Assembly (NCBI GenBank): GCA_902775025.1
Contig: CACYKP010000015.1
Coordinates: 1 to 64,000, forward strand
From: an uncultured bacterium
GTDB taxonomy: Bacteria; Cyanobacteriota; Vampirovibrionia; Gastranaerophilales; Gastranaerophilaceae
Length of the DNA: 64,000 nucleotides
Direction: 5' to 3'
The notes under the pieces: model-generated
Told to the model about the DNA's origin: nothing
The model's input: only the letters and a program-made list of their open reading frames with translations
Database searches by the model: none
Translations under genes and position numbers: made by a program
Shown: in pieces, positions 1-64,000 of the stretch
Position numbering within the stretch: the stretch's first letter is position 1
Layout: every line of letters starts with the position of its first letter

Positions 1-209
1 CCTTGAACAGGCGGTAACTCTATCTCTGTAACTTTTGCCTTTTTAACCTTTGTTCGTTTCTTTTTAAATGTCGGTTTTAATTTTGACCAAAAAGATTTTT
101 TTTGAGGCTGGATATTTGTATTATTATCAGCAGAATAGCAGACATTTGTGATAAAAAATGCCCCTATAAATAAACTTGTTAAAATTTTCCTAATATGCTC
201 TTTCTTCAA
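1..209 (-). CDS. Secreted protein, N-terminal part only
   Basis: The reading frame runs off the left edge of the window, so only about 69 N-terminal residues are visible. They begin with a basic stretch (KKEHIRK), a hydrophobic core (ILTSLFIGAFFI) and a small-residue cleavage region (VCYSA-DN), which is a typical signal peptide. A lysine-rich segment follows (KKSFWSKLKPTFKKKR). The most plausible start is TTG, because the frame has a stop seven codons upstream and no ATG; an AGGGAAA ribosome-binding site precedes the TTG. The fold and function cannot be judged from this fragment. The product is probably periplasmic or exported. Confidence 0.6.
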   Translation of the reverse strand, partial: MKKEHIRKILTSLFIGAFFITNVCYSADNNTNIQPQKKSFWSKLKPTFKKKRTKVKKAKVTEIELPPVQ

Positions 210-308
210 ATTTCCCTGCTTAAAAAACTAAATAATAATACAATATTTTATACTTATTTAACGAAATATACAAATACAAAGTTCAATTAATAATACTGCC
301 TCTGATAT

Positions 309-1700
309 TTAACTCATTATTCCCATTTTTTCCCTTAATGAAGTTGCAGAGCCTTCATATCCGGCACGTCCCATCAGGGCATACATATAATCTTTAACCT
401 GCTCTACTCCGGGTTGATCAAAAGCGTTTATGTTATACAATTCACCCGAGATTGCAGTCTGAACCTCTAACATATACAATAATTGTGCAATATTATATTC
501 ATCTATTTTATCAATAGTTATTGATAACGACGGTCTTTGATTATCAACTAATGAGACTTTTGTAGAATACATCTCCGCCCTTAATAGGTCATTAACTGTT
601 TTTCCGCCCAAATATCCGATACCAGTATATTCAAATATTTTAGGAATATCCAAAGTTGTATCAAATTCACCAACTCTAATAAAAGTAACAACCTTATCAT
701 TTGGTCCTTCATTAAATAATTGCAATTTTGTATGCTGAGCAGTAGCACCATAAGCCTTAATTGGTGTTAAACCTGCATTAACAATTTCACCTGCTCTGTT
801 ATATTTTTTCCCCAAAGATTCCGCAATAAGTTGGACATACCAATCAGGAATGTACTTAAGCCGGCTTGAATATGGCATTAAAACGGTGGAGCGTTTTCCT
901 TTTTTGGTATCCATTAGATAATGTATTAATGCAAATTGAGCCGCTATATTTTGATGAATATCCGTATTTTTTAACTCTAAATCAATATCTTTAATTCCGT
1001 TAATAATTTTATCAATATCCAATCCGACAAGCGCAAACGGCACAAGTCCTACAGAAGAAAAAACAGAAAAGCGACCTCCGATGTCATCAGGAACATAAAA
1101 AATCTTATACCCCTCCTGATCTGCCAATTGTCTTAATATTCCCATTTTTTTGTCTGTCGTTGCTACTATGTTTTTTCTATAATCATCACCGAGAGCTTCT
1201 TGCATAAGATTTTTTACTACCATAAACTGAGACATGGTTTCAGCAGTATCACCCGATTTTGTAATAACATTCACTAATGTTTTCCTTAAATCCAACACCG
1301 CAAGTAAACCGTTTATTGTGTCAGGATCAATATTATCAAGAAAGAATATTTTGGGTAAATTATTCCTTTGCTCCGCAGAAAGCATATTCCAATACGGTTT
1401 TAAAAGAGCCTCTGTTACAGCAATTCCGCCTAATACAGAACCGCCTATACCCAAAACAAGGATATTATCAAACCGACCTTCAACCATTGATGCAAACTCT
1501 TTTACATACCAAACAGTTTCCTCGTTATACCCGAGGTTCATCCACTGCAAGCATTCACCCGGTTTATCTTTTCTTTGGTTTAAACTTTTTATTATATCAG
1601 AAATTTTTCCTGCATAATCATTAAATTCTTGTTCTATATTAAGACCGTGCTCTTGTCCTAATACACTTATGTCAGTACATTTCCAATTTAATTTCAACAT
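309..1700 (-). CDS. pgi: Glucose-6-phosphate isomerase
   Basis: Interconverts glucose-6-phosphate and fructose-6-phosphate in glycolysis and gluconeogenesis in the cytosol. About 463 residues, close to the compact bacterial forms. Recognisable motifs are the SIS-type sugar-phosphate loop GIGGSVLGG near residue 80, the signature KSGDTAET near residue 150, GGRFSVFSSVGL near 207, the catalytic-glutamate region IAESLGKKYNRAGE near 295, and TAQHTKLQLFNEGP further on. The start is taken at the ATG preceded by GAGGGG; a TTG four codons earlier overlaps that ribosome-binding site and is unlikely. It is transcribed away from the divergent patatin gene. The family assignment is firm. Confidence 0.95.
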   Translation of the reverse strand: MLKLNWKCTDISVLGQEHGLNIEQEFNDYAGKISDIIKSLNQRKDKPGECLQWMNLGYNEETVWYVKEFASMVEGRFDNILVLGIGGSVLGGIAVTEALLKPYWNMLSAEQRNNLPKIFFLDNIDPDTINGLLAVLDLRKTLVNVITKSGDTAETMSQFMVVKNLMQEALGDDYRKNIVATTDKKMGILRQLADQEGYKIFYVPDDIGGRFSVFSSVGLVPFALVGLDIDKIINGIKDIDLELKNTDIHQNIAAQFALIHYLMDTKKGKRSTVLMPYSSRLKYIPDWYVQLIAESLGKKYNRAGEIVNAGLTPIKAYGATAQHTKLQLFNEGPNDKVVTFIRVGEFDTTLDIPKIFEYTGIGYLGGKTVNDLLRAEMYSTKVSLVDNQRPSLSITIDKIDEYNIAQLLYMLEVQTAISGELYNINAFDQPGVEQVKDYMYALMGRAGYEGSATSLREKMGIMS

Positions 1701-1875
1701 AAAACCCCTCAAAAACTCTCTTTATCTAATATTAATTGTACAAAAAACATCATTTTTTGCAAGTTAAAATCACTATGTAATAATATATTTCATTGAGATA
1801 TAGCGATATTAAATTTTTTAGATTTAATATTTTATGGTAAACTTTAATTAAGAAGATTAATAAAAAGAGAGACAA

Positions 1876-3138
1876 ATGAGTAATCCACTAAAATATACTT
1901 GTTTATTTGGAGGCGGAGCAATAAGAGGTCTTGCTTATGCAGGTGCCATTCGTGCAATGGAAGAACTCGGAGTCGAATACGACATTGTTGGAGGTTCTTC
2001 TGTCGGCTCTATTATTGCATCTCTGATTGCTGTGGGATATAAATCTTATGAAATAGAAAACTTTTTTATGAAAGTTAATTTTGATTTATTCAAGGATATA
2101 CATTTAGGCTTTAGAAAATCATTTGCACTTTCTAAAGGCGAAATATTCTTGGATTGGCTTAATGAACTCCTTAAAAATAAGGTTGAAGGAGTAACCGGAC
2201 GTAATATAACATTTGAAGATATAAAACAAGATTTGGTTATTATAACAACAGACATAAAAAACTTCCGTCCGCAAGAATTTTCAAAAACAACAACTCCTGA
2301 TTTTGAAGTAGCAAAAGCAATCAAAATATCATCAAGTATGCCGGGTTTTATGGCTCCGTTTGAATACAACGGAGGAGAACTTGTTGACGGTGATTTACAA
2401 AAAGCTTCTCCTATGTGGAAATTATCCGAACAATTAAATAATTCAGAAAGCCGAATTTTAGAATTCAGACTTGAAGGAGATTACAATAAAGATGAAAAAA
2501 ATCCTATAGCATTTATTAATACCGTATATAGCTGTGTAACAGATGTCGCAACAGATTTTGTAACTGAAATATACGGTAAAAATGACAGATACGATTGTAT
2601 TAGTATTAATACAGGAGATATCTTCTTTGCCGATTTTAATCTCGATAAAGACTCAAGAAGAAAGCTTATTAATATTGGATATGAAAAAACAATCCAGTAT
2701 TTTACCCAAAAGCTTCCTGAAAAAAAAGAAAAACTAATAGATGTTTATTCAAAAATATCTAGATACCTAAAGAAAAGCAAAAAAGGTTTAAAACTAAAAA
2801 ATGTAGAAGAAGCTCAATGGTGGCTAGGAGATATATTCATAGAACTTTGCGAAAACAAAGAAATTGTTGATAAGCATATTTACAATCATATTGTTGACTT
2901 GAAAAATAATATAAGTAAAAATATATCAAAAATACTTTTCCTTCATACATTCTTTAAACATTCAAAAGAGCTGGAAAAACAATATGACAATTTAATAACT
3001 ATTATAGACACAAGAATTGCTGAATCAAAACTTTACCTGAGACAAATAAAGCCAGTTATAAATCTTGAGCCAAAAGATGATAACAACAAATCAAATAACG
3101 TTGAAGAGACTGATGCTAAAGAAACAGAGAACAATTAA
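1876..3138 (+). CDS. Patatin-like phospholipase
   Basis: A 420-residue cytosolic or membrane-peripheral acyl hydrolase of the patatin family, which uses a Ser-Asp dyad. The N-terminus has the oxyanion loop GGGAIRG (residues 12-18), the nucleophile elbow GGSSVG with Ser42, and the DGD motif with Asp171, so the catalytic set looks complete. The C-terminal 180 residues are lysine-rich and helical, without a recognised domain. No signal peptide is seen. An extended -10-like TGGTAAACT and a GAGAG ribosome-binding site precede the ATG. The substrate (phospholipid or lysophospholipid) is unknown. It stands alone, with pgi divergent upstream and a sigma factor gene downstream. Confidence 0.88.
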   Translation: MSNPLKYTCLFGGGAIRGLAYAGAIRAMEELGVEYDIVGGSSVGSIIASLIAVGYKSYEIENFFMKVNFDLFKDIHLGFRKSFALSKGEIFLDWLNELLKNKVEGVTGRNITFEDIKQDLVIITTDIKNFRPQEFSKTTTPDFEVAKAIKISSSMPGFMAPFEYNGGELVDGDLQKASPMWKLSEQLNNSESRILEFRLEGDYNKDEKNPIAFINTVYSCVTDVATDFVTEIYGKNDRYDCISINTGDIFFADFNLDKDSRRKLINIGYEKTIQYFTQKLPEKKEKLIDVYSKISRYLKKSKKGLKLKNVEEAQWWLGDIFIELCENKEIVDKHIYNHIVDLKNNISKNISKILFLHTFFKHSKELEKQYDNLITIIDTRIAESKLYLRQIKPVINLEPKDDNNKSNNVEETDAKETENN

Positions 3139-3363
3139 CCGGCAATTAAAATGTTAAGTTTTGTAAAACTTTAAAAAAAAATGGGGTATTTCTGTAACAT
3201 TTCTTAACAAAACTATTGAGTTTTATATACCAATGATATATCATGAATATGTAAGGATTATATAAGTTATGTGTTTAAACAAATTTTCCTTACAGGATAT
3301 GTGAACAATTTTTATCCCTAAAGATTTACCCAATAAAGATTTACCCCATAGGAGTTTAAAAGT

Positions 3364-4263
3364 ATGAAAGAACAAGTTATTGAAATGAAAAAAGTTAGCA
3401 CTTCTAATCCTTTTAGAGAAAATTATGCTACCGCACCATCTGCTGACAACGAATTTAATGCTTATGTAAGAAAAGTGAACAACTACAAAGATTTAAGCGC
3501 TGATGAAGAAAAAGAAATTGCATTAAGAGCAAAACTGGGAGACAGCAAAGCTAAGAAAATTTTGGTTCAAGCTAATTTGAAATTAGTTTTGACAGTAGCA
3601 AGAAAAGCCATTCATGTTTCAAAATTGCCATTCACAGATTTAATTCAAGAAGGTAATCTAGGTTTGATGGTAGCTGTTGAAAAATTTAATCCAAACCTCG
3701 GCTACAGATTTTCTACTTATGCAACTTGGTGGATTAAACAAGCTATGTTCAAAGCTATATCAGAACAAGGACATTGTATGAAAGTTCCTGTATATGTGCA
3801 AGAGACTTTGTCTAAATTCTCTAAAATCAAAGCAGAAATGGAAAAGATAAACAATACAACTGTAACAATTAAACAAGTTGCCGAAAAAATGAATATCGAA
3901 CCTGAAAAAATTAATTCTTATTTATCTGCCTATACTTCCACTGTATCAATAGAAGGAAGCTTTGACGGAAAAGACGGAAGCGAAATGTCTGTTGCGGAAA
4001 TTGTACCTGATGATAAAGCCACAGTTGAAGAAAACATTGAATATGACGAACTAAAGAAAGATTTACACCAAGTTATATCTGTTCTGAAAGACAGGGAACA
4101 AACCGTAATCAAAATGAGATTTGGCTTAGAAAATTTTGCTAAAACAACATTGGAAGACATAGGTAAAATGTTTGGTGTAACAAAAGAATGCATAAGACAG
4201 ACAGAAATGAGAGCATTAAACAAATTGCGTTCCGGCTTATCATCAACCTGCTATGCAAGATAA
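3364..4263 (+). CDS. RNA polymerase sigma-70 family factor, RpoD/RpoH-like
   Basis: A 299-residue sigma factor that directs core RNA polymerase to promoters. Region 1.2 (NEFNAYVRKVNNYKDLSADEEKEI) is followed by region 2 with the core-binding motif DLIQEGNLGLMVAVEKF near residue 90 and the -10-reading segment YRFSTYATWWIKQAM. Region 3 lies near 140-200, and region 4 ends in the helix-turn-helix TLEDIGKMFGVTKECIRQTEMRALNKLR. It lacks the acidic region 1.1 of large RpoD proteins, so it resembles group 2/3 cyanobacterial sigmas or RpoH. It is not FliA-like. The leader carries TAAAGATTTACCC twice (3319-3331 and 3334-3346) and an AGGAG ribosome-binding site. Confidence 0.88.
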   Translation: MKEQVIEMKKVSTSNPFRENYATAPSADNEFNAYVRKVNNYKDLSADEEKEIALRAKLGDSKAKKILVQANLKLVLTVARKAIHVSKLPFTDLIQEGNLGLMVAVEKFNPNLGYRFSTYATWWIKQAMFKAISEQGHCMKVPVYVQETLSKFSKIKAEMEKINNTTVTIKQVAEKMNIEPEKINSYLSAYTSTVSIEGSFDGKDGSEMSVAEIVPDDKATVEENIEYDELKKDLHQVISVLKDREQTVIKMRFGLENFAKTTLEDIGKMFGVTKECIRQTEMRALNKLRSGLSSTCYAR

Positions 4264-4432
4264 AACAAAATTTATAATTGTTATAATACGGCTTGAAGTA
4301 ATCAAATCCGCACCTCCCCAAATAGGGAGAAATGGAAAAGAGGATTATACCGTAAGACCATTTTACAAAGACTTTGGCTTTACTGACACCTGATTAATAA
4401 AATAGATAATTAAAGACTTTTGGGAGGAATGT

Positions 4433-4585
4433 ATGAATATTGTAGTCAGAAAACTTTCTATACTTAAACAAACAATTGATAAAAAAGAACTGAATGCCAA
4501 AATAAAAGGCAGATGTTTATGCAGTTCAGACATCAAATTAAAAAACAATATCGAATATCTGATAAATAAACTTAGTTTGTCATAA
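4433..4585 (+). CDS. Small orphan protein, 50 aa
   Basis: A short frame with a very strong ribosome-binding site (GGGAGGA) five bases before the ATG. The product is basic (VVRKLSILKQTIDKKELNAK) with a Cys-x-Cys pair (RCLCSS) in the middle. Its stop codon lies 14 bases inside the 3' end of the converging gene on the other strand. It follows the sigma factor gene by 170 bases, and a TATAAT at about 4281 could be its own promoter. I do not recognise a family. The strong initiation site is the main argument that it is translated. Confidence 0.5.
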   Translation: MNIVVRKLSILKQTIDKKELNAKIKGRCLCSSDIKLKNNIEYLINKLSLS

Positions 4586-5249
4586 TCGGGATTGGTACAA
4601 GTCTGGAATAGAACTTATATTCATTAAAGTTCTTCGGCAGAAAATTCCAATATCTGTATATAGTTAACCCTTGTTTATTGAGTTCTTCGACAAGAGTATC
4701 CGCATTTGCGGCAGTATCAACCAAACACGGATAACAAAAAGGATTTGAGTTCAAATCTATATTCAATAGATTGTGAGCTTTATACTTGTTGTGCAATATA
4801 ATAAATTTCTGTTTTCTTATATTTTTAATTCTTTCATCTATAATAATATCTTCCATAGGAAATTTATTATTGCTTTTTAAATATAAATATGACGTTTCAA
4901 ATCCGAATTTATGCCCCGCATTAAAGCAAGCAAAACCTTGAGGTTCATCAAAATATGCATGTGCATTATCAACTATTAATCGGGGATACTTTTCAACAAG
5001 TTTTTGAACATTTGCAGAACAAACTCCCCAATAGTTCGGATATAATATAAATTTTTCTTCCGAAAATTCTTCAGCTGGATAAAAATTATCATCTATATGA
5101 TAAAAAAGAGGTCTGCATCCTTCCGCCACAAGAGTATGTCTAACTGCATCACATAAATAATATGGAATTTTTATTTCTTTTATTTTATAGGTTCTTACAA
5201 GATATCTTATGGCATTACGAGCTAAATCAAACTTTAAAACTTTATACAT
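4572..5249 (-). CDS. DegT/DnrJ/EryC1-like PLP-fold protein, probably degenerate
   Basis: A 225-residue protein whose N-terminal half reads like the fold-type I aminotransferase core of sugar aminotransferases: KIPYYLCDAVRHTLVAEGC, then a strand and FYHIDDNFYP, and an aspartate-containing VDNAHAYF at the position where the PLP-binding Asp usually sits. It is far shorter than the usual 370 or so residues. No convincing Schiff-base lysine context is visible, so catalytic activity is doubtful. A TATAAT at 5259-5264 lies only nine bases upstream of the ATG, suggesting a leaderless transcript. The partly overlapping promoter of the next gene is divergent. The family call is an inference. Confidence 0.5.
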   Translation of the reverse strand: MYKVLKFDLARNAIRYLVRTYKIKEIKIPYYLCDAVRHTLVAEGCRPLFYHIDDNFYPAEEFSEEKFILYPNYWGVCSANVQKLVEKYPRLIVDNAHAYFDEPQGFACFNAGHKFGFETSYLYLKSNNKFPMEDIIIDERIKNIRKQKFIILHNKYKAHNLLNIDLNSNPFCYPCLVDTAANADTLVEELNKQGLTIYRYWNFLPKNFNEYKFYSRLVPIPIMTN

Positions 5250-5282
5250 AATAAAATTATTATACTAGCAAAAATTTTTATT

Positions 5283-6026
5283 ATGGGTTTTAAATTCTAT
5301 ATGAACATAACACCGGTTAACATAAAATCATATACTCCTAATTTTAAAAGCTACGTTGATGATGGAATTATAGGCTTTGATGACAGTATTTCTCAAAAAA
5401 GAAGAAACTTCATCAGAGAACACTACAACAGTTGGCATATGCCATATCACAGCATATACAATAGTGAACACAAATTAACTGATTATCAAATGAAAATATT
5501 GATTGAAAATTTTGAAAAATACCATGATATCCAAAAAATAAATGGAACAAATATATATAGAGGACAAACACTTGTTGATAAACCGGAGTATATTTAGACA
5601 CTCAAAACTAAAGGAATAAAAACAATTATAGATTTAGTCGGATATGGCAAAACATATGAAGAAGAAGTAAATAAATCAGGATTAGATTATTATAGTTACA
5701 ATATATATGAAAATTGGTGGAATATTACTGATATTAAACCAATCCATGTAAACAAATTGGTTGATTTTTTAAAAAAGATGCAGGAGGATAATATATACAT
5801 TGCGTGCCAGCATGGTGCAAATGATACGGATATAGCATTTATTCTTAATGACTTTTTTAATCCGTTTCTTGAAGGAAAAGCAAAAACTACTATACCTGCC
5901 AGCGATTCTGATTTTCCTATAAAATTGAACACAATTTATGATATGCTTAGTAATATGCATAAAAAAATGTTGGGTTGGGATAAAGAATTTGAGCAAAGAT
6001 TAATAAAAAAATTGATTTCTATTTAA
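5283..6026 (+). pseudogene. Dual-specificity-phosphatase-like gene broken by an in-frame TAG
   Basis: One continuous frame of about 247 codons interrupted only by TAG at 5595-5597. Before the stop: an N-terminal MNITPVNIKSYTPNFKS segment (a motif shared with other proteins here) and NIYRGQTLVDKPEYI. After it: TLKTKGIKTIIDLVGYG and YIACQHGANDTD, which align with the strand and P-loop region of tyrosine/dual-specificity phosphatases. The usual Cys-x5-Arg loop has Asp where Arg belongs, so even the read-through product would be catalytically odd. Codons after the TAG remain coherent, suggesting recent damage, a sequencing error or rare read-through. A second possible start is ATG 5301. Confidence 0.6.
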
Positions 6027-6154
6027 TCACAATTATTTATACTACTTTCAGCTAAAATGATTAGAGGCTCTCTTAGTTATAACGATTTGTGAGATTTTAG
6101 ATTACGCAATAGAATTTAAGTCTTTGATATAAAGTTATTGTCAGATGAAATAAG

Positions 6155-6180
6155 AGCGGCTTACAAAATTGTAAGCCGCT
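6155..6180 (+). terminator. Intrinsic terminator hairpin
   Basis: A perfect 10-bp stem (AGCGGCTTAC / GTAAGCCGCT) with a 6-base loop, followed on the plus strand by TATTTTTAGATTTTT. It probably ends the transcript of the broken phosphatase-like gene. It also lies just beyond the converging tsf stop and may act on both strands. Confidence 0.75.
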
Positions 6181-6239
6181 TATTTTTAGATTTTTATACT
6201 AGAGCCATCAAGCTTTTATATATTTACCCCTTTACCCCT

Positions 6240-7103
6240 TTAGCCTTTTAATTGGCTCATAACTTCATCGGCAAAGTTGTCATTTCTCTTTTCAAGGCCT
6301 TCACCAAGAACAAATCTGTCAAACTTAGTGATATTTAATTTACCGGAAATAAGTTGTTCAATTGTTTGGTCAGGGTTCTTAACGAATGGTTGTTCGATTA
6401 AGCATCTTTGAGCCATCAATTTGTTTACACGGCCTTCAACAATCTTAGCTCTGATTTGTTCAGGTTTCTTTTGAAGATCTTCTTTACCCATTTCAATTCT
6501 GGTTTCTTCTTCAATAACTGCAGCAGGAATATCAGCTCTTGAAACAAATTCAGGAGCAGAAGAAGCAATGTGCAAGCATATATCTTTTGTTAATGCTTCA
6601 TCTTTTGCATCAGTTAATAAAAGAACACCAATTTTGCCGTTGTGAATATAAGTAGAAGTATTGCCTTCATATCTTACAAATCTTCTTACAGTAATTTTTT
6701 CACCGATAGAAGCGATTTTTTCTTTGATAACATCAGAAATAAGCTTACCGCATTTTGGGCAAGTTGTATTTAATAAAGCATCAACATCAGCCGGATTTGT
6801 GTTAGCAATTAACTCTGCAAGACCGTTAGATAATTCAATAAATTCCGCATTCTTAGCAACGAAGTCTGTTTCACAGTTAACTTCAACCATAGCACCGATG
6901 CCGTCAGCGACATAAGATGCAATTCTTCCTTCTGCAGCAATTCTGCCCATTTTCTTATCAGCAGATAATATACCTTTTTGGCGAAGAACTTCCATAGCTT
7001 TTTCCATGTCGCCGTCAACTTCAACTAAAGCTTTTTTAGCATCCATCATACCTGCACCGGTTTTATCACGAAGTTCTTTTACCATTGTAGCTGTAATATT
7101 CAT
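6240..7103 (-). CDS. tsf: Elongation factor Ts with an inserted CPKCG knuckle
   Basis: Guanine-nucleotide exchange factor for EF-Tu in translation, 287 residues. The N-terminal UBA-like helix set (VKELRDKTGAGMMDAKKALVE) and the TDFVAKN motif near residue 80 are canonical. Residues 115-119 read CPKCG, inside the segment leading to the KEKIASIGEKITVRRF core; this Cys pair is not part of the standard EF-Ts sequence. AAGGAG lies seven bases before the ATG. It lies directly downstream of rpsB in the usual order, separated by 173 bases that contain an inverted repeat. Confidence 0.96.
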   Translation of the reverse strand: MNITATMVKELRDKTGAGMMDAKKALVEVDGDMEKAMEVLRQKGILSADKKMGRIAAEGRIASYVADGIGAMVEVNCETDFVAKNAEFIELSNGLAELIANTNPADVDALLNTTCPKCGKLISDVIKEKIASIGEKITVRRFVRYEGNTSTYIHNGKIGVLLLTDAKDEALTKDICLHIASSAPEFVSRADIPAAVIEEETRIEMGKEDLQKKPEQIRAKIVEGRVNKLMAQRCLIEQPFVKNPDQTIEQLISGKLNITKFDRFVLGEGLEKRNDNFADEVMSQLKG

Positions 7104-7144
7104 TTATTTTCTCCTTTTTTTAATATTTTTGTTAAAATTGAATT

Positions 7145-7261
7145 AATGGAAAATTGAAAATTGAAAATGGAAAATCGTTTTAAAATATTTCATTTATAAA
7201 GCTTGTTTTACCAAGATTATTTTTAAAATAATTTTCAATTTTCCATTTTACATTTTCCATT
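7145..7261. repeat. Imperfect inverted repeat of GGAAAAT heptads
   Basis: About 31 bases of AATGGAAAATTGAAAATTG-type sequence at 7145-7175 reappear inverted at 7231-7261, with roughly 27 matching positions, so the rpsB-tsf spacer can form a long hairpin. The same heptad style recurs at 57326-57358 and, as GAAAGTG, at 40862-40903. Confidence 0.7.
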
Positions 7262-7276
7262 CTATTGTTACATCAG

Positions 7277-8038
7277 TTATACTGTTGTAGCTTCTTCAAC
7301 CCCTGCATCAGCTGCAGTAATAGCTTCAACTTTACCGCCGTTTGCTTTGTTTTCTTTAAGTTGTTTACCTTCTAAAACCGCATCAGCAAGTTTTGAAGTA
7401 ATTAACTTGATAGAACGAATAGCATCATCATTTCCAGGGATAATGTAGTTGATGCCATCAGGATTAGCATTTGTATCTGCTAAGCAAATAACAGGAATAT
7501 TAAGCTTGTTAGCTTCAGCAATAGCAATATCTTCTTTAGCTTGGTCTACAACAAAGATAATATCAGGTAAACCGCGCATATCTTTAATACCGCCTAAAGT
7601 TTTGCTTAATTTAGCTAATTGTCTGTTTAATTGAGCTTGTTCTTTCTTTGGTAATTTTTCTGCATGACCTGAATTAATAAAGTCTTCAAGTTCTCTCAAT
7701 TTGTTAACTCTGCCTCTGATTGTTTCAAAGTTAGTTAACATACCGCCTAACCATCTTCTGTTGATATAATAAGCACCTGCTCTTTTAGCTTCTTCAGCAA
7801 CAACTTCAGCAGCTTGTTTTTTAGTACCAACAAAAAGAACATTTCTTCCTTTAGCAGCATATTCTCTAACAGCTTCATAAGCTGCATCTAATAAACCTGT
7901 AGTTTTTCTAAGGTCAAGAATATAAATACCATTTCTTGCTCCGTAGATATACGGTTTCATTTTTGGGTTCCAATGTTGTGTTTGGTGTCCGAAGTGAACG
8001 CCTGCTTCAAGTAATTCAATAAGTGATGCTGTTGACAT
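7277..8038 (-). CDS. rpsB: 30S ribosomal protein S2
   Basis: Small-subunit ribosomal protein of 253 residues. The opening [22 protein letters not shown] and the motifs [21 protein letters not shown] and PDIIFVVD are diagnostic. The C-terminus has an extra tail ([22 protein letters not shown]) of low complexity. AAGGAG lies ahead of the ATG. It leads the rpsB-tsf pair. The leader carries a perfect match to a FliA-type promoter, which is unexpected for a ribosomal gene. Confidence 0.97.
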
Positions 8039-8116
8039 CTCATTTCTCCTTTTGTTTTAACTGTGTTTTACTACGGGAAATATAACTCCATTGGGATAAT
8101 ATAAGTGATATGCTAT

Positions 8117-8143
8117 TTATCGGCTTATATTTGTTTTTATTTA
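8117..8143 (-). promoter_or_regulatory. Sigma-28 (FliA) type promoter upstream of rpsB
   Basis: On the minus strand the site reads TAAA, 15 bases, GCCGATAA, which is the full flagellar sigma-28 consensus. It points at rpsB, whose start codon lies 78 bases downstream of the -10 element. By base composition a perfect match is expected far less than once per window. Confidence 0.65.
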
Positions 8144-8230
8144 CCCAACTAGGGCGAACCTATCAAGCTATAAAACCAATAAAATCGTATTATAAAAATA
8201 ATCAAAAGTAAAGTAGATATACTGCGTTTA

Positions 8231-8260
8231 TTGATTTTTCATGGTTTATTTTGGTATAAA
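8231..8260 (+). promoter_or_regulatory. Sigma-70 promoter of the phosphopantetheinyl transferase gene
   Basis: TTGATT (8231-8236), an 18-base spacer, then TATAAA (8255-8260). Only eight bases separate the -10 hexamer from the ATG, so transcription would start at or next to the start codon. No ribosome-binding site is present, consistent with a leaderless mRNA. Confidence 0.65.
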
Positions 8261-8268
8261 ATAGTTTT

Positions 8269-8796
8269 ATGGATATTTTTATTATAAATAAATCTAATGT
8301 TAATAATATAAAACACGATTTGTTAAAACAATTCCAATTTAAGGACATAACAAACGAAGAAAAACTAAAAGAACACTGTTTTGCGTATTTAATGCTGGAT
8401 AGAATTTTAAAAGAATTTTATAAAACAGACAATAGAGCTATAGAATTTGTAAACAAAAAACCATATTTAAAAAATAGGGAAAAATTTTTTAGTATTAGTC
8501 ATAGTGAAGAATTCCTCGCCATTGGATTTTCTGATAACGAATGCGGTATTGATATTGAAAAAATCAAAGACAGAAATTTCTTATCAATTGCAAAAAGAAT
8601 GAAATTTGATTGTAATACCTTAGAAGAATTTTACAAAGCTTGGACAAAATATGAAGCAGAATACAAGCTTGGAGAAAAATCAAAAAGCATTAAACAAATT
8701 ATATTGGAAGGGTACGCAATAACAGCTTTGAGCAATAATATTAAAGAAGATTTTATTATTTACATCCAAAACGGAGAAACTTTTTCTAATTTATAA
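8269..8796 (+). CDS. 4-prime-phosphopantetheinyl transferase superfamily protein
   Basis: Transfers phosphopantetheine from CoA to carrier-protein serines, activating acyl or peptidyl carriers. 175 residues, shorter than the roughly 230 of Sfp. Both family signatures are visible: FSISHSEEFLAIGFSDNECGIDIE near residues 75-97 with the metal-binding Asp and Glu of GIDIE, and EFYKAWTKYEAEYKLG near 122-137, corresponding to W-x-x-K-E-A. It is transcribed from a probable leaderless promoter. The partner carrier protein is not in the window. Whether it serves fatty-acid synthase or a secondary pathway is unknown. Confidence 0.82.
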   Translation: MDIFIINKSNVNNIKHDLLKQFQFKDITNEEKLKEHCFAYLMLDRILKEFYKTDNRAIEFVNKKPYLKNREKFFSISHSEEFLAIGFSDNECGIDIEKIKDRNFLSIAKRMKFDCNTLEEFYKAWTKYEAEYKLGEKSKSIKQIILEGYAITALSNNIKEDFIIYIQNGETFSNL

Positions 8797-8858
8797 ATCC
8801 CATTTTATTAAAGTTTCCAAAGATTATGCCGTATATAAATTTATACAAGGAGGGCATA

Positions 8859-9032
8859 ATGGCAAAAATAATTGACTCAGGTAATAATTCCAGAAGAATA
8901 ATACGACTATCTGCTGACGATGTAATATCTATCGTAAGAGAATATCAAAACACGGTTCAGAGAAGTTCAAGTGCAGAAAACACGAGAGATATATTAGAAA
9001 ACAGGGTATTTTGCATACCGGAAGATATTTAA
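8859..9032 (+). CDS. Small orphan protein, 57 aa
   Basis: Begins at an ATG six bases after AGGAGGG; the longer frame starting at 8826 lacks a ribosome-binding site. The product MAKIIDSGNNSRRIIRLSAD... is charged and soluble, with no signal peptide or cysteine cluster. It ends ENRVFCIPEDI. Its TAA overlaps the stop codon of the converging TPR gene in the palindrome TTTAAA. It is not recognised; the strong initiation site and the tight fit between genes support it being real. Confidence 0.6.
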   Translation: MAKIIDSGNNSRRIIRLSADDVISIVREYQNTVQRSSSAENTRDILENRVFCIPEDI

Positions 9033-10684
9033 AAAGCATCTCCTCCTGACAAATCAGTAAGAGCATTCTTTGCTTCTGCAAAAGTAGGATCTTGTTCCAG
9101 AACTTCCATATAAAGTTCTTTTGCTTTTTCTTTATTACTGTTTTCATAAATTAGAGCTAAGTTATATTTTGCTTGAATTAACTCAGGATTATAAGATATT
9201 GCTTTTTCAAAAGCTTCCTCTGCATTCTTTATATCATGCTGAGCTGCATACATTAAACCTAATCTATACAATCCTTCAGGATTTTTCCCGTCAATGTTTA
9301 ACAAATCGGTAAGAGCTTTTTTCTCTTCAAAGAAGTTACCAAGCTCATGCTGTGCTTCGGATAACATTAACAAATATTTAGGCTTGTAATTTCCGTCTTT
9401 ATCATAATTCAAAGCTTTATTAATAAATTCAACCACATTCGGATAATTTTTTTGTTCATAGTTGTTTAATGCAAAATGAAAATAAACTTCCGGATTTACG
9501 GGACTGTATTGAGAAGCAGATTCCAATAATTCCAGTGCTCTGACATAATCCTTGGCTTCCGTCGACGGAATTGACCATTTTATATATAATTCACCAATAA
9601 GTGAATTAATCAACTTAACCTCTTTCTGTGTCGCTTTATCAAGAAGTATCATATATTTATCCAAAGCCTTTTGATATTCACCATTGGCAATATAGGCTTG
9701 AGCAAGTTCAACAGTAACATCAAAACCGTTTTGAGACATCAAAGCTAGATCCTCTAATATTACAATACCTTCACCTGTCCTGCCGAGTTTTAAATTAAAA
9801 CCTGCTATTCTGTCTCTTATTTTAAATTTATCCGAACCCTGAACATCCAGCAATTTTTCTAAATACGCTATCGCTTTTTCATAATCTTCGGTTTCTTCAT
9901 ATAAATCGACCAACGTTTCAAACACCCAAAGTAAAACCTTCGGCTCTGTTACAAAACTTAGCATTAACAACAAAGTTTCTATAGCCATTGGGTAATTACT
10001 GATTCTGATGTACAACTCCGTTAATTTTTTATTTGTGTCAACATCCTTTGGATATATATTTAATCTTGATTTATAAGCCTCAAAAGCTGCCGGATAATCG
10101 TGGATTTGCTCATCTAATTCTGCAATTATTGAATAAATATCTGCCGCAATATTTTGTTCTTCCGTTAAATCCACTAATTCATTATACAAAGCTATAGCCA
10201 TTGAATATTGCTCTGTTTCGGCATACAATTCCGCAAGAGTTTGAACGACTTCCTTATCTCTTTTTCGTTTTTCATATACCACAGAAAATTCATTTATTGC
10301 TTTATTATAAAAGCGTTTTCTTATATAGCATCTGCCTAAAACATAGTGAGTGTCAATATCATTAGGACGCTTTTTTAAAATCGTTTCACACTGTTTTATG
10401 GAAAGATTGTATTTTCTATCTTCATAATAAGCCTTTGCCAAGAATTTTCTTACATCAGTATGCCCCGGCACTCTGTCCAAATACTTTGATGCAAGTAACT
10501 CTACAAGAGGGTATTCCCCTTTACTGAAAAGAATATCAACCTGTTCTAATATATTTTTTGTTGATAGCTGCAGCTCATCCCCTTTTGATACTCCTTGAAA
10601 CAATATAATTGAATACAAGGCATATATAGCAGCACCGGCAACTACAAAAGCTACAACTATTAATACTATATTTGAACTTAACAT
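9029..10684 (-). CDS. Membrane-anchored tetratricopeptide repeat protein
   Basis: 551 residues. A single N-terminal membrane helix (VLIVVAFVVAGAAIYALYSII) is followed by about twelve TPR units, such as DVRKFLAKAYYEDRKYNLSIKQC, DTHYVLGRCYIRKRFYNKAI and GLYRLGLMYAAQHDIKNAEEAF. The architecture resembles envelope-anchored TPR scaffolds such as LapB, but the rubredoxin-like C-terminal domain of LapB is absent. It is most likely a protein-protein interaction scaffold at the inner membrane. A weak GAGAAAG precedes the ATG. Confidence 0.82.
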   Translation of the reverse strand: MLSSNIVLIVVAFVVAGAAIYALYSIILFQGVSKGDELQLSTKNILEQVDILFSKGEYPLVELLASKYLDRVPGHTDVRKFLAKAYYEDRKYNLSIKQCETILKKRPNDIDTHYVLGRCYIRKRFYNKAINEFSVVYEKRKRDKEVVQTLAELYAETEQYSMAIALYNELVDLTEEQNIAADIYSIIAELDEQIHDYPAAFEAYKSRLNIYPKDVDTNKKLTELYIRISNYPMAIETLLLMLSFVTEPKVLLWVFETLVDLYEETEDYEKAIAYLEKLLDVQGSDKFKIRDRIAGFNLKLGRTGEGIVILEDLALMSQNGFDVTVELAQAYIANGEYQKALDKYMILLDKATQKEVKLINSLIGELYIKWSIPSTEAKDYVRALELLESASQYSPVNPEVYFHFALNNYEQKNYPNVVEFINKALNYDKDGNYKPKYLLMLSEAQHELGNFFEEKKALTDLLNIDGKNPEGLYRLGLMYAAQHDIKNAEEAFEKAISYNPELIQAKYNLALIYENSNKEKAKELYMEVLEQDPTFAEAKNALTDLSGGDAF

Positions 10685-10917
10685 TTTTGCTTTCTCGATA
10701 TTTTAAACAATGAATATATTATACATTATATTTAAAAAAAAATAAAACTCATAAATTTACCAGTTTTATATATTTTTATCGGTTAAACATACACTATGCA
10801 CATTTGTCGGGCATGGGTAAATTAATGCGGAAGAAGTTCGAAAATATGACTTGCACTTAAAGCACAGTTCATATTTTTAGAGGTTTACTTTTGTTAAAAT
10901 TTAGTTATATTAATAGT

Positions 10918-11511
10918 ATGAAAAAAGCGATTTTCTTTATAATGTTAATATTTCTAGCCTCTAACACTTATGTTGTTGCTGATGATTTTTTTGACAATTA
11001 TACCGGAATAGACAGAGCTTGGGACGGACAAAAAGCTATAACCAACAAAGAGTTTGAAGAAGCTATTAATACATTAACAGAAAAACAAAAGAAAAAAGAA
11101 GCTAAGGCTAAAAAAAGAAAAATTAAAAAAATTAGCGGAGGCGGAACAAGCTTGCACAAAGGACTTGAACCTACTGCAGAAATACTTGAACAAGAATCCC
11201 TAAAAACAAAAGGAGAATTTGACGGACAGCTTTTAAACATTCCCGTTGATATTATTATTGATGGTAACACTCTGGAACGAGGGTACTATAACGTTTTTGG
11301 AGAAAAAGACAAAAACGGAGAAGTTTATCTTTCATTCTACCAAGCACATTATTTTAAGGGAAAAGTAAAAGCCCATGTTACTAAAAATGACTTTAATGAC
11401 GATAATTTAGATTTTGTTAAGATTGAACCCTATGACGACAACTATATAAAAATAATGTTTGGTTCATTGGATTTTAATGCATATACATATTTAAGATACC
11501 TGCATGACTAA
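10918..11511 (+). CDS. Secreted protein of unknown function
   Basis: Starts with a signal peptide (MKKAIFFIMLIFLASNTYVVADD). The mature part has a lysine-rich linker (KKKEAKAKKRKIKK) and then a probable beta-rich C-terminal domain (LLNIPVDIIIDGNTLERGYYNVFGE...YIKIMFGSLDFNAYTYLRYL). The ATG gives a normal signal peptide, but a TTG at 10891 with AGAGG upstream is an alternative that adds nine residues. It diverges from the TPR gene. No family was recognised. A periplasmic or surface location is inferred from the signal peptide. Confidence 0.65.
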   Translation: MKKAIFFIMLIFLASNTYVVADDFFDNYTGIDRAWDGQKAITNKEFEEAINTLTEKQKKKEAKAKKRKIKKISGGGTSLHKGLEPTAEILEQESLKTKGEFDGQLLNIPVDIIIDGNTLERGYYNVFGEKDKNGEVYLSFYQAHYFKGKVKAHVTKNDFNDDNLDFVKIEPYDDNYIKIMFGSLDFNAYTYLRYLHD

Positions 11512-11573
11512 TACAAAATAATTTTATTCGCACAATTTTTAATGTTTTAGTAAAATAATATTGAGGTAAAATT

Positions 11574-12086
11574 ATGCGCGAAACTAAAATATGCAGATTT
11601 TGCGGAAATATTATATATAGCGATGAGCATAAGTGCAAATACTGTAAAAAAAATCTTGATGTGGAAGACACACCCGATATGTTCTGCACTAGATGCAAAG
11701 CACCGGTAAATATTGATGACAACTTCTGCCAAAAGTGCGGCGCAATTTTTAATATTCCTGATGAACCGATTCCCGTTAAACGCAATATGCTCGGAATACC
11801 TTATAACATAGGAATACTGCTGACATCTCTTGCCATAAGCCTTGCTATAACTGTTTTGACAACATCCGGAAAAGAGGTTACATTTGTTGATTATATTATA
11901 TATTACTGCATAGCTTTTATAGTTTCCGAGATTGTACTATATGTATATTTTTTACCCTCTGTTATTGCAATAGAAAATAACCATACTAACACATATTTTA
12001 TATATGTATTTAATTTATTACTCGGAATAACCGTAATCGGCTGGTTTGCAGCATTGATATTTGCGCTTCAATCAAAAGAGGGATAG
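11574..12086 (+). CDS. Double zinc-ribbon membrane protein with superinfection-immunity-like domain
   Basis: 170 residues. The N-terminus carries two four-cysteine zinc ribbons (Cys 7/10/21/24 and 38/41/52/55; motifs CRFCG and CQKCG). The rest is membrane: two helices near 80-127, then YFLPSVIAIENNHTNTYFIY and VFNLLLGITVIGWFAALIFAL. That last block matches the pattern of the superinfection immunity (Imm) family known from phage T4, in which P-x-x-I-A...N-x-x-L-G-x-x-x-x-G-W is typical. Many bacterial relatives are chromosomal and of unknown role. GAGGT precedes the ATG. A link to phage exclusion is only a possibility. Confidence 0.72.
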   Translation: MRETKICRFCGNIIYSDEHKCKYCKKNLDVEDTPDMFCTRCKAPVNIDDNFCQKCGAIFNIPDEPIPVKRNMLGIPYNIGILLTSLAISLAITVLTTSGKEVTFVDYIIYYCIAFIVSEIVLYVYFLPSVIAIENNHTNTYFIYVFNLLLGITVIGWFAALIFALQSKEG

Positions 12087-12132
12087 GAGTAAATCCAAGA
12101 CAGTATCACTATAACTGTTTCTTTGCTATTCT

Positions 12133-12346
12133 AAAAAAGAGCTATCGCAACTCAAACTAATTTTACAACTGTCTATACGTTTTTAATTTTATTTACATTG
12201 ATAAAGATAGCAAAAAAGATTAAGCCTCAATGGAATTAATCCATTGAGGCTTAATCTGGGAAAGAGTTGACGGAACTCGAACTGATTTTGACAATGTTCT
12301 TGAGTTCTTAATTTTGTTAATTTCAATCGGTAGAGTTAGCAAAAAT
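12133..12346. repeat. Two diverged copies of an approximately 85-base intergenic repeat
   Basis: Copy 1 at about 12133-12219 and copy 2 at about 12258-12346 share the pattern AAAGAG...GGAACTC-AACTGATTTTGACAA...TTAATTTT...GATAGNNAGCAAAAA. A third copy is at 13314-13392. Copies 2 and 3 are preceded by a strong hairpin whose stem sequence differs each time. The spacer between the flanking genes (313 bases) holds nothing else that I can recognise. Confidence 0.6.
12221..12253 (-). terminator. Hairpin with minus-strand U-run
   Basis: A 13-bp stem (TAAGCCTCAATGG / CCATTGAGGCTTA) with a 7-base loop. On the minus strand it is followed by AATCTTTTTTG, the shape of an intrinsic terminator, although no minus-strand gene is visible just upstream. 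Confidence 0.5.
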
Positions 12347-12399
12347 ATTTTTTAGAAGTTTTTAAATATTAGTAAATATACTTTAAGGAAGGAAACACA

Positions 12400-13218
12400 A
12401 TGAGTATTTTTCAAAAAGTTACGCAAAATTTTACAATAAAAGAACCACAGCTAACACGCAGGTTGTTTCAAGGCGGTTGGGAGCAAATGGGACATGTAAA
12501 ACGAGAACCCGATACAAGAACAACAGAACAATTATTAGAAAATATTGATTATTTTGCTCAAAAATGTCCGGAAGTTGCACAATTTAAAGATGAACTTAAA
12601 GAAATGAGTCCAAAACATCTTGGTTTAGTATCTGATATTTGTGAATTAGCAAACCATCATGAATTTATAAATACTGCAATAAATATCAAGAAACCTGCAA
12701 AAAATGGTAAGAGCTTATTTCAGTTTTTATTGGAAAAGCTACCAGTAGCTTCAAGGGAAAATCCTGCTTCTTTAGAATTATCACAAGAAATTATTAATAA
12801 TGCAGATGCTACTGCTGCAAAATATGCTCTAGGGTCATTAAGTCCGTTATATGATTGTAAAGATGCAGCACAACATATAGAAGCAACTATACCTTTGGTA
12901 AGTGATATTGCTGAATCCACACTAAATGGCGGATATACAATGGATTATTCAAAAGAACAGAACTTCGTAAATGGAATAAAAAGCTTTATTTCACCAAATG
13001 TTTTATTAGAAAAATTACGAATGTTATCAAAAATTATAAATGCAGCAGAAAAATCAAATGCACAATGCCAAATAGATGCGTTCCCTTTTGTTACAAATCA
13101 TACTCCTACAGAAACAATTATAAGAAATATGGAAACTTTTAAAAATATTGCCCCCCATATGGATGGTAAAACAATTAATCTTACCGAATTTTTAGAAAGA
13201 AATGTTAACATTCAATAA
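12400..13218 (+). CDS. Orphan soluble protein, 272 aa
   Basis: A mostly helical protein without signal peptide, membrane segment or recognised motif. It opens MSIFQKVTQNFTIKEPQLTRR; later segments include LVSDICELANHHEF and FLLEKLPVASRENPASLELSQEII. GGAAGGAAA lies eight bases ahead of the ATG. It sits between copies of the hairpin-plus-repeat element and beside a tRNA gene, a setting typical of accessory DNA. No function can be assigned. It is in a separate transcription unit from the next small gene, since the spacer holds a hairpin. Confidence 0.7.
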   Translation: MSIFQKVTQNFTIKEPQLTRRLFQGGWEQMGHVKREPDTRTTEQLLENIDYFAQKCPEVAQFKDELKEMSPKHLGLVSDICELANHHEFINTAINIKKPAKNGKSLFQFLLEKLPVASRENPASLELSQEIINNADATAAKYALGSLSPLYDCKDAAQHIEATIPLVSDIAESTLNGGYTMDYSKEQNFVNGIKSFISPNVLLEKLRMLSKIINAAEKSNAQCQIDAFPFVTNHTPTETIIRNMETFKNIAPHMDGKTINLTEFLERNVNIQ

Positions 13219-13271
13219 ATACATTTTGAAAGAGTTACACCTTGTGGAGTTCTCATGAATACTGGGTACAA

Positions 13272-13392
13272 AGTAATAGGCGGTTTGGGGTAAATCCAAA
13301 ACCGCCTATTACTGGGAAAGAGTAGTCGGAACTCAAACTGATTTTGACAATGTTCTTGAGTTCTTGATAACACTAATTGAGGTTAATATAGA
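13272..13392. repeat. Hairpin plus third copy of the intergenic repeat
   Basis: A 15-bp stem (AGTAATAGGCGGTTT at 13272-13286, complement at 13299-13313) is followed by GGGAAAGAGTAGTCGGAACTC and AACTGATTTTGACAATGTTC, nearly identical to copy 2. The loop contains GGGGTAAAT, a nonamer that recurs across the window. The remainder of this 311-base spacer holds ATTGTAACAAATTGTAAAT at 13425-13443. Confidence 0.65.
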
Positions 13393-13529
13393 ATTTTCTT
13401 AATATGATTGTGTTTTGGGCATTGATTGTAACAAATTGTAAATTTGGTATCTAAAAAAGAACAATTATTTCTTTTTAATATACTTTATATATACATAAGT
13501 GAAGAATATTATAAAAAGGAGAAGAAAGA

Positions 13530-13811
13530 ATGGCTCGAGTAGACTTATCTAAAGCAACGGCATCTAACTGGAAGCAATTAACTAATGCAGCAATAAAAGA
13601 TGCAAAGTCAAGATGTGGTAAAGCAAATATATGGAATGGCAGAGCAGAATTAAATGCAATAAAAAGTTATTTTCGTGACGTATATAGTATGACCGATTTA
13701 GAACCTTCACAAGATAACACAAAAGAAAAATTATTTAAAAATATGTATCGTACATTATTTGATGCAGTAACAGAAGCAAACTTGGAAATTGAAGGAACTG
13801 ATTGTTGGTAA
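13530..13811 (+). CDS. Orphan small protein, 93 aa
   Basis: AAGGAG eleven bases ahead of the ATG and a clean frame. The sequence (MARVDLSKATASNWKQLTNA...) is hydrophilic and helical, with a single tryptophan-rich patch (CGKANIWNGRAEL), and ends LEIEGTDCW. No family is recognised. The upstream region has an ATTGTAAC-N4-TTGTAAA box at 13425-13443 and ATACTTTATATAT, both closely matched upstream of the large orphan gene at 42.4 kb, suggesting co-regulation. It is followed by a symmetric terminator shared with the converging tRNA gene. Confidence 0.65.
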   Translation: MARVDLSKATASNWKQLTNAAIKDAKSRCGKANIWNGRAELNAIKSYFRDVYSMTDLEPSQDNTKEKLFKNMYRTLFDAVTEANLEIEGTDCW

Positions 13812-13853
13812 TAAACAGCAAAACTGTTGATTTGAAATTCTACAAAATATTAT

Positions 13854-13884
13854 AAAACAGACCGATTAATAATCGGTCTGTTTT
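13854..13884. terminator. Bidirectional terminator between the 93-aa gene and tRNA-Leu
   Basis: A perfect 14-bp stem (AAAACAGACCGATT / AATCGGTCTGTTTT) with a 3-base loop. The A-run and T-run flanks serve transcripts from both sides. Confidence 0.8.
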
Positions 13885-13892
13885 AGTTAATC

Positions 13893-13971
13893 TGGGCATG
13901 AAGAGACTCGAACTCCCACGCTTGCGCACTAGTTCCTAAGACTAGCGTGTCTACCATTCCACCACATGCCC
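13893..13971 (-). tRNA. tRNA-Leu, anticodon UAG
   Basis: On the minus strand the acceptor stem GGGCATG pairs with CATGCCC, followed by discriminator A. The D-arm contains GGTAGACAC. The anticodon stem CTAGT/ACTAG encloses CTTAGGA, giving anticodon UAG, which reads CUN leucine codons. A short class-II variable arm (TGCGCAAGCGT) and the T-loop TTCGAGT follow. CCA is not encoded. At about 79 bases it is slightly short for a leucine tRNA because the variable arm is small. Confidence 0.88.
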
Positions 13972-14273
13972 ATGTTTATATGTCATTTAAGACCTTACGG
14001 TCTTGAGCGTGTCTACCCCTCTCTCAAAAACAGCCCACAGGACTCTTTTTGTTCGGCAGAGTACCACATGCCCTTGGCTTTTATTTGGTAGGTGCAAATA
14101 ATCTGATATTATTTACCCCTACCCATGCTTATATGTCATTTAAGACCTTACGGTCTTGAGCGTGTCTACCCCTCTCTCAAAAACAGTCCACAGGACTCTT
14201 TTTGTTCGGCAGAGTACCACATGCCCTTAGCTTTTATTTGGTAGGTATAAACAATCTAATATTATTTACCCCT
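13971..14273. repeat. Exact 153-bp tandem duplication carrying tRNA-Leu fragments
   Basis: Unit 1 (13971-14123) and unit 2 (14124 onward, to 14273) keep a period of exactly 153 bases with only a few substitutions. On the minus strand each unit contains GGGCATGTGGT, the first 11 bases of the neighbouring tRNA, and GGTAGACACGCT from its D-arm. These two pieces are separated by about 43 unrelated bases, and a 6-bp GTAA-loop hairpin (AAGACC/GGTCTT) follows. Each unit ends in ATTTACCCCT. No protein-coding frame fits. Confidence 0.85.
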
Positions 14274-14315
14274 CTTGAATATACCAAGAGCATAACTGTT
14301 TGTCAAACATTAACA

Positions 14316-14465
14316 TTACCTTTTCTGATTTCCGTTCTGTTCAACCAAATCTTCCACCCATACAATCGTAACAGGTTTTGGCTTCACTTCATAAGGGTTT
14401 GAGGCGACTTTTTCATATTGTTTTATCTTTTGGTTTAGTAATCTGAAAAAACTGTAAACTTTCAT
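14316..14465 (-). CDS. Possible small basic protein, 49 aa
   Basis: A short open frame, MKVYSFFRLLNQKIKQYEK..., continuing with KPVTIVWVEDLVEQNGNQ. The composition looks protein-like and the frame spans most of an otherwise empty spacer. There is no ribosome-binding site. An A/T-rich -10-like element (TAATTA) ends a few bases before the ATG, so a leaderless mRNA is possible. No family is recognised. Confidence 0.38.
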   Translation of the reverse strand: MKVYSFFRLLNQKIKQYEKVASNPYEVKPKPVTIVWVEDLVEQNGNQKR

Positions 14466-14571
14466 ACGTTAATAATTACATTATTTTTATTGAGACAAAT
14501 TGGAATTAAGTACTATATTCCTAAATCTTTTCATAACACATTTTCGTAACCGATTATGCTAAAATTATTTT

Positions 14572-15396
14572 ATGTTATACGTTTTATCAGGTGTTTTAGC
14601 GAGAATCGTTTCAAATTCTTATTTGAACGTTTTTCAAAAATTTTTGACAAACAACGGCAGCAAACCCTCTGTTGTAAACTTTTATACTTATTTTGGGTTA
14701 TCAATACTGTCTGTTTTTTTAATACCCTTTTTTGAAATAGAACTCTCATCTGCAATCTTAACTAACTTTGCAATAATGGGATTGTTAGGAGCTTTAGGAA
14801 ACTACTTTATTATAAAAGCACTTTCTATAGGAGAGTTATCATCGATTGCACCTATAAATTCATACAAGCCTGTTATTGCAACACTTGTTGCATTTTTTTA
14901 TCTAAAAGAGATTCCTTCCTTATACGGAATAATCGGAATATTACTTATTATATTTGGAACTTACGTTCTTTATGATAATAATAAATACAACAAAAAGGCC
15001 ATTTTTTACAGAGTTTTAGCTTTAATCTTTTCCGGAAGCGAAGCAGTATTCATAAAGAAAATAATTCTGCTTACAAATATTCCGACCTCATTTGCACTTT
15101 GGGCATTATCAGGATTAATTTTTTCACTCCTGTTTGTTCTCTATTCCAAGCATAAACTTGCTTTCCCTAGTATGAAATATCAGGGACTTTTAATTCTGTC
15201 TGTCGCAATAATGCAATATTCAACAAACTTTGTTTTCTCTAAAATTAACGTATCTTACGCTCTTGCTCTATTCCAATTATCAACTCTTTTAAGTGTATTT
15301 TTAGGTATAAACATATTCAAAGAAAAAGGTTTGAAACGCAAAATAATAGCTTCACTCATAATGATATCAGGGGCTCTGGTAATTATATTATCCTGA
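14572..15396 (+). CDS. EamA-family (DMT superfamily) transporter
   Basis: 274 residues with about ten membrane helices in two similar halves, typical of drug/metabolite exporters. Characteristic segments are GLLGALGNYFIIKALSIGELSSIAPINSYKPVIATLVAFFYLKE at the end of the first half and YALALFQLSTLLSVFLGINIFKEKG in the second. The substrate is unknown. An extended -10 (TGCTAAAAT, 14557-14565) ends six bases before the ATG and no ribosome-binding site exists, so translation is probably leaderless. It is monocistronic. Confidence 0.88.
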   Translation: MLYVLSGVLARIVSNSYLNVFQKFLTNNGSKPSVVNFYTYFGLSILSVFLIPFFEIELSSAILTNFAIMGLLGALGNYFIIKALSIGELSSIAPINSYKPVIATLVAFFYLKEIPSLYGIIGILLIIFGTYVLYDNNKYNKKAIFYRVLALIFSGSEAVFIKKIILLTNIPTSFALWALSGLIFSLLFVLYSKHKLAFPSMKYQGLLILSVAIMQYSTNFVFSKINVSYALALFQLSTLLSVFLGINIFKEKGLKRKIIASLIMISGALVIILS

Positions 15397-15403
15397 AATT
15401 TTG

Positions 15404-15748
15404 TTATTTCATGTGCTTAAAGATTTCATCAGCATCTTGTGTATTAGCGTAACAACCGAAAAATGCCGTATTATTAGGGTATTTTATTAGTAGCTTAACC
15501 ATCCCTTCAGTTTTTGAGATAATAACCTCTGTGCTATCAGCCAAATTCAAAGTTAAATCACCGCTAATATTCCTCAACAGTTTTTGAAAATCATTATAAG
15601 AGAAGTTTGTTTTATTTTTTTCAAAATACTCTATAAGTTCTTCATTTGGTCTGTATTGTTTATGTTCAACATTCTGCTTTGGCTTTTGCTCATCGTTATT
15701 TATTCCAAAGTTTTGAGCATACTGTTTATACATAAAATCCATTTCCAT
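15404..15748 (-). CDS. Orphan protein, about 114 aa
   Basis: The start is placed at the ATG eight bases after AAAGG; a GTG three codons upstream would overlap that site. The N-terminal third is polar and Gln/Asn-rich (YAQNFGINNDEQKPKQNVEHKQY). The C-terminal part looks folded (GDLTLNLADSTEVIISKTEGMVKLLIKYPNNTAFFGCY). There is no signal peptide or known family. It lies just downstream of the twin tiny genes on the same strand and may be the last gene of their sigma-28 transcript; the 48-base spacer has no terminator. Confidence 0.6.
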   Translation of the reverse strand: MEMDFMYKQYAQNFGINNDEQKPKQNVEHKQYRPNEELIEYFEKNKTNFSYNDFQKLLRNISGDLTLNLADSTEVIISKTEGMVKLLIKYPNNTAFFGCYANTQDADEIFKHMK

Positions 15749-15796
15749 AACAACCACCTTTTACGTGAATATAGCTTTTTCTATATTCATATCCTT

Positions 15797-15943
15797 CTAT
15801 TTTGCTTTATCATAACTATTTTTTAAATTCGTTTTTACGAAATTTTGAAAATCTTGTACATTTTTACTTTCATTGCTGTTTTTTTGTGCAGCTTTATACT
15901 GTGGTCTTCTGACTCGCGTATCTATCATAGATTTTTTACCCAT
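15797..15943 (-). CDS. Tiny basic protein, 48 aa (twin B)
   Basis: Paralogue of the gene immediately upstream. It begins MGKKSMIDTRVRRPQYKAAQ and shares the core AAQKNSNESKNVQDFQNFVK with its twin. At DNA level about 90 bases are almost identical between the two. AGAGGATACAAAT precedes the ATG. It is soluble, lysine-rich and without cysteine. The two genes, arranged in tandem 12 bases apart, are probably one transcript from the FliA-type promoter at 16135-16161. The function is unknown; a flagellar-regulon role is inferred from the promoter. Confidence 0.65.
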   Translation of the reverse strand: MGKKSMIDTRVRRPQYKAAQKNSNESKNVQDFQNFVKTNLKNSYDKAK

Positions 15944-15955
15944 ATTTGTATCCTC

Positions 15956-16102
15956 TTATTTTGCTCTATCAGGTTTTTTGCTTAAATTAACTTTTACGAA
16001 ATTTTGAAAATCTTGTACATTTTTACTTTCATTGCTGTTTTTTTGTGCAGCTTCATACTGTGGTCTTTTGGGTCGTACATCTACTGCTGATTTTTTACCC
16101 AT
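15956..16102 (-). CDS. Tiny basic protein, 48 aa (twin A)
   Basis: Begins MGKKSAVDVRPKRPQYEAAQ and ends FVKVNLSKKPDRAK; closely similar to twin B. The ATG at 16102 is preferred over the ATG two codons upstream, because the AGAGG-to-ATG spacing and the protein length then match the twin exactly. It lies 32 bases downstream of a sigma-28-type -10 element. It is not recognised as a known family. Possible roles are a secretion chaperone, an anti-sigma or an assembly cofactor, none of which can be tested from sequence alone. Confidence 0.65.
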   Translation of the reverse strand: MGKKSAVDVRPKRPQYEAAQKNSNESKNVQDFQNFVKVNLSKKPDRAK

Positions 16103-16134
16103 ATTCATTATCCTCTTATTGTATTACAAATATA

Positions 16135-16161
16135 TTATCGACATTTTTTTCATAAACTTTA
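16135..16161 (-). promoter_or_regulatory. Sigma-28 type promoter of the twin tiny genes
   Basis: Reads TAAA, 15 bases, GTCGATAA on the minus strand, one mismatch from the FliA consensus in the -10 half. Twin A starts 32 bases downstream. Confidence 0.7.
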
Positions 16162-16381
16162 GCAAAATCAAAAAAAAATTTACAATTTTTTACAAAAAAT
16201 AATAAAAATATAGCTTTTTGCTAATTTTTTTAAAGACAACAAGAACTTTAATTCGTTTAACAACACACTAGATTTTGTTTTTCTTGCAAAGCCTTCAAAG
16301 CGAATTTTTAACAGCCGCAATTAAATAGAGTTGTGGTAATTTTGCCCACAAAAAGAGATTATAACTTGCAATCCCATGTCT

Positions 16382-17236
16382 TTATACTTGCGGAAGTTCG
16401 TCTAAGATTAGTTTTCCCAGCCTTCCTTCCCTAAAGTCTTTTAGAACATAGATTGCAGTACGTTCAGTATCGGGATTATCTCCCCTTATTATCCAATTCC
16501 TGTGGGCTGCAATTGCTTCAAGGGTTAAATCTTCTGTTTTATAGTACTCTTTAATAAAATTACTATTTACCCCTTCCCCCAGCATTTCTAAAAGGGCTTT
16601 AGCGACAGGTTCAGGAGAGTATGCATTTTCTGAAACAGAGCTTACAAATGCAAGTTTTGTTGCCTGCAATTGGTCATCTTGACGAGTGGGAATAATCCCC
16701 GGAGTATCCAATAAGTCAAGTTTAGGGTTAATTCTAACCCATTGCTGCTGCCTTGTAACACCTGCTTTAGCTCCGATTTTTGCCTTTGATGAACGTGTAA
16801 GTTTATTTATAACGCTTGATTTACCAACATTAGGCATCCCGACAACCATCGCTCTTGCAGGTCTTCTTAGAAGCCCTTTTGCTATAAGAACTTGAATTTT
16901 AGGTTCGGAAAGTTCTACTGCAGTTTTTACGACAGTATTCAAATCATTGTTACCCTTCGCCTCCGTAACAATAACTTTGCATTTTGTACTTTCTTTTAAA
17001 TATTCACACCATTTGGCAAGTTCATTTTTATCAACTAAATCAGCTTTATTCAACAAAAGAAGCCTTGGTTTATCTCCCAAAAGCTTCTCTATGTTATCAT
17101 AACTACTTGATAAAGGTATCCTTGCATCTCGTACCTCTATAATCACATCAACAAGGTTTAGTTTTTCCTTTAACTGACGTTCCGCCTTTGCTATGTGCCC
17201 TGGGTACCAGTGAATATGAACCTTATCTTTTTTCAA
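16382..17236 (-). CDS. rbgA: Ribosome biogenesis GTPase RbgA (YlqF)
   Basis: A circularly permuted GTPase that matures the 50S subunit. 284 residues. The G4 motif NKADL precedes G1 (GMPNVGKSSVINKL) and G3 (DTPG), which is the YlqF order. The opening IHWYPGHIAKAERQL and the C-terminal RNA-binding segment containing RGDNPDTERTAIYVLKDFREG are family hallmarks. The start is a TTG, five bases after AAGGA. It overlaps the end of rplS by 14 bases, so the two are translationally coupled and co-transcribed. Confidence 0.94.
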   Translation of the reverse strand: MKKDKVHIHWYPGHIAKAERQLKEKLNLVDVIIEVRDARIPLSSSYDNIEKLLGDKPRLLLLNKADLVDKNELAKWCEYLKESTKCKVIVTEAKGNNDLNTVVKTAVELSEPKIQVLIAKGLLRRPARAMVVGMPNVGKSSVINKLTRSSKAKIGAKAGVTRQQQWVRINPKLDLLDTPGIIPTRQDDQLQATKLAFVSSVSENAYSPEPVAKALLEMLGEGVNSNFIKEYYKTEDLTLEAIAAHRNWIIRGDNPDTERTAIYVLKDFREGRLGKLILDELPQV

Positions 17237-17576
17237 TTTTTTCCTTAATTCTTGTTGCTTTACCTGAACGTTCTCTTAAGTAGTATAATTTAGCACGTTT
17301 AACATCACCTTTTCTTTGAATCGTAATTTTGTCAATACGCGGAGAATATACTAAGAATACACGTTCAACACCAACACCTTGGAATACTTTTCTTACTGTA
17401 ATTGTTTTGTTAATACCTGAACCGTGTTGAGCGATAACAGTACCTTCATAAGCCTGAAGTCTTTCTTTGTTACCTTCAATGATTTTTACGGAAACTCTAA
17501 CTGTATCACCTGTGTTGATTTCAGGTAATTCACGAGTTGTGTATTCAGATTCTAAATTTTTAATAATCGGATTCAT
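17223..17576 (-). CDS. rplS: 50S ribosomal protein L19
   Basis: Large-subunit protein of 117 residues at the 30S interface. Diagnostic stretches are GDTVRVSVKIIEGNKERLQAYEGTVIA, TVRKVFQGVGVERVFLVYSP and KRAKLYYLRERSGKATRIKE. It is the first gene of the rplS-rbgA pair, divergent from the giant flagellin. A GGAATAG site lies a few bases before the ATG. Confidence 0.97.
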   Translation of the reverse strand: MNPIIKNLESEYTTRELPEINTGDTVRVSVKIIEGNKERLQAYEGTVIAQHGSGINKTITVRKVFQGVGVERVFLVYSPRIDKITIQRKGDVKRAKLYYLRERSGKATRIKEKIEKR

Positions 17577-17732
17577 TTTTGCTATTCCTTATATTTTGAC
17601 TACTGTACATATAAAACAATCTTAAATAAAACAGGAGTAAATGTAAAGGGGGAAAAATATAATAGAGGTAAAATGTTAAATTTTGTAACAATTCTGAAAA
17701 GCATATTAGTACATGTGTTACAGGTTTGTAAA

Positions 17733-17840
17733 CATGTGGAACATGACAAATGTAAAGCGTATAATACTCAAAGGATTGATATGTTATCACGTATAGTAAA
17801 GAAGTTAAAATGGTGTAATGTATATGTTCACGGAACATAT
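17733..17840 (+). promoter_or_regulatory. Flagellin leader with two GGA hairpins (candidate CsrA sites)
   Basis: The 391-base spacer before the flagellin gene holds CATGT-GGA-ACATG (17733-17745), a 5-bp stem with GGA as loop, and an 8-bp hairpin ATATGTTC-ACG-GAACATAT (17822-17840) whose ACGGA spans loop and stem. The ribosome-binding site is GGGAGG (17957-17962). GGA in hairpin loops plus a GGA in the ribosome-binding site is the known layout of CsrA-repressed flagellin mRNAs. A TATAAT lies at 17760-17765. No FliA-type promoter was found here. Confidence 0.5.
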
Positions 17841-17967
17841 TTTACTTCTCACGCAAAGGAAAGCAGAGAAGCATTTGTTATGCCTAAAAGAGATTATCAA
17901 CCACAAGTATCAATCCCAAAATCAATCCTTTGTTTATTAAGAAATGGCTTGAGTTTGGGAGGTTTAT

Positions 17968-20900
17968 ATGGTAAGCATTAATACAAACCTCTCATCATTC
18001 TTAGTAAAACAGCAATTGTCCAGTTCAACAAGGTCGCTAAATCAAGCCATTGAACGTATGACAACAGGCTTTAAAGTCAATCACTCCTCAGATAACGCTG
18101 CAAATTATGCCATAATACAAAACATGGATAAAAACATCAACGCTTATGATGTAGCTGCAGACAATGTTGCAATGGGTTCAGATTTTGCTGCGGTTGCAGA
18201 TGATGCACTTACTCTGGTAAGTTCTCATATGCAAAGAATCAAAGATTTGCTGACTCAAGCTTCTAACGGAACTTACGGAGAAGATTCAAGAAAAGCTATT
18301 CAAGCTGAAGTAGATTCTCGTTTAGACGAAATTAACAGAATTTTTAAATCTACGGAATACAATGGAATTAATCTTTTTAACAGTGCAATTCTGCCTTCTA
18401 CTTTGAATGTAAAAATTGGTGATATAAATTTAAAAGCAGGTTCTTTTAATGTTAACGTCGGTGGTGCTGATTTTACTGTTAATATTACAAATGACGACAG
18501 TTTGTATTCCATTATTTCAAAATTGAATGCCATAGGAGTTGATGCTGATTTTAATGAAGAATCAGGAGTTTTAACCGTTGAACTTGATCCGAACAAAATC
18601 ACAGATAATGGTACAGGATTTGTTTCAGTTTTAGGTCTTGATAAAACTGACGGTTATCTTGCAGAGAATTTAAAAACAACAGAAGTTTACACTATACTTG
18701 AATCTGCAAATGCGAACACTCAAACAATTATAGATTCTGAAGGACACGAAACCTACGATGCGATATCGGTAGATGCTACAATTAATGAATTATTTAATAA
18801 ATTATGGACTCACCAAATCTCAGGTAATATTAATTCTAACGGAGTTGTAACTTTTAATTCCACAAACGGAAATCGTATTAGCGGAGCATTAGCAGAACAA
18901 TTGGGAATTAACGTTGATGTTGTTGATACGATATACACAGGTTTAACAGTTAACACGACTAATACGCTTAAGCACTCATTTATATCAAATGCAAACTCTA
19001 ATACGACTTTGGACAAATTAGGAGTTCAAGCAGGAGAAAAACTTGTTGTTAAAAATACGGAAGGAAATGAGATATATTCTTTCACGGCAGACAATTCATC
19101 AATCCAAAACACAACACTCGGTGAACTGTTCAATAATATTGTTGATGCAGGTTATTTATCAAATGTATCCGTAAATAACGGTGTAGTATCTATTACGTCG
19201 GACGTCAACAACTATGTAACAGGCTCTATCGCAGACCGTTTCGGAATTAAAATCACTCAAAACGATAACGCTACTTCTGTAGGAATAAGCCAAACAAGTT
19301 CTGATGCAGTTATTTTTAACAAAATATCTGACGCAAACAGCAATACAACTCTTGCAGAATTAGGAATAGCAAACGGTGAAACATTTATAATAAATAATAA
19401 CTCAGGAGAAGAGCTTTACAAATTTACCGCCGATAACATATCAATCCAAAACACTACAATCGGCGATTTTCTCAATGACCTCGTCAACGAAGGTTATTTG
19501 ACAAGCGCAAATATTACTGACGGGGTCATTTCTCTTTCTTCAAATGTAAACAACTACGCTGCAGGAAGCATTGCTAACAGATTAGGTATCGGAGTTAAAA
19601 CAACACGCACAACCGAAACCGTTATATACGATCAAACAAGTTCAAGTGCCGTTACGTATGTAGAAACATTATTGGCGGATAAAACATCTACCCTTGCCGA
19701 TATTGGAATACAAGCCGGAGACACATTAGTAATCCGAAATAATTCCGGCGCTGAGGTGTATGAGTTTGTTGCGGATAATAACACTATTCAAAACACTTCT
19801 ATAGATGACTTTTTTGGAAGTTTTGTAAATTACGGTTATTTATCAAGCGCAGACATTACAAACGGCGTATTATCAATATCTTCTTACATGAACAACTATG
19901 TTACAGGTACAATAGCTGACAAGTTAGGAATTACAGTTAACACAGAAAGTGTATCCGAAACATTCGTATCTGACGTTACAAGCTCCTCTCCTATTTCATA
20001 CAGAGTTTCAGGTTTAATCGACGGCGACACAAAATTAAAAGATATCGGTATTCAAAGCGGAGACTCTCTTGATGTATACAACCAAGACGGTATTGTTATG
20101 ACAAGATTTACCGCTTACGATTCATATCTTAATACAAAAACTTTAAATGATGTATTTGACAGTTTAAGCAGCTATGTTAATGCAAACATCTCAAACGGTG
20201 AAATATCAGTATCTTCTGATGAGTATTACTATCTGGGAGGTGCTATTGCAAACAGATTAGGAATATCACCTGTTCAGCAAAGAGTTAATGTAACCTCTGC
20301 AATCTCTCAAACAAGTTCTGATAAAATAACTTACAATAAAACCGGCCTGATAGAGAATGGCGTTTCTCTTGCAAGCACGGGAATTGAAGAAGGCGACACA
20401 CTATCGGTAAGAGATAATGACGGAAATATTATTTACACATATTCGGCAACGGAGTATTCTATTCAAAATGATACAATTGATGGTGTTTTTGATTACATTA
20501 ACAGAATGGGATATATTAGCAATTTCTCTTTATCAAATGGTGTCATTTCTGTATCTTCGTCTGACAATAATTATTTAACAGGCAGCATCGCAGATAAATT
20601 CAACATTGGCGTAAACTCCGAATACAGAACCGAAACAGCGGCAATCACAGCAACCAGCGCATCAGCAGTAGCAGGATTGAATTACTATACAACATTAGAA
20701 GATTTAGGGCTTCCGAACGCATCTTTTGTAGTTCGCAATCAAAACGGGCTTGAAACAATATCAGTAAGCTCTACTGATTATATTCGTTCGGCATTAGTAG
20801 GTGCAGGATTAGAGGTTGATATATCAGGAAATAAAATTACAATTAGCGGCGGTGTAAACAATTATATACAAAGCATGTCGTCCGGTTTGGCCGCTGCTTT

Positions 20901-23358
20901 AAAAATACAGGTCGGAGAAGGTAAAACTTATGAAGAGCAAAATAATATCTATCACACAAATACCGATTCTTCACCAATAAGCTGTACCGGTTCTTATTCA
21001 ATGACAGAACGTTCGACATTGCATGATATTACAGGTGTGAACAGTGCATCGGTTACGTTGGATAATGGTACGGTAATTACACTTGGTTCTGATGATTCTG
21101 TTTATGACAAGCTAAATTCTTATCTGAGCGTAGATATATACAACGGAAATATTACCATCAGCGGGAAAGGCGGTCGTTCATTAAAAGATATGACACCCGC
21201 TTTTGCTAATGCATTAAAAATAGAAGTTGGCGAAGGTAAAACTTATAGCGTATCCAATCCGCTTTATTATGTTAACCCTTCATCATCTCCGAGAACAGTT
21301 GAAAAAACTTATACGCTTACTAACTCTTCAACATTATCAGATCTTGGTTTAACCGGTGCATCTTTCACTATGAATAACGGAACAACAATTAATATCAACT
21401 CTTCTGATTCAATATATTCAAAATTAAGATCTGCCGGCCTTGATGCTGAATTAGTAAACGGTGAGTTATCTATATCGGGGGACAATTCTAAATACATAAA
21501 ATCAATGACTCCTGAGCTTGCCGAAAAATTGAATATTCAAATAGGTAACGGTTATAACTATGAAATAAACAGCTACGAATTACACACAAATTCTAATTCT
21601 GCAACACAAAAAGTAGAGAACACTATTACTTTAGATACAGAAACTACTCTTATTAATTTCGGAATTAACAGAGCTTCCGTTACACTTGATAACGGTAACA
21701 TAGTAAACATAAACACCAATGATTCTATTTACTCAAAATTAACAAACGCAGGATTAGATGTAAGTATTAATAACGGTAAAATTACAATCACCGGCGGCGG
21801 TGAACATTATTTAAAAAGTATGAGTGCTAATTTAAAAGATGTACTTAAAATAGAAGCAGGAGAAGGTAAATCTTATCAAATCAATACTTCAGACCTGCAT
21901 ACAAATACTCCTTCCGCTACGCAAAAAGTAAGAACAACTTCAACGATTACAACCTCAACTACTCTTGGTGATTTCGGTTTAAATAACGCAACTGTTACTT
22001 TAGGTGATAATACTACTGTTACGATTAAAGCAAACGATACAATTTATACTAAGCTGCACGATTCCGGCTTGGATATGCGTATTGGTTTAGACGGAAAAAT
22101 TTCTTTATCAGGAATTGGTGATAACTTTATAAAAGATATGTCATCAAATCTTGCTAATATTCTTCATATACAAGTCGGAGAAAATAAAACATATTCTGTT
22201 AACCACGATATAACTTATTCAAATACTAATTCTAAAACCCAAACATATTTATCTACCGCAACATTAACATCAGCAAACTCATCTACATACAGAATGAGTG
22301 ATTGGGGTCTGAATACAAACAGTAAAATTTATACAAATAATGTTGCTATTACAATAAACAAAAGCGATAAAATTAGTGATGTTATAACTAAGTTGGGTGA
22401 AGCAGGTATTAGAGCGAGCGTAAATAATGAAAACGGAACATTAAAAATTGAAAACTCAAATAACAACTACATCACCTCAGTTGATTCTGCTCTTAAAAAT
22501 GTTTTAGGAATAGAAGTCGGAGAAGGAAAAACATATAATTCAACAACTGTTACGCACCGTTCCGATACAACTTCTAAAATATTACAAGAAAACATTAAAC
22601 ATACAATAAGACATGATGCAACAGAAAGCACATTATTAAAAGATTTTAATAAAGATAACTTAAATATTGAAGGTGATTTGGTATTTGACTTTGCTGACGG
22701 ACAAAAAACAGTAAAAATCACATCAAAAGATACAATCGCATCGTTCATAGACAAGCTTAAAGAAATCGGCATTAAAGCAATTTTCAAAGACCAAGCTCTA
22801 TCAATAAGCGGTAATAAAAACAGCGTTTTATTACTCGACAGCTCTTCAAGCACAACTTCATACTTAGCAGAACTCCTTGGACTTGAATACAAAAACACAC
22901 TTGAAGGAATTACAAGCAGCAACGATATAAACGCACTTGCTGATTCAATTTATGCGGAAAAATTTAACACTCCAAACTTATTATGCATACAAGCGGGTAT
23001 ACACGGTAATGAACACGACATGATAAGTATGGATATGAGTTTAAAACTAGGCAGAGTTTCCTTCAAGACCTCCGACCCGATAAGTGCATCAAAAGGTTTG
23101 GATAAAATTGATCAACTTATCTCTCAAATTAGCGCAAAACAAACAGAATACGGAGCGTTCTCTAATCGTATGGAAAGTGCAGCTGAATCTATTACAGTAT
23201 CACTTCAAAACCTTGTTTCTTCAAAATCAACTCTTCAAGATGCTGATATTGCAGTTGAATCAAGTAATTATATAAGAGCTCAAATCCTGCAGCAAGCTGC
23301 AGCAACGCTTCTTGCTACGGCAAACCAAATTCCTGCAATTGCGATACAGTTAATTTAA
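17968..23358 (+). CDS. Giant flagellin with tandem-repeat central region
   Basis: A 1796-residue flagellin, several times the usual 300-500. The N-terminus is canonical D0/D1 (SINTNLSSFLVKQQLSSSTRSLNQAIERMTTG...AANYAIIQNM) and so is the C-terminus (NRMESAAESITVSLQNLVSSKSTLQDADIAVESSNYIRAQILQQAAATLLATANQIPAIAIQLI). Between them lie two repeat families: five units of about 114 residues (from about 345, 459, 573, 687 and 798; theme TLAELGIANGETF...NNYVTGSIADRLGI) and about seven of about 105 residues (from about 905 on; theme TLxDFGLNxASVTLDNG...DSIYSKLxxAGLDV). The second theme resembles flagellin hook-IN motifs. It is secreted through the flagellar apparatus; GGGAGG precedes the ATG. Control by CsrA/FliW is inferred. 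Confidence 0.9.
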   Translation: MVSINTNLSSFLVKQQLSSSTRSLNQAIERMTTGFKVNHSSDNAANYAIIQNMDKNINAYDVAADNVAMGSDFAAVADDALTLVSSHMQRIKDLLTQASNGTYGEDSRKAIQAEVDSRLDEINRIFKSTEYNGINLFNSAILPSTLNVKIGDINLKAGSFNVNVGGADFTVNITNDDSLYSIISKLNAIGVDADFNEESGVLTVELDPNKITDNGTGFVSVLGLDKTDGYLAENLKTTEVYTILESANANTQTIIDSEGHETYDAISVDATINELFNKLWTHQISGNINSNGVVTFNSTNGNRISGALAEQLGINVDVVDTIYTGLTVNTTNTLKHSFISNANSNTTLDKLGVQAGEKLVVKNTEGNEIYSFTADNSSIQNTTLGELFNNIVDAGYLSNVSVNNGVVSITSDVNNYVTGSIADRFGIKITQNDNATSVGISQTSSDAVIFNKISDANSNTTLAELGIANGETFIINNNSGEELYKFTADNISIQNTTIGDFLNDLVNEGYLTSANITDGVISLSSNVNNYAAGSIANRLGIGVKTTRTTETVIYDQTSSSAVTYVETLLADKTSTLADIGIQAGDTLVIRNNSGAEVYEFVADNNTIQNTSIDDFFGSFVNYGYLSSADITNGVLSISSYMNNYVTGTIADKLGITVNTESVSETFVSDVTSSSPISYRVSGLIDGDTKLKDIGIQSGDSLDVYNQDGIVMTRFTAYDSYLNTKTLNDVFDSLSSYVNANISNGEISVSSDEYYYLGGAIANRLGISPVQQRVNVTSAISQTSSDKITYNKTGLIENGVSLASTGIEEGDTLSVRDNDGNIIYTYSATEYSIQNDTIDGVFDYINRMGYISNFSLSNGVISVSSSDNNYLTGSIADKFNIGVNSEYRTETAAITATSASAVAGLNYYTTLEDLGLPNASFVVRNQNGLETISVSSTDYIRSALVGAGLEVDISGNKITISGGVNNYIQSMSSGLAAALKIQVGEGKTYEEQNNIYHTNTDSSPISCTGSYSMTERSTLHDITGVNSASVTLDNGTVITLGSDDSVYDKLNSYLSVDIYNGNITISGKGGRSLKDMTPAFANALKIEVGEGKTYSVSNPLYYVNPSSSPRTVEKTYTLTNSSTLSDLGLTGASFTMNNGTTININSSDSIYSKLRSAGLDAELVNGELSISGDNSKYIKSMTPELAEKLNIQIGNGYNYEINSYELHTNSNSATQKVENTITLDTETTLINFGINRASVTLDNGNIVNINTNDSIYSKLTNAGLDVSINNGKITITGGGEHYLKSMSANLKDVLKIEAGEGKSYQINTSDLHTNTPSATQKVRTTSTITTSTTLGDFGLNNATVTLGDNTTVTIKANDTIYTKLHDSGLDMRIGLDGKISLSGIGDNFIKDMSSNLANILHIQVGENKTYSVNHDITYSNTNSKTQTYLSTATLTSANSSTYRMSDWGLNTNSKIYTNNVAITINKSDKISDVITKLGEAGIRASVNNENGTLKIENSNNNYITSVDSALKNVLGIEVGEGKTYNSTTVTHRSDTTSKILQENIKHTIRHDATESTLLKDFNKDNLNIEGDLVFDFADGQKTVKITSKDTIASFIDKLKEIGIKAIFKDQALSISGNKNSVLLLDSSSSTTSYLAELLGLEYKNTLEGITSSNDINALADSIYAEKFNTPNLLCIQAGIHGNEHDMISMDMSLKLGRVSFKTSDPISASKGLDKIDQLISQISAKQTEYGAFSNRMESAAESITVSLQNLVSSKSTLQDADIAVESSNYIRAQILQQAAATLLATANQIPAIAIQLI
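19000..22800 (+). repeat. Tandem domain repeats inside the flagellin gene
   Basis: About 342-bp units (five) pass into about 315-bp units (about seven). Recurring anchors are SIQNTTI..F, NNYVTGSIADRFGI, GEGKTYSVN and DSIYSKL. DNA identity between units is modest, so the array is old or diversified rather than freshly amplified. Each unit would add one outward domain to the filament subunit. Confidence 0.8.
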
Positions 23359-23661
23359 AATACTGATAAAATTTTTTTCATATAAAATATTGATAATTTT
23401 ATTTAGTGAATTTAAAACTATTTCATAATCGACTTCTTCATATTCTGATAAAATTTGTGCAAAGACTTCGCAAATTTTTAATTCTTTGTTCTTTGCAAGT
23501 ATTTTTATTAATTTTTCAGATTCACTATTTCCAATCCAAAATTCATCATTTATCGTGTCTATTAAGATTATTGAACCACCGTTAAAATTATGTTCAAATC
23601 TTATTGCAATATTTTTTCCTAAGGAAATAACAGATTCAGAGGTTAAATCGTTATTGTTCAT
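23350..23661 (-). CDS. PqqD-like RiPP recognition protein
   Basis: 103 residues resembling the PqqD winged-helix fold that holds RiPP leader peptides for a radical SAM enzyme. It has a beta-hairpin region (NIAIRFEHNFNGGSIILIDTINDEFWIGN) followed by helices (SESEKLIKILAKNKELKICEVFAQIL and EIVLNSLNKIINILYEKNFI). Its start overlaps the end of the radical SAM gene by 11 bases, indicating translational coupling. It is the third gene of the precursor-maturase-PqqD operon, and its last bases overlap the converging flagellin stop. Confidence 0.72.
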   Translation of the reverse strand: MNNNDLTSESVISLGKNIAIRFEHNFNGGSIILIDTINDEFWIGNSESEKLIKILAKNKELKICEVFAQILSEYEEVDYEIVLNSLNKIINILYEKNFISILN

Positions 23662-24865
23662 TTTGCTCTCCCAAAGTATTAAAGTAACTGCACTCTATTC
23701 CGGGCGCATTTAGTGTCCCATATTTAATAAATGCTCTGTACGGGCATCCGCTCAAACATAGTTGAATATATTTGCATTTTTTACATAGATGGTTGTCTAT
23801 CAGTCTTGGCTGAAACATTGGTGTTGTAAATCTGTTTTTCCATATTTCGTCAAAAGAATTATTTTTAATATTACCTATAATAACATCATTAATATTACAT
23901 TCATAACAAAGGGCAATATTCCCGTTTGCAAATAGTGCTGCTTGTTCGTGATGTTTTTTGCAATGAAAATTTTGCCTTGAAAAAGTTTTTTCTGATAGTT
24001 TTTTATCTAACAAATTTTGCCCTTTTTCAAATTTTAAAAAATCAGGTATTTTTATACAAGGTATTAATAACTGTACTTCGGTTTTTGAATATATATCATA
24101 GAGCTTTGAAATATTGTAAAACAAATTTTCTGTTGTTGGGATTAAATACTCTTGTTCTGAACTTTCTGCCGTAAATCTGCCAATATTTAACCTTTTAACT
24201 TTTAACTCTTTTGATAACAGATACATTTGCGGAATGTAATCTGTATTAATGCTGTTTGCAGTTATTGCAATTTCAACATTTAATTTATTTTTCACCAGAT
24301 ATTTTATGCTATTTATGACTTTGTTAAATACTCCCTTCCCTCGGATTTCGTCATTAATTTCAGCCTCCGGAGCTTCTAAACTCACTTGAATAATATCATG
24401 TCTTGTTAGATATTTGCCAAGTTTTTTTGCAATATCTTCTGATATGAGAGTTCCGTTTGTAACAAGTTTAACGGTTATAGAGTGTTCTTTTAAATATTCG
24501 ATAATCTCAAAAATGTAAGGACAAGTAAAAATCTCACCGCCTGTGAGAATGCAGTATAGAATATTTGCATCTTCTACAAAAAATTTTAATTGTTCAAAAA
24601 GTTCTACTTTTGTTAAATCGTTATTAGTGTTATATTTTTCGGGATTATCGTTAAAAAAGCAATGCTTACATCTCAAATTGCAACCCGATGTAACTTGCAA
24701 AAACAATGTCCTTGGATAATGATGTATATAATCTTCTTTAGAACTGTATAAAATATCAAATACATCATTATATACATTACGTTCTATCTCTGAGGTTTGC
24801 TCCAGCAAGTTAAAACATTTTTCTACAACAGAATTGAAATCTTCAGTTAAGCTTTTCTTTGGCAC
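23651..24865 (-). CDS. Radical SAM/SPASM peptide maturase
   Basis: About 404 residues. The radical SAM motif SGCNLRCKHC supplies the Cys-x3-Cys-x2-Cys [4Fe-4S] ligands (about Cys62/66/69), and LTGGEIF is the SAM-binding GGE motif. The C-terminal SPASM domain carries further cysteines (FHCKKHH, ALCYECN, HLCKKCKYIQLCLSGCPYR) for auxiliary clusters. Such enzymes form thioether or C-C crosslinks in RiPP precursors. The start is placed at GTG, which overlaps the precursor stop as TAGTG; a TTG seven codons upstream is the alternative. Its neighbours are the Cys-containing precursor and a PqqD-like protein. Confidence 0.88.
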   Translation of the reverse strand: MPKKSLTEDFNSVVEKCFNLLEQTSEIERNVYNDVFDILYSSKEDYIHHYPRTLFLQVTSGCNLRCKHCFFNDNPEKYNTNNDLTKVELFEQLKFFVEDANILYCILTGGEIFTCPYIFEIIEYLKEHSITVKLVTNGTLISEDIAKKLGKYLTRHDIIQVSLEAPEAEINDEIRGKGVFNKVINSIKYLVKNKLNVEIAITANSINTDYIPQMYLLSKELKVKRLNIGRFTAESSEQEYLIPTTENLFYNISKLYDIYSKTEVQLLIPCIKIPDFLKFEKGQNLLDKKLSEKTFSRQNFHCKKHHEQAALFANGNIALCYECNINDVIIGNIKNNSFDEIWKNRFTTPMFQPRLIDNHLCKKCKYIQLCLSGCPYRAFIKYGTLNAPGIECSYFNTLGEQNEQ

Positions 24866-25089
24866 TACCCAACTACTTCCATACAAAAATCAGAGCAAGG
24901 TTCATATTTAGGTTTGTTAGTTTTTGCCGCAGTTAGTGTATAAATTCCATTACCAAGAATAGCTATACCTGGAACTGCTTTTTGAGCCATTGTTTTTACA
25001 TCGGCTTTATTTGCAAATTTTGTGTTTGCTTTTGAATTTCTCAAAGTTTTTACAATTGGCTTTACTTCACTTAAACTAACTCTTAACAT
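24865..25089 (-). CDS. RiPP precursor peptide, C-terminal Cys-x3-Cys
   Basis: A 74-residue peptide. The basic leader (MLRVSLSEVKPIVKTLRNSKANTKFANKADVKTM) is followed by a glycine-containing segment (AVPGIAILGNGIYTL) and a tail ending EPCSDFCMEVVG with Cys65 and Cys69. Small size, position immediately ahead of a radical SAM-SPASM gene and a two-cysteine C-terminus mark it as the substrate. AAAGGA lies ten bases before the ATG; a GTG three codons earlier is possible. No protease or dedicated exporter is adjacent, so maturation beyond crosslinking is unknown. Confidence 0.75.
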   Translation of the reverse strand: MLRVSLSEVKPIVKTLRNSKANTKFANKADVKTMAQKAVPGIAILGNGIYTLTAAKTNKPKYEPCSDFCMEVVG

Positions 25090-25125
25090 AGCACACACAT
25101 CCTTTCTTTTTGTAGTTTTTTATTT

Positions 25126-25153
25126 ATTTTATGCGATAAAAATTTAATTGCAA
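25126..25153 (-). promoter_or_regulatory. Sigma-70 promoter of the RiPP operon
   Basis: TTGCAA, 16-base spacer, TAAAAT on the minus strand. The -10 element ends 36 bases before the precursor ATG. Confidence 0.6.
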
Positions 25154-25172
25154 GTGTAGGTTTTGACACACT

Positions 25173-25213
25173 AAAAAAGCGTTCAAACTTAAATTAAGTT
25201 TGAACGCTTTTTT
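25173..25213. terminator. Terminator between gap and the RiPP operon
   Basis: An 18-bp perfect stem (starting AAAAAAGCGTTCAAACTT) with a 5-base loop. The terminal A/T runs allow action on both strands. It isolates the RiPP operon from the upstream gap gene on the same strand. Confidence 0.85.
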
Positions 25214-25263
25214 AACTTTATTCTTCCCAGTGCCTTAGTAACCTACAGCACTAGTGCTTTCAA

Positions 25264-26283
<1,020 letters not shown>

Positions 26284-26452
26284 TTATTAGTAAAACTTTC
26301 TCTTAACATTTCAATCGTAATAAAAACATAGGGGTAAATCAAGGGGATAATAATTATATAAACATTAATTTTTTGTTAATTTGTTTTGTTGATAAAAAAG
26401 TTTTTGTTGGTAAGATATCTATATTGATATAGGAATTAAGAGGGAAGATTTA

Positions 26453-27934
26453 ATGTTCATAGATAGGATTAAAAATTGGTCGTATGAACGCAAAATGTTC
26501 ATATTATTTTTGGTATTACATTTTATTGTTTGGTCTTGTATCGGCTTAATCAGAACGGTGTTACCGACAGACTCATTAGAAGGAATTTATTGGGGATATC
26601 TTCACGACTTTGGAACTCCAAAACACCCGCCTCTTGCAGGGTGGCTCACTTATCTGACTTATCTTCCTTTTAAAACGGATTATTCAATATATGCTCTGAG
26701 TCAAGCGTTTATAATAATAGGATTTGTTTTTATATATAAACTCGCAAGGCTATTCCTGAACGAAGTTCAATCAATGCTTTCGGTAATTTTTATGGAAAGC
26801 TGCTGGGTTTATACTTATATAACAGGGTATTACGGATTTAATCCCGATGTAATCTTACTTATGATTTTGCCTGTTATTACTTATGTTTTCTATCAATGTA
26901 TGTATAGAAATAAGCCGTTAGATTGGATTAAGCTCGGTGTTCTTGTCGGATTTTGTTTTCTGAATAAATACCAAACGGGAATGTTAGTTTTCGCAATGGC
27001 AATTTGGGCATTTATTTTTAATAGGAATACTTTTAAGAATAAATACTTCTATCTTTCAATGGTTATAGCATTTTTAATCTTTTTACCGCATATTTTATGG
27101 TTAGTTAAATATGACTTTTTCCCGTTTATGTATTTTGACGGTGAATTATCTTCACCCCATTGGTACAACCATATAACAGCACCTCTAAGATTTTTTGTTG
27201 TACAGTTATCCGTTATCGGCGGAATTTTAGCGTTCTTTGGGTTAACAAAACTTATTTATAAATCACCGTTTAAACTTCGTAAAAATTTTGATAAAAAAGA
27301 CGCAGGATTTTTACTCATTATGGGACTTGTTCCTATAGCTTTACACCTTCTTATGGGAGCCCTTGAAGGCGGAAATATGCGCCCGAGATGGGGATTTGAA
27401 TTTTGGTATATGTTCAGTATTCTGCTATTTTACTTTTTCCCGACAGAGATTACCAAGAAAGAATTTAACTTCGGATTAAAATGCGGATATTTTGCAATGA
27501 TAGTTACTTTTATTACTTTAGGTACTCTGCTTGCGGTAGAAAAGAATTACAGAAGTCGTTACCCTGTCGCTCAAATATACGGCGATTTGACTAAGGCTTG
27601 GGAAGAAACTACAGATAAACCTATGAAATATATCGGCGGATATATTGAATGGACACTTCCGCTCACAATTTACACACCAACTCACCCTGACTGTATCTTA
27701 GATACATTTGGATACAAAAATCCTTGGATAGATGAAGATGATTTGAAGAACACAGGTATTTTAATTTTTGACAGAACTCCTGAGGAAGTAACAAAACAAA
27801 CCTTCAAATCTTGTCCGTATTTGCCTGAAGATTATGAGGTTAATCCCGTAGAATACAAATTTACGGTAAAAAATGCCTTTGGACAGGAAAGAGAATATAC
27901 GATTTATTATCATATTGTTCCGCAAATGGGGTAA
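26453..27934 (+). CDS. Family 39-type membrane glycosyltransferase (ArnT/PMT-like)
   Basis: 493 residues with about eleven membrane helices. The first extramembrane loop contains the acidic/His-Pro motif (LEGIYWGYLHDFGTPKHPPLAGWLTYL) typical of PMT_2/ArnT transferases, which use lipid-linked sugars. A periplasmic C-terminal domain follows. It probably glycosylates an envelope lipid or protein. GGGAAG lies a few bases before the ATG. The last 44 coding bases are duplicated at 29571-29614, so the present C-terminus (VPQMG) may be a replacement for an older VPTYKK. Confidence 0.85.
   Translation: MFIDRIKNWSYERKMFILFLVLHFIVWSCIGLIRTVLPTDSLEGIYWGYLHDFGTPKHPPLAGWLTYLTYLPFKTDYSIYALSQAFIIIGFVFIYKLARLFLNEVQSMLSVIFMESCWVYTYITGYYGFNPDVILLMILPVITYVFYQCMYRNKPLDWIKLGVLVGFCFLNKYQTGMLVFAMAIWAFIFNRNTFKNKYFYLSMVIAFLIFLPHILWLVKYDFFPFMYFDGELSSPHWYNHITAPLRFFVVQLSVIGGILAFFGLTKLIYKSPFKLRKNFDKKDAGFLLIMGLVPIALHLLMGALEGGNMRPRWGFEFWYMFSILLFYFFPTEITKKEFNFGLKCGYFAMIVTFITLGTLLAVEKNYRSRYPVAQIYGDLTKAWEETTDKPMKYIGGYIEWTLPLTIYTPTHPDCILDTFGYKNPWIDEDDLKNTGILIFDRTPEEVTKQTFKSCPYLPEDYEVNPVEYKFTVKNAFGQEREYTIYYHIVPQMG
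27878..27921 (+). repeat. 44-bp direct repeat, left copy
   Basis: Identical to 29571-29614. It lies at the 3' end of the glycosyltransferase gene. The two copies bracket the 441-aa coiled-coil gene, in the manner of a segmental insertion or duplication. Confidence 0.9.
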
Positions 27935-27946
27935 ATATCATTTATT

Positions 27947-29272
27947 TTAAAAATTATCTTTTTCAATTTTATCTTTGTCTTTTTTATCATCTTCTTCAGA
28001 TGAAGTTACGGTATTATCATTTACTGTTCCAATGTAGCTTGTATCAACTGATTTATCAACATCAATATTCTCCATATCTTTGCTGATACTTTCTGTTGTA
28101 GCAAGCGAACTTTCTAAATTTTCAGTAGTATCATCCGCTATTTCAACAGATTCTTCAATATCGTTATGCAAATTGTTCCTGACATCAATTTCCTCACTAA
28201 TATCAGAGGCGATTTTTACTTGTTCTACTGTACCGTATGTACTCATACCTGCGCCTGCCAATGCTAATCCTCTCATTATTTGCCCATATCCTGTCAAAGA
28301 CAACATAGGAGAATGGAATGTAAGAGCAGCTGCTGCACCAAATCCCATAGCAGCATTCGCACCTTGTGCGACAGCTTCAACAGTAGCAGCAGTTTTTGTA
28401 TCTTCATCATATCCTGAAGCATATTCAGCAATTTCATCTACATTTTGGAAAATTGCGTTAGCATCGTCAATTGTTTCTTCCTCGGATTCAATATCTTCAT
28501 TTTTTCCGTCAACATCTTTACTAGTTTTATCTTTTAAATTTTTTATTTCACCTTTTAATGTATCTATATCCATAGGTAAAGTATCAAATTCCGCCTGTTC
28601 ATCGTCACTCAAGCCTTCTTCGGTTCTTGCTTTTTCTTCCAATTCCTTTAATCGGTTTTCTTTTTCCTCAAGTTCTTTTTCTTTAGCCTCTAATTCATCA
28701 TTAAAATCTTCTTCTAATGTTGCAACTTCATTATTTAACTCATCAACATTTTCAGATGCATTTTCAACACCAATAGCCGCATTTGCAACATCTAAATTTC
28801 CAGTTTCCATTGCATCTTGTAAATCCATAAGTTCATTATGTTCATCTTTATTCGGCTTTGTTAACATATATTTGGTTCCGACAGCAAATGCAGTTATACA
28901 AGCTATCTCTGTTGCAATAGAATTACATCCGGCCATTTGCGCTTGCCAACCTGATAATCCGGATGCTGCATTAAGACCTATCGCAGTTGATGCACCCATT
29001 GCGGCTGTTGTTACACCAAGATCTACAATTGCATGAGTTTTGGAAGAAGAATTATCTTTTACAGGTAATTCTTTTTTTGAATCATCCTGTTTGTTTTCAT
29101 CTTCATCTATGATTTCATATTTTAGATTATCTGTATATGTACCCGTCACTTCTTTTAACCACTTTAAGTCATTGTCATTAATTTGTAACTTACCTTGTTC
29201 ATACAGTTTTAATGCTTCAGTCCTGTAATCTGTATCAACTTTAGCTCTGTTAATATCGAACGTTACTTGCAT
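27947..29272 (-). CDS. Coiled-coil protein with hydrophobic blocks, sigma-28 controlled
   Basis: 441 residues, acidic. Order: polar N-terminus; an Ala/Gly-rich hydrophobic block (about 81-136, DLGVTTAAMGASTAIGLNAA...); a long coiled coil (about 165-265, rich in ELEEKENRLKELEEK patterns); a second Ala/Gly-rich block (about 300-345, GANAAMGFGAAAALTF...); and an acidic Ser/Asp/Lys tail. Two hydrophobic blocks around a coiled coil recall translocator-type secreted proteins, but no family was identified. AAGGAG precedes the ATG. A FliA-type promoter lies 36 bases upstream. The gene is bracketed by a 44-bp direct repeat. Confidence 0.75.
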   Translation of the reverse strand: MQVTFDINRAKVDTDYRTEALKLYEQGKLQINDNDLKWLKEVTGTYTDNLKYEIIDEDENKQDDSKKELPVKDNSSSKTHAIVDLGVTTAAMGASTAIGLNAASGLSGWQAQMAGCNSIATEIACITAFAVGTKYMLTKPNKDEHNELMDLQDAMETGNLDVANAAIGVENASENVDELNNEVATLEEDFNDELEAKEKELEEKENRLKELEEKARTEEGLSDDEQAEFDTLPMDIDTLKGEIKNLKDKTSKDVDGKNEDIESEEETIDDANAIFQNVDEIAEYASGYDEDTKTAATVEAVAQGANAAMGFGAAAALTFHSPMLSLTGYGQIMRGLALAGAGMSTYGTVEQVKIASDISEEIDVRNNLHNDIEESVEIADDTTENLESSLATTESISKDMENIDVDKSVDTSYIGTVNDNTVTSSEEDDKKDKDKIEKDNF

Positions 29273-29308
29273 TAAAAATCTCCTTAAATATTTATATTCT
29301 CATATTAT

Positions 29309-29335
29309 TTATCGTCATTATTTTTGAAAACTTTA
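29309..29335 (-). promoter_or_regulatory. Sigma-28 type promoter of the 441-aa coiled-coil gene
   Basis: TAAA, 15 bases, GACGATAA on the minus strand, one mismatch from the FliA consensus. Confidence 0.72.
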
Positions 29336-29532
29336 GGGTTTTATAAAAAAATGTTACAAATGTTTACTAATTCACAAACAATTTTTTCTGAATAAAATTG
29401 CAACACCTTGAAAGTAAAATAAAAAAGAAAGTATGTAGTATGTAGCATGCACTTTAGTACACAAAATTAATATTCTAACAATTTTATTATTCGTGTGTTA
29501 AAAAGCACGCTTGCTTTCTGCTTAAATATATT

Positions 29533-29550
29533 GGTGGAGCAAGCTCCACC
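29533..29550. repeat. Small palindromic element GGTGGAGC-AA-GCTCCACC
   Basis: An 8-bp perfect stem followed by CTAC. Related copies lie at 55514-55533 (reverse orientation) and 61457-61474, and a weaker one near 49741. They are intergenic and REP-like. The rest of this 442-base spacer contains the sigma-28 promoter, the duplicated glycosyltransferase end and a terminator. Confidence 0.6.
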
Positions 29551-29570
29551 CTACTACTCCTCACTACTAC

Positions 29571-29632
29571 TTTGGACAGGAAAGAGAATATACGATTTAT
29601 TATCATATTGTTCCTACATATAAAAAATAAGT
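29571..29632 (+). pseudogene. Orphaned 3' end of a glycosyltransferase gene
   Basis: Begins with the 44-bp copy of the glycosyltransferase 3' end and continues in the same frame through CCT ACA TAT AAA AAA TAA, encoding FGQEREYTIYYHIVPTYKK. It has no start. It looks like the original gene end, cut off from its gene by the segment now carrying the coiled-coil gene, and it still lies next to the terminator. Confidence 0.75.
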
Positions 29633-29657
29633 TAAAAAAATAAAAAGTACATAAAAA

Positions 29658-29685
29658 GCGGTTCAGGTATTAAAACCTGAACCGC
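29658..29685. terminator. Terminator, probably for the pyrophosphatase gene
   Basis: An 11-bp stem (GCGGTTCAGGT / ACCTGAACCGC). On the minus strand it is followed by TTTTTATGTACTTTTTA, fitting the end of hppA; on the plus strand by CTTTCTT. Confidence 0.8.
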
Positions 29686-29714
29686 CTTTCTTAATTAATT
29701 GTACTGCATTAGCC

Positions 29715-32126
29715 TTATTTCTTGCTAGGTATTCTCATACCGTAGAAAGAACGGATAACAAAGATTAATGCGATTACAAGGATTACAAGTCCCCAAATTT
29801 TAGCATTTTCTTTGAACGCAGGAGCAATAGCAATTTCCATTGCCAAAAGTCCGAATAGGGTTGTAAATTTGATAATCGGGTTCATAGCAACAGAAGATGT
29901 ATCCTTAAATGGATCACCAACTGTATCACCGACAACTGTTGCTTCGTGAAGCGGTGTTCCTTTTTCTGCCATATCTACTTCAACAATTTTCTTAGCGTTA
30001 TCCCAGCATCCGCCTGCGTTTGCCATAAATACAGCTTGGAACAGACCAAATACGGCAATTGCAATCAGGTAGCTTACAAAGAATGATACCGGCATAACAT
30101 CATCACCTGCCGGAGCCGATAAGCAAGCGAGTGCAAGAGCAAAGCAGAACAATGAGATAAAGATATTGTACATACCTTTTTGAGCGTATTGAGTACAAAT
30201 CTTAACAACTTCTTTTGAGTTAGCAAGGTTTGCGCTCTTTTCATCAGCTTCACCTAATTTGATATTGTCTTTAATGTATTCAACTGCTCTATAAGCACCT
30301 GTTGTAACTGCTTGCATAGAAGCGCCGGAGAACCAGTAAATTACTGCACCGCCTGCTATAAATCCTAACAAAGTATAAGGATTTAACAAGTTAAGTATCA
30401 TTTCAGGCTGAATACCTAAAGTTTCTTTGATTACTAAGATTAGTGAGAAAATCATGGTTGTAGCACCAACTACCGCAGTACCTATTAATACAGGTTTAGA
30501 AGTTGCTTTAAATGTATTTCCTGCGCCATCATTTTCTTCTAAGTATTTTTTAGCGTTTTCAAAATCGGGAGTAAAACCGTAGTATTTTTCAATACCTTCT
30601 TTTACACCATCGATTTCTTCAATCAATGATAATTCATAAACTGATTGAGCGTTATCTGTAACAGGACCATAAGAGTCAACCGCAATAGTAACAGGCCCCA
30701 TTCCTAAGAAACCGAACGCAACCAAACCGAATGCAAACACTGACGGGTAAATCATAACATCAGTTGGGATGTTAAGGCTTGCAAAATATGCAAGTCCCAT
30801 CAGTAATACAACGATTGCGCCGATCCAGAAACCTGAGAAGTTTCCTGATACAATACCTGAAAGGATTGTAAGTGATGCTCCGCCTTCTTTTGAAGCTACA
30901 ACAACTTCGTGAGTATGTTTAGCCTTTGGTGAAGTAAATACCTTTGTTGCCTCAGGTATTAATGCAGCACCTAATGTACCGCAAGATATGATTATTGAAA
31001 GAACTAACCACAAGTTTGCTGGCAAGTCTTTTAATAAATAGTTACTTACACCAAAAGTCATACCGATAGAAAGGATTGAAGTAATCCAAACTAAAGATGT
31101 TAAAGGTGCTTCAAAATCAAAGTGTTCAGCTTTAGCTAAACATAATTTTGTATAAACTCCGTTAATCCAATAAGCGACAACGGAAGTGATAATCATTAAA
31201 AATCTCATCGTGAAAATCCACGCAAGTAATTGAACTTGATAATCGTGGAAAACACCTAAGAGAATAAAGCTTACAAGAGCAACACCCGTTACACCGTAAG
31301 TTTCAAAACCGTCAGCAGTAGGTCCGATTGAGTCGCCTGCGTTATCACCTGTACAGTCTGCAATAACCCCCGGGTTACGAGGATCGTCTTCTTTGATACC
31401 AAATTGAATTTTCATCAAGTCTGAACCGATATCGGCAATTTTTGTAAAGATACCGCCTGCAACACGAAGAGCGGATGCACCTAATGATTCACCGATTGCA
31501 AAGCCGATAAAACAAGCACCTGCAAGATTACCCGGAACAAACAGAAGAATAATTAACATCATAATTAGTTCTATTGAAACGAGTAATACACCGATACTCA
31601 TGCCGGCTTTTAAAGGAATACCAAGAATTTCTAACGGTTTACCCTTAAGGGCAGTAAATGCAGTTCTTGAGTTTGCAAGTGTGTTCATTCTGATACCGAA
31701 CCAAGCAACTAAATATGAGCCAAGAATACCGAGTACCGACCAGCCTAAGATGATAAGTACTGATTTTAGCTCCATATTTTGCAAGTGCCAGAAATAGAAT
31801 GCAATACACAAACCTATTAACACTTCTAACATAAGTAAGAATTTACCTTGCTGCACAAGGTAAGTTTTACAAGTTTCGAAAATAGTGTTACCAACATTTG
31901 CCATTGCTTCATGCACTTCAACTTTTTTTACTCTTGTATATGCCCAAATACCCCACAGAACACCCAGAACAGAAACAACAATACCTGCAAGAAGTAAGTT
32001 GTAGCTTAATTCTGATGCTTCTTTGATATTAGGAACAACAAGAGATGCTTCTCCTGCAAATACAGGAGCAGAAACAACCATAGCCATAATAGCCATAGTT
32101 AATGACTTAAACATTTTTTTAAGCAT
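29715..32126 (-). CDS. hppA: Membrane-bound proton-translocating pyrophosphatase
   Basis: An 803-residue integral membrane protein with about sixteen helices that couples pyrophosphate hydrolysis to cation pumping. The signature GIKEDDPRNPGVIADCTGDNAGDSIGP supplies the Mg-PPi-binding aspartates. Near residue 540 the sequence reads GNTFKAT; lysine at this site is known to mark potassium-independent H+-pumping members, whereas alanine marks potassium-dependent ones. AAGGAG precedes the ATG. It is monocistronic and faces an intergenic region upstream. Confidence 0.95.
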   Translation of the reverse strand: MLKKMFKSLTMAIMAMVVSAPVFAGEASLVVPNIKEASELSYNLLLAGIVVSVLGVLWGIWAYTRVKKVEVHEAMANVGNTIFETCKTYLVQQGKFLLMLEVLIGLCIAFYFWHLQNMELKSVLIILGWSVLGILGSYLVAWFGIRMNTLANSRTAFTALKGKPLEILGIPLKAGMSIGVLLVSIELIMMLIILLFVPGNLAGACFIGFAIGESLGASALRVAGGIFTKIADIGSDLMKIQFGIKEDDPRNPGVIADCTGDNAGDSIGPTADGFETYGVTGVALVSFILLGVFHDYQVQLLAWIFTMRFLMIITSVVAYWINGVYTKLCLAKAEHFDFEAPLTSLVWITSILSIGMTFGVSNYLLKDLPANLWLVLSIIISCGTLGAALIPEATKVFTSPKAKHTHEVVVASKEGGASLTILSGIVSGNFSGFWIGAIVVLLMGLAYFASLNIPTDVMIYPSVFAFGLVAFGFLGMGPVTIAVDSYGPVTDNAQSVYELSLIEEIDGVKEGIEKYYGFTPDFENAKKYLEENDGAGNTFKATSKPVLIGTAVVGATTMIFSLILVIKETLGIQPEMILNLLNPYTLLGFIAGGAVIYWFSGASMQAVTTGAYRAVEYIKDNIKLGEADEKSANLANSKEVVKICTQYAQKGMYNIFISLFCFALALACLSAPAGDDVMPVSFFVSYLIAIAVFGLFQAVFMANAGGCWDNAKKIVEVDMAEKGTPLHEATVVGDTVGDPFKDTSSVAMNPIIKFTTLFGLLAMEIAIAPAFKENAKIWGLVILVIALIFVIRSFYGMRIPSKK

Positions 32127-32446
32127 ATATCTCTCCTTCTTTAGTGAATTTAAACACTAATATTAATATGTATATTATATATAATTTAGCCTTAGAGTGC
32201 AACACGCTTGCTAAAGTTAAAAATATATGTGATAATATTATTACTTTATATAGGTGTTTATTTTGTTCCTACATTTTTCTTAAAAGGGAGAGTAAGCTCT
32301 ATTATTGCAGAAGTATACCCGTCGATTCAAACAATCGCCAGCGGGAAACGGAACTCTAAAGGCACTCACCCACCTGCTCACAAGGCAGGAAACAAAATCA
32401 CACTTATATAAAGTTTTTATTTTTTATCGTTGTAAAGCTACTTGCT
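32127..32446. other. Spacer between hppA and flhA
   Basis: 320 bases without a confident gene. A plus-strand frame from TTG 32208 to 32411 would give a 67-aa peptide with a hydrophobic start (IYVIILLLYIGVYFVPTFF), but it has no ribosome-binding site and only a TTG start. A small hairpin (CCTGC/GCAGG) lies near 32372-32388. It may be a decayed membrane protein gene. Confidence 0.4.
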
Positions 32447-34537
32447 TTAATATCCGCCACTTTCACCGATTGTATCAACAGCTTCTACCTTAATATCGGT
32501 AATAAGTTCAGAATACGATATTACAACGATAGTAGGAATATGACGTTCAAGAAGCTGATATAAAGGCAGACGTATTCTTGGAGAACAAAGAATTACCGGC
32601 TGCTGGCCAATTTGTTGATGTGCTCTCATTAGTGTCATTGCAGTTGATTCAATCAAATCCTGTACCTGCATAGGATTAAGCAAGAACATTGTACCTAATT
32701 CCGTTCTTTGGCAGCTGTCATCAAGCGTCTTTTCCCACTCGGGTGATAAAGTAAGTGCATATAAAACATGGTCTTTATCAACATTATTTAAACATATCTG
32801 ACGACCGAGAGCTGCTCTTAGACGTTCTGACAATATATCTGGCTCTTTTGAAAATCTTGCATAATCACACAATCGTTCAAATACAAATATAATATCCTTA
32901 ATAGAAACTTTTTCTCTTATTAAGTTGACAAAAATCTTTCTTAAATCCGAAGTTGAAATGATAGCAGGAACTAAGTCATTTACAAGAGTAGGATCCTGAG
33001 AACGAACAAGCTCCATAAGTTTAAGAACATCCGTTTTGGTCATAACTTCATCAACGTGTTTTCTTACACACTCTTGCAAGTGAGTTACAAGAACATCAGT
33101 AGCATCAACAGCCGTAACATTTTTAGTTTCTTTAGCATCTTGTTGAGATATCCAGTATGCCTGAGTTTGATATGTAGGATCAACACCTACTATTGCATCT
33201 TCAGGAATTGTTTTCTTAACCGAATCCCACTGGTCGGCAATAACCATATATTTACCCGGATAAACAAATCCTGATGCAACAACGTTATTTCTAATCGCAA
33301 TTACATACTCATTAGCTTCCAAAGCCGATGAGTCCATAATTCTGATATTAGGTAAGATATAACCTAATTCATCCGTAACCCTTTGACGTAAAGCGGCAAT
33401 CTTTGCAAGTAATTGACCTTCTTGATCAGGATCTGCGATTACAAGCAAACCGGCACCAACTTGCAAGCTCAAAACATCAACACCCAATCTTTCATACATC
33501 TTATTCGGGTTAACCAAGTCTTGCATATTTTGTCTTACACTTTCCAATTGTCCCAATTGAGATTGAACATCTGCATTAACTAATACAGAGAAGCCTGCAA
33601 GTGCAAGACCTATTGTAAATATTAAAAACGGTAAAAAAGGTAAACCCGTAATTGGTGATGTTACGGTAATTAGTCCTAAAAATAAAGCTGCAAAAAACAA
33701 AGAATAAGGCTTTGCCATAATCTGATTTGTTAAATCGCCGCCTAATGACATATTACCTGCAGAAGCACGGGTCATAACGATACCTGCTGCAATTGACATT
33801 AAAAGAGAAGGTAATTGTGATGCCAAACCATCACCTATTGTTAAAACAGTATATTTACTGACTGCATCCGCAATAGGCATCTGATTCATTAAACAACCGA
33901 TAATCAAACCGCCGATAATATTAATTAAAGTAATAATGATACCGGCAATAGTATCACCTTTTACGAACTTCATAGAACCATCCATTGAACCGAACAAGCT
34001 TGACTCTCTTTGTAAATCCTCACGCTTTTTAACAGCTTCTTCAGGAGAAATCAAACCTGCGTTAAAATCGGCATCAATAGTCATTTGCTTACCCGGCATA
34101 GCATCTAGGGCAAATCTTGCTGCAACTTCGGCGATACGTTCAGCACCTTTTGTAATTACCATAAACTGAACAACGGTAATAATTAAGAAAATTACACCGC
34201 CTACAACCATGTTACCGCCGGTTACAAAAGTTCCAAACGCATGAATAACTTCGCCTGCATCACCTTTGGCTAATATAAGACGTGTAGATGCAATTGAAAG
34301 ACACAATCTAAACATTGTACCAATAAGTATAATAGATGGAAATGCAGCTAATTCCAAGGGTTTTTGAACATATAATGATATCATTAGAAGAACTATACCC
34401 AAAGTTATATTAAGCGAAATAGAAAAATTGATAACCCAATTTGGCATCTCGATAATCAAGATTAATATCAGGATCATTACGAAGAGTGCCAATGCTATTT
34501 CTGATATAGGTTTGCTTTGAGGTTGTTCTCCCGCCAT
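32447..34537 (-). CDS. flhA: Flagellar export gate protein FlhA
   Basis: 696 residues. Eight N-terminal membrane helices are followed by a cytosolic domain that docks export chaperones. The FHIPEP-family signature AERIAEVAARFALDAMPGKQMTIDADFNAGLI is clear, as is SKYTVLTIGDGLASQLPSLLMSIAAGIV. It is the last gene of fliE-fliF-X-fliH-flhA. There is no obvious ribosome-binding site, and an 8-bp tandem repeat occupies the region just upstream of the ATG. FliI, which usually follows fliH, is not between fliH and flhA. FlhA rather than an injectisome SctV is inferred from the operon. Confidence 0.93.
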   Translation of the reverse strand: MAGEQPQSKPISEIALALFVMILILILIIEMPNWVINFSISLNITLGIVLLMISLYVQKPLELAAFPSIILIGTMFRLCLSIASTRLILAKGDAGEVIHAFGTFVTGGNMVVGGVIFLIITVVQFMVITKGAERIAEVAARFALDAMPGKQMTIDADFNAGLISPEEAVKKREDLQRESSLFGSMDGSMKFVKGDTIAGIIITLINIIGGLIIGCLMNQMPIADAVSKYTVLTIGDGLASQLPSLLMSIAAGIVMTRASAGNMSLGGDLTNQIMAKPYSLFFAALFLGLITVTSPITGLPFLPFLIFTIGLALAGFSVLVNADVQSQLGQLESVRQNMQDLVNPNKMYERLGVDVLSLQVGAGLLVIADPDQEGQLLAKIAALRQRVTDELGYILPNIRIMDSSALEANEYVIAIRNNVVASGFVYPGKYMVIADQWDSVKKTIPEDAIVGVDPTYQTQAYWISQQDAKETKNVTAVDATDVLVTHLQECVRKHVDEVMTKTDVLKLMELVRSQDPTLVNDLVPAIISTSDLRKIFVNLIREKVSIKDIIFVFERLCDYARFSKEPDILSERLRAALGRQICLNNVDKDHVLYALTLSPEWEKTLDDSCQRTELGTMFLLNPMQVQDLIESTAMTLMRAHQQIGQQPVILCSPRIRLPLYQLLERHIPTIVVISYSELITDIKVEAVDTIGESGGY

Positions 34538-34544
34538 TTTTAAA

Positions 34545-34576
34545 AAGTGAATAAGTGAATAAGTAAATAGGTGAAT
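34545..34576. repeat. Four tandem 8-bp units before flhA
   Basis: AAGTGAAT twice, then AAGTAAAT and AGGTGAAT. The array lies 8-39 bases ahead of the flhA start codon on the minus strand, in the place where a ribosome-binding site is expected. Confidence 0.8.
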
Positions 34577-34650
34577 AAGACCATTTTAAAAAATCTTCTT
34601 ATTACTTATCAACTTAATTCTTATTTACTGCTCTCCTTTCTGTTAGCTTT

Positions 34651-35436
34651 TTAAATGCCTGTCAATGCTTTTTTAATGATTTCTATTTGTGTGTCAATCG
34701 AAGCATCGACGATACCGTTATTAGTCTGGAATATACATCCGCCATCCTCTACAGAGGGATCTGCTATGATATTGATTTTAGCATCAATTCCATACTGGTA
34801 TGTTACCGTAGGCAATGTGTCTTTTACAAACGCTGCCGCCTGAGGTTTAACCCTTATATTAATTTTAGGTTCATTTTTTGAAACCGTTTTTAATACATCC
34901 ATAATTGTTTCTATTAATACTTGAGGGTCTGATTCCACCTCTTTTTTTATTATTTTTTTAGCAATATCAATACTTATCTCTAATATATCCGGTGCAATAT
35001 ATTCAAAAACTTCTTTTGGAGCACCAAGAAACTGATTAATATTTGTTCTGAATTGCCCTATATCATTATTTGCTTGCTCAAGTCCTTTTCTATATCCTTC
35101 TTCAAAAGCTGACTTTTTAATATTTTCAGCCTCTTCTTGAGCTCTTGAAACAAGATTTCTGTCATCAATTCTTCTATATCCGCGGCGTCTTGTTCCCCGC
35201 CTACGTTCAGCACGTTGATTAAAGTCTATATTCTCAACGTCAAATAAATCAATTTCAGGCTCAGGCGATTCAGTCTGCTGAGTAACATTAAGCTCTATTT
35301 CAGGCTCTTCATCAGGAACATTTTTATGATCTGCATTTGTACCCGTATCGGCACTATAACTTTCAGCCCTTTCATTTGGCTGCATCTCCTGTTTTTTACC
35401 CTCCCACTGTTTTATTTTATTCTTTTTTATAATCAT
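34651..35436 (-). CDS. fliH: Flagellar assembly protein FliH
   Basis: 261 residues, regulator of the export ATPase. A disordered acidic N-terminus with an Arg-rich patch (QRAERRRGTRRRGYRR) leads into the helical stretch AQEEAENIKKSAFEEGYRKGLEQ. The C-terminal FliH/SctL domain follows (ISIDIAKKIIKKEVESDPQVLIETIMDVLKTV...IRVKPQ...DPSVEDGGCIFQTNNGIVDASIDTQIEII). GGCIFQT-x-x-G-x-x-DAS is characteristic. The export ATPase gene fliI, its usual partner, is absent from the window. Confidence 0.85.
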   Translation of the reverse strand: MIIKKNKIKQWEGKKQEMQPNERAESYSADTGTNADHKNVPDEEPEIELNVTQQTESPEPEIDLFDVENIDFNQRAERRRGTRRRGYRRIDDRNLVSRAQEEAENIKKSAFEEGYRKGLEQANNDIGQFRTNINQFLGAPKEVFEYIAPDILEISIDIAKKIIKKEVESDPQVLIETIMDVLKTVSKNEPKINIRVKPQAAAFVKDTLPTVTYQYGIDAKINIIADPSVEDGGCIFQTNNGIVDASIDTQIEIIKKALTGI

Positions 35437-35451
35437 AATCTGTTAAAATTA

Positions 35452-36492
35452 TTATATACTATCCTCTACATATTGCGCAACAATTCCTGCTACCTTAAGA
35501 GGCAATCCTGAATATTCTCCGTCATAGGCTTGAGATATAAAACGCTTAACCAACGGACGTTCATTCTTTATTATTTTTTCAATCTTATCTCTGGTATTTG
35601 ATTTATACAACCTTAATAAATCACGCATTATTGTATCGGTTGAAAGAGTACGCTTTATCGGCAAAGAATCCTTCATCTCCCGCAAGCATGTAAGTAATAT
35701 ATCACCGTCAAGTAATGATTCTAAATTCGCTATACTCATATAATGATTCAATAACTTTTTATCATTACCGTCAAAATCCTTTATAATATTAGCAGATTTA
35801 TCACGAGGCATGATTTTTAAAAGCATAGCAAGCGCCATAAGCTTCATTTGACGTTTAGTTACACAACCGGCAGTTGCCTCCATCTCTTTTTCCAGTTTTC
35901 GTTGTTTTCTAACCTCTTCCCTGCGCTTTTGAATTTCTTTTCTTCTGTTATCAGCTTCTTCAAGAGGAGCTTCTTTTTGTTTAATCTGTTCTTCCGCTGC
36001 TTTCCTTGCCATTTCATCAATATTAGACTGACTTTCTGCCTGTTCTTTTACTGATTCATTTATCATTCCTCTTTTTTGAAGATCTTCAATGCATTTTTTG
36101 TAAACTTTTACAACATGATGTTCGACTGCTTGAAGAAGTTGTTCTTGAGGCACTTCTCTAATTACGCCTTGTTTTGCTACTTCAAAAATAGTAAATGCTA
36201 TTTTTTGCATTATACTATCCCAAAATTGAGGATCTATTCCCGAATGAATCAGGTCAATAGATTTATGAAACGACCATTCCGCAATAATTTGAGTAATAAA
36301 AACAGCTTGATCTGCATTAATATTTAAACTTTCATCATTATAAATAGCTTCGCCGGCAAGCATTGTAAAATTACCGAGCGTTTTGACAATATATTCTTGC
36401 TGCTCTGGCTGCAAATCTTTCGGAACAAGCTCTTTTGCTTGTTCCGACATTGATTCTGCAAATCCTTTATAGTCAAATCCTTCTATTGCCAT
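35452..36492 (-). CDS. Unknown protein in the fliG position of the flagellar operon
   Basis: 346 residues between fliF and fliH, exactly where fliG normally lies. The N-terminal half is helical (YIVKTLGNFTMLAGEAIYNDE...IIAEWSFHKSIDLIHSGIDPQFWDSIMQKIAF). A charged coiled coil follows (about 165-205, EEADNRRKEIQKRREEVRKQRKLEKEME), then a helical C-terminus. I do not see the EHPQ and charged torque-helix features of FliG. It could be a very divergent FliG or a lineage-specific rotor or export component. FliF ends with the FliG-binding type helix, so some partner must exist. It is close-coupled to fliH. Confidence 0.6.
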   Translation of the reverse strand: MAIEGFDYKGFAESMSEQAKELVPKDLQPEQQEYIVKTLGNFTMLAGEAIYNDESLNINADQAVFITQIIAEWSFHKSIDLIHSGIDPQFWDSIMQKIAFTIFEVAKQGVIREVPQEQLLQAVEHHVVKVYKKCIEDLQKRGMINESVKEQAESQSNIDEMARKAAEEQIKQKEAPLEEADNRRKEIQKRREEVRKQRKLEKEMEATAGCVTKRQMKLMALAMLLKIMPRDKSANIIKDFDGNDKKLLNHYMSIANLESLLDGDILLTCLREMKDSLPIKRTLSTDTIMRDLLRLYKSNTRDKIEKIIKNERPLVKRFISQAYDGEYSGLPLKVAGIVAQYVEDSI

Positions 36493-36560
36493 TTTTTGTT
36501 ATTTTCCTTGTTGTAAATTAGGGGATTTAATATACTACTTATATTATATAATATTTGCCC

Positions 36561-38228
36561 CTAACCCTCAATCCAGCTTCTTATTTTTTCGCCGGTTTCA
36601 TCATCGTCGGCACCTTCAAATTCACGTTTTAATTCTCTTAGCGCCTCTCTAATTTCCGCACCCGAAACAGGTATTGCTGCCGGTTTATTTTGTTGTTCCA
36701 ACAGTCCTTGTTGCAACTGAGTTTGATTCTTTATCAAGTTTGCGGCATTCACGCTTAAATCTTTTATCTGACGTTCTTGCGCCTCATTCTGTTCTCTTAG
36801 TTTTGTCAATTCTTCTTCTTGCTTTTCTTTTGCTGACTTAATCCTTTGTGTCAACATATTATGACCGAACAACAAGCCGAAGAACAGAAGGACAATTGCC
36901 AGCCACCAAGGATTTCCGTGAGTAGCCTTGATAGGAGCCTTAACAGCTTTATCTCCTGCCATAAACGGATCGAGAGTATCTGCAAATGCGATTGTTACGT
37001 TTTCAGCTTTTGCTTTTGGACTGGCTGCGTGTGCTACTAAATCTTTTAATTCTTCAAGAGTTAGTTCAACAGGTAATGCATCCTTTTCTAAAGTTACGGC
37101 AATTGATATTTCTTCTATAGTTCCCGGAGACATATATTCGTTCGTTTGAACCTTTGTTACACCGTATTGAGTTTCTCTTGCAGTTCTTTGATAACTTCTG
37201 TTTTGAGAAGAATCAGAACTTCCGGCAGGCAAACCGTTTGGTAAATATACACTTACTGCATTTGTGTTCTTATTACTATCTGTTGTTTGATCTCCCAAAC
37301 CTTCCGAAAAAGTTTGTTCACTAATTGCAGTTCTGCTTTCTGGATCATAAGATATTGTAAACTTTTCCACAGGTGCTTGCTTCAAGAAAGTAGAAACTGT
37401 TGCTACATATTTCCCGCTTCCTATCAATCGATTCAATTGCGCTTGAACTTTTTCCTGCATATATTTATCATTTTGCTGAATTCTTTCTAACATTTCAGAT
37501 TGAGCATCAACCAAACTGTTATAAACATGACCGTTTGTATCGGTTATGGAAATATTTGAAGCACTTAAACCGGATACGCTGCCCAACAAAAGATTTGAAA
37601 CGGCTTTTATTGTGCTCATATTTAGAGTCTGACCGACTGCAACAGTTAATTGAACAGTAGCAGTAACAGGCTTTTGATTAGCTGAAAACATTGATTGTTC
37701 AGGAATAGATATAAATACGGCTGCGTCTTGAATTCCGTCAATTCTCTTAATCAATCTAGCAAGTTCACCATTCATAGCTCTTACAAGCCTAATCTTTTTA
37801 TCTTCTTTTGTCGAAGTAAAATCTCCTTTATCAAAGATTTCCAAACCTACGTTTTGATCGTACAATCCGCTTTCTACTATTACCATAATTGCTCTGTCAC
37901 GTTGTTCAGTTGTACATTTTTTCATCCCCGGGGTACAATCACCTTTTTTCAATCTTAAAACAGATTTTGTACCGTCAACCAACCTTGATGCAACAATATT
38001 GTTTTTTGCAAGAAGAGCTTGTATCTCTAATGCCTTACCTAAATTATCGGTAGTGAGCAAATCAACATCTTCTTTAAGAGGTTCTTTACTGACATCAATA
38101 CCTTCCTTATTGGCTTTAGATGATGCGGCTATTGTTCCGCATATAATAAAAACTACAAGCAATAAAATAATACCGCCTGCTATTGATGCCACTAAAACTT
38201 TATTTTCCAATAATTGTTTAAAATCCAT
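36561..38228 (-). CDS. fliF: Flagellar MS-ring protein FliF
   Basis: About 555 residues. An N-terminal membrane helix (VASIAGGIILLLVVFIICGTI) is followed by ring-building motifs (LEIQALLAKNNIVASRL, RAMNGELARLIKRIDGIQDAAVFISIPEQS, VTATVQLTVAVGQTL) and a second helix (WWLAIVLLFFGLLFGHNML). The C-terminal tail ends in an acidic helix with EKIRSWIEG, the type that binds FliG. The start is the ATG after AGGGTAGGA; an ATG six codons upstream lacks a site. It is second in the operon after fliE. Confidence 0.92.
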   Translation of the reverse strand: MDFKQLLENKVLVASIAGGIILLLVVFIICGTIAASSKANKEGIDVSKEPLKEDVDLLTTDNLGKALEIQALLAKNNIVASRLVDGTKSVLRLKKGDCTPGMKKCTTEQRDRAIMVIVESGLYDQNVGLEIFDKGDFTSTKEDKKIRLVRAMNGELARLIKRIDGIQDAAVFISIPEQSMFSANQKPVTATVQLTVAVGQTLNMSTIKAVSNLLLGSVSGLSASNISITDTNGHVYNSLVDAQSEMLERIQQNDKYMQEKVQAQLNRLIGSGKYVATVSTFLKQAPVEKFTISYDPESRTAISEQTFSEGLGDQTTDSNKNTNAVSVYLPNGLPAGSSDSSQNRSYQRTARETQYGVTKVQTNEYMSPGTIEEISIAVTLEKDALPVELTLEELKDLVAHAASPKAKAENVTIAFADTLDPFMAGDKAVKAPIKATHGNPWWLAIVLLFFGLLFGHNMLTQRIKSAKEKQEEELTKLREQNEAQERQIKDLSVNAANLIKNQTQLQQGLLEQQNKPAAIPVSGAEIREALRELKREFEGADDDETGEKIRSWIEG

Positions 38229-38275
38229 AATCCTACCCTTAATCATTATACACTTTTATACTAATTATGAGAAGT

Positions 38276-38614
38276 CTAAATCTGTATTTGCATTATTTTA
38301 TCATACGCTTGAATGACTTTTCCCACTGCTGTTGTTGCAATATTTACTGAAATCTCAGCTTTGGACATTGCTACCATTACATCGTGGATATCAACATTTT
38401 GAGAACCCATCATTACATCCCTCATCATGTTATCAGGAGCATTCATTGTTTCGTTCATTCCTTCGACAAGTCCGGACATAACACTTTTAAAATCAGCAGT
38501 AGAAGGTTCTTCTATTCTGTTCATTCTTGCAGACGGAATACCACCCCAGCTATCAAGCTTGGTATGCTGTATTCTTGCTTCTAAATCGTAATTTGGTGTG
38601 AACCCGTTTATCAT
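38276..38614 (-). CDS. fliE: Flagellar hook-basal body protein FliE
   Basis: 112 residues, the adaptor between MS ring and rod and an early export substrate. The C-terminal half contains the family core DIHDVMVAMSKAEISVNIATTAVGKVIQAYDKIMQIQI. The N-terminus is longer and more polar than usual. GAGGT lies five bases before the ATG. It is the first gene of the operon, with a sigma-28-like element upstream. flgB and flgC, often adjacent to fliE, are not present. Confidence 0.9.
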   Translation of the reverse strand: MINGFTPNYDLEARIQHTKLDSWGGIPSARMNRIEEPSTADFKSVMSGLVEGMNETMNAPDNMMRDVMMGSQNVDIHDVMVAMSKAEISVNIATTAVGKVIQAYDKIMQIQI

Positions 38615-38644
38615 TTATTACCTCACTATTATTATTTATTATTG

Positions 38645-38670
38645 TTATCGACAATTTTTAAATGTTTTTA
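38645..38670 (-). promoter_or_regulatory. Sigma-28-like promoter of the fliE operon
   Basis: TAAA, 14 bases, GTCGATAA on the minus strand, 30 bases before fliE. One base shorter than the ideal spacing and one -10 mismatch. Confidence 0.55.
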
Positions 38671-38720
38671 AGTTATTCATAAAAAAATCATCTGTTTGTA
38701 CTACCTTTCTTAATAATAAT

Positions 38721-38747
38721 TAAAGAAAAGTCAAATATAGCCGATTA
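38721..38747 (+). promoter_or_regulatory. Sigma-28 promoter of the 53-aa gene
   Basis: TAAA, 15 bases, GCCGATTA, with only the seventh base of the -10 element off consensus. The start codon follows seven bases later, so the transcript would be leaderless or nearly so. It is divergent from the fliE promoter. Confidence 0.72.
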
Positions 38748-38754
38748 AATAAGT

Positions 38755-38916
38755 ATGAACTTACATGAAGAATGCTTGCTTAAATACTTAGTTAACCCCA
38801 TTGAACTTTTTTACACAACAGAACTACTAAAAAATCACAACGAACTGTTGAGTAAGAGTTTTTGCAACTTAAAAGAAATTGCAAATCATGGTGATATTAA
38901 TTATAATAAGTTATAA
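38755..38916 (+). CDS. Small protein, 53 aa, in the flagellar regulon
   Basis: MNLHEECLLKYLVNPIELFY... continuing LLKNHNELLSKSFCNLKEIANH. Acidic to neutral, helical, with three short leucine-rich segments and no signal peptide. It lies between the fliE operon and the CHASE2-GGDEF gene and starts immediately after a FliA-type promoter. Size and position would fit an anti-sigma (FlgM-like) or an export chaperone, but no sequence signature supports either. No terminator separates it from the cyclase gene 80 bases downstream. Confidence 0.55.
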   Translation: MNLHEECLLKYLVNPIELFYTTELLKNHNELLSKSFCNLKEIANHGDINYNKL

Positions 38917-38951
38917 TTTTATAGGGATTAGGATTTAAAACCTCACCCTAA

Positions 38952-38972
38952 CCCTCTCCATAGAGGAGAGGG
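38952..38972. repeat. REP-like hairpin CCCTCTCC-GGAGAGGG
   Basis: An 8-bp stem with a 5-base loop inside the GC-richer string CCTCACCCTAACCCTCTCC. Related hairpins lie near 42290, 50215 and 53921. Confidence 0.6.
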
Positions 38973-38995
38973 AATTGTGTTAATATGGAGAGCTT

Positions 38996-40813
38996 ATGAA
39001 AAATTTAACAAAAACTAAATGGTTTATATTCGGCACTTATATATTGCTGCTTTTAACTACCCTGTTAATCGGATACGTTTTATTACAAAACAACAATACT
39101 CTTAAGAATGTTTTTAAATCATTTTTTGAAGTTGCAGAAAACAGAACATTTGACTACAGACAAACAATAAAAGTTTCGCACAAACATCCCACTCCTAATA
39201 GTGATATAGTTCTGCTTGCAATTGATGATGCGAGTTTGGAATATTTATGGGATAAATATGGAGAATGGCCAATTCCAAGAAATATATATGCTGACATTGT
39301 GAATTACATTGAATCAGAAAAACCGCAAGCTATTATTTTCGATATGATGTTCCTTAAATCTATTCGTTCTCAACAAAATGCCGATAAACTCTTTGTTGAT
39401 GCGATGAATAAATATAATAATATCTATACGGGCTTAAATTTTGATTATCAATCACCTGAGGTAAGAAAACCGGCTGATTTACCTCAAAGAATTGAACTAA
39501 ATATTAATAATAAATCAAATATTTCCTTTGATAAAAAATACAAATTCACTAATTGCCGTTTGATATTACAAGAACTCTTAAACGGAAATGTTAAAGTCGG
39601 TTTAACTAATGTAATAAGAAGTAACGATGGAATCATAAGATTTGTCTCTCCTATTCTTATATACAAGAACAAATCTTACCCGTATTTAGCATTTAAAGCC
39701 GGTAATGATTACTTAAAAATGAAAGATGACAATAATTTTACAATTGATAAAAAAAGAAATTTAATTGTCGCCGATGCTAAAATCCCGTTGAATAAAAACG
39801 GCGAAGCAATATTAAATTGGTACGGAAAAAGCGGTACGCACACTATTGTACCTTTTTACAAAGTAATAAAAGAGATGGAAGGTGCAAATATAACTAATTT
39901 CAATTTTAAAGATAAAATAATAATCGTTGGAACAACTGCTCAAGCTTTACATGACACAAAGAGCGTTCCTATACAAGGAGAAGTTTATCCGGGGGCGGAA
40001 GTTCATGCAACATTTATAAACAACATGCTTGATAATAACTTCATTAAAAAGACAGGACTATTGACTGATATTCTTATTTTATTGGGAGTTATTGCAATTG
40101 TTGGTACAATAGCTATGTTTTCAACATCAACTCTATTTGCTACACTTTCTACTACATTGTTTATGATTGCCTATTTATTTATTTCATACTACGCAATGGA
40201 ATTATATAACTTATGGATTCCTGTCGTAATGCCGATTATTGCAATTGCATTAGCATTCACACTATCCTTACTTGCAAAATATTTAATGAAATCAAGAGAT
40301 TTTGAATATCAATATAAATTAGCTACCATCGACGGATTAACAGAACTGTATAACCACAGATACTTCCAAGATACACTTAGACAGCAAATTGAAATATCTA
40401 GAAGGTATAATCAACCTGTGTCATTAATTATTTGTGATATAGACTTCTTCAAAAAATTCAACGACACCTACGGACACCAAGCAGGAGATGCAGTCTTAAG
40501 ACAAGTCGCTCAAACATTAAAGAAAAATTCAAGAACAACAGACTTTGTATGCAGATACGGCGGAGAAGAGATGAGCATAATTCTTCCGAATACAAAAGCA
40601 GAAGAAGCGTTAATGCTTGCTAACAGAATTTGTGCCGCAGTTTCGGAAAAACCGTTCCACTTAACACCTGTTGATACAGCACCCGTTACAATAAGTCTTG
40701 GAGTTTCTACATTCCCTGATAACGCTCAAACTCCGCAAGATTTAATTGAATGGGCTGATAAAGGTTTATACTACGCAAAAGAACACGGCAGAAATCAGGT
40801 CGGCAGATATTAA
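38996..40813 (+). CDS. CHASE2 sensor diguanylate cyclase
   Basis: 605 residues. N-terminal membrane helix (about 10-32), extracytoplasmic CHASE2 domain (SDIVLLAIDDASLEYLWDKYGEWPIPRNIYADIV...IIVGTTAQALHDTKSVPIQGEVYPGAEVHATFINNML), three further membrane helices, then a GGDEF domain (LATIDGLTELYNHRYF...). The active site reads RYGGEEM, with Met replacing the usual last Phe. An RxxD inhibitory site (RTTD) lies five residues before it. It should synthesise cyclic di-GMP in response to an external signal. GGAGAG precedes the ATG. Proximity to flagellar genes suggests a role in motility. Confidence 0.92.
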   Translation: MKNLTKTKWFIFGTYILLLLTTLLIGYVLLQNNNTLKNVFKSFFEVAENRTFDYRQTIKVSHKHPTPNSDIVLLAIDDASLEYLWDKYGEWPIPRNIYADIVNYIESEKPQAIIFDMMFLKSIRSQQNADKLFVDAMNKYNNIYTGLNFDYQSPEVRKPADLPQRIELNINNKSNISFDKKYKFTNCRLILQELLNGNVKVGLTNVIRSNDGIIRFVSPILIYKNKSYPYLAFKAGNDYLKMKDDNNFTIDKKRNLIVADAKIPLNKNGEAILNWYGKSGTHTIVPFYKVIKEMEGANITNFNFKDKIIIVGTTAQALHDTKSVPIQGEVYPGAEVHATFINNMLDNNFIKKTGLLTDILILLGVIAIVGTIAMFSTSTLFATLSTTLFMIAYLFISYYAMELYNLWIPVVMPIIAIALAFTLSLLAKYLMKSRDFEYQYKLATIDGLTELYNHRYFQDTLRQQIEISRRYNQPVSLIICDIDFFKKFNDTYGHQAGDAVLRQVAQTLKKNSRTTDFVCRYGGEEMSIILPNTKAEEALMLANRICAAVSEKPFHLTPVDTAPVTISLGVSTFPDNAQTPQDLIEWADKGLYYAKEHGRNQVGRY

Positions 40814-40861
40814 GGGTCAATATATTTTAGCTGGTAGAAAAGTTAATACGATTGGCGAATT

Positions 40862-40903
40862 GAAAGTGGAAAGTGGAAAGTGGAAAGTGGAAAGTGGAAA
40901 GTG
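40862..40903 (+). repeat. Six perfect GAAAGTG heptanucleotide repeats at the trmFO start
   Basis: Six uninterrupted 7-bp units followed by GAAAATT. Each unit contains GTG and a GGAAA purine run, so the array supplies alternative start codons and ribosome-binding sites; in-frame GTG codons fall at 40880 and 40901. Heptamer tandem repeats are known from Cyanobacteria (STRR sequences). Confidence 0.9.
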
Positions 40904-42250
40904 GAAAATTCTGTAAAAATAATAGGAGCCGGACTTGCAGGAAGTGAAGCAGCTTTGCAGCTTGCAAAAAGAGGAATAAAAGTTAAACTGTATGAGATGC
41001 GTCCGAAGAAAATGACAGGCGCTCATGTCGGAGAAGATTGTGCCGAGTTTGTATGCTCAAACAGTCTTGGCTCATCTGATGTTACAAATGCAAGCGGTTT
41101 ACTTAAAGCGGAAATGGAAATTTTAGGCGGAGAGTTAATAAAAATTGCAAAAGAGCATGCCGTTCCTGCAGGTAACGCTTTAGCGATTGCAAGAGAAGAC
41201 TTTGCTAACGCAGTAACAGAAAAGATTAAATCTAATCCTAATATAGAATTAATAAGAGAAGAAATAACAGAAATCCCTGATGGAAACGTAATCATAGCCT
41301 CCGGTCCGTTAACAAGTAATGAACTGGCAAAAAGTATTCAACAATTCACAGAAACTGAACATTTGCATTTTTTTGATGCAATAGCACCAATCGTTGAAGT
41401 TGATTCAATAAACTTTGATAAGGCTTTTTGGGGTTCAAGATACGATAAAGGAGAAGCTTCATATATAAATTGTCCTATGAATAAAGAGGAGTACGAAAAA
41501 TTCTATAACATACTTATTAATGCTCCCCGTATAGAACAACATGACATTGATAAAGATACAAAGTTTTTTGAAAGCTGTTTACCTGTTGAAGTTCTTGCAT
41601 CAAGAGGAGTTGATACTTTAAGATTCGGACCGATGAAACCAGTAGGGCTTATTGATAAAAGAACAGGTGTTGAAAATTATGCCGTCGTACAATTAAGACA
41701 AGACAATTCCGCTAAAACTTTGTTTAATCTGGTAGGTTTTCAAACAAACCTAAAATGGGGCGCTCAAAAAGAGCTTGTTCATTCCATCCCCGGACTGGAG
41801 AATGCAAATATCATAAGATACGGCGTTATGCACAGAAATACTTTTATTAACGCTTCACAGGTTCTTAATCCTACATTTGAAACTAAAAAAAGACAAGGCT
41901 TGTTCTTTGCGGGACAAATAACAGGAACGGAAGGTTATACGGAATCTATTGCAGGAGGACTTCTTGCAGGTATAAACATGGCTAATAGAATTTTAGAAAA
42001 AGATTTACTTATTCTCCCTCAAGAAACTATGCTTGGCGCCTTAGCACACTATATTACAGACAAAGCACACCTCGCTCACATAAGTAAACGAGATGGTTCT
42101 CTCAGATACTTACCACCGCAGCCGATTAACTCTAACTGGGCAATTGTATCACCAATGAACTTAACAAAACAAGAGAGAAAAAACAAAAAACTAAAAACTG
42201 AAATGCTTTCAAAACGTGCTATAGAAACTATTAAAGACATCATTTTATAA
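40901..42250 (+). CDS. trmFO: Folate-dependent tRNA (uracil-54-C5) methyltransferase TrmFO
   Basis: Forms ribothymidine 54 in tRNA using FAD and methylene-tetrahydrofolate. About 449 residues. FAD-binding VKIIGAGLAGSEAALQLAKRG is followed by the family hallmarks YEMRPKKMTGAH, FVCSNSLGSSDV, CPMNKEEYE, LRFGPMKPVGL and GQITGTEGYTESIAGGLLAGINMA. There is no ATG before the FAD motif. The likely start is GTG 40901 (giving MENSVKIIGAG) or GTG 40880, both inside a heptanucleotide repeat. The gene is otherwise intact. Confidence 0.93.
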   Translation: MENSVKIIGAGLAGSEAALQLAKRGIKVKLYEMRPKKMTGAHVGEDCAEFVCSNSLGSSDVTNASGLLKAEMEILGGELIKIAKEHAVPAGNALAIAREDFANAVTEKIKSNPNIELIREEITEIPDGNVIIASGPLTSNELAKSIQQFTETEHLHFFDAIAPIVEVDSINFDKAFWGSRYDKGEASYINCPMNKEEYEKFYNILINAPRIEQHDIDKDTKFFESCLPVEVLASRGVDTLRFGPMKPVGLIDKRTGVENYAVVQLRQDNSAKTLFNLVGFQTNLKWGAQKELVHSIPGLENANIIRYGVMHRNTFINASQVLNPTFETKKRQGLFFAGQITGTEGYTESIAGGLLAGINMANRILEKDLLILPQETMLGALAHYITDKAHLAHISKRDGSLRYLPPQPINSNWAIVSPMNLTKQERKNKKLKTEMLSKRAIETIKDIIL

Positions 42251-42268
42251 ATAACTGTTCATTGTAAC

Positions 42269-42313
42269 AGGTCAGCAAATTCCCTCTCTATCGTGAGAGG
42301 GGATTTGCTGACC
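42269..42313. repeat. Long hairpin downstream of trmFO
   Basis: About 20 bp of stem starting AGGTCAGCAAATTCCCTCTC with a short TATCGT loop. There is no U-run, so it is more like a REP-type palindrome than a simple terminator. Confidence 0.65.
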
Positions 42314-42330
42314 TGCTACTGCTCGTTAAA

Positions 42331-42349
42331 ATTGTAACGAAATGTAAAG
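42331..42349 (+). promoter_or_regulatory. ATTGTAAC-N4-TGTAAA box
   Basis: ATTGTAACGAAATGTAAAG closely matches ATTGTAACAAATTGTAAAT at 13425-13443. Both are followed 40 to 50 bases later by ATACTTTATATAT. Looser TGTAAC boxes occur upstream of the sigma factor gene and the flagellin gene. A shared activator or repressor is possible. Confidence 0.35.
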
Positions 42350-42425
42350 TACATGTTTTACAAAAAAGCAATTTTTGAAAACAGAAATACTTTATATATG
42401 TAAGAAAAAGTATTACGAGGAATAA

Positions 42426-44753
42426 ATTTCAGAGTTTCAATCAAAGGAACTTAGAAAAGCTGCAAAAGAAATCGACAAAAAATTCGGAGATGATAATAAG
42501 TCGATAAATACAAACAGTGAATTTGCAATGCTGCAAGTTCTTCTTAATGGTGATTTGAAAAAAGAAGTAGAAAAAGAAAATAATGATGTTAAAGCTTTAT
42601 TAGGTTACACAGCATCAGCAGATAAGACACAAGCTGCAGCCGTAACAGTTCCTGAAGCAAAAGACGAAAAAACTTCAGCATATTCAGAAGTAAGAGCTGC
42701 TTTTGACAAAGCAAGAGGATATGATAAAGAATCCGGCAAATATTCAAAAACATTAAAAGATGCCTACAAGGAAGTTGAAAAAGAATTTTCTGATAAGAAA
42801 TATTCTAAAGAAAAAAGAAAAGAATACAAAAAAGCCTTAAAACAACTAAACTACGAAAGAAAGAAAGGAGTACTGCTTAAAGAAGCTGCTCAACAAGCAA
42901 GAAGATCGGCTCTTGCAGTTGATGACCAATATAATATAGTAAATGAAAAAGCATTAGCTTATACATCACTTAAAGATGTACGTAAAGCAGAAATCGAAGC
43001 ATTAACAACAAAAGACGGTAAAGTCGATAAAAGAGCAAAGAAAGCTTTAAGACAACATAACGGTTCTGTAGCAAGAAGACTTTTCAATTGGTTAAGCGGA
43101 AATGATTCGGCAGGTAAAATCGATGATAAGAGCGTAAGAGCTGCAAACAGAGCTGCAAATGTACGTCAAAACGAAAGATTTTCAAAAGAAGAATTGACTA
43201 AAAAATTCGGCGAAGATTTTGTAAAATCTCTTATGGATTATAATCTGATAAAAGCTGATCCTAAGGCTGACAACAAATATGACGTAACAGAACTTTCAAA
43301 ATTAGTTGGCTCAGCACTTGGTGCTGATGGTACATACAACGATCACGACGAAGATGTTGAAGCAGAAAACCAAAGAATTCAAACTGTATTAGCTACAAGA
43401 ATTTTTGATACGGTTAAAGCAAATGAAATGAGAAACGGTAAAACAGAAAAAGATGCTAGCAAAATAGCTTACCAAACTCCAAAACCTTCTCTAGACAAAT
43501 CAAAAACTCGTGATTTGGTAGACTTATTAGGATACTACGATGATACAGCTCACGGAAAACTTGTAAGAACATATCAACATGCAATGCAAGGTCTTGCAAG
43601 CGGCGCATTTATTGGTGGCGTATCAGCAATTCCTAATACGTATAAAATTAATATGGAACAACACCAAACTCAATTAATTACATATGATGAAAATATGAGC
43701 AATGAAGCTTTAATAGAACTTATTAAATCAGGCGGTGTAATAGATTTTGTTGATGCTAATGACGGTATATTACAAAAACAAGATCAATTCTTAAATATTG
43801 AAAATGTTGGGAAAGCAATTGGCTTAAGTACATTAGTTGGAGCTGCGGTGGGTACTGCGGCAGGTGTTCTTCAAGGCTTATTGAGTAAAGGAAGAGAAAA
43901 AGAAGCTGTTGGATTATTACTGGAATGCGAAGATAATAGCACTTCTCCTGAAAGAATTATGGTAAAAATTGACAGTATTCAAAAAATGAGCGACGAAGAC
44001 AAGAAAAAACTTAAACAAATTGTAGTTCTTGGTTACCAAACAGAAATGGTTAAAGATCCTGAAACAGGCAAAACTTACGAACGTTTCAAACTTGATGAAA
44101 ACTGTGAACCAATATGGGATTACTGCAAATTTGAAAAGGCATACAATGAATTTAGAGGCAATATTAAATTCAATCCGGCAGAACTTAGAGCAGCTGCACT
44201 AAAAGCTCAAAACAGATTAGAAAATGTGGTTCAAGAAGATTGCGCAAAGGCTCCTGATGTTCAGCCTCCTGTTGAAGAAGTCAAACCTCAACCTGAATGC
44301 AAAGTTGTAACAAGAGGCGACATCAAGTTCAAAGATGCAAATACTTGCGACAATCACGCAGATGCTAATAAATACGGTTGGCACGAAGTTATACAAATGT
44401 TCTACTCAGATTGTTTAGCAAAACACAGTGAAAAAGAAATAAGATTTGCTCTAAGAAAAGCAAACGGAATTCCTAACAACTTGCCATACGTTCCTGCAGG
44501 ACTTGTTCTTCCGTATCAATTATTTGAAGGTGAAGACGAATGCACAAGAACAGAATGCAGAGAAGTTAAAAAAGGTCATTACGATCACAACGGCGTAATC
44601 AAGAATTCTGTAAAAGTCAAAGATGCTGAATATCAAGCCGGTATTGAATGCAAAGAAAACGGCGAAACAACTACTACTTGGTTAAAAGGCAAATACAAAA
44701 CAGATAAAGAAGCTAGAGAAGCTGGAGAAAAAATGTTAAAACCGGCAGAATAA
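42426..44753 (+). CDS. Large orphan protein with a probable AUU start
   Basis: The frame from ATG 42528 has no ribosome-binding site, but it stays open upstream to ATT 42426, which follows GAGGAATAA. Starting there gives MSEFQSKELRKAAKEIDKKFG..., a natural N-terminus and 775 residues in total. The protein is lysine-rich and helical, with two Ala/Gly-rich hydrophobic segments (ASGAFIGGVSAIPNTY and AIGLSTLVGAAVGTAAGVLQGLL) and a Cys-containing C-terminal third (CEDNSTS, DCAKAPD, ECKVVTRG, DECTRTEC, IECKENGE). No family was recognised. Overall style resembles the 441-aa coiled-coil protein. It ends at a strong terminator. Confidence 0.6.
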   Translation: MSEFQSKELRKAAKEIDKKFGDDNKSINTNSEFAMLQVLLNGDLKKEVEKENNDVKALLGYTASADKTQAAAVTVPEAKDEKTSAYSEVRAAFDKARGYDKESGKYSKTLKDAYKEVEKEFSDKKYSKEKRKEYKKALKQLNYERKKGVLLKEAAQQARRSALAVDDQYNIVNEKALAYTSLKDVRKAEIEALTTKDGKVDKRAKKALRQHNGSVARRLFNWLSGNDSAGKIDDKSVRAANRAANVRQNERFSKEELTKKFGEDFVKSLMDYNLIKADPKADNKYDVTELSKLVGSALGADGTYNDHDEDVEAENQRIQTVLATRIFDTVKANEMRNGKTEKDASKIAYQTPKPSLDKSKTRDLVDLLGYYDDTAHGKLVRTYQHAMQGLASGAFIGGVSAIPNTYKINMEQHQTQLITYDENMSNEALIELIKSGGVIDFVDANDGILQKQDQFLNIENVGKAIGLSTLVGAAVGTAAGVLQGLLSKGREKEAVGLLLECEDNSTSPERIMVKIDSIQKMSDEDKKKLKQIVVLGYQTEMVKDPETGKTYERFKLDENCEPIWDYCKFEKAYNEFRGNIKFNPAELRAAALKAQNRLENVVQEDCAKAPDVQPPVEEVKPQPECKVVTRGDIKFKDANTCDNHADANKYGWHEVIQMFYSDCLAKHSEKEIRFALRKANGIPNNLPYVPAGLVLPYQLFEGEDECTRTECREVKKGHYDHNGVIKNSVKVKDAEYQAGIECKENGETTTTWLKGKYKTDKEAREAGEKMLKPAE

Positions 44754-44780
44754 TAAGCAGACTATGGTTGTTTTCAAAAG

Positions 44781-44807
44781 AAGCGGCGGTTCAAATAACC
44801 GCCGCTT
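44781..44807 (+). terminator. Intrinsic terminator
   Basis: AAGCGGCGGTT-CAAAT-AACCGCCGCTT followed by TCTTTATC. It closes the large orphan gene upstream and lies between two convergent genes. Confidence 0.82.
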
Positions 44808-44892
44808 TCTTTATCAAAAGAAACGACAGGAATAAATCCCTGCCGCTTCTTAATTTATATATGCACCCGCATTTATCAAATGTTACTATCTA

Positions 44893-47637
44893 TTAGTCAA
44901 GCACTCCGATGATACCTTCATGGATATTGTGGTTGTCATCACAATCACATTGACAATTACATTCGAAGTGGAAGTTTTCTAACAAATCGATAATCTTATT
45001 TAATTTTTCGTTGTAATCAGGAGCAGTAGTATCCATAGCTTTTATTCTAGCTAAGATATCTTTCAACAAGCCTGTGCTTTCGCCTTGGAAATCAACCAAA
45101 TTTTTATTGATTGCATTAAGTAAAGCTTTGATATCATCAAATTTTGCAGGATCTACACCGGCTGCCTTAATCAAATCACCATAGTATTTTTGATTTGCTG
45201 CATCATGTTTGTTTAACATGATATCAAATTCTTCTACTGTCGGGATACGACCAAGTTTAGCTTCAATCTTATCAGCTGTAGCATTCAATTGTTTCAAGTA
45301 GTTTTCAATATTTGTTCTTTGAATTTCAGCCTTTTTACCTTGGTTAATAAGTGTTTGAGTCTTATCACCAACGTTCTTGATTTCTGATTTAATGTTATTT
45401 AATAACGCAATCTCTTGACCGTGTGCATCCATTGCATTCTTAGCATATTTATCAAATGATGTCATATATGATTTGAATAATGTAATTAATTCATCAAGTT
45501 TTGCATCAATTGAAGCTAAGTTACCCAAATCATCACCCATATTTGCGATTTCATTCAAGATGTCTTGGCTTAATGAACCCAATCCGTCAAGTTTATTAGA
45601 AATGCTTGCTAAGTAAGCAATTTGAGTATCATCTTTCTTTAATTGTGCTTTGATAAGAGCCGAAATTTCACCCATAGAAGCTTGAATATTACCGTTTAAT
45701 CTCTTTGCTATTTGTTCCATTTCTGCTGCTGTTAATGAACCGCCTTTATCAAGTTTGTCGCTGATCTCTTTTAATGCTTTGTTCTTAGCTTGAGCATCTG
45801 CATATAATGCACCGATACCATTTCTTATTTGAGTCATTACAACTGATTGATATTTTTGTTGCTTATATGATTTTGCTGCTAATTTTACCAAATCATCGAT
45901 AGATGCTTGCATATTATCGAATTTAGCAACAAATTCTGTAACAACAGCTTTAATGTCTTCAACATTTGCATCAATATTTTCTAAGATTGAAATAATTTGT
46001 TTTGCTGCTTCTTCTGCTGATATTGTATTATTATCAATCTTTTCATTTGTTGCATCTAACTTATCAGCAATATTTTCTTGACCTGCGATGAATGCATCTA
46101 ATCTTGCAATAATTTCATTTGCGGACATTTGTTGATTTGCATTTATTCTCTTGAACATTTCTTCCAATTGTCTGTAATCAATAGTTGTTCCGCCATTTTT
46201 AATTTTTGCTCTGATATCTTTCAAATCTATAGCTATTGTTCTGATATCAAAAGCTAATGATGAAGCTGCAAAACCAAGCTTTTTAAGATCTTTTCTTGTA
46301 GCATACGCTAAAGATTTAAGTTCTTTCATATCTACATCATATTTAGCAAAATGTTCTGCCAACATTGCCTTAATTTCAGATACATCTGCGCCAATATCGC
46401 CCAAGATTTTAATAATTTCTGATGCAGCTTCTTCTATTGTTATAGAATTATTGCCAACCTTTTCATTAATTTCATCTAACTTTTCATTTGTAATCTTAAG
46501 CTCTGCATTGTTAGCTTTAATTGCAGCTATAATTTCTGATTTTGACATCTTCATTACATCTTCTAATGACTTGCCGATTAATTGAGCAACGACTGTCAAT
46601 TCATCAACTGACATTTTAAGTTGGTCAGCCTTTTCAATAAGTTCTTGACCTTGAGTAATTAAGATATTGTTTTGAGCAATTAATGCATTGTTCTGATCAA
46701 TCATTGTTTGTTGCTGAGTTAATGATGCTTTTCCGTTCTTGTCTATTTCTTGTGCAACAGTTAACAATGACTTAGCATAGGCATCTGCGCTTGCTTTTGC
46801 TGATTTAATTTCAGAAAGAACAGATCTTAATAAGCTGTTATTTTCCTTCAATAAATCCATAATTTGTCTCATAGCTTCTTGTTCTGAAATTTGTTTATTT
46901 TCTAAAGCTTTTAAGATTTTATCAACTGCAGATCTTGCTTCAGACTCAGTAATTTGTTGAAGAACCATAATTGCATCTACAATAGATGATCTTTGATATT
47001 CACCGTTTTTAAATTCACCATAAACCATATTACGGAATTCTACTAAAAATGCATTTTGTTCATCAACAGAATCACCTACTCTATTGATAGATGCATTAAT
47101 GATAAGCAATTGTGAATAAGCATTATTTAAAGCTTCAAGCATTGCTCTGTCTCTTTCTGCATTAGCTGCTTCATTATCAGCTATTTGTCGTCTTAATTCA
47201 CTAATCTCTTGTTGTAATGCATTAACACCGTTTGTTATTGCAGCTGCTAACGCTTCAGTATCAACAATTTGTGTCTGAGATTGACTAAAGTTTTCTTTTG
47301 TACAAGATGCAGCACCTAATGTTAACATCGCAGCTAATGCAGCTATTTTTGTTGCATTTGCAAATTTACCTTGGAATGCTATATTTGATGAATAGGGAGC
47401 AACGAATGATTTTGCAGAATCTGTTTCTTCTGCTTTTGGTTCGTCTTTCATAACTCCTGCTTCTTTTGCTAACATAGGATTTGCCATTAGGTTTTGCATA
47501 CCTTGAAACATCAAAGCTTTCATACCGATATTTGATTGTGCTTTTGATACTGCAGGCATTTGTACTGCCGGAATACCTGTTTCTTCTTTTTTGATTTTGC
47601 TGTCAATTGACAACATGTTTGTCTTCATAATGTTCAT
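44893..47637 (-). CDS. Very long coiled-coil protein with internal lipobox-like segment and Cys-rich tail
   Basis: 914 residues. The first 85 or so are polar and contain SSNIAFQGKF, the Phe motif seen in other proteins here. A hydrophobic segment follows (IAALAAMLTLGAASC), ending in a lipobox-like Ala-Ala-Ser-Cys near residue 111. The rest is almost entirely coiled coil, with an internal duplication: ITIEEAASEIIKILGDIGADVSEIKAMLAEHFAKYD resembles ISAEEAAKQIISILENIDANVEDIKAVVTEFVAKFD. The C-terminus is a cysteine cluster (FECNCQCDCDD). It looks like an extended surface or periplasmic fibre; this is an inference. AAGGAG precedes the ATG. Confidence 0.68.
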   Translation of the reverse strand: MNIMKTNMLSIDSKIKKEETGIPAVQMPAVSKAQSNIGMKALMFQGMQNLMANPMLAKEAGVMKDEPKAEETDSAKSFVAPYSSNIAFQGKFANATKIAALAAMLTLGAASCTKENFSQSQTQIVDTEALAAAITNGVNALQQEISELRRQIADNEAANAERDRAMLEALNNAYSQLLIINASINRVGDSVDEQNAFLVEFRNMVYGEFKNGEYQRSSIVDAIMVLQQITESEARSAVDKILKALENKQISEQEAMRQIMDLLKENNSLLRSVLSEIKSAKASADAYAKSLLTVAQEIDKNGKASLTQQQTMIDQNNALIAQNNILITQGQELIEKADQLKMSVDELTVVAQLIGKSLEDVMKMSKSEIIAAIKANNAELKITNEKLDEINEKVGNNSITIEEAASEIIKILGDIGADVSEIKAMLAEHFAKYDVDMKELKSLAYATRKDLKKLGFAASSLAFDIRTIAIDLKDIRAKIKNGGTTIDYRQLEEMFKRINANQQMSANEIIARLDAFIAGQENIADKLDATNEKIDNNTISAEEAAKQIISILENIDANVEDIKAVVTEFVAKFDNMQASIDDLVKLAAKSYKQQKYQSVVMTQIRNGIGALYADAQAKNKALKEISDKLDKGGSLTAAEMEQIAKRLNGNIQASMGEISALIKAQLKKDDTQIAYLASISNKLDGLGSLSQDILNEIANMGDDLGNLASIDAKLDELITLFKSYMTSFDKYAKNAMDAHGQEIALLNNIKSEIKNVGDKTQTLINQGKKAEIQRTNIENYLKQLNATADKIEAKLGRIPTVEEFDIMLNKHDAANQKYYGDLIKAAGVDPAKFDDIKALLNAINKNLVDFQGESTGLLKDILARIKAMDTTAPDYNEKLNKIIDLLENFHFECNCQCDCDDNHNIHEGIIGVLD

Positions 47638-47808
47638 ACGATTTATGCTCCTTTTTCTACTTGCTAGTGTCGTACCTATATATCAGGTCTAAAAATCGTA
47701 AAAAATCTTTTTGCTAGTTTTGACATGATTTTTTTATAAATGTTTACAAAAGTTTACACACTAGTTTTAAAACGCAATAACGACAAAGAAATATACTATA
47801 AAAAACAC

Positions 47809-47837
47809 TTGCCTTATATAGTGCTTCAAGCTATAAT
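47809..47837 (+). promoter_or_regulatory. Sigma-70 promoter of lysC
   Basis: TTGCCT, 17-base spacer, TATAAT; the ATG lies 25 bases after the -10 element. Confidence 0.72.
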
Positions 47838-47862
47838 ATCAAATGGACAAAAGGTTAATAAC

Positions 47863-49128
47863 ATGAAAGATATAATTGTACAGAAGTTTGGCGGAACATC
47901 TGTAGCTGATACGGATAAAATTAAAAATGTAGCTAAAGCTATAATCAGGGAGAAAGAATTAGGGCATGATATTGTCGTAGTTGTTTCTGCAATGGGACAT
48001 ACAACTGATTATTTAGTAAAAATGGCACACGAAATTTCGGAAAATCCTTCTTCTAGAGAAATGGACATGCTTCTTTCTACGGGAGAAGGCGTTTCAATTG
48101 CGCTGCTTGCCATGGCACTGCAAGCTCAAGGGTGTCCCGCAGTCAGCATGAATGCCATGCAAATCGGTATCATGACAGAAAAAGTTCACTCTAAAGCCAG
48201 AATTATTGATATTAAAACAGATAAAATAAAAAGCTATTTAGAACAAGGAAAAGTTGTTGTTGTTGCAGGATTTCAGGGGGTTACTGAGGATTTGGAAATA
48301 ACAACTTTAGGAAGAGGCGGTTCTGATACTTCTGCAGTTGCTCTTGCAGGAGCATTAAATGCGAAAAGATGCGATATATATACTGACGTTGAAGGAGTCT
48401 ACACTACAGATCCCCGAATTGTACCAAATGCATCAAGGTTAGAAGAAATATCTTACGGCGAGATGTTAGAACTTGCAAGGGTTGGAGCGAATGTACTTCA
48501 CCCTCGTGCAGTCGAAACAGCTAAACAATATGAAGTACCGGTCAGGGTTAGAAGTACTTTTAAATTAGATAATTTAGGAACTTTAATATTAGGAGTGGAT
48601 AAAATGGAATTACACAAACCAGTTACAGGCGTTGCGTCTGATTTATCACAATTAAGAATTGTTGTTTGCGATGTAAAAGATAACCCCGGTACTGCCGCAA
48701 TCCTCTTCAACGGTTTAGCAATAGCAAATATATCGGTTGATATGATTATTCAATCTTATGCAAGAAAAGAATTAAATACTAATGACATCGCCTTCACAAT
48801 TGATAAAGGTGATTTAAAACAAACTTTGAGCATATTGGAAAAAGTAAAAGCACAACTTGACTTTTCTAATATTTATGTTGATGAAGATATTGCAAAAATT
48901 TCAATTGTCGGAGCCGGTATGATTGACCGCCCCGGTATAGCCGCTCAGATGTTTAAAACTTTAGCAGATAATGATATTAATATTAAGATGATTGCAACAA
49001 GTGAAATCAAAATCAGCTGTATTGTTGATGCTAAAGATGCTAAAAAATCAGTTGAAAGCCTGCATAAAGCATTCCACTTAGAGTGTGACGAAATTGCAGA
49101 AGTAAAAGGAACTTTACCCGACGTATAG
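47863..49128 (+). CDS. lysC: Aspartate kinase
   Basis: First step of lysine, methionine and threonine synthesis. The start is taken at the ATG eight bases after AAAGG, giving 421 residues and the canonical opening MKDIIVQKFGGTSVAD; a longer frame upstream overlaps the promoter. Kinase motifs TTLGRGGSDTSAVALA and CDIYTDVEGVYTTDPRIV are present. Two C-terminal ACT domains (ISVDMIIQS... and KISIVGAGMIDRPGIAAQMFKTLADNDINIKMIATSEIKISCIV) provide allosteric control by amino-acid end products. It is monofunctional and is not fused to homoserine dehydrogenase. Confidence 0.95.
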   Translation: MKDIIVQKFGGTSVADTDKIKNVAKAIIREKELGHDIVVVVSAMGHTTDYLVKMAHEISENPSSREMDMLLSTGEGVSIALLAMALQAQGCPAVSMNAMQIGIMTEKVHSKARIIDIKTDKIKSYLEQGKVVVVAGFQGVTEDLEITTLGRGGSDTSAVALAGALNAKRCDIYTDVEGVYTTDPRIVPNASRLEEISYGEMLELARVGANVLHPRAVETAKQYEVPVRVRSTFKLDNLGTLILGVDKMELHKPVTGVASDLSQLRIVVCDVKDNPGTAAILFNGLAIANISVDMIIQSYARKELNTNDIAFTIDKGDLKQTLSILEKVKAQLDFSNIYVDEDIAKISIVGAGMIDRPGIAAQMFKTLADNDINIKMIATSEIKISCIVDAKDAKKSVESLHKAFHLECDEIAEVKGTLPDV

Positions 49129-49221
49129 AGCGTGGTAAATCGGAATAAGAGTTAAATATTACAGAAAAAATGAACAAAATTAATTTTTAGTCGTTATATA
49201 AACAGAAAGGGTAATATTATT

Positions 49222-49692
49222 ATGAAAAAAATATTTTTTACTGTATTAGCAGTAATGATAGTATCTTTATCTGTATTTGCAGATGACAAACAAGACGCTT
49301 TAAAAGCATTTAACAGCTATGTAAATATGGCTAATACATATAATACAGATATGTTTAATTTTTATTCTCCAAAAGCTAAAATTATACGACAAGTAATTAA
49401 GCCAGACGGAGGATTGGTTGATGTTTTAACTGATACATCCACTTATATAACCCAAATGAAAATCGGACAGGTTGGAGCAAAAGCCAGAAAATACAAAAAC
49501 AACTATACTAATGTTGTTGCGACACCAATCTCTGCAGGCAAGGTTAAAATAAAAAGCGTTCGCCATCCTTCTGTAGATAACGATAGCTTAAAAGCATATA
49601 TGGTTTTTCAAAAACAGCCTAACGGAAAATGGTTAATAGTAGAAGAGATGATGCAAACAAGACAACAAATCTTCTTAAAATATGCTAAATAG
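49222..49692 (+). CDS. Secreted NTF2-like protein
   Basis: 156 residues with a signal peptide (MKKIFFTVLAVMIVSLSVFADD). The mature part resembles small SnoaL/NTF2-fold periplasmic proteins: an N-terminal helix (DALKAFNSYVNMANTYNTDMFNFYSPKAKII), strands, and a final GKWLIVEEMMQTRQQI. No active-site motif is evident. GAAAGGG precedes the ATG. It follows lysC by 93 bases. The fold call rests on pattern only. Confidence 0.6.
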   Translation: MKKIFFTVLAVMIVSLSVFADDKQDALKAFNSYVNMANTYNTDMFNFYSPKAKIIRQVIKPDGGLVDVLTDTSTYITQMKIGQVGAKARKYKNNYTNVVATPISAGKVKIKSVRHPSVDNDSLKAYMVFQKQPNGKWLIVEEMMQTRQQIFLKYAK

Positions 49693-49852
49693 GGGATAAT
49701 AATATAAACGGTGCATCAAAACTATGCACTCTGTATAAATGGCGGAATGAACTCCACCCTAATAAACAGAACTAAATATAAACTGCACTTTACAAATAAA
49801 TTTTAGCATTTTAAAATTATAGTAATTGTTAATATCTTAATCGAGGTAACAA

Positions 49853-50098
49853 ATGGATCAAATTATTAAAATCGCATGGGAATTGAACGAAAAGACAGAT
49901 AATCGTTATAAATTAGTTTACGAAATCGCTGAACTTGCTAAAAAGTTAGTCGATGAAACTCAAATGAAAAAAGCCCGAGACGAGTTTGGTTTTGAAGAAG
50001 CGGCAGTTAACGAAAATCCTTATAAAAAGGAAAATCCCGTAGAACACGCCATTATGGTTAAAGCTTCAGAATCAGACGATACTGAGCTGGTCGGGTAA
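49853..50098 (+). CDS. rpoZ: Probable RNA polymerase omega subunit
   Basis: An 81-residue protein whose layout matches omega: DNRYKLVYEIAELAKKLVDE, equivalent to the N-R-Y/F-x-L-v-x-x-A-x-x-A-R-x-L core helix, then a short insert, then KKENPVEHAIMVKASE, equivalent to KPVxxAxxEIxxG. GAGGT lies five bases before the ATG, and a strong terminator follows. Omega helps assemble the beta-prime subunit. The match is by eye and the arginine of the core is replaced by lysine, so the call is moderate. Confidence 0.55.
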   Translation: MDQIIKIAWELNEKTDNRYKLVYEIAELAKKLVDETQMKKARDEFGFEEAAVNENPYKKENPVEHAIMVKASESDDTELVG

Positions 50099-50117
50099 GA
50101 TAAAAAAGATTAAACGT

Positions 50118-50149
50118 AAAAACTTCCGCTTAAATAAGCGGAAGTTTTT
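50118..50149 (+). terminator. Intrinsic terminator after the omega-like gene
   Basis: A 14-bp stem (AAAAACTTCCGCTT / AAGCGGAAGTTTTT) with a 4-base loop and trailing T-run. Confidence 0.88.
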
Positions 50150-50214
50150 TGTTATTCAAAAACTATTCCCCTCACCCGCACTCGTACGGTTCACTTATTC
50201 ACCTACGATTGCGT

Positions 50215-50233
50215 CCTCTCACTTCGGGAGAGG
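50215..50233. repeat. REP-like hairpin CCTCTC-GAGAGG
   Basis: Part of the GC-richer string starting CCCCTCACCCGCACTCG at 50168; related to the elements near 38952, 42290 and 53921. Confidence 0.5.
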
Positions 50234-50368
50234 AAAGGATATAAAAAATGTAAAAAAATCTTAACAATTAGTCAATTTTTATTATTCACAGGTTTTAAAA
50301 AAGGAAGAAGGTCGAAGTATGAATAAACAAACTCAAAAATTAATGAACTTAATTTGGGGGCTATAATT

Positions 50369-51646
50369 ATGGTTAATGTAGCATCAATATTCTCAACATT
50401 AGGGAACCCAAATTCACTTATACCTCTTGCAGTAAAAGATGTTTCATCAACAACTGCAATAACTGCAAGCTCTTTTCTTACAGGAAAAGAAGAAGGGCAA
50501 GACAGGCTCATTGACGAAGTCGGCACGCAAATTATTTGGCTCATGGGTATTCCTGCCTTCAAATGGTTATTTGATAAAACTATTTTTAAAGCGTACGGCT
50601 TAGATTCAAAATTCGATGTCAGAAATCTCAAAGACAAAGATGTTTTTGAAAAGATTAAAGAATACGCACCAACTGATGATATAAAGAAAAACATTGAAAA
50701 AATTGGGAAAAAACAAGGTCTATTCAAAAATGTTGCTCTTTATAAGTTCTTTTTTGCAACCGGTGCTACTATTGCAAGCTATATAGGCTTAACAAGAGCT
50801 AAACAAGCTTATACAGAAAATAAAATTAAACAAAACCTTATTAAAGAATTTAACGAAAATAAAGAAAAAGAAAATAATTCGACCATAAAACAAGAAAATC
50901 CGAGCTTTAAGGGATTAGGAGAAATAGTTAAAAACTTTGCGTTCTCTCCGGTTAAAAACATGTGGATATTAGACGGTGCAATTACAGGAGAAAGACTTGC
51001 TGATTCAAGAAGTCCTCAAGAATTTGCCGGATACTCTATAAAAGAAGGCTTATACTTATTCTTTATGTATTATGCAGGCGGTAAAATTCAAGAGATGCTT
51101 GAAAAAAGAGCTGATAAAAAGTACCACAAATCTATCGGACTTGATGCGAGAGTAATAGAAAACGGAAAGCTTCAAAAAGCGTTCGTAGACGGAACTATTA
51201 AGAAAAGTCTTGAAGCTTTTGAAAAGATTAAAGACAAAAAAGATGCTGATATTTATGAATTTTTGCACAAAAATCCTGATAATGAGATTGTTAAAGTTGC
51301 AAAAGACTCTGACATTATATCTATGTTGGGGAAAACAGACAAAATCGATACAAGAAAATATATCAATCTTAATGATATAAAGTCAACATACGAAAAGATT
51401 GATAAATTGTACAAGCAATTCCTTGAAGCAACTTCAAAAGGTGAAACAGCAGATACATTCTTTAAAGGAGTGAAAAAGCTTAAAAGACATTCTGTAATTA
51501 CTAATATTGCAACTTGTATATTTGCTCTTAGCGTTGTTACTCCTGCAGCTATGCTTGTAAAAAGACTTCTGGGCAAAGATAATTCGGAATTTCAAACAAA
51601 AAAAGAAATTAGAGAACAATTGATAAAAGAAGGTATCATTTCGTAA
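50369..51646 (+). CDS. Multi-pass membrane-associated orphan protein
   Basis: About 425 residues from the ATG that follows GGGGG by eight bases. Hydrophobic segments occur near 40-55 (IIWLMGIPAFKWLF), 125-145 (FFFATGATIASYIGL), 220-235 (LYLFFMYYAG) and 385-405 (IATCIFALSVVTPAAMLV). Between them are lysine-rich helices. ENPSFKGLGE near residue 180 carries the Phe-x-Gly motif found in several neighbours. It has no recognised family. The style is common in Gastranaerophilales genomes, in my recollection. It is monocistronic. Confidence 0.65.
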   Translation: MVNVASIFSTLGNPNSLIPLAVKDVSSTTAITASSFLTGKEEGQDRLIDEVGTQIIWLMGIPAFKWLFDKTIFKAYGLDSKFDVRNLKDKDVFEKIKEYAPTDDIKKNIEKIGKKQGLFKNVALYKFFFATGATIASYIGLTRAKQAYTENKIKQNLIKEFNENKEKENNSTIKQENPSFKGLGEIVKNFAFSPVKNMWILDGAITGERLADSRSPQEFAGYSIKEGLYLFFMYYAGGKIQEMLEKRADKKYHKSIGLDARVIENGKLQKAFVDGTIKKSLEAFEKIKDKKDADIYEFLHKNPDNEIVKVAKDSDIISMLGKTDKIDTRKYINLNDIKSTYEKIDKLYKQFLEATSKGETADTFFKGVKKLKRHSVITNIATCIFALSVVTPAAMLVKRLLGKDNSEFQTKKEIREQLIKEGIIS

Positions 51647-51702
51647 TAATTTATAGAAAATTCTAAATATATCTGATATAATACAAAGAAAAAGGAGCGT
51701 AT

Positions 51703-52002
51703 ATGAAGAAATTAATTATTTTATCAATGTTTTTATCAGTAACAGGTTCAGCATTTGCAGCAGATGTTTTTATGAACAACAATCCATTTCCGCAAACAAT
51801 GCCTGAAACTATGAATAACATTTATCAATCAGAACCTGCAACAATTCAACAAGAAGCTAAGAAAGAAAAAAGATTTTGGTTTAGAAAAGGTAAAAACCTT
51901 CAAGAACAAGAAAGACAAGAGCTTAAACAAAGAGCAGACTCTAATCCAAACGAAGGTGTAATCAACAGCACTAAAGACGGAAGTTTTTATTTGTTTAAAT
52001 AG
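51703..52002 (+). CDS. Small secreted protein, 99 aa
   Basis: A signal peptide (MKKLIILSMFLSVTGSAFAADV) precedes a polar, lysine/glutamine-rich mature part (QQEAKKEKRFWFRKGKNLQEQER) and ends KDGSFYLFK. A TGATATAAT extended -10 and AAGGAG precede the ATG, and a terminator follows. The short basic segment KRFWFRKGK recalls KKSFWSKLK in the secreted protein at the left edge of the window. The function is unknown. Confidence 0.65.
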   Translation: MKKLIILSMFLSVTGSAFAADVFMNNNPFPQTMPETMNNIYQSEPATIQQEAKKEKRFWFRKGKNLQEQERQELKQRADSNPNEGVINSTKDGSFYLFK

Positions 52003-52020
52003 AATTTTAACAATAACTAC

Positions 52021-52052
52021 AAAACAGGAAGTGATTTTTCACTTCCTGTTTT
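52021..52052 (+). terminator. Intrinsic terminator
   Basis: AAAACAGGAAGTGA-TTTT-TCACTTCCTGTTTT followed by TATAT; closes the 99-aa secreted protein gene. Confidence 0.88.
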
Positions 52053-52126
52053 TATATGTAAACACATATTCTTAAATAAAAACATTATATACGAGCCTGT
52101 AACATAGCAGACTTACTCAAAAATAT

Positions 52127-53116
52127 CTAAACCTCAAATGTTGTACCAAAATTAAAAAAGCCGTTTTCTTTTGAATAACCTATTTTTATATCCAAATCCG
52201 GCATTGCGTTCCAACCTTTTTCGGCTACTTTGTCTAGCAAATCTTTTACATAACTATATGCTGCACCTTTGAAATCAAGTCCTACCGATGCTGCATTCTC
52301 GATACCTTCTTTTAATAATTCTTTTACCCCTTGTCCGTCAGCAGTATAGTACTCTCCATCTTTTAATATTAATTCAGACAAATCAAGTCCTGTATATTCT
52401 TTTAAAGCTGAATAAGCACGATATTTAGTTCTTGCATCACTATCTACACCTTGACTTTGCATACCATAATGTAGAAGATTTGTTGAATTGTTGTTTTTTT
52501 CTAATGCGTGCAGGAGAATAGACTTCATGTTTAAATCATCAATACCATCAATTTGAATTCCATTTACCCCAGAATAAGGGTTAATAGAGAATAACAAAGA
52601 ATTATTACCAATATCAATTCCGTTATTTTCAAGTAAATGTGCCATATTGTTGCTTATTGAATCGTGTTTAGCTTTTTCTTCTGCTTTATCGTATTCATCT
52701 GCGGAAGCATATTGAGGATTATTAATGCGAGGGTCTTTTAAGTCAAATTGATAAGCTCTAACTGTACCATATAGAACCATATTCAAATCGTTTTTATACA
52801 TAGCATATTTTTCGGGTTCTTGGTCTTTCATTGTATAACCAATTCTCTCTTGCCCGAAATATTTTTTGCATAAGTATTTATCAACATCATCAGCATTTGA
52901 AAATCTTGTTCTCATACCCTCAGCCCAAGAAGCAAGTTTTTCATCAAGTGCGTGTGTACTTTTGTTTAAATCAGAATAAGGGTTAAGCATTTCGTCTTTT
53001 GTTCTAAGGTTATCTGACTCATATTGATTAACCATTTTCTGATACCAATCATCAGGTGTATCAACAGTTCTGCGACCTTGTATATTATAATAATTATAAT
53101 ATCCTATTTCAGTCAT
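52127..53116 (-). CDS. Orphan protein, 329 aa, paired with the EF-hand gene
   Basis: No signal peptide. Tyr/Asn-rich start (MTEIGYYNYYNIQGRRTVDTPDDWYQKMVNQY), then helical segments (SWAEGMRTRFSNADDVDKYLCKKYF) and a C-terminal part ending ENGFFNFGTTFEV. Its start lies nine bases after the stop of the EF-hand gene, so the two form an operon. No enzyme motif is seen. The overall pattern resembles uncharacterised proteins found beside flagellar or export genes, but no family name can be supported. Confidence 0.62.
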   Translation of the reverse strand: MTEIGYYNYYNIQGRRTVDTPDDWYQKMVNQYESDNLRTKDEMLNPYSDLNKSTHALDEKLASWAEGMRTRFSNADDVDKYLCKKYFGQERIGYTMKDQEPEKYAMYKNDLNMVLYGTVRAYQFDLKDPRINNPQYASADEYDKAEEKAKHDSISNNMAHLLENNGIDIGNNSLLFSINPYSGVNGIQIDGIDDLNMKSILLHALEKNNNSTNLLHYGMQSQGVDSDARTKYRAYSALKEYTGLDLSELILKDGEYYTADGQGVKELLKEGIENAASVGLDFKGAAYSYVKDLLDKVAEKGWNAMPDLDIKIGYSKENGFFNFGTTFEV

Positions 53117-53125
53117 AATTTATAT

Positions 53126-53746
53126 TTACCCCTCCTCGTCAACAAAGTTTTCTGCTGATTCTGTTTCACTTTGTGTATAAGAGTTAATTGCTTTTCCTGT
53201 GCTTGTTGTTTTAAACTCGCCATCTTCAGATTCACTTACCTTTGTATCAGATTTTTGTTCTTGCGGTTGTGAATGTTCTTTGCAATATTCTATATATTCT
53301 TTATAACTTACTTTATCATCATTGTTTGTGTCCATAGCTTCGTCATATTTGCCATCGCCACGTTTTGCATAAACTGCTTCCGATTCAACTTCTTTTATTG
53401 TATTTTTTTCATCAGATGAATTTTCTTTTATTTCTTTTTCGGCTTTCTTTTGTGCTTGCATAGTCCTATATAAATTTGCCATCTCTACCATTCTAACCAT
53501 TTCTTTTGAAGATATTCCGTTGGCTTGGCAATAATCTTTAAATTCATCAAAAGAAACAATTCCATCTTCATCAGCATCCATTTCTTTCATATACATTGGC
53601 TCGCCTTTTTTGGCATAATAAGCGGTATTGTTATTATTAGTTTTCATACCAAAATTTAAGCCTGCCGGCTTTTTGTTAAGAAAATTTGTCTGTAAACCGA
53701 AACTATTACTACTATTTGTTGAAATGCTGTTTTGAGATAAATCCAT
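53126..53746 (-). CDS. EF-hand calcium-binding protein
   Basis: 206 residues with two 12-residue EF-hand loops: D57-A-D-E-D-G-I-V-S-F-D-E68 and D139-T-N-N-D-D-K-V-S-Y-K-E150. Each is preceded by a similar lead (YYAKKGEPMYMKEM and VYAKRGDGKYDEAM), so the unit is an internal duplication. The N-terminus is Ser/Asn-rich and contains AGLNFGMK, another instance of the Phe-Gly motif. There is no signal peptide. It ends GGG-TAA within GGGGTAAAT. A TGATATAAT promoter lies upstream. Its partner is the 329-aa gene downstream. The calcium-binding residues are complete; the role is unknown. Confidence 0.8.
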   Translation of the reverse strand: MDLSQNSISTNSSNSFGLQTNFLNKKPAGLNFGMKTNNNNTAYYAKKGEPMYMKEMDADEDGIVSFDEFKDYCQANGISSKEMVRMVEMANLYRTMQAQKKAEKEIKENSSDEKNTIKEVESEAVYAKRGDGKYDEAMDTNNDDKVSYKEYIEYCKEHSQPQEQKSDTKVSESEDGEFKTTSTGKAINSYTQSETESAENFVDEEG

Positions 53747-53920
53747 TCATACTATCCTTTTATATCCGTATATATTTATTATATCATATTTTATAACTTT
53801 CTCAATCCCATTCAAATAATAACACTTTTTACAAACATTAATGCCATTTAAACAAATGATTTAATCGAAATTTATTCTTCATAGATGCTTGATTGTTAAA
53901 AACATTTTACCCCTCACTAA

Positions 53921-53964
53921 CTCTCCCCGTAAGGGGAGAGAACTCCTTCCCCTTACGGGGAAGG
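53921..53964. repeat. Two adjacent GC-rich palindromes
   Basis: CTCTCCCCGTAAGGGGAGAG (53921-53940) and CCTTCCCCTTACGGGGAAGG (53945-53964) in an otherwise AT-rich 317-base spacer; REP-like. The rest of the spacer holds ATTTACCCC at 54008 and TAGCAAATTTTATTTTTAC at 54017, which is repeated at 55445 ahead of a related gene. Confidence 0.7.
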
Positions 53965-54063
53965 TTGGGAAGGGGTGTGTTGAACGAAATAAATCCGATT
54001 TTTTTTTATTTACCCCTAGCAAATTTTATTTTTACAAGTTTTAAATATAAAAAAGGAGATGTT

Positions 54064-54435
54064 ATGCAAGTTAATAAAATTCAAAATCAAAGTTATAATA
54101 CTAATTTTCAGGCTAAATTAAATATTACAGGCGAAATGTTTTATGGCGAAGTTTTTGACAAAATGTTTGAAAAAGCTTCTAAAATAGGCACAGAAAAAGA
54201 TGTTATAGATATACAATTTGCAGGGTATTTTGCAGCAAAACCTAAAAATCCAAACAAACCGGAAAAACACACAGGAAAGTTTATTGCTAAGTTTTTACAA
54301 AAAGGAAATAAATCAGGTCTGGAAAAAGTTCGTGAAGATTTATCCGGCTCAAGCAGATACGCTTATAGAGAAAAAGCAAAAGCCTCTGCTATTAAATACA
54401 TAGATGATCTGTTTGCCAAATATTCAAAGGGGTAA
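54064..54435 (+). CDS. MQV-family protein 1, 123 aa
   Basis: Starts MQVNKIQNQSYNTNFQAKL, sharing MQVxxIQN and a Phe-x-Ala motif with the next two genes. The remainder (GEMFYGEVFDKMFEKASKIG...DIQFAGYFAAKPKNPNKPEKHTG...SAIKYIDDLFAKYSKG) is small, basic and probably alpha/beta. AAGGAG precedes the ATG, and an upstream block is duplicated ahead of the third family member. There is no signal peptide. The stop lies in GGGGTAAAT. The N-terminal similarity suggests a shared targeting signal; this is an inference. Confidence 0.68.
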   Translation: MQVNKIQNQSYNTNFQAKLNITGEMFYGEVFDKMFEKASKIGTEKDVIDIQFAGYFAAKPKNPNKPEKHTGKFIAKFLQKGNKSGLEKVREDLSGSSRYAYREKAKASAIKYIDDLFAKYSKG

Positions 54436-54454
54436 ATATAAGGAGTAAAATAAA

Positions 54455-54518
54455 ATGCAAGTACAGAGAATTCAAAACAACAACGCAAAAATATTTATAT
54501 ACCGGTTTTAATGCGAAT
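54455..54518 (+). other. Frameshifted N-terminus of the HExxH gene
   Basis: ATG CAA GTA CAG AGA ATT CAA follows AAGGAG and encodes MQVQRIQNNNAK before running into a stop. Removing one A from the A5 run at about 54490-54494 joins it to the downstream frame as ...KYLYTGFNANMIRT, restoring the family N-terminus and Phe motif. It is a single-base frameshift, either real or an assembly error. Confidence 0.7.
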
Positions 54519-55364
54519 ATGATAAGAACTATAGCTAGTACGGCGAGAATTGCAACAAAAATAATAAAAGATGGTTCAAATTCGGGTCGTGACAAATATT
54601 GCCAAAAATTAGAAGATAAATTGTATAATCGTCTTAAAAAATATAAACGGACACAATTTGATTATATTGGTAAAAATGTTCATGAAATCTTACCGACCAA
54701 ACTCATTCAGGTTGAAAAGCTTCCTGAAACTTTTGAAAATTGTAACGGAGTTGTTTCTCTTGCTCAAGAAGTTGAAAAAACTGTACCTGCTGATATTGTT
54801 GGTTATATTGTTGGTTATATTGTTGGTTTTAATAAAGACGGTAAAAAAAAACAGTTCGGAGGGGTTAAAATGGAAGTATTGATGCACGAAATGCATCACT
54901 TGTTTAATTATTTAACTCACCCAAAAGTTCCAAACAGAATTTATAAAGTTTCTAAAATTTCATCTAAAATTAATTTCGAAAAATTTTTTGTGGAGAATTT
55001 TCAGTCGACTATGCCACCTAAAAAATGTAAAGAGGCTACAAAGAAATTATTAAAACGTGAAGAAAAACATAAAATTGATATACTCCAATATTTTCGGTAT
55101 AAACTTATTGATGAAATAGGTGCGTATCGCTCAGGTGAACATTATTCGAATTTATACAGTTCAAAATCAAAAGAATGTTTTCAAAGCAATATAGATGCTA
55201 TGCAATTGGAAACTAAACTCAATGATGTGACAGCAATACTTAAGAAAACTTTGAAAACTGAACGTGAAGGTGTAAATCAGAAAAGGGGTAAATCTATAAT
55301 ATCGAAGGGTCGATATTTTATAAGTCATCTTTCAGATTTACTTAAGATTAATCATAAAAACTAA
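54519..55364 (+). CDS. MQV-family protein 2 with HExxH zinc-protease motif
   Basis: 281 residues in the intact part, about 302 if the upstream frameshift is repaired. VLMHEMHHLFNYL (HExxH at 123-127) is a zincin signature, and DEIGAYRSGEHY about 72 residues later offers a possible third ligand. A 12-bp unit repeated three times encodes IVGY-IVGY-IVGF (about 93-104) just ahead of it. The protein is basic. Together with the shared N-terminus it could be an exported protease, an inference only. As it stands, translation from the good ribosome-binding site would terminate early. Confidence 0.65.
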   Translation: MIRTIASTARIATKIIKDGSNSGRDKYCQKLEDKLYNRLKKYKRTQFDYIGKNVHEILPTKLIQVEKLPETFENCNGVVSLAQEVEKTVPADIVGYIVGYIVGFNKDGKKKQFGGVKMEVLMHEMHHLFNYLTHPKVPNRIYKVSKISSKINFEKFFVENFQSTMPPKKCKEATKKLLKREEKHKIDILQYFRYKLIDEIGAYRSGEHYSNLYSSKSKECFQSNIDAMQLETKLNDVTAILKKTLKTEREGVNQKRGKSIISKGRYFISHLSDLLKINHKN

Positions 55365-55513
55365 ATTTTTGATTGTAAAAGAACAACCTAAATGCGAGTT
55401 TGTAGCAAACCAAGTACAAATTTTTCCACACTTAATTTTTTATATAGCAAATTTTATTTTTACGGGTTTTATAATATGATATAGCATGCAAAATCAAAAA
55501 GGGAAGAGTGTAG

Positions 55514-55533
55514 GTTGGGCATACTTGCCCAAC
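55514..55533. repeat. Small palindromic element GTTGGGCA-TACT-TGCCCAAC
   Basis: Reverse-oriented relative of the GGTGGAGC element at 29533 (conserved CCTAC flank). Located between the HExxH gene and the third MQV-family gene. Confidence 0.5.
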
Positions 55534-55557
55534 AATTAATTTAAAGGAGTAAATAAT

Positions 55558-55920
55558 ATGCAAGTACAAAGAGTACAAAACAACAACACAACATTCACTT
55601 CTACATATAGGATTCCGCTTGTTGAACAAAACATATCTGTTGCAAAAAGAGAAGCACTAAAGAAAATGGCTTCTAAATATCAAAATTCTATGTATCCAAG
55701 CGGTAATCAAGGTAATGTTAGAGTATCAATAAGAAAAAGACTTGATGATGGGTTTGAACAAAAATTACGCCAACTTGGTTTTAAAGTTTTTCAAAAGTTT
55801 GAAAGACACAATGTTCCAAAAACAAACGGAAAAATGGACAATTATATAAAAGAAGAATTAATAAAAGAAAATTATGAGCAGTTTGGGAAACAAAGAAAAA
55901 GAAGCTCTAACAAACAATAA
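55558..55920 (+). CDS. MQV-family protein 3, 120 aa
   Basis: Opens MQVQRVQNNNTTFTSTYRIP, closely matching the frameshifted start of the HExxH gene and similar to family protein 1. The rest is very basic (REALKKMASKYQNSMYPSG...RKRLDDGFEQKLRQLGFKVF...KQRKRSSNKQ), with a plausible alpha/beta core. AAGGAG lies before the ATG; the upstream TAGCAAATTTTATTTTTAC block is shared with family protein 1. No known domain. The three genes look like products of tandem duplication in which only the N-terminus was kept. Confidence 0.66.
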   Translation: MQVQRVQNNNTTFTSTYRIPLVEQNISVAKREALKKMASKYQNSMYPSGNQGNVRVSIRKRLDDGFEQKLRQLGFKVFQKFERHNVPKTNGKMDNYIKEELIKENYEQFGKQRKRSSNKQ

Positions 55921-55923
55921 CTC

Positions 55924-57267
55924 CTATTTACCTCTCTTTTCGGAGCGTTCACGCACTGCTATCCTTATCGGAGTTCCAAAGAAGCCAAAAGCCTCACGAA
56001 GTTTATTTTCCATATATCTTTTATAATGGTCTTTCAAAAGTTTTTCATCATTTACAAACAAAATAAATGTTGGCGGTTCCGTACTTGCTTGGGTTGTGTA
56101 CATAACTTTTAATCGCTTATTCCTAATAGTTTGAGGCGGATTAAGAGCATAAGCTTCATTAACAACCTTATTCAAAAGTCCTGTAGAAACCCTCTTTGAG
56201 TGTTCTGCTTGAACTTCGACTACACGAGTAAATATCTGGTTTAACCTCTGATGAGTAACCGCACTTATATAAATTTTTGGTATATAGCTTAAAAACGGTA
56301 TCTCATTTGCTAATTTTTTCTCAAACTTGTTTACGGTATTTGATTTTTTATCCTCTATCAAATCCCATTTATTAATTGCAATTACCATACCTTTGCCTGC
56401 TTCCGTAATAATTGAAGCTATTTTTTTATCCTGATCTGATATTCCGTTTACAGCCTCTGTTGCGTCAATTACAAGAAGTGCAACATCGCATTCTTTAATT
56501 GAGCGAATAGCTCTATCAACCGCAAATTTTTCTACGCCATAATCAACTTTGGCTTTTTTTCTGATTCCTGCTGTATCAATAATAACAAATTCCTGTTCAT
56601 TATAAGTCAAACGTGAATCAATACTATCTCTTGTAGTACCTGAAACATCAGAAACAATAACTCTTTTTTCGCCAAGCAAAGCGTTTACAATAGAAGATTT
56701 TCCTGCGTTTGGCCGTCCTACTATTGCCAATTTGATTGACTTATCTTCTTCAAAAATCTCATCTGATTCAAAATCTTTAGTAATTTCTTCGAGTAAATCA
56801 CCAACACCGCCTGAACCGTGCAAAGCAGAAATTGCTATAGGTTCGCCTACTGCAAGTGAATAAAAATCACTAATCATTGTAATTTGATTATGCGAATCAA
56901 CCTTATTTACAGCCAAAAATATAGGTTTATCCGACTGTCTTAAAATATTTGCTATATCTTCATCAACAGGAGTAACACCATCAATACCGTCAACAATAAA
57001 AATTATCTTATCAGCTTCATCACAAGCAATCTTAGCCTGATCATAAATTGAAAGCATAATTTCGTCTTCATCCCCCGGAACTATACCGCCTGTATCAATA
57101 ACAGTAAACTGTTTATCCTGCCACTCCACATCAAAATAAATTCTATCTCTTGTAACCCCGGGTTGGTCATCAACGATAGATTGTCTTTTTCCTACCAAAC
57201 GATTTACAAAGGTTGATTTTCCTACGTTTGGTCTTCCTACTATTGCAATAATCGGTTTTCTTTTCAT
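55924..57267 (-). CDS. der: Ribosome-associated GTPase Der (EngA)
   Basis: 447 residues with two G domains in tandem, required for 50S maturation. Domain 1: GRPNVGKSTFVNRL, DTGG, NKVD. Domain 2: GRPNAGKSSIVNALLGEKR, DTAGIRKK, NKWDLIE. The KH-like C-terminal domain contains RNKRLKVMYTTQASTEPPTFILFVNDEKLLKDHYKRYMENKLREAFGF. There is no strong ribosome-binding site. It converges with the MQV-family genes. Confidence 0.96.
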   Translation of the reverse strand: MKRKPIIAIVGRPNVGKSTFVNRLVGKRQSIVDDQPGVTRDRIYFDVEWQDKQFTVIDTGGIVPGDEDEIMLSIYDQAKIACDEADKIIFIVDGIDGVTPVDEDIANILRQSDKPIFLAVNKVDSHNQITMISDFYSLAVGEPIAISALHGSGGVGDLLEEITKDFESDEIFEEDKSIKLAIVGRPNAGKSSIVNALLGEKRVIVSDVSGTTRDSIDSRLTYNEQEFVIIDTAGIRKKAKVDYGVEKFAVDRAIRSIKECDVALLVIDATEAVNGISDQDKKIASIITEAGKGMVIAINKWDLIEDKKSNTVNKFEKKLANEIPFLSYIPKIYISAVTHQRLNQIFTRVVEVQAEHSKRVSTGLLNKVVNEAYALNPPQTIRNKRLKVMYTTQASTEPPTFILFVNDEKLLKDHYKRYMENKLREAFGFFGTPIRIAVRERSEKRGK

Positions 57268-57325
57268 AATAAAGTCAGTTTACCACAAAAGGGGGTAAAT
57301 ATAAATAGAGGGGGAAAGAAATACT

Positions 57326-57358
57326 AATGGAAAATTGAAAGTTGAAAATGGAAAATTG
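57326..57358. repeat. GGAAAAT heptad-type repeat
   Basis: AATGGAAAATTGAAAGTTG continuing AAAATGGAAAATTG, the same degenerate heptad sequence as at 7145. A diverged complementary stretch (CTTTCCGCTTTCCGCTTT) follows at about 57416-57435. Confidence 0.6.
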
Positions 57359-57455
57359 TTATAAAATTTACAATATTATAACTTGCATAACATGGATTAT
57401 ATGTAAGACTAATAACTTTCCGCTTTCCGCTTTACACTTTACTCTTTATCAATCT

Positions 57456-58124
57456 CTATTTCATAAACTTATATATCTCTGACTGTATAGAATTTGCTTT
57501 TGCAATATATCTTGATAATTGCTCGTATTTTTCACCCGCTTCACCATAAGGATGCTGATACTTCATTAAATCATCGACACTTTTATTAATACTTTCTAGC
57601 TGATTTAAAGAATTTTTAACAACTAAAAAAGATGAGAATTTTCCGGGTAATTTTGATATAAAATTATCCAAATTATTAGAAAACATCTTGCCCAAAAAAT
57701 CAATACCGCTTTTTAATTTAGCTGCAAAACCACCTGAAATTTTAGCAGACAGACTTGCCTCTTTATATATTTCCGTTAATGAAAATAATTCTTCTTTTAG
57801 TTGTTTCTGCCTTGAAGCTAACTTATCAGCAGTAAAATAATCATAAATTACATTTGCAGATTGAATTTGTTTATCTAAATCTTTTATTTCTTCTTCTATA
57901 TGTGATATCTTGTATTCCAACTTAAAGACTTCGTCTTCAACATCTCTGTATGCACCTTCCTTCAATATATTAGCATCATAATCGTTCAAATGCCTTTTTA
58001 CTTCAGAAGGAAGCATCCCACGCATAGAAATATTATCGGGCTGCACAAAAAAATTATTGTCATCTTCAATAGATTTGTTATTTAATGGTTTTGCACCGGA
58101 ATTTTCAAAAATATCACTATTCAT
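57456..58124 (-). CDS. Coiled-coil orphan in the fliW-csrA cluster
   Basis: About 222 residues from the ATG; a TTG directly abutting the upstream stop is an alternative start. A polar N-terminus (MNSDIFENSGAKPLNNK) is followed by a coiled coil (EVFKLEYKISHIEEEIKDLDKQI...SRQKQLKEELFSL) and a C-terminal helical part with a mildly hydrophobic centre. No ribosome-binding site is evident. It is the last gene of the fliW-csrA-TPR group, so a flagellar or export role is plausible but unproven. Confidence 0.6.
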   Translation of the reverse strand: MNSDIFENSGAKPLNNKSIEDDNNFFVQPDNISMRGMLPSEVKRHLNDYDANILKEGAYRDVEDEVFKLEYKISHIEEEIKDLDKQIQSANVIYDYFTADKLASRQKQLKEELFSLTEIYKEASLSAKISGGFAAKLKSGIDFLGKMFSNNLDNFISKLPGKFSSFLVVKNSLNQLESINKSVDDLMKYQHPYGEAGEKYEQLSRYIAKANSIQSEIYKFMK

Positions 58125-58139
58125 AAGATGATTATACAA

Positions 58140-58721
58140 TTAAAACCCGATTTCATCAATTTTTTGCTTTAACTGTTTAGCAGGATAATAACTTGGAAGC
58201 AGCTTTAAACACTCATTTATATAAAAATATGCCTCTTGCATCTTATGTATACTCATATAATACTTTGCATACATAAAATGAAGCTCAGGATCATTGTAAT
58301 ATATCTGCTTTGATTTATCCATGTACTTTAATGCAGAAGTATAAAGCCGATTTTCAAGCATAACTCTTGCTGTAAATTTAAAAGTCTCTTGATTAATAGC
58401 TGACAGAATATCTAATGCCCCTAAGCATTGTTCGACATAATCAATTTTATTATTTTTAAGTAAAAAATCTAAATCTATCTCCAAAAAATTTCGTATACCG
58501 AAATATGTAGGCATCTCTGTCATAAAACCTATTAAAATAGAGACTAAACATTCACCCCATTTTGCTCTCGGAGAATCTATGTTTTTAAAAACATGAGCCG
58601 CTGCTTCCAAATCATCATTTAGTATTGCCAAATAAGCATGAGAAATAGAGTTTGGTTTTATTTCAAACTCTGAACAATCGCTACTAAAAAAGAAAAATTT
58701 TTCTTTATTAAGACTCATCAT
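58140..58721 (-). CDS. TPR-like protein coupled to csrA
   Basis: 193 residues. The C-terminal half is a clear TPR-like helical pair (RLYTSALKYMDKSKQIYYNDPELHFMYAKYYMSIHKMQEAYFYINECLKLLP). The N-terminal half is also helical (AYLAILNDDLEAAAHVFKNI). The start overlaps the 3' end of csrA by 14 bases, which implies coupled translation. The architecture resembles export chaperones of the SycD/FliS-neighbour type, but no direct evidence shows which cargo it binds. Confidence 0.65.
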   Translation of the reverse strand: MMSLNKEKFFFFSSDCSEFEIKPNSISHAYLAILNDDLEAAAHVFKNIDSPRAKWGECLVSILIGFMTEMPTYFGIRNFLEIDLDFLLKNNKIDYVEQCLGALDILSAINQETFKFTARVMLENRLYTSALKYMDKSKQIYYNDPELHFMYAKYYMSIHKMQEAYFYINECLKLLPSYYPAKQLKQKIDEIGF

Positions 58722-59046
58722 GCTTTTTGTAAATCTTTATAGAACGAGGTTTCCTTTCTTCAACTACCACCTCATCTGAACCGGATTCAGCATCAATTTT
58801 CTTATTATTTAAGTTTTTAGTATCTTTCATTAATTCTGAAACCGAATCTAATGCAGAAACTTTTGTATTTGTACCAATTAAGTTAGCCAGTTTAATTTGT
58901 AAATAAATTTCTTCACGATAAATCTTGACGTCTTTATCAGCTTTTATTGCAACTTTACAAACGCCATTCTTTGCCTCGACAATAGTTATTTCTATATTGT
59001 CGTTTATCATTATTTTTTGACCGTTTTTTCTGGTTATTACTAGCAT
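58708..59046 (-). CDS. csrA: Carbon storage regulator CsrA, extended C-terminus
   Basis: RNA-binding translational repressor; binds GGA motifs in hairpins. Residues 1-60 are canonical: MLVITRKNGQKIMINDNIEITI and the RNA-contacting R44-E-E-I-Y. The protein has 112 residues, roughly 40-50 more than usual, with a charged tail (ESGSDEVVVEERKPRSIKIYKKHDES). AAGGA precedes the ATG. It lies 20 bases after fliW, the classic antagonist pair. The expected target is the giant flagellin mRNA. Confidence 0.95.
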   Translation of the reverse strand: MLVITRKNGQKIMINDNIEITIVEAKNGVCKVAIKADKDVKIYREEIYLQIKLANLIGTNTKVSALDSVSELMKDTKNLNNKKIDAESGSDEVVVEERKPRSIKIYKKHDES

Positions 59047-59066
59047 TTTATTCCTTGGAACTTATA

Positions 59067-59492
59067 TTATTTAAACATCGGATGGCTAATATCATAGCCT
59101 GAACCCGACAACACTACCTGTCCTGCGGTTTGATTATCCAAATTGAATATCAAAGGTGCAAGGAGATTAATCGTGGTACCTCTGGGATTATCTTGAGGTA
59201 TCGATGTAATGTTCATAACTAATAAGCTGTCAGCATTAGTTATATCTAAAGACTTTATTACGGAATCTGTCAAATCGATAGAATAATCATAATCTAATGA
59301 TGCAACAGATATAATCGGAAAAGCAAGGTCAGGTTCTTCTACAGACTGCAGCCATTTAAACAAAGTGTCTTGGCTCGGATCAATAATAACAAATTTATGT
59401 AAATCATCAAATCCAATAATAGGAAGAACAAAATCGAATATACGATTTTCTTCTACTTCAACTTCTCCGAATCTTAATGTGTTAATAATCAT
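59067..59492 (-). CDS. fliW: Flagellar assembly factor FliW
   Basis: 141 residues. Binds flagellin and CsrA in a mutually exclusive way, so flagellin export frees FliW to relieve CsrA repression. Family features: opening IINTLRFGEVEVEENRIFDFVLPIIGFDDLHKFVII, followed by FKWLQSVEEPDLAFPIISV and DSLLVMNITSIPQDNPRGTTINLLAPLIFNLDNQTAGQVVL. It lies between a secreted TPR gene and csrA on one strand with gaps of 10 and 20 bases. Confidence 0.94.
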   Translation of the reverse strand: MIINTLRFGEVEVEENRIFDFVLPIIGFDDLHKFVIIDPSQDTLFKWLQSVEEPDLAFPIISVASLDYDYSIDLTDSVIKSLDITNADSLLVMNITSIPQDNPRGTTINLLAPLIFNLDNQTAGQVVLSGSGYDISHPMFK

Positions 59493-59502
59493 TTTTTACT
59501 TT

Positions 59503-60294
59503 CTAAAAACCGGTCGACATCTGCGTAGACAGAAGCGACTGTATAACTTGTGGATTCAAGTTTTTTGTTGTTCCATTACCATTTTGGCTGAATATCATAT
59601 TCAGCATATCATAACCAGCTCTGCCGGAATTATTTTCTGTTCCTAAAAGAAGCGACAAATCAGAATTATATCCGTTTACGCCCACAACATCAGATAAACC
59701 TGCTTTTTGCAAAACCCTGAGCGCAGCTACTATTTCATCATTAGTAGGTGCTTGGGAAGAAAAATCTTTATAATCTTTAAAATCTTGCGGTGTCAATTCT
59801 TCTCGTCTGTTAATCTCTCTTTTTAAGTTATTAATTTTTTGTTGTTCGTGGATACCGCGGGCTTCTTTAGAAAAGCCTGAACCATATATTCCTTTTATAA
59901 ATCTGTCTTCTGCTGTATCACTTGCTGCAGATGAAGACACTTCAGGCTCATGACACTTGTCAGGGAATTCGACACATTTTTTCCCTTTTTTTGCATAGCT
60001 GCCTAAAACTCCGTTTGGAGACATTGCCATTACCGTTTCATAATCTTTTATTGCTTCACCGGTCTTACCCAAACGGACTTCTGTCATCGCCAAATAATAA
60101 TAAGCTAATGCATTACCAGGCTCTTTATTAATAATAGTTCTAAGCGATGAATATGCACTTGTATAATCACCGGATTTATATAATTTTATAGCAGCAGCTG
60201 TCGCCGGACTGGTTGCAGACGGTTTTGCACATACTATACTTGCACCCATCGATAGAATTATTAAACTTAATAAAACTAATACAGACTTTTTCAT
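59503..60294 (-). CDS. Secreted TPR protein
   Basis: 263 residues. A signal peptide (MKKSVLVLLSLIILSMGASIVCAK) is followed by TPR units (AIKLYKSGDYTSAYSSLRTIINKEPGNALAYYYLAMTEVRLGKTGEAIKDYETVM) and a Ser/Asn-rich C-terminal region. It is the first gene of the operon TPR-fliW-csrA-TPR-coiled coil. The periplasmic location is inferred from the signal. The role in motility is inferred only from operon membership. Confidence 0.78.
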   Translation of the reverse strand: MKKSVLVLLSLIILSMGASIVCAKPSATSPATAAAIKLYKSGDYTSAYSSLRTIINKEPGNALAYYYLAMTEVRLGKTGEAIKDYETVMAMSPNGVLGSYAKKGKKCVEFPDKCHEPEVSSSAASDTAEDRFIKGIYGSGFSKEARGIHEQQKINNLKREINRREELTPQDFKDYKDFSSQAPTNDEIVAALRVLQKAGLSDVVGVNGYNSDLSLLLGTENNSGRAGYDMLNMIFSQNGNGTTKNLNPQVIQSLLSTQMSTGF

Positions 60295-60382
60295 TTGCTA
60301 ATCCTTTTACAAAATTCTTCTTATATAATACCTTATGTACAGCTCTATGACATACGCCATTTAATTGAATTATACACCATGT

Positions 60383-61333
60383 TTATAAGGATAACAAGTT
60401 CTTAGTCAATAAAAAATCACAAATTTCATTCTCAAGATGAACATTATAAAGCCTGTTAACCTCTTTAATAAAGTAACATGGACTTGTTACATTTACTTCA
60501 ATTATTTTACCATTAATCACATCCAGTCCCGCCATTTTTATCCCCATTGAATTAAGCTTTTGAGCTACAGGGGTAAATATGTCCAAATCTGATTTTGTTA
60601 AACCTGATGCAACAATAAAATCATCGTTATGCGTATTAAATTTAAAATCATCTTTTGTAGGTAATTTTTTTATAGTATAAGGTAAAATTTTATCTCCTAA
60701 AGTCATAACCCTAATATCTCCTTGTTTTACTTCAGGAATATATTTTTGCACCATAACTAAAGTTGTTTCATTATTTGTCATTGTATTAATTATTGTCCTT
60801 GTGTTAGGATCGCCTTCATAAAGATACATAACACCTGAACCGAAACAGCGATTAAGCGGTTTTAAAACAATCTCTTTATTAATTGAAAGGAATTTTTCAA
60901 TGTCGTTTAAAGATGAAGTTACAATATTTTCAGTCATGTACTCTTTAAAATAAACACTATGCAATTTTTCATTAAAATCTCTTATCGCACTTGGTGAATT
61001 TATAACTTCTGCCTTTTTTACAAAATCAAAAATGTATGTTGCATTAATATAATCAATGTCGACAGGAGGATCAGGTCTGAACATAACCAAATCAAAATCA
61101 TCTATCTGTTTTTCTGTTTGCACATTTTTGTAAAAAATATTCCCGTCTTGAACAAACGTTTCATAACATTTTGCATAAGCAATATCACTTTTTAAGGACA
61201 GGTTTGGATTTGTAGTAATAAAAACTTCATTTTTTCTTTCCAAAAAACCTTTAATGAGCCAAAAATTAGTAACAAGATTATTAAACTCAAAATACTTAAG
61301 CTCAAGCTTATCAATAACAAATAATATCTTCAT
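60383..61333 (-). CDS. gshB: Glutathione synthetase (ATP-grasp)
   Basis: 316 residues. Joins gamma-glutamylcysteine and glycine using ATP. MKILFVIDKLELKYFEFNNLV is a family-like start. FRPDPPVDIDYINATYIFDF, the ATP-grasp lysine region EIVLKPLNRCFGSGVMYL, QKYIPEVKQGDIRVMTLGDKILPYTIKK and the final metal-site IIEVNVTSPCYFIKEVNRLY are all recognisable. GGAG lies nine bases before the ATG. gshA is not in the window. A related ATP-grasp ligase specificity cannot be ruled out. Confidence 0.88.
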   Translation of the reverse strand: MKILFVIDKLELKYFEFNNLVTNFWLIKGFLERKNEVFITTNPNLSLKSDIAYAKCYETFVQDGNIFYKNVQTEKQIDDFDLVMFRPDPPVDIDYINATYIFDFVKKAEVINSPSAIRDFNEKLHSVYFKEYMTENIVTSSLNDIEKFLSINKEIVLKPLNRCFGSGVMYLYEGDPNTRTIINTMTNNETTLVMVQKYIPEVKQGDIRVMTLGDKILPYTIKKLPTKDDFKFNTHNDDFIVASGLTKSDLDIFTPVAQKLNSMGIKMAGLDVINGKIIEVNVTSPCYFIKEVNRLYNVHLENEICDFLLTKNLLSL

Positions 61334-61456
61334 CTCTTAAACTCCTTAATATATCTAAGTTTTAACATTAATATACAAGAAGTTCAAGAGCGAAAAACAT
61401 TATCTAAAAGACGGGCACACATTCGTTTCACATACAGTTACTACTTGTTTTTTATT

Positions 61457-61474
61457 GGTGTAGCAAGCTCCACC
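61457..61474. repeat. Small palindromic element, third copy
   Basis: GGTGTAGC-AA-GCTCCACC, one mismatch in the stem compared with the copy at 29533. Confidence 0.55.
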
Positions 61475-61499
61475 CCACTCTACTGAACAGATAAAAAGA

Positions 61500-61533
61500 G
61501 CAGAGGCGGAACGCAATTGCGTTCCGCCTCTGC
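61500..61533 (-). terminator. Terminator of the 65-aa gene
   Basis: A 17-bp perfect palindrome beginning GCAGAGGCGGAACGCAA; on the minus strand it is followed by TCTTTTTATC. Confidence 0.82.
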
Positions 61534-61559
61534 TTTAAAATTCAATTCTTTTCTTTTAA

Positions 61560-61757
61560 CTATACCTTTTCAGACATATACTTGTTCATTGCGTCTTGTG
61601 AGATTTCCAATGTATCTTCAAGAAGTTCTCCAACAACAGCATCAGATTCTTGCTGCATTTTTAAAAGCTTAACCTGATAATTTGCTTCTGTTTCTTGAAC
61701 TTTGGCTTCTTGATGAATGTAGTCTTGAATTTGACTTGAGGTACCTGTAATTTCCAT
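61560..61757 (-). CDS. Small YjfB-like putative motility protein, 65 aa
   Basis: MEITGTSSQIQDYIHQEAKVQ... followed by NYQVKLLKMQQESDAVVGELLEDTLEI. The pattern of a short N-terminus and a central V-x-L-L-K-x-x-x-x-x-x-x-x-x-x-x-L-L helix resembles the YjfB family of putative motility proteins, although it is not a strong match. GAAGGA precedes the ATG; its own promoter and terminator make it a monocistronic unit. A structural or export role linked to flagella is only a suggestion. Confidence 0.6.
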   Translation of the reverse strand: MEITGTSSQIQDYIHQEAKVQETEANYQVKLLKMQQESDAVVGELLEDTLEISQDAMNKYMSEKV

Positions 61758-61801
61758 AACTCTATCCTTCTTATTTTCCTATGTGATAAATGTACCTCTT
61801 T

Positions 61802-61830
61802 ATAATATCACATGTTATATATTATTTCAA
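61802..61830 (-). promoter_or_regulatory. Sigma-70 promoter of the 65-aa gene
   Basis: TTGAAA, 17-base spacer, TATTAT on the minus strand, with an upstream TGTGA. It lies 44 bases before the ATG. Confidence 0.65.
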
Positions 61831-61855
61831 TACTTTTTGGATAGAATAAAAAAAA

Positions 61856-62575
61856 CTATTTAATTCTAAACGTAACATTGGCGACTGCTGTTACCTTCTT
61901 ATCGATAGTAGATGTGTCATTTATTCCCATATCGGAAACATTTGTTGAATCAACAGGGGTAATTTGATAAACACCCATTCTTACTGCAGATATTTTACCG
62001 ACTTTGTTATGCGAAGGTTTTAACATTGATACAGCTCTATTTCTTGCATCTGTTGATGCTTTTTCAAGCAGCGATACCTTTAATTCAGGTAATTTTGAAT
62101 AATCATAAGAAGGAGTTTCTACACTGATTACAATACCTTTATTAATCAAGCTTGAAATATCAGTTGAAATTTCTTTGATAAGCTCTACATTGTCTGCAGA
62201 AATTGATACCGGTTGTGTATAGTTATAATGATCAACTTCGTTTGTAGAATATCCTCTTGAATCATTTTTATACACAGGGTATGAATTTGGTGTCTTAACT
62301 TCTATTTTCTCAATCTTTTTATCTTTCAAATATTGTTTTACTGTCGCTAAATTATCTTGTGCAGCTTTATAAGCTTCTTGCCTTGTTGTCTTTTTAACCT
62401 CTATATCAAAATTCAATGAACCTTTATCTGATTTTACAATCTCATAAGCTGAACCTGTTACTGAAATCTCATTTTTTTGAATAGTTGAAGCAACCATCTT
62501 TGTTGAGACAACAAGAGCTAAACCTACCAAAATACCTAATGAAACTATTTGTAATTTTTCAATTCTTTCTAACAT
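61856..62575 (-). CDS. SIMPL domain-containing protein (DUF541)
   Basis: 239 residues. An N-terminal membrane helix (IVSLGILVGLALVVSTKMVAS) is followed by an extracytoplasmic SIMPL domain: ISVTGSAYEIVKSDKGSLNFDIEVKKTTRQEAYKAAQDNLATVKQYLKDKKI...NYTQPVSISADNVELIKEIS...LLEKASTDARNRAVSMLKPSHNKVGKI...ITAVANVTFRIK pattern. The family sits in the envelope and its function is poorly known. AAGGAG precedes the ATG. It is monocistronic by position. Confidence 0.85.
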   Translation of the reverse strand: MLERIEKLQIVSLGILVGLALVVSTKMVASTIQKNEISVTGSAYEIVKSDKGSLNFDIEVKKTTRQEAYKAAQDNLATVKQYLKDKKIEKIEVKTPNSYPVYKNDSRGYSTNEVDHYNYTQPVSISADNVELIKEISTDISSLINKGIVISVETPSYDYSKLPELKVSLLEKASTDARNRAVSMLKPSHNKVGKISAVRMGVYQITPVDSTNVSDMGINDTSTIDKKVTAVANVTFRIK

Positions 62576-62710
62576 TTTATCTCCTTTTATCGATTTTTGT
62601 CGGGTTAAAACCCAATCTTTATTCTAAATCTACATTCTTTAAGTTTATATTAAAGAAACAAAAATCTCAACACAATATAATTTACCCTTATACTTACCCC
62701 TGTATTTACC

Positions 62711-63658
62711 CTACACATTTCCGGTAGAACTATTTCTGTCATCTTCTAGCTGTTTTAGCTGACGAGCATCAACCTTTTCATCGTCTGTTGAATAGTTGTT
62801 ATTTATTCTGTTAACCTCAATATCAACATTGACATCAGCATCAACCATTTCCAAATCTTCTTTCGGAAATTCTTTAATTTTACCGTCTTCAAATTTCACC
62901 GCAACAGAATTGCTTAAGAATTGAATAAAGCAAACCTTGCCGATTCCTGCAGGTGTCATAACGGTTGAACCGACAGGAGGCATACCTTTAGCCGCCTCAA
63001 TGTAATTTTCATATTCGTAAGTCAAACAACAAAGCAGACGTCCGCAAGTGCCTGATATTTTAGACGGAGTAATCGGCATTCCTTGATCTTTTGCAAGTTT
63101 AACATTAATTGATTCAAATTTTCTTAAATATGAAGAGCAACAGAAAGGTTTACCGCAAATACCTGTACCATCCATAATTGAAGACTCATCTCTAACTCCG
63201 ATATGTCTTAAATCTATTCTCATTCGTTTAAAAACCTGAGTCAAATCTTTTAAAAGTTCACGGAAGTCAACTCTTTCGGGAGCAGTATAATAAAAAGAGA
63301 TTTTTCTTCTGTCAAACGTTATACGGCATTGAACCAAGTTCATTACCAAATTGTGTTTTTGAACAAGTTCTTTACACTTAAAAAATGAAGTAACTTCTTC
63401 TTTTTTAAGTTCTTCATATATCATCATGTCTTCTTGAGACATTACACGTATAAATTCGAATGGTTCCAATGTTTTATCGGACTTCTCAAAAAGTGAAGCA
63501 ATTTCCTTATTAACAAGAAATGCCTTCATAACCTCTTCACCTTTTTCTGTTCGCACCAAAACAAGTTTTCCATCCAAATCTTCTTGTATATCACCATTAC
63601 CGTTTTTAATAATCGGGTGAAAAGTATTTTTAAGATAATTAACTGCGTATTTTATCAT
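62711..63658 (-). CDS. ricT: RicT/YaaT-type PSP1 domain protein
   Basis: 315 residues. The PSP1 core SFYYTAPERVDFRELLKDLTQVFKRMRIDLRHIGVRDESSIM is followed by the cysteine motifs GICGKPFCCSSYL and SGTCGRLLCCLTYEYENY, which in RicT relatives bind an Fe-S cluster and support mRNA processing by the Ric complex. A Glu/Asp-rich tail ends in SSTGNV. GGAAGA precedes the ATG. It overlaps the gpsA 3' end by 20 bases, so the two are co-transcribed. Confidence 0.88.
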   Translation of the reverse strand: MIKYAVNYLKNTFHPIIKNGNGDIQEDLDGKLVLVRTEKGEEVMKAFLVNKEIASLFEKSDKTLEPFEFIRVMSQEDMMIYEELKKEEVTSFFKCKELVQKHNLVMNLVQCRITFDRRKISFYYTAPERVDFRELLKDLTQVFKRMRIDLRHIGVRDESSIMDGTGICGKPFCCSSYLRKFESINVKLAKDQGMPITPSKISGTCGRLLCCLTYEYENYIEAAKGMPPVGSTVMTPAGIGKVCFIQFLSNSVAVKFEDGKIKEFPKEDLEMVDADVNVDIEVNRINNNYSTDDEKVDARQLKQLEDDRNSSTGNV

Positions 63659-64000
63659 AGCATTCTTCCTTTTTAAGTTTTCTGTTCATTAGCTTTGATA
63701 AAACCTCATTAGGCGTAATATCCGTATAAACAGCTTCATAGATAGCACTTGAAACAGGGACTTCAAGACCGAGTTTGTCAGCCAAATCACAAACAGCTTT
63801 AGAAGTCTTAACACCTTCTGCAACCGAACCTAACGTTGATAAAATATCGTCAATTTTCTTACCTTGCCCTAGCATTGAACCGACTGTATAGTTTCTTGAC
63901 ATAGGACTTGAACAGGTTGCTATCAAATCCCCCATGCCGGATAGTCCATACATTGTTGAAGGATTTGCGCCCAATTTAACAGCAAGTCTTACAATCTCTG
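63639..64000 (-). CDS. gpsA: Glycerol-3-phosphate dehydrogenase, C-terminal part
   Basis: The gene runs off the right edge, leaving about 120 C-terminal residues. EIVRLAVKLGANPSTMYGLSGMGDLIATCSSPMSRNYTVGSMLGQGK is the conserved substrate-binding region of NAD(P)-dependent GpsA, and VAEGVKTSKAVCDLADKLGLEVPVSSAIYEAVY is the matching C-terminal helix set. It supplies glycerol-3-phosphate for phospholipid synthesis. It is upstream of and overlapping ricT. Confidence 0.92.
   Translation of the reverse strand, partial: EIVRLAVKLGANPSTMYGLSGMGDLIATCSSPMSRNYTVGSMLGQGKKIDDILSTLGSVAEGVKTSKAVCDLADKLGLEVPVSSAIYEAVYTDITPNEVLSKLMNRKLKKEECYDKIRS

What the first reader, a model, noticed from the sequence alone, without database searches (positions are those of the whole stretch)
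53895..55920. Family of dissimilar proteins sharing an N-terminal MQVxxIQN / Phe-x-(Gly/Ala) signature
Three consecutive genes begin MQVNKIQN, MQVQRIQN and MQVQRVQN but differ afterwards. Each then has a Phe motif (TNFQAK, TGFNAN, TTFTST). Similar motifs appear in unrelated proteins here: YTPNFKS (5.3 kb), AGLNFGMK (53.7 kb), SNIAFQGKF (47.4 kb) and NPSFKGLG (50.9 kb). None of those cases has a classical signal peptide at its start. A shared short leader on unrelated bodies is what an unknown export or localisation signal would look like, perhaps through the flagellar export apparatus.
Basis: partly seen in the sequence, partly recalled or inferred. Interest (0 to 1): 0.72.

Follow-up and report, generated by a model that had tools for sequence, protein, structure and literature searches.

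The report
Shared N-terminal address tag, gut bacteria
Dozens of otherwise unrelated proteins in one family of gut bacteria begin with the same short two-part tag, which looks like an address label that sends them to a particular place, perhaps out of the cell, by a route nobody has described.

Summary
The window belongs to a Gastranaerophilaceae genome (non-photosynthetic Cyanobacteriota of the gut). About 70 proteins of this genome, with unrelated bodies, start with a disordered, Asn/Ser/Thr/Gln-rich leader: M-[KQR]-[IV]-x-x-[IV]-x-N, a variable linker, then [NST]-F-x-[GAR]-[KR]. In seven other genomes, starts picked by the head alone carry the Phe motif far more often than other proteins (odds ratio 13.5, p=4e-11). 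Codons follow genome usage, so selection acts on protein. The head is enriched in 84 of 85 family genomes; three sister-family genomes and 106 other Cyanobacteriota show little or none. In two enzyme families (GH77, GT5) the housekeeping copy lacks the leader and a divergent second copy has it. Nine of ten AvrB-like proteins (known members are type III effectors) carry it. Nearly all family genomes keep a divergent FlhA, including 52 of 55 without flagellin. Export by this apparatus is my leading explanation (0.40), closely followed by an intracellular docking tag (0.35), because the leader also precedes Sec/lipoprotein signals and ATP-dependent bodies.

The parts
54064..54117 (+). leader of gene 1: MQVNKIQNQSYNTNFQAK
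   Evidence: predicted disordered (pLDDT 35 for residues 1-10, under 50 for 1-15), body folds from residue 19
54064..54435 (+). gene 1, 123 aa; body of unknown family, predicted fold E-H-E-E-E-H; paralogues on C17 and C45 also carry the leader
54455..54511 (+). leader part of gene 2: MQVQRIQNNN..., frame closes after 18 codons
54483..55364 (+). rest of gene 2 in another frame: TQKYLYTGFNAN, then a 281-aa body with an HExxH (HEMHH) motif like zinc metallopeptidases; no Pfam family
55558..55605 (+). leader of gene 3: MQVQRVQNNNTTFTST
55558..55920 (+). gene 3, 120 aa, body of unknown family
5301..5354 (+). leader MNITPVNIKSYTPNFKSY on a 98-aa protein (5301-5597); start at 5301 preferred over 5283, but no clear ribosome-binding site
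53642..53746 (-). possible leader (...GLNFGMK, Phe at 32) on EF-hand protein 53126-53746; its paralogue lacks the motif
47302..47637 (-). 112-residue N-terminal extension with AFQGK (Phe at residue 88) followed by a lipoprotein-type signal (...LTLGAASC) of the 914-aa coiled-coil protein 44893-47637
32447..34537 (-). divergent FlhA-type export gate, the near-universal type of the family
34651..38614 (-). FliH, unassigned 346-aa protein at the FliG position, FliF and FliE homologues: basal parts of the same apparatus

Best explanation
Shown: a bipartite N-terminal leader, M-[KQR]-[IV]-x-x-[IV]-x-N + variable disordered linker + [NST]-F-x-[GAR]-[KR], conserved at the protein level, found on about 70 proteins of this genome with unrelated bodies and enriched throughout Gastranaerophilaceae. 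Inferred: it is an address tag recognised at the extreme N-terminus that sets these proteins apart from the general cytosolic pool. I put this sorting-signal reading at about 0.8. Inferred, less certain: the route is export through the divergent flagellum-derived type III apparatus that nearly all family members keep even when they lack flagellin. The hydrophobic head and the Phe motif would engage the export gate one after the other, as the two signals of early flagellar subunits do, and the unfolded cargo would follow. The stated confidence is for the whole, including the route.
For: Leader counts far above internal and shuffled controls. Independent test: starts chosen by the head alone in 7 genomes not used for the motif carry [NSTAQP]F[GKTNQS][GASR] in 16/40, against 87/1854 other proteins (OR 13.5, p=4e-11); their linkers are 54% N/S/T/Q vs 21%, 1% acidic vs 10%, 2% Leu vs 10%, a composition like type III signals. 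Codons at signature positions follow genome usage. Leader predicted disordered. Taxonomy: head enriched 1287 vs 465 control in 85 family genomes, 84 individually above control; 29 vs 27 in 3 sister-family genomes; 1076 vs 928 in 106 other Cyanobacteriota. Paralogue pairs: 30/30 primary GH77 copies without leader, second copies with it; 6/6 canonical GlgA without leader, divergent GT5 copies with it. 14/97 genomes hold AvrB_AvrC-family proteins, 9 of 10 readable starts with leader. Divergent FlhA near full length in 89/97 genomes plus 2 in pieces; flagellin in only 42/97; leader head enriched in all 38 flagellin-less genomes tested. FlhB single copy and rod-type proteins present in flagellin-less genomes. 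In Chlamydia, MalQ and GlgA fused to a reporter are type III secreted (PMC4829429).
Against: Leaders precede lipoprotein-type signals (L070:14454, L177:5650, L216, L222) and a Sec-type signal (L103:18779, L104:18194), which already imply another export route. AAA+, GT5 and CheR bodies need ATP, nucleotide sugar or SAM, so outside the cell they would work only inside another cell's cytosol. Transmembrane segments are not depleted in leader proteins (15% vs about 11%). Known early flagellar signals need at least 19 residues between the two elements (PMC8983047); here Phe lies at residue 7-42, median 14. The apparatus's own rod and FliE proteins lack the leader. The sister family has the same FlhA type without leader enrichment. 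A published gut genome lacking the filament also lacks P and L rings (PMC3787301), so passage across the outer membrane is unexplained.
Confidence: 0.4

Rival explanations
1. An intracellular docking tag. A cytosolic adaptor binds the N-terminal tail and gathers diverse enzymes and membrane proteins at one site (a pole, a scaffold, glycogen granules). For Sec and lipoproteins it would act before cleavage.
For: Leaders stand before Sec and lipoprotein signals and before transmembrane helices, so they are probably in the cytosol at first. Many bodies need cytosolic substrates (AAA+, CheR, GT5). Two glycogen-type enzymes have leader-bearing second copies, as expected for recruitment to one site. 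Motif-like Phe sites also lie in K/R-rich loops of some membrane proteins, though not above chance overall.
Against: The motif is enriched only near the N-terminus and includes the start Met region, whereas docking motifs are usually free in position. No receptor candidate was found; a free-standing FlhA_C-like protein was tested and is not required. AvrB-, mTERF- and HNH-type bodies look like cargo meant for another cell.
Confidence: 0.35
2. An N-degron or turnover signal: the leader hands accessory proteins to a protease such as ClpXP or FtsH.
For: Extreme N-terminal position with Met probably retained (only 5% small residues at position 2 vs 32%, partly by construction); the leader would also destroy mistargeted Sec precursors.
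Against: Known N-degrons do not show such a bipartite conserved pattern with a variable linker (from general knowledge); the number and diversity of targets is unusual; no protease link found.
Confidence: 0.08
3. An encapsulation peptide for a protein-shelled compartment.
For: N-terminal tags on second copies of enzymes resemble cargo tags of bacterial microcompartments.
Against: Those tags are amphipathic helices (general knowledge); this one is predicted disordered; lipoproteins and membrane proteins carry it too. Shell genes were not searched for.
Confidence: 0.07
4. Not a functional signal: recent duplication of gene starts, or an RNA-level initiation or regulatory element.
For: The three window genes are also alike at DNA level in the first 30 bases.
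Against: Codons at conserved positions follow background usage; linker length and sequence vary between orthologues while head and Phe motif persist; bodies are unrelated.
Confidence: 0.05

Closest known systems
Bipartite export signal of early flagellar (rod/hook) subunits, as in Salmonella FlgD (PMC8983047)
   Same: Small hydrophobic residues near the N-terminus (I/V at residue 3 in about 80%, 85% with Leu), then a variable polar linker, then a Phe-led motif; non-hydrophobic, disordered N-terminus.
   Different: Phe element is F-x-[GAR]-[KR] rather than F-x-x-x-hydrophobic (hydrophobic at +4 in 40%); spacing mostly below the 19-residue minimum; rod proteins of the same genomes lack it.
Type III secretion signals of injectisome and chlamydial substrates, including MalQ and GlgA (PMC4829429)
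   Same: N-terminal, rich in N/S/T/Q, poor in acidic residues and Leu; effector-like and glycogen-enzyme cargo.
   Different: Those signals have little conserved sequence (general knowledge); here a motif is conserved over about 70 proteins. No secretin, needle or translocon was identified.
Extended signal peptide region of large autotransporters
   Same: Conserved N-terminal extension ahead of Sec-type signals, in a few of the proteins here.
   Different: Most leader proteins have no Sec signal; sequence unrelated (comparison from memory).
Encapsulation peptides of bacterial microcompartments
   Same: Short N-terminal tag joined by a linker to diverse enzymes, often second copies.
   Different: Helical rather than disordered; not found on lipoproteins (comparison from memory).

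Membership tests
Early flagellar subunit export signal | Small non-polar residue close to the N-terminus | tested here: met
   I/L/V at residue 3 in 85% and at residue 6 in 70% of 97 leaders (partly by selection)
Early flagellar subunit export signal | Gate recognition motif F-x-x-x-hydrophobic | tested here: inconclusive
   Hydrophobic at +4 in 40%, against 23-32% at neighbouring positions
Early flagellar subunit export signal | At least 19 residues between the two elements | tested here: not met
   Phe at residues 7-42, median 14; minimum from PMC8983047
Type III secretion substrate | Disordered N-terminus rich in N/S/T/Q, poor in acidic residues and Leu | tested here: met
   composition on head-selected set; pLDDT 35
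Type III secretion substrate | Genome encodes an export gate | tested here: met
   FlhA, FlhB, FliE/FliF/FliH
Type III secretion substrate | Secretion depends on the export gate | not testable with these tools
   needs experiment
Non-flagellar type III secretion system (injectisome) | Secretin, needle and translocon genes | not tested
Classical Sec or lipoprotein signal | Hydrophobic stretch near the start | tested here: not met
   0 of 80 leaders hydrophobic near the start (candidates with an overlapping hydrophobic stretch were excluded by construction)
NCBIfam / Pfam sorting-signal family | Match to a curated N-terminal domain model | tested here: not met
   no leader-specific family among those listed in scans of 39 leader proteins (top 25 families shown)

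The most novel reading that the evidence does not exclude
The leader is the address label of an undescribed protein-sorting or secretion pathway of Gastranaerophilaceae, in which a flagellum stripped of its filament has become a dedicated secretion machine, independently of known injectisomes, for about 70 cargo proteins including glycogen enzymes and AvrB-like proteins.
Probability: 0.3. Interest if true: 0.92.

Novelty: new variant of a known kind. Interest (0 to 1): 0.76.

Why it matters
Gastranaerophilales are common, little-studied gut relatives of Cyanobacteria, and how they interact with host or neighbours is unknown. A recognisable tag on about 70 proteins gives an immediate, testable list of candidates for exported or specially located proteins, and could explain why a flagellar export gate persists in lineages without a filament. 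If the route is export, it is a further case of a flagellum turned secretion system.

Tried and rejected
Seeded but unconstrained EM motif search on N-termini drifted to noise. A leader receptor in the free-standing FlhA_C-like protein (about 490 aa): present in many family genomes, but four genomes with only one FHIPEP hit still show the leader head enriched. Dependence on a real flagellum: rejected, all 38 flagellin-less genomes tested are enriched. Internal Phe-x-Gly sites in membrane protein loops looked suggestive but are not enriched overall. Relatives of the window genes in viral contigs and plasmids: none found. A glucose-6-phosphate isomerase-like start in G073 was set aside as a chance match, since the same enzyme in this genome lacks it. 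Fold search for gene 1 gave only weak similarity to ribosome hibernation factors and lipoproteins (best E 1.4e-3).

Full report
What was checked. The window lies on contig C15 of a 2.29 Mb draft genome, 33% G+C in the window. A family member, G073, is titled 'Candidatus Gastranaerophilales bacterium' in the public record, so the family labelled f1 is taken to be Gastranaerophilaceae. The three genes are present. In gene 2 the leader frame beginning at 54455 stops after 18 codons, and the TGFNAN motif and body lie in another frame. It is a broken gene or an assembly error; I cannot tell which.

Is it more than chance? I predicted genes in 820 kb of the genome, taken as a sample of stretches. 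A hand-made leader score finds 28 of 761 starts above threshold, against 1 of 624 internal segments and about 3 expected from shuffled N-termini. Because that score was built after seeing examples, I ran two simpler tests. The head regex M[KQNRHS][IV][^P]x[IV]x[NS] matches 14 of 733 starts but 2 of 3603 internal Met positions, and 10 of the 14 have F-x-[GAS] soon after. In seven genomes not used to define the motif I took starts by a head pattern only; 16 of 40 have [NSTAQP]F[GKTNQS][GASR] in residues 9-42, against 87 of 1854 other proteins (odds ratio 13.5, p=4e-11). Scaling the sample gives about 70 leader proteins in this genome.

What the leader looks like. In 97 collected leaders the consensus is M-[KQR]-[IV]-[NSQ]-x-[IV]-[NSQ]-N, a linker, then [ITVP]-[NST]-F-[GKTNQ]-[GAR]-[KR]; Phe lies at residue 7-42, median 14. 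In the head-selected set the linker is 54% N/S/T/Q against 21% in other starts, 1% acidic against 10%, 2% Leu against 10%. Codons at conserved positions follow genome usage, so selection is on protein. In a predicted structure of gene 1 the leader is disordered and the fold begins right after F-x-A-K.

Where it occurs. A gapless DNA pattern for the head was compared with the same pattern read backwards: 1287 vs 465 in 85 family genomes (84 individually enriched), 29 vs 27 in three genomes of a sister family, 1076 vs 928 in 106 other Cyanobacteriota. The sister-family sample is small.

Which proteins carry it. Most bodies match no family. Those that do include AAA+ ATPases, CheR-type methyltransferases, helix-turn-helix repeats and EF-hands, mTERF repeats and an AvrB_AvrC protein, and starch synthase and HNH domains. 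Two enzyme families are natural experiments. Primary GH77 copies start at the catalytic body in 30 of 30 loci, while divergent second copies start with the leader in the 15 whose start is readable, with linkers of very different length between conserved head and F-x-R-R. Canonical GlgA (GT5) copies have no leader in 6 of 6, while divergent GT5 copies have it in three genomes. AvrB_AvrC homologues occur in 14 of 97 genomes, and 9 of 10 readable starts carry the leader. The characterised members of that family are plant-pathogen type III effectors (from general knowledge); the homology covers only about 110 C-terminal residues, and function here is not implied.

The export machinery. Two full-length FlhA types exist. 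A canonical one (41 of 97 genomes) coincides with flagellin (42 of 97). A divergent one, the window's (32447-34537), is near full length in 89 genomes and in pieces in two more, including 52 of 55 without flagellin (counted by hand from the listed matches). FlhB is present in all eight genomes tested, once in flagellin-less ones, and rod-type, FliE, FliF and FliH genes accompany it. [quoted passage not shown] So a filament-less export apparatus is a general feature, and the leader head is enriched in all 38 flagellin-less genomes tested.

Weighing. Export by this apparatus is supported by the N-terminal position, the composition, effector-like cargo, leader-bearing second copies, retention of the gate and the chlamydial precedent of type III-secreted glycogen enzymes. 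It is weakened by leaders that precede lipoprotein or Sec signals, by ATP- or SAM-dependent bodies, by spacing that does not match flagellar export signals, and by the sister family having the gate without the leader. An intracellular docking tag explains these points better but explains the strict N-terminal position and the effector-like bodies less well. I put export at 0.40 and docking at 0.35; the claim that it is a sorting signal of some kind I put at about 0.8.

Limits. Literature searches found no description of this leader, within an open-access library only.

Noticed in passing
window 32447-38614; C21:15763-17754 of the same genome: Two FlhA lineages in one genome: a divergent near-universal one and a canonical one that tracks flagellin across 97 genomes, so a flagellum-independent export apparatus persists in lineages without flagellin.
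   Followed up: partly
L061:1446-2912, L060:1465-2922, L059:1075-2553: Free-standing FlhA cytoplasmic-domain protein (about 490 aa) with an unrelated N-terminal part, in many family genomes and not found in the three sister-family genomes.
   Followed up: partly
L070:14454, L177:5650, L216:193, L222:1652: Proteins whose lipoprotein-type signal sits tens of residues from the start, behind a leader and an acidic or polar spacer; an unusual arrangement.
   Followed up: no
window 17968-23358: A 1796-aa flagellin-type protein with a very large insert between the flagellin N- and C-terminal domains.
   Followed up: no
window 54455-55364: Gene 2 is split between two frames just after its leader; the body has an HExxH motif and no close relatives in the sequence at hand.
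   Followed up: partly
window 53909-53985: A palindrome-like stretch (ctccccgtaaggggagagaactccttccccttacggggaagg) just upstream of gene 1, possibly a small repeat element.
   Followed up: no
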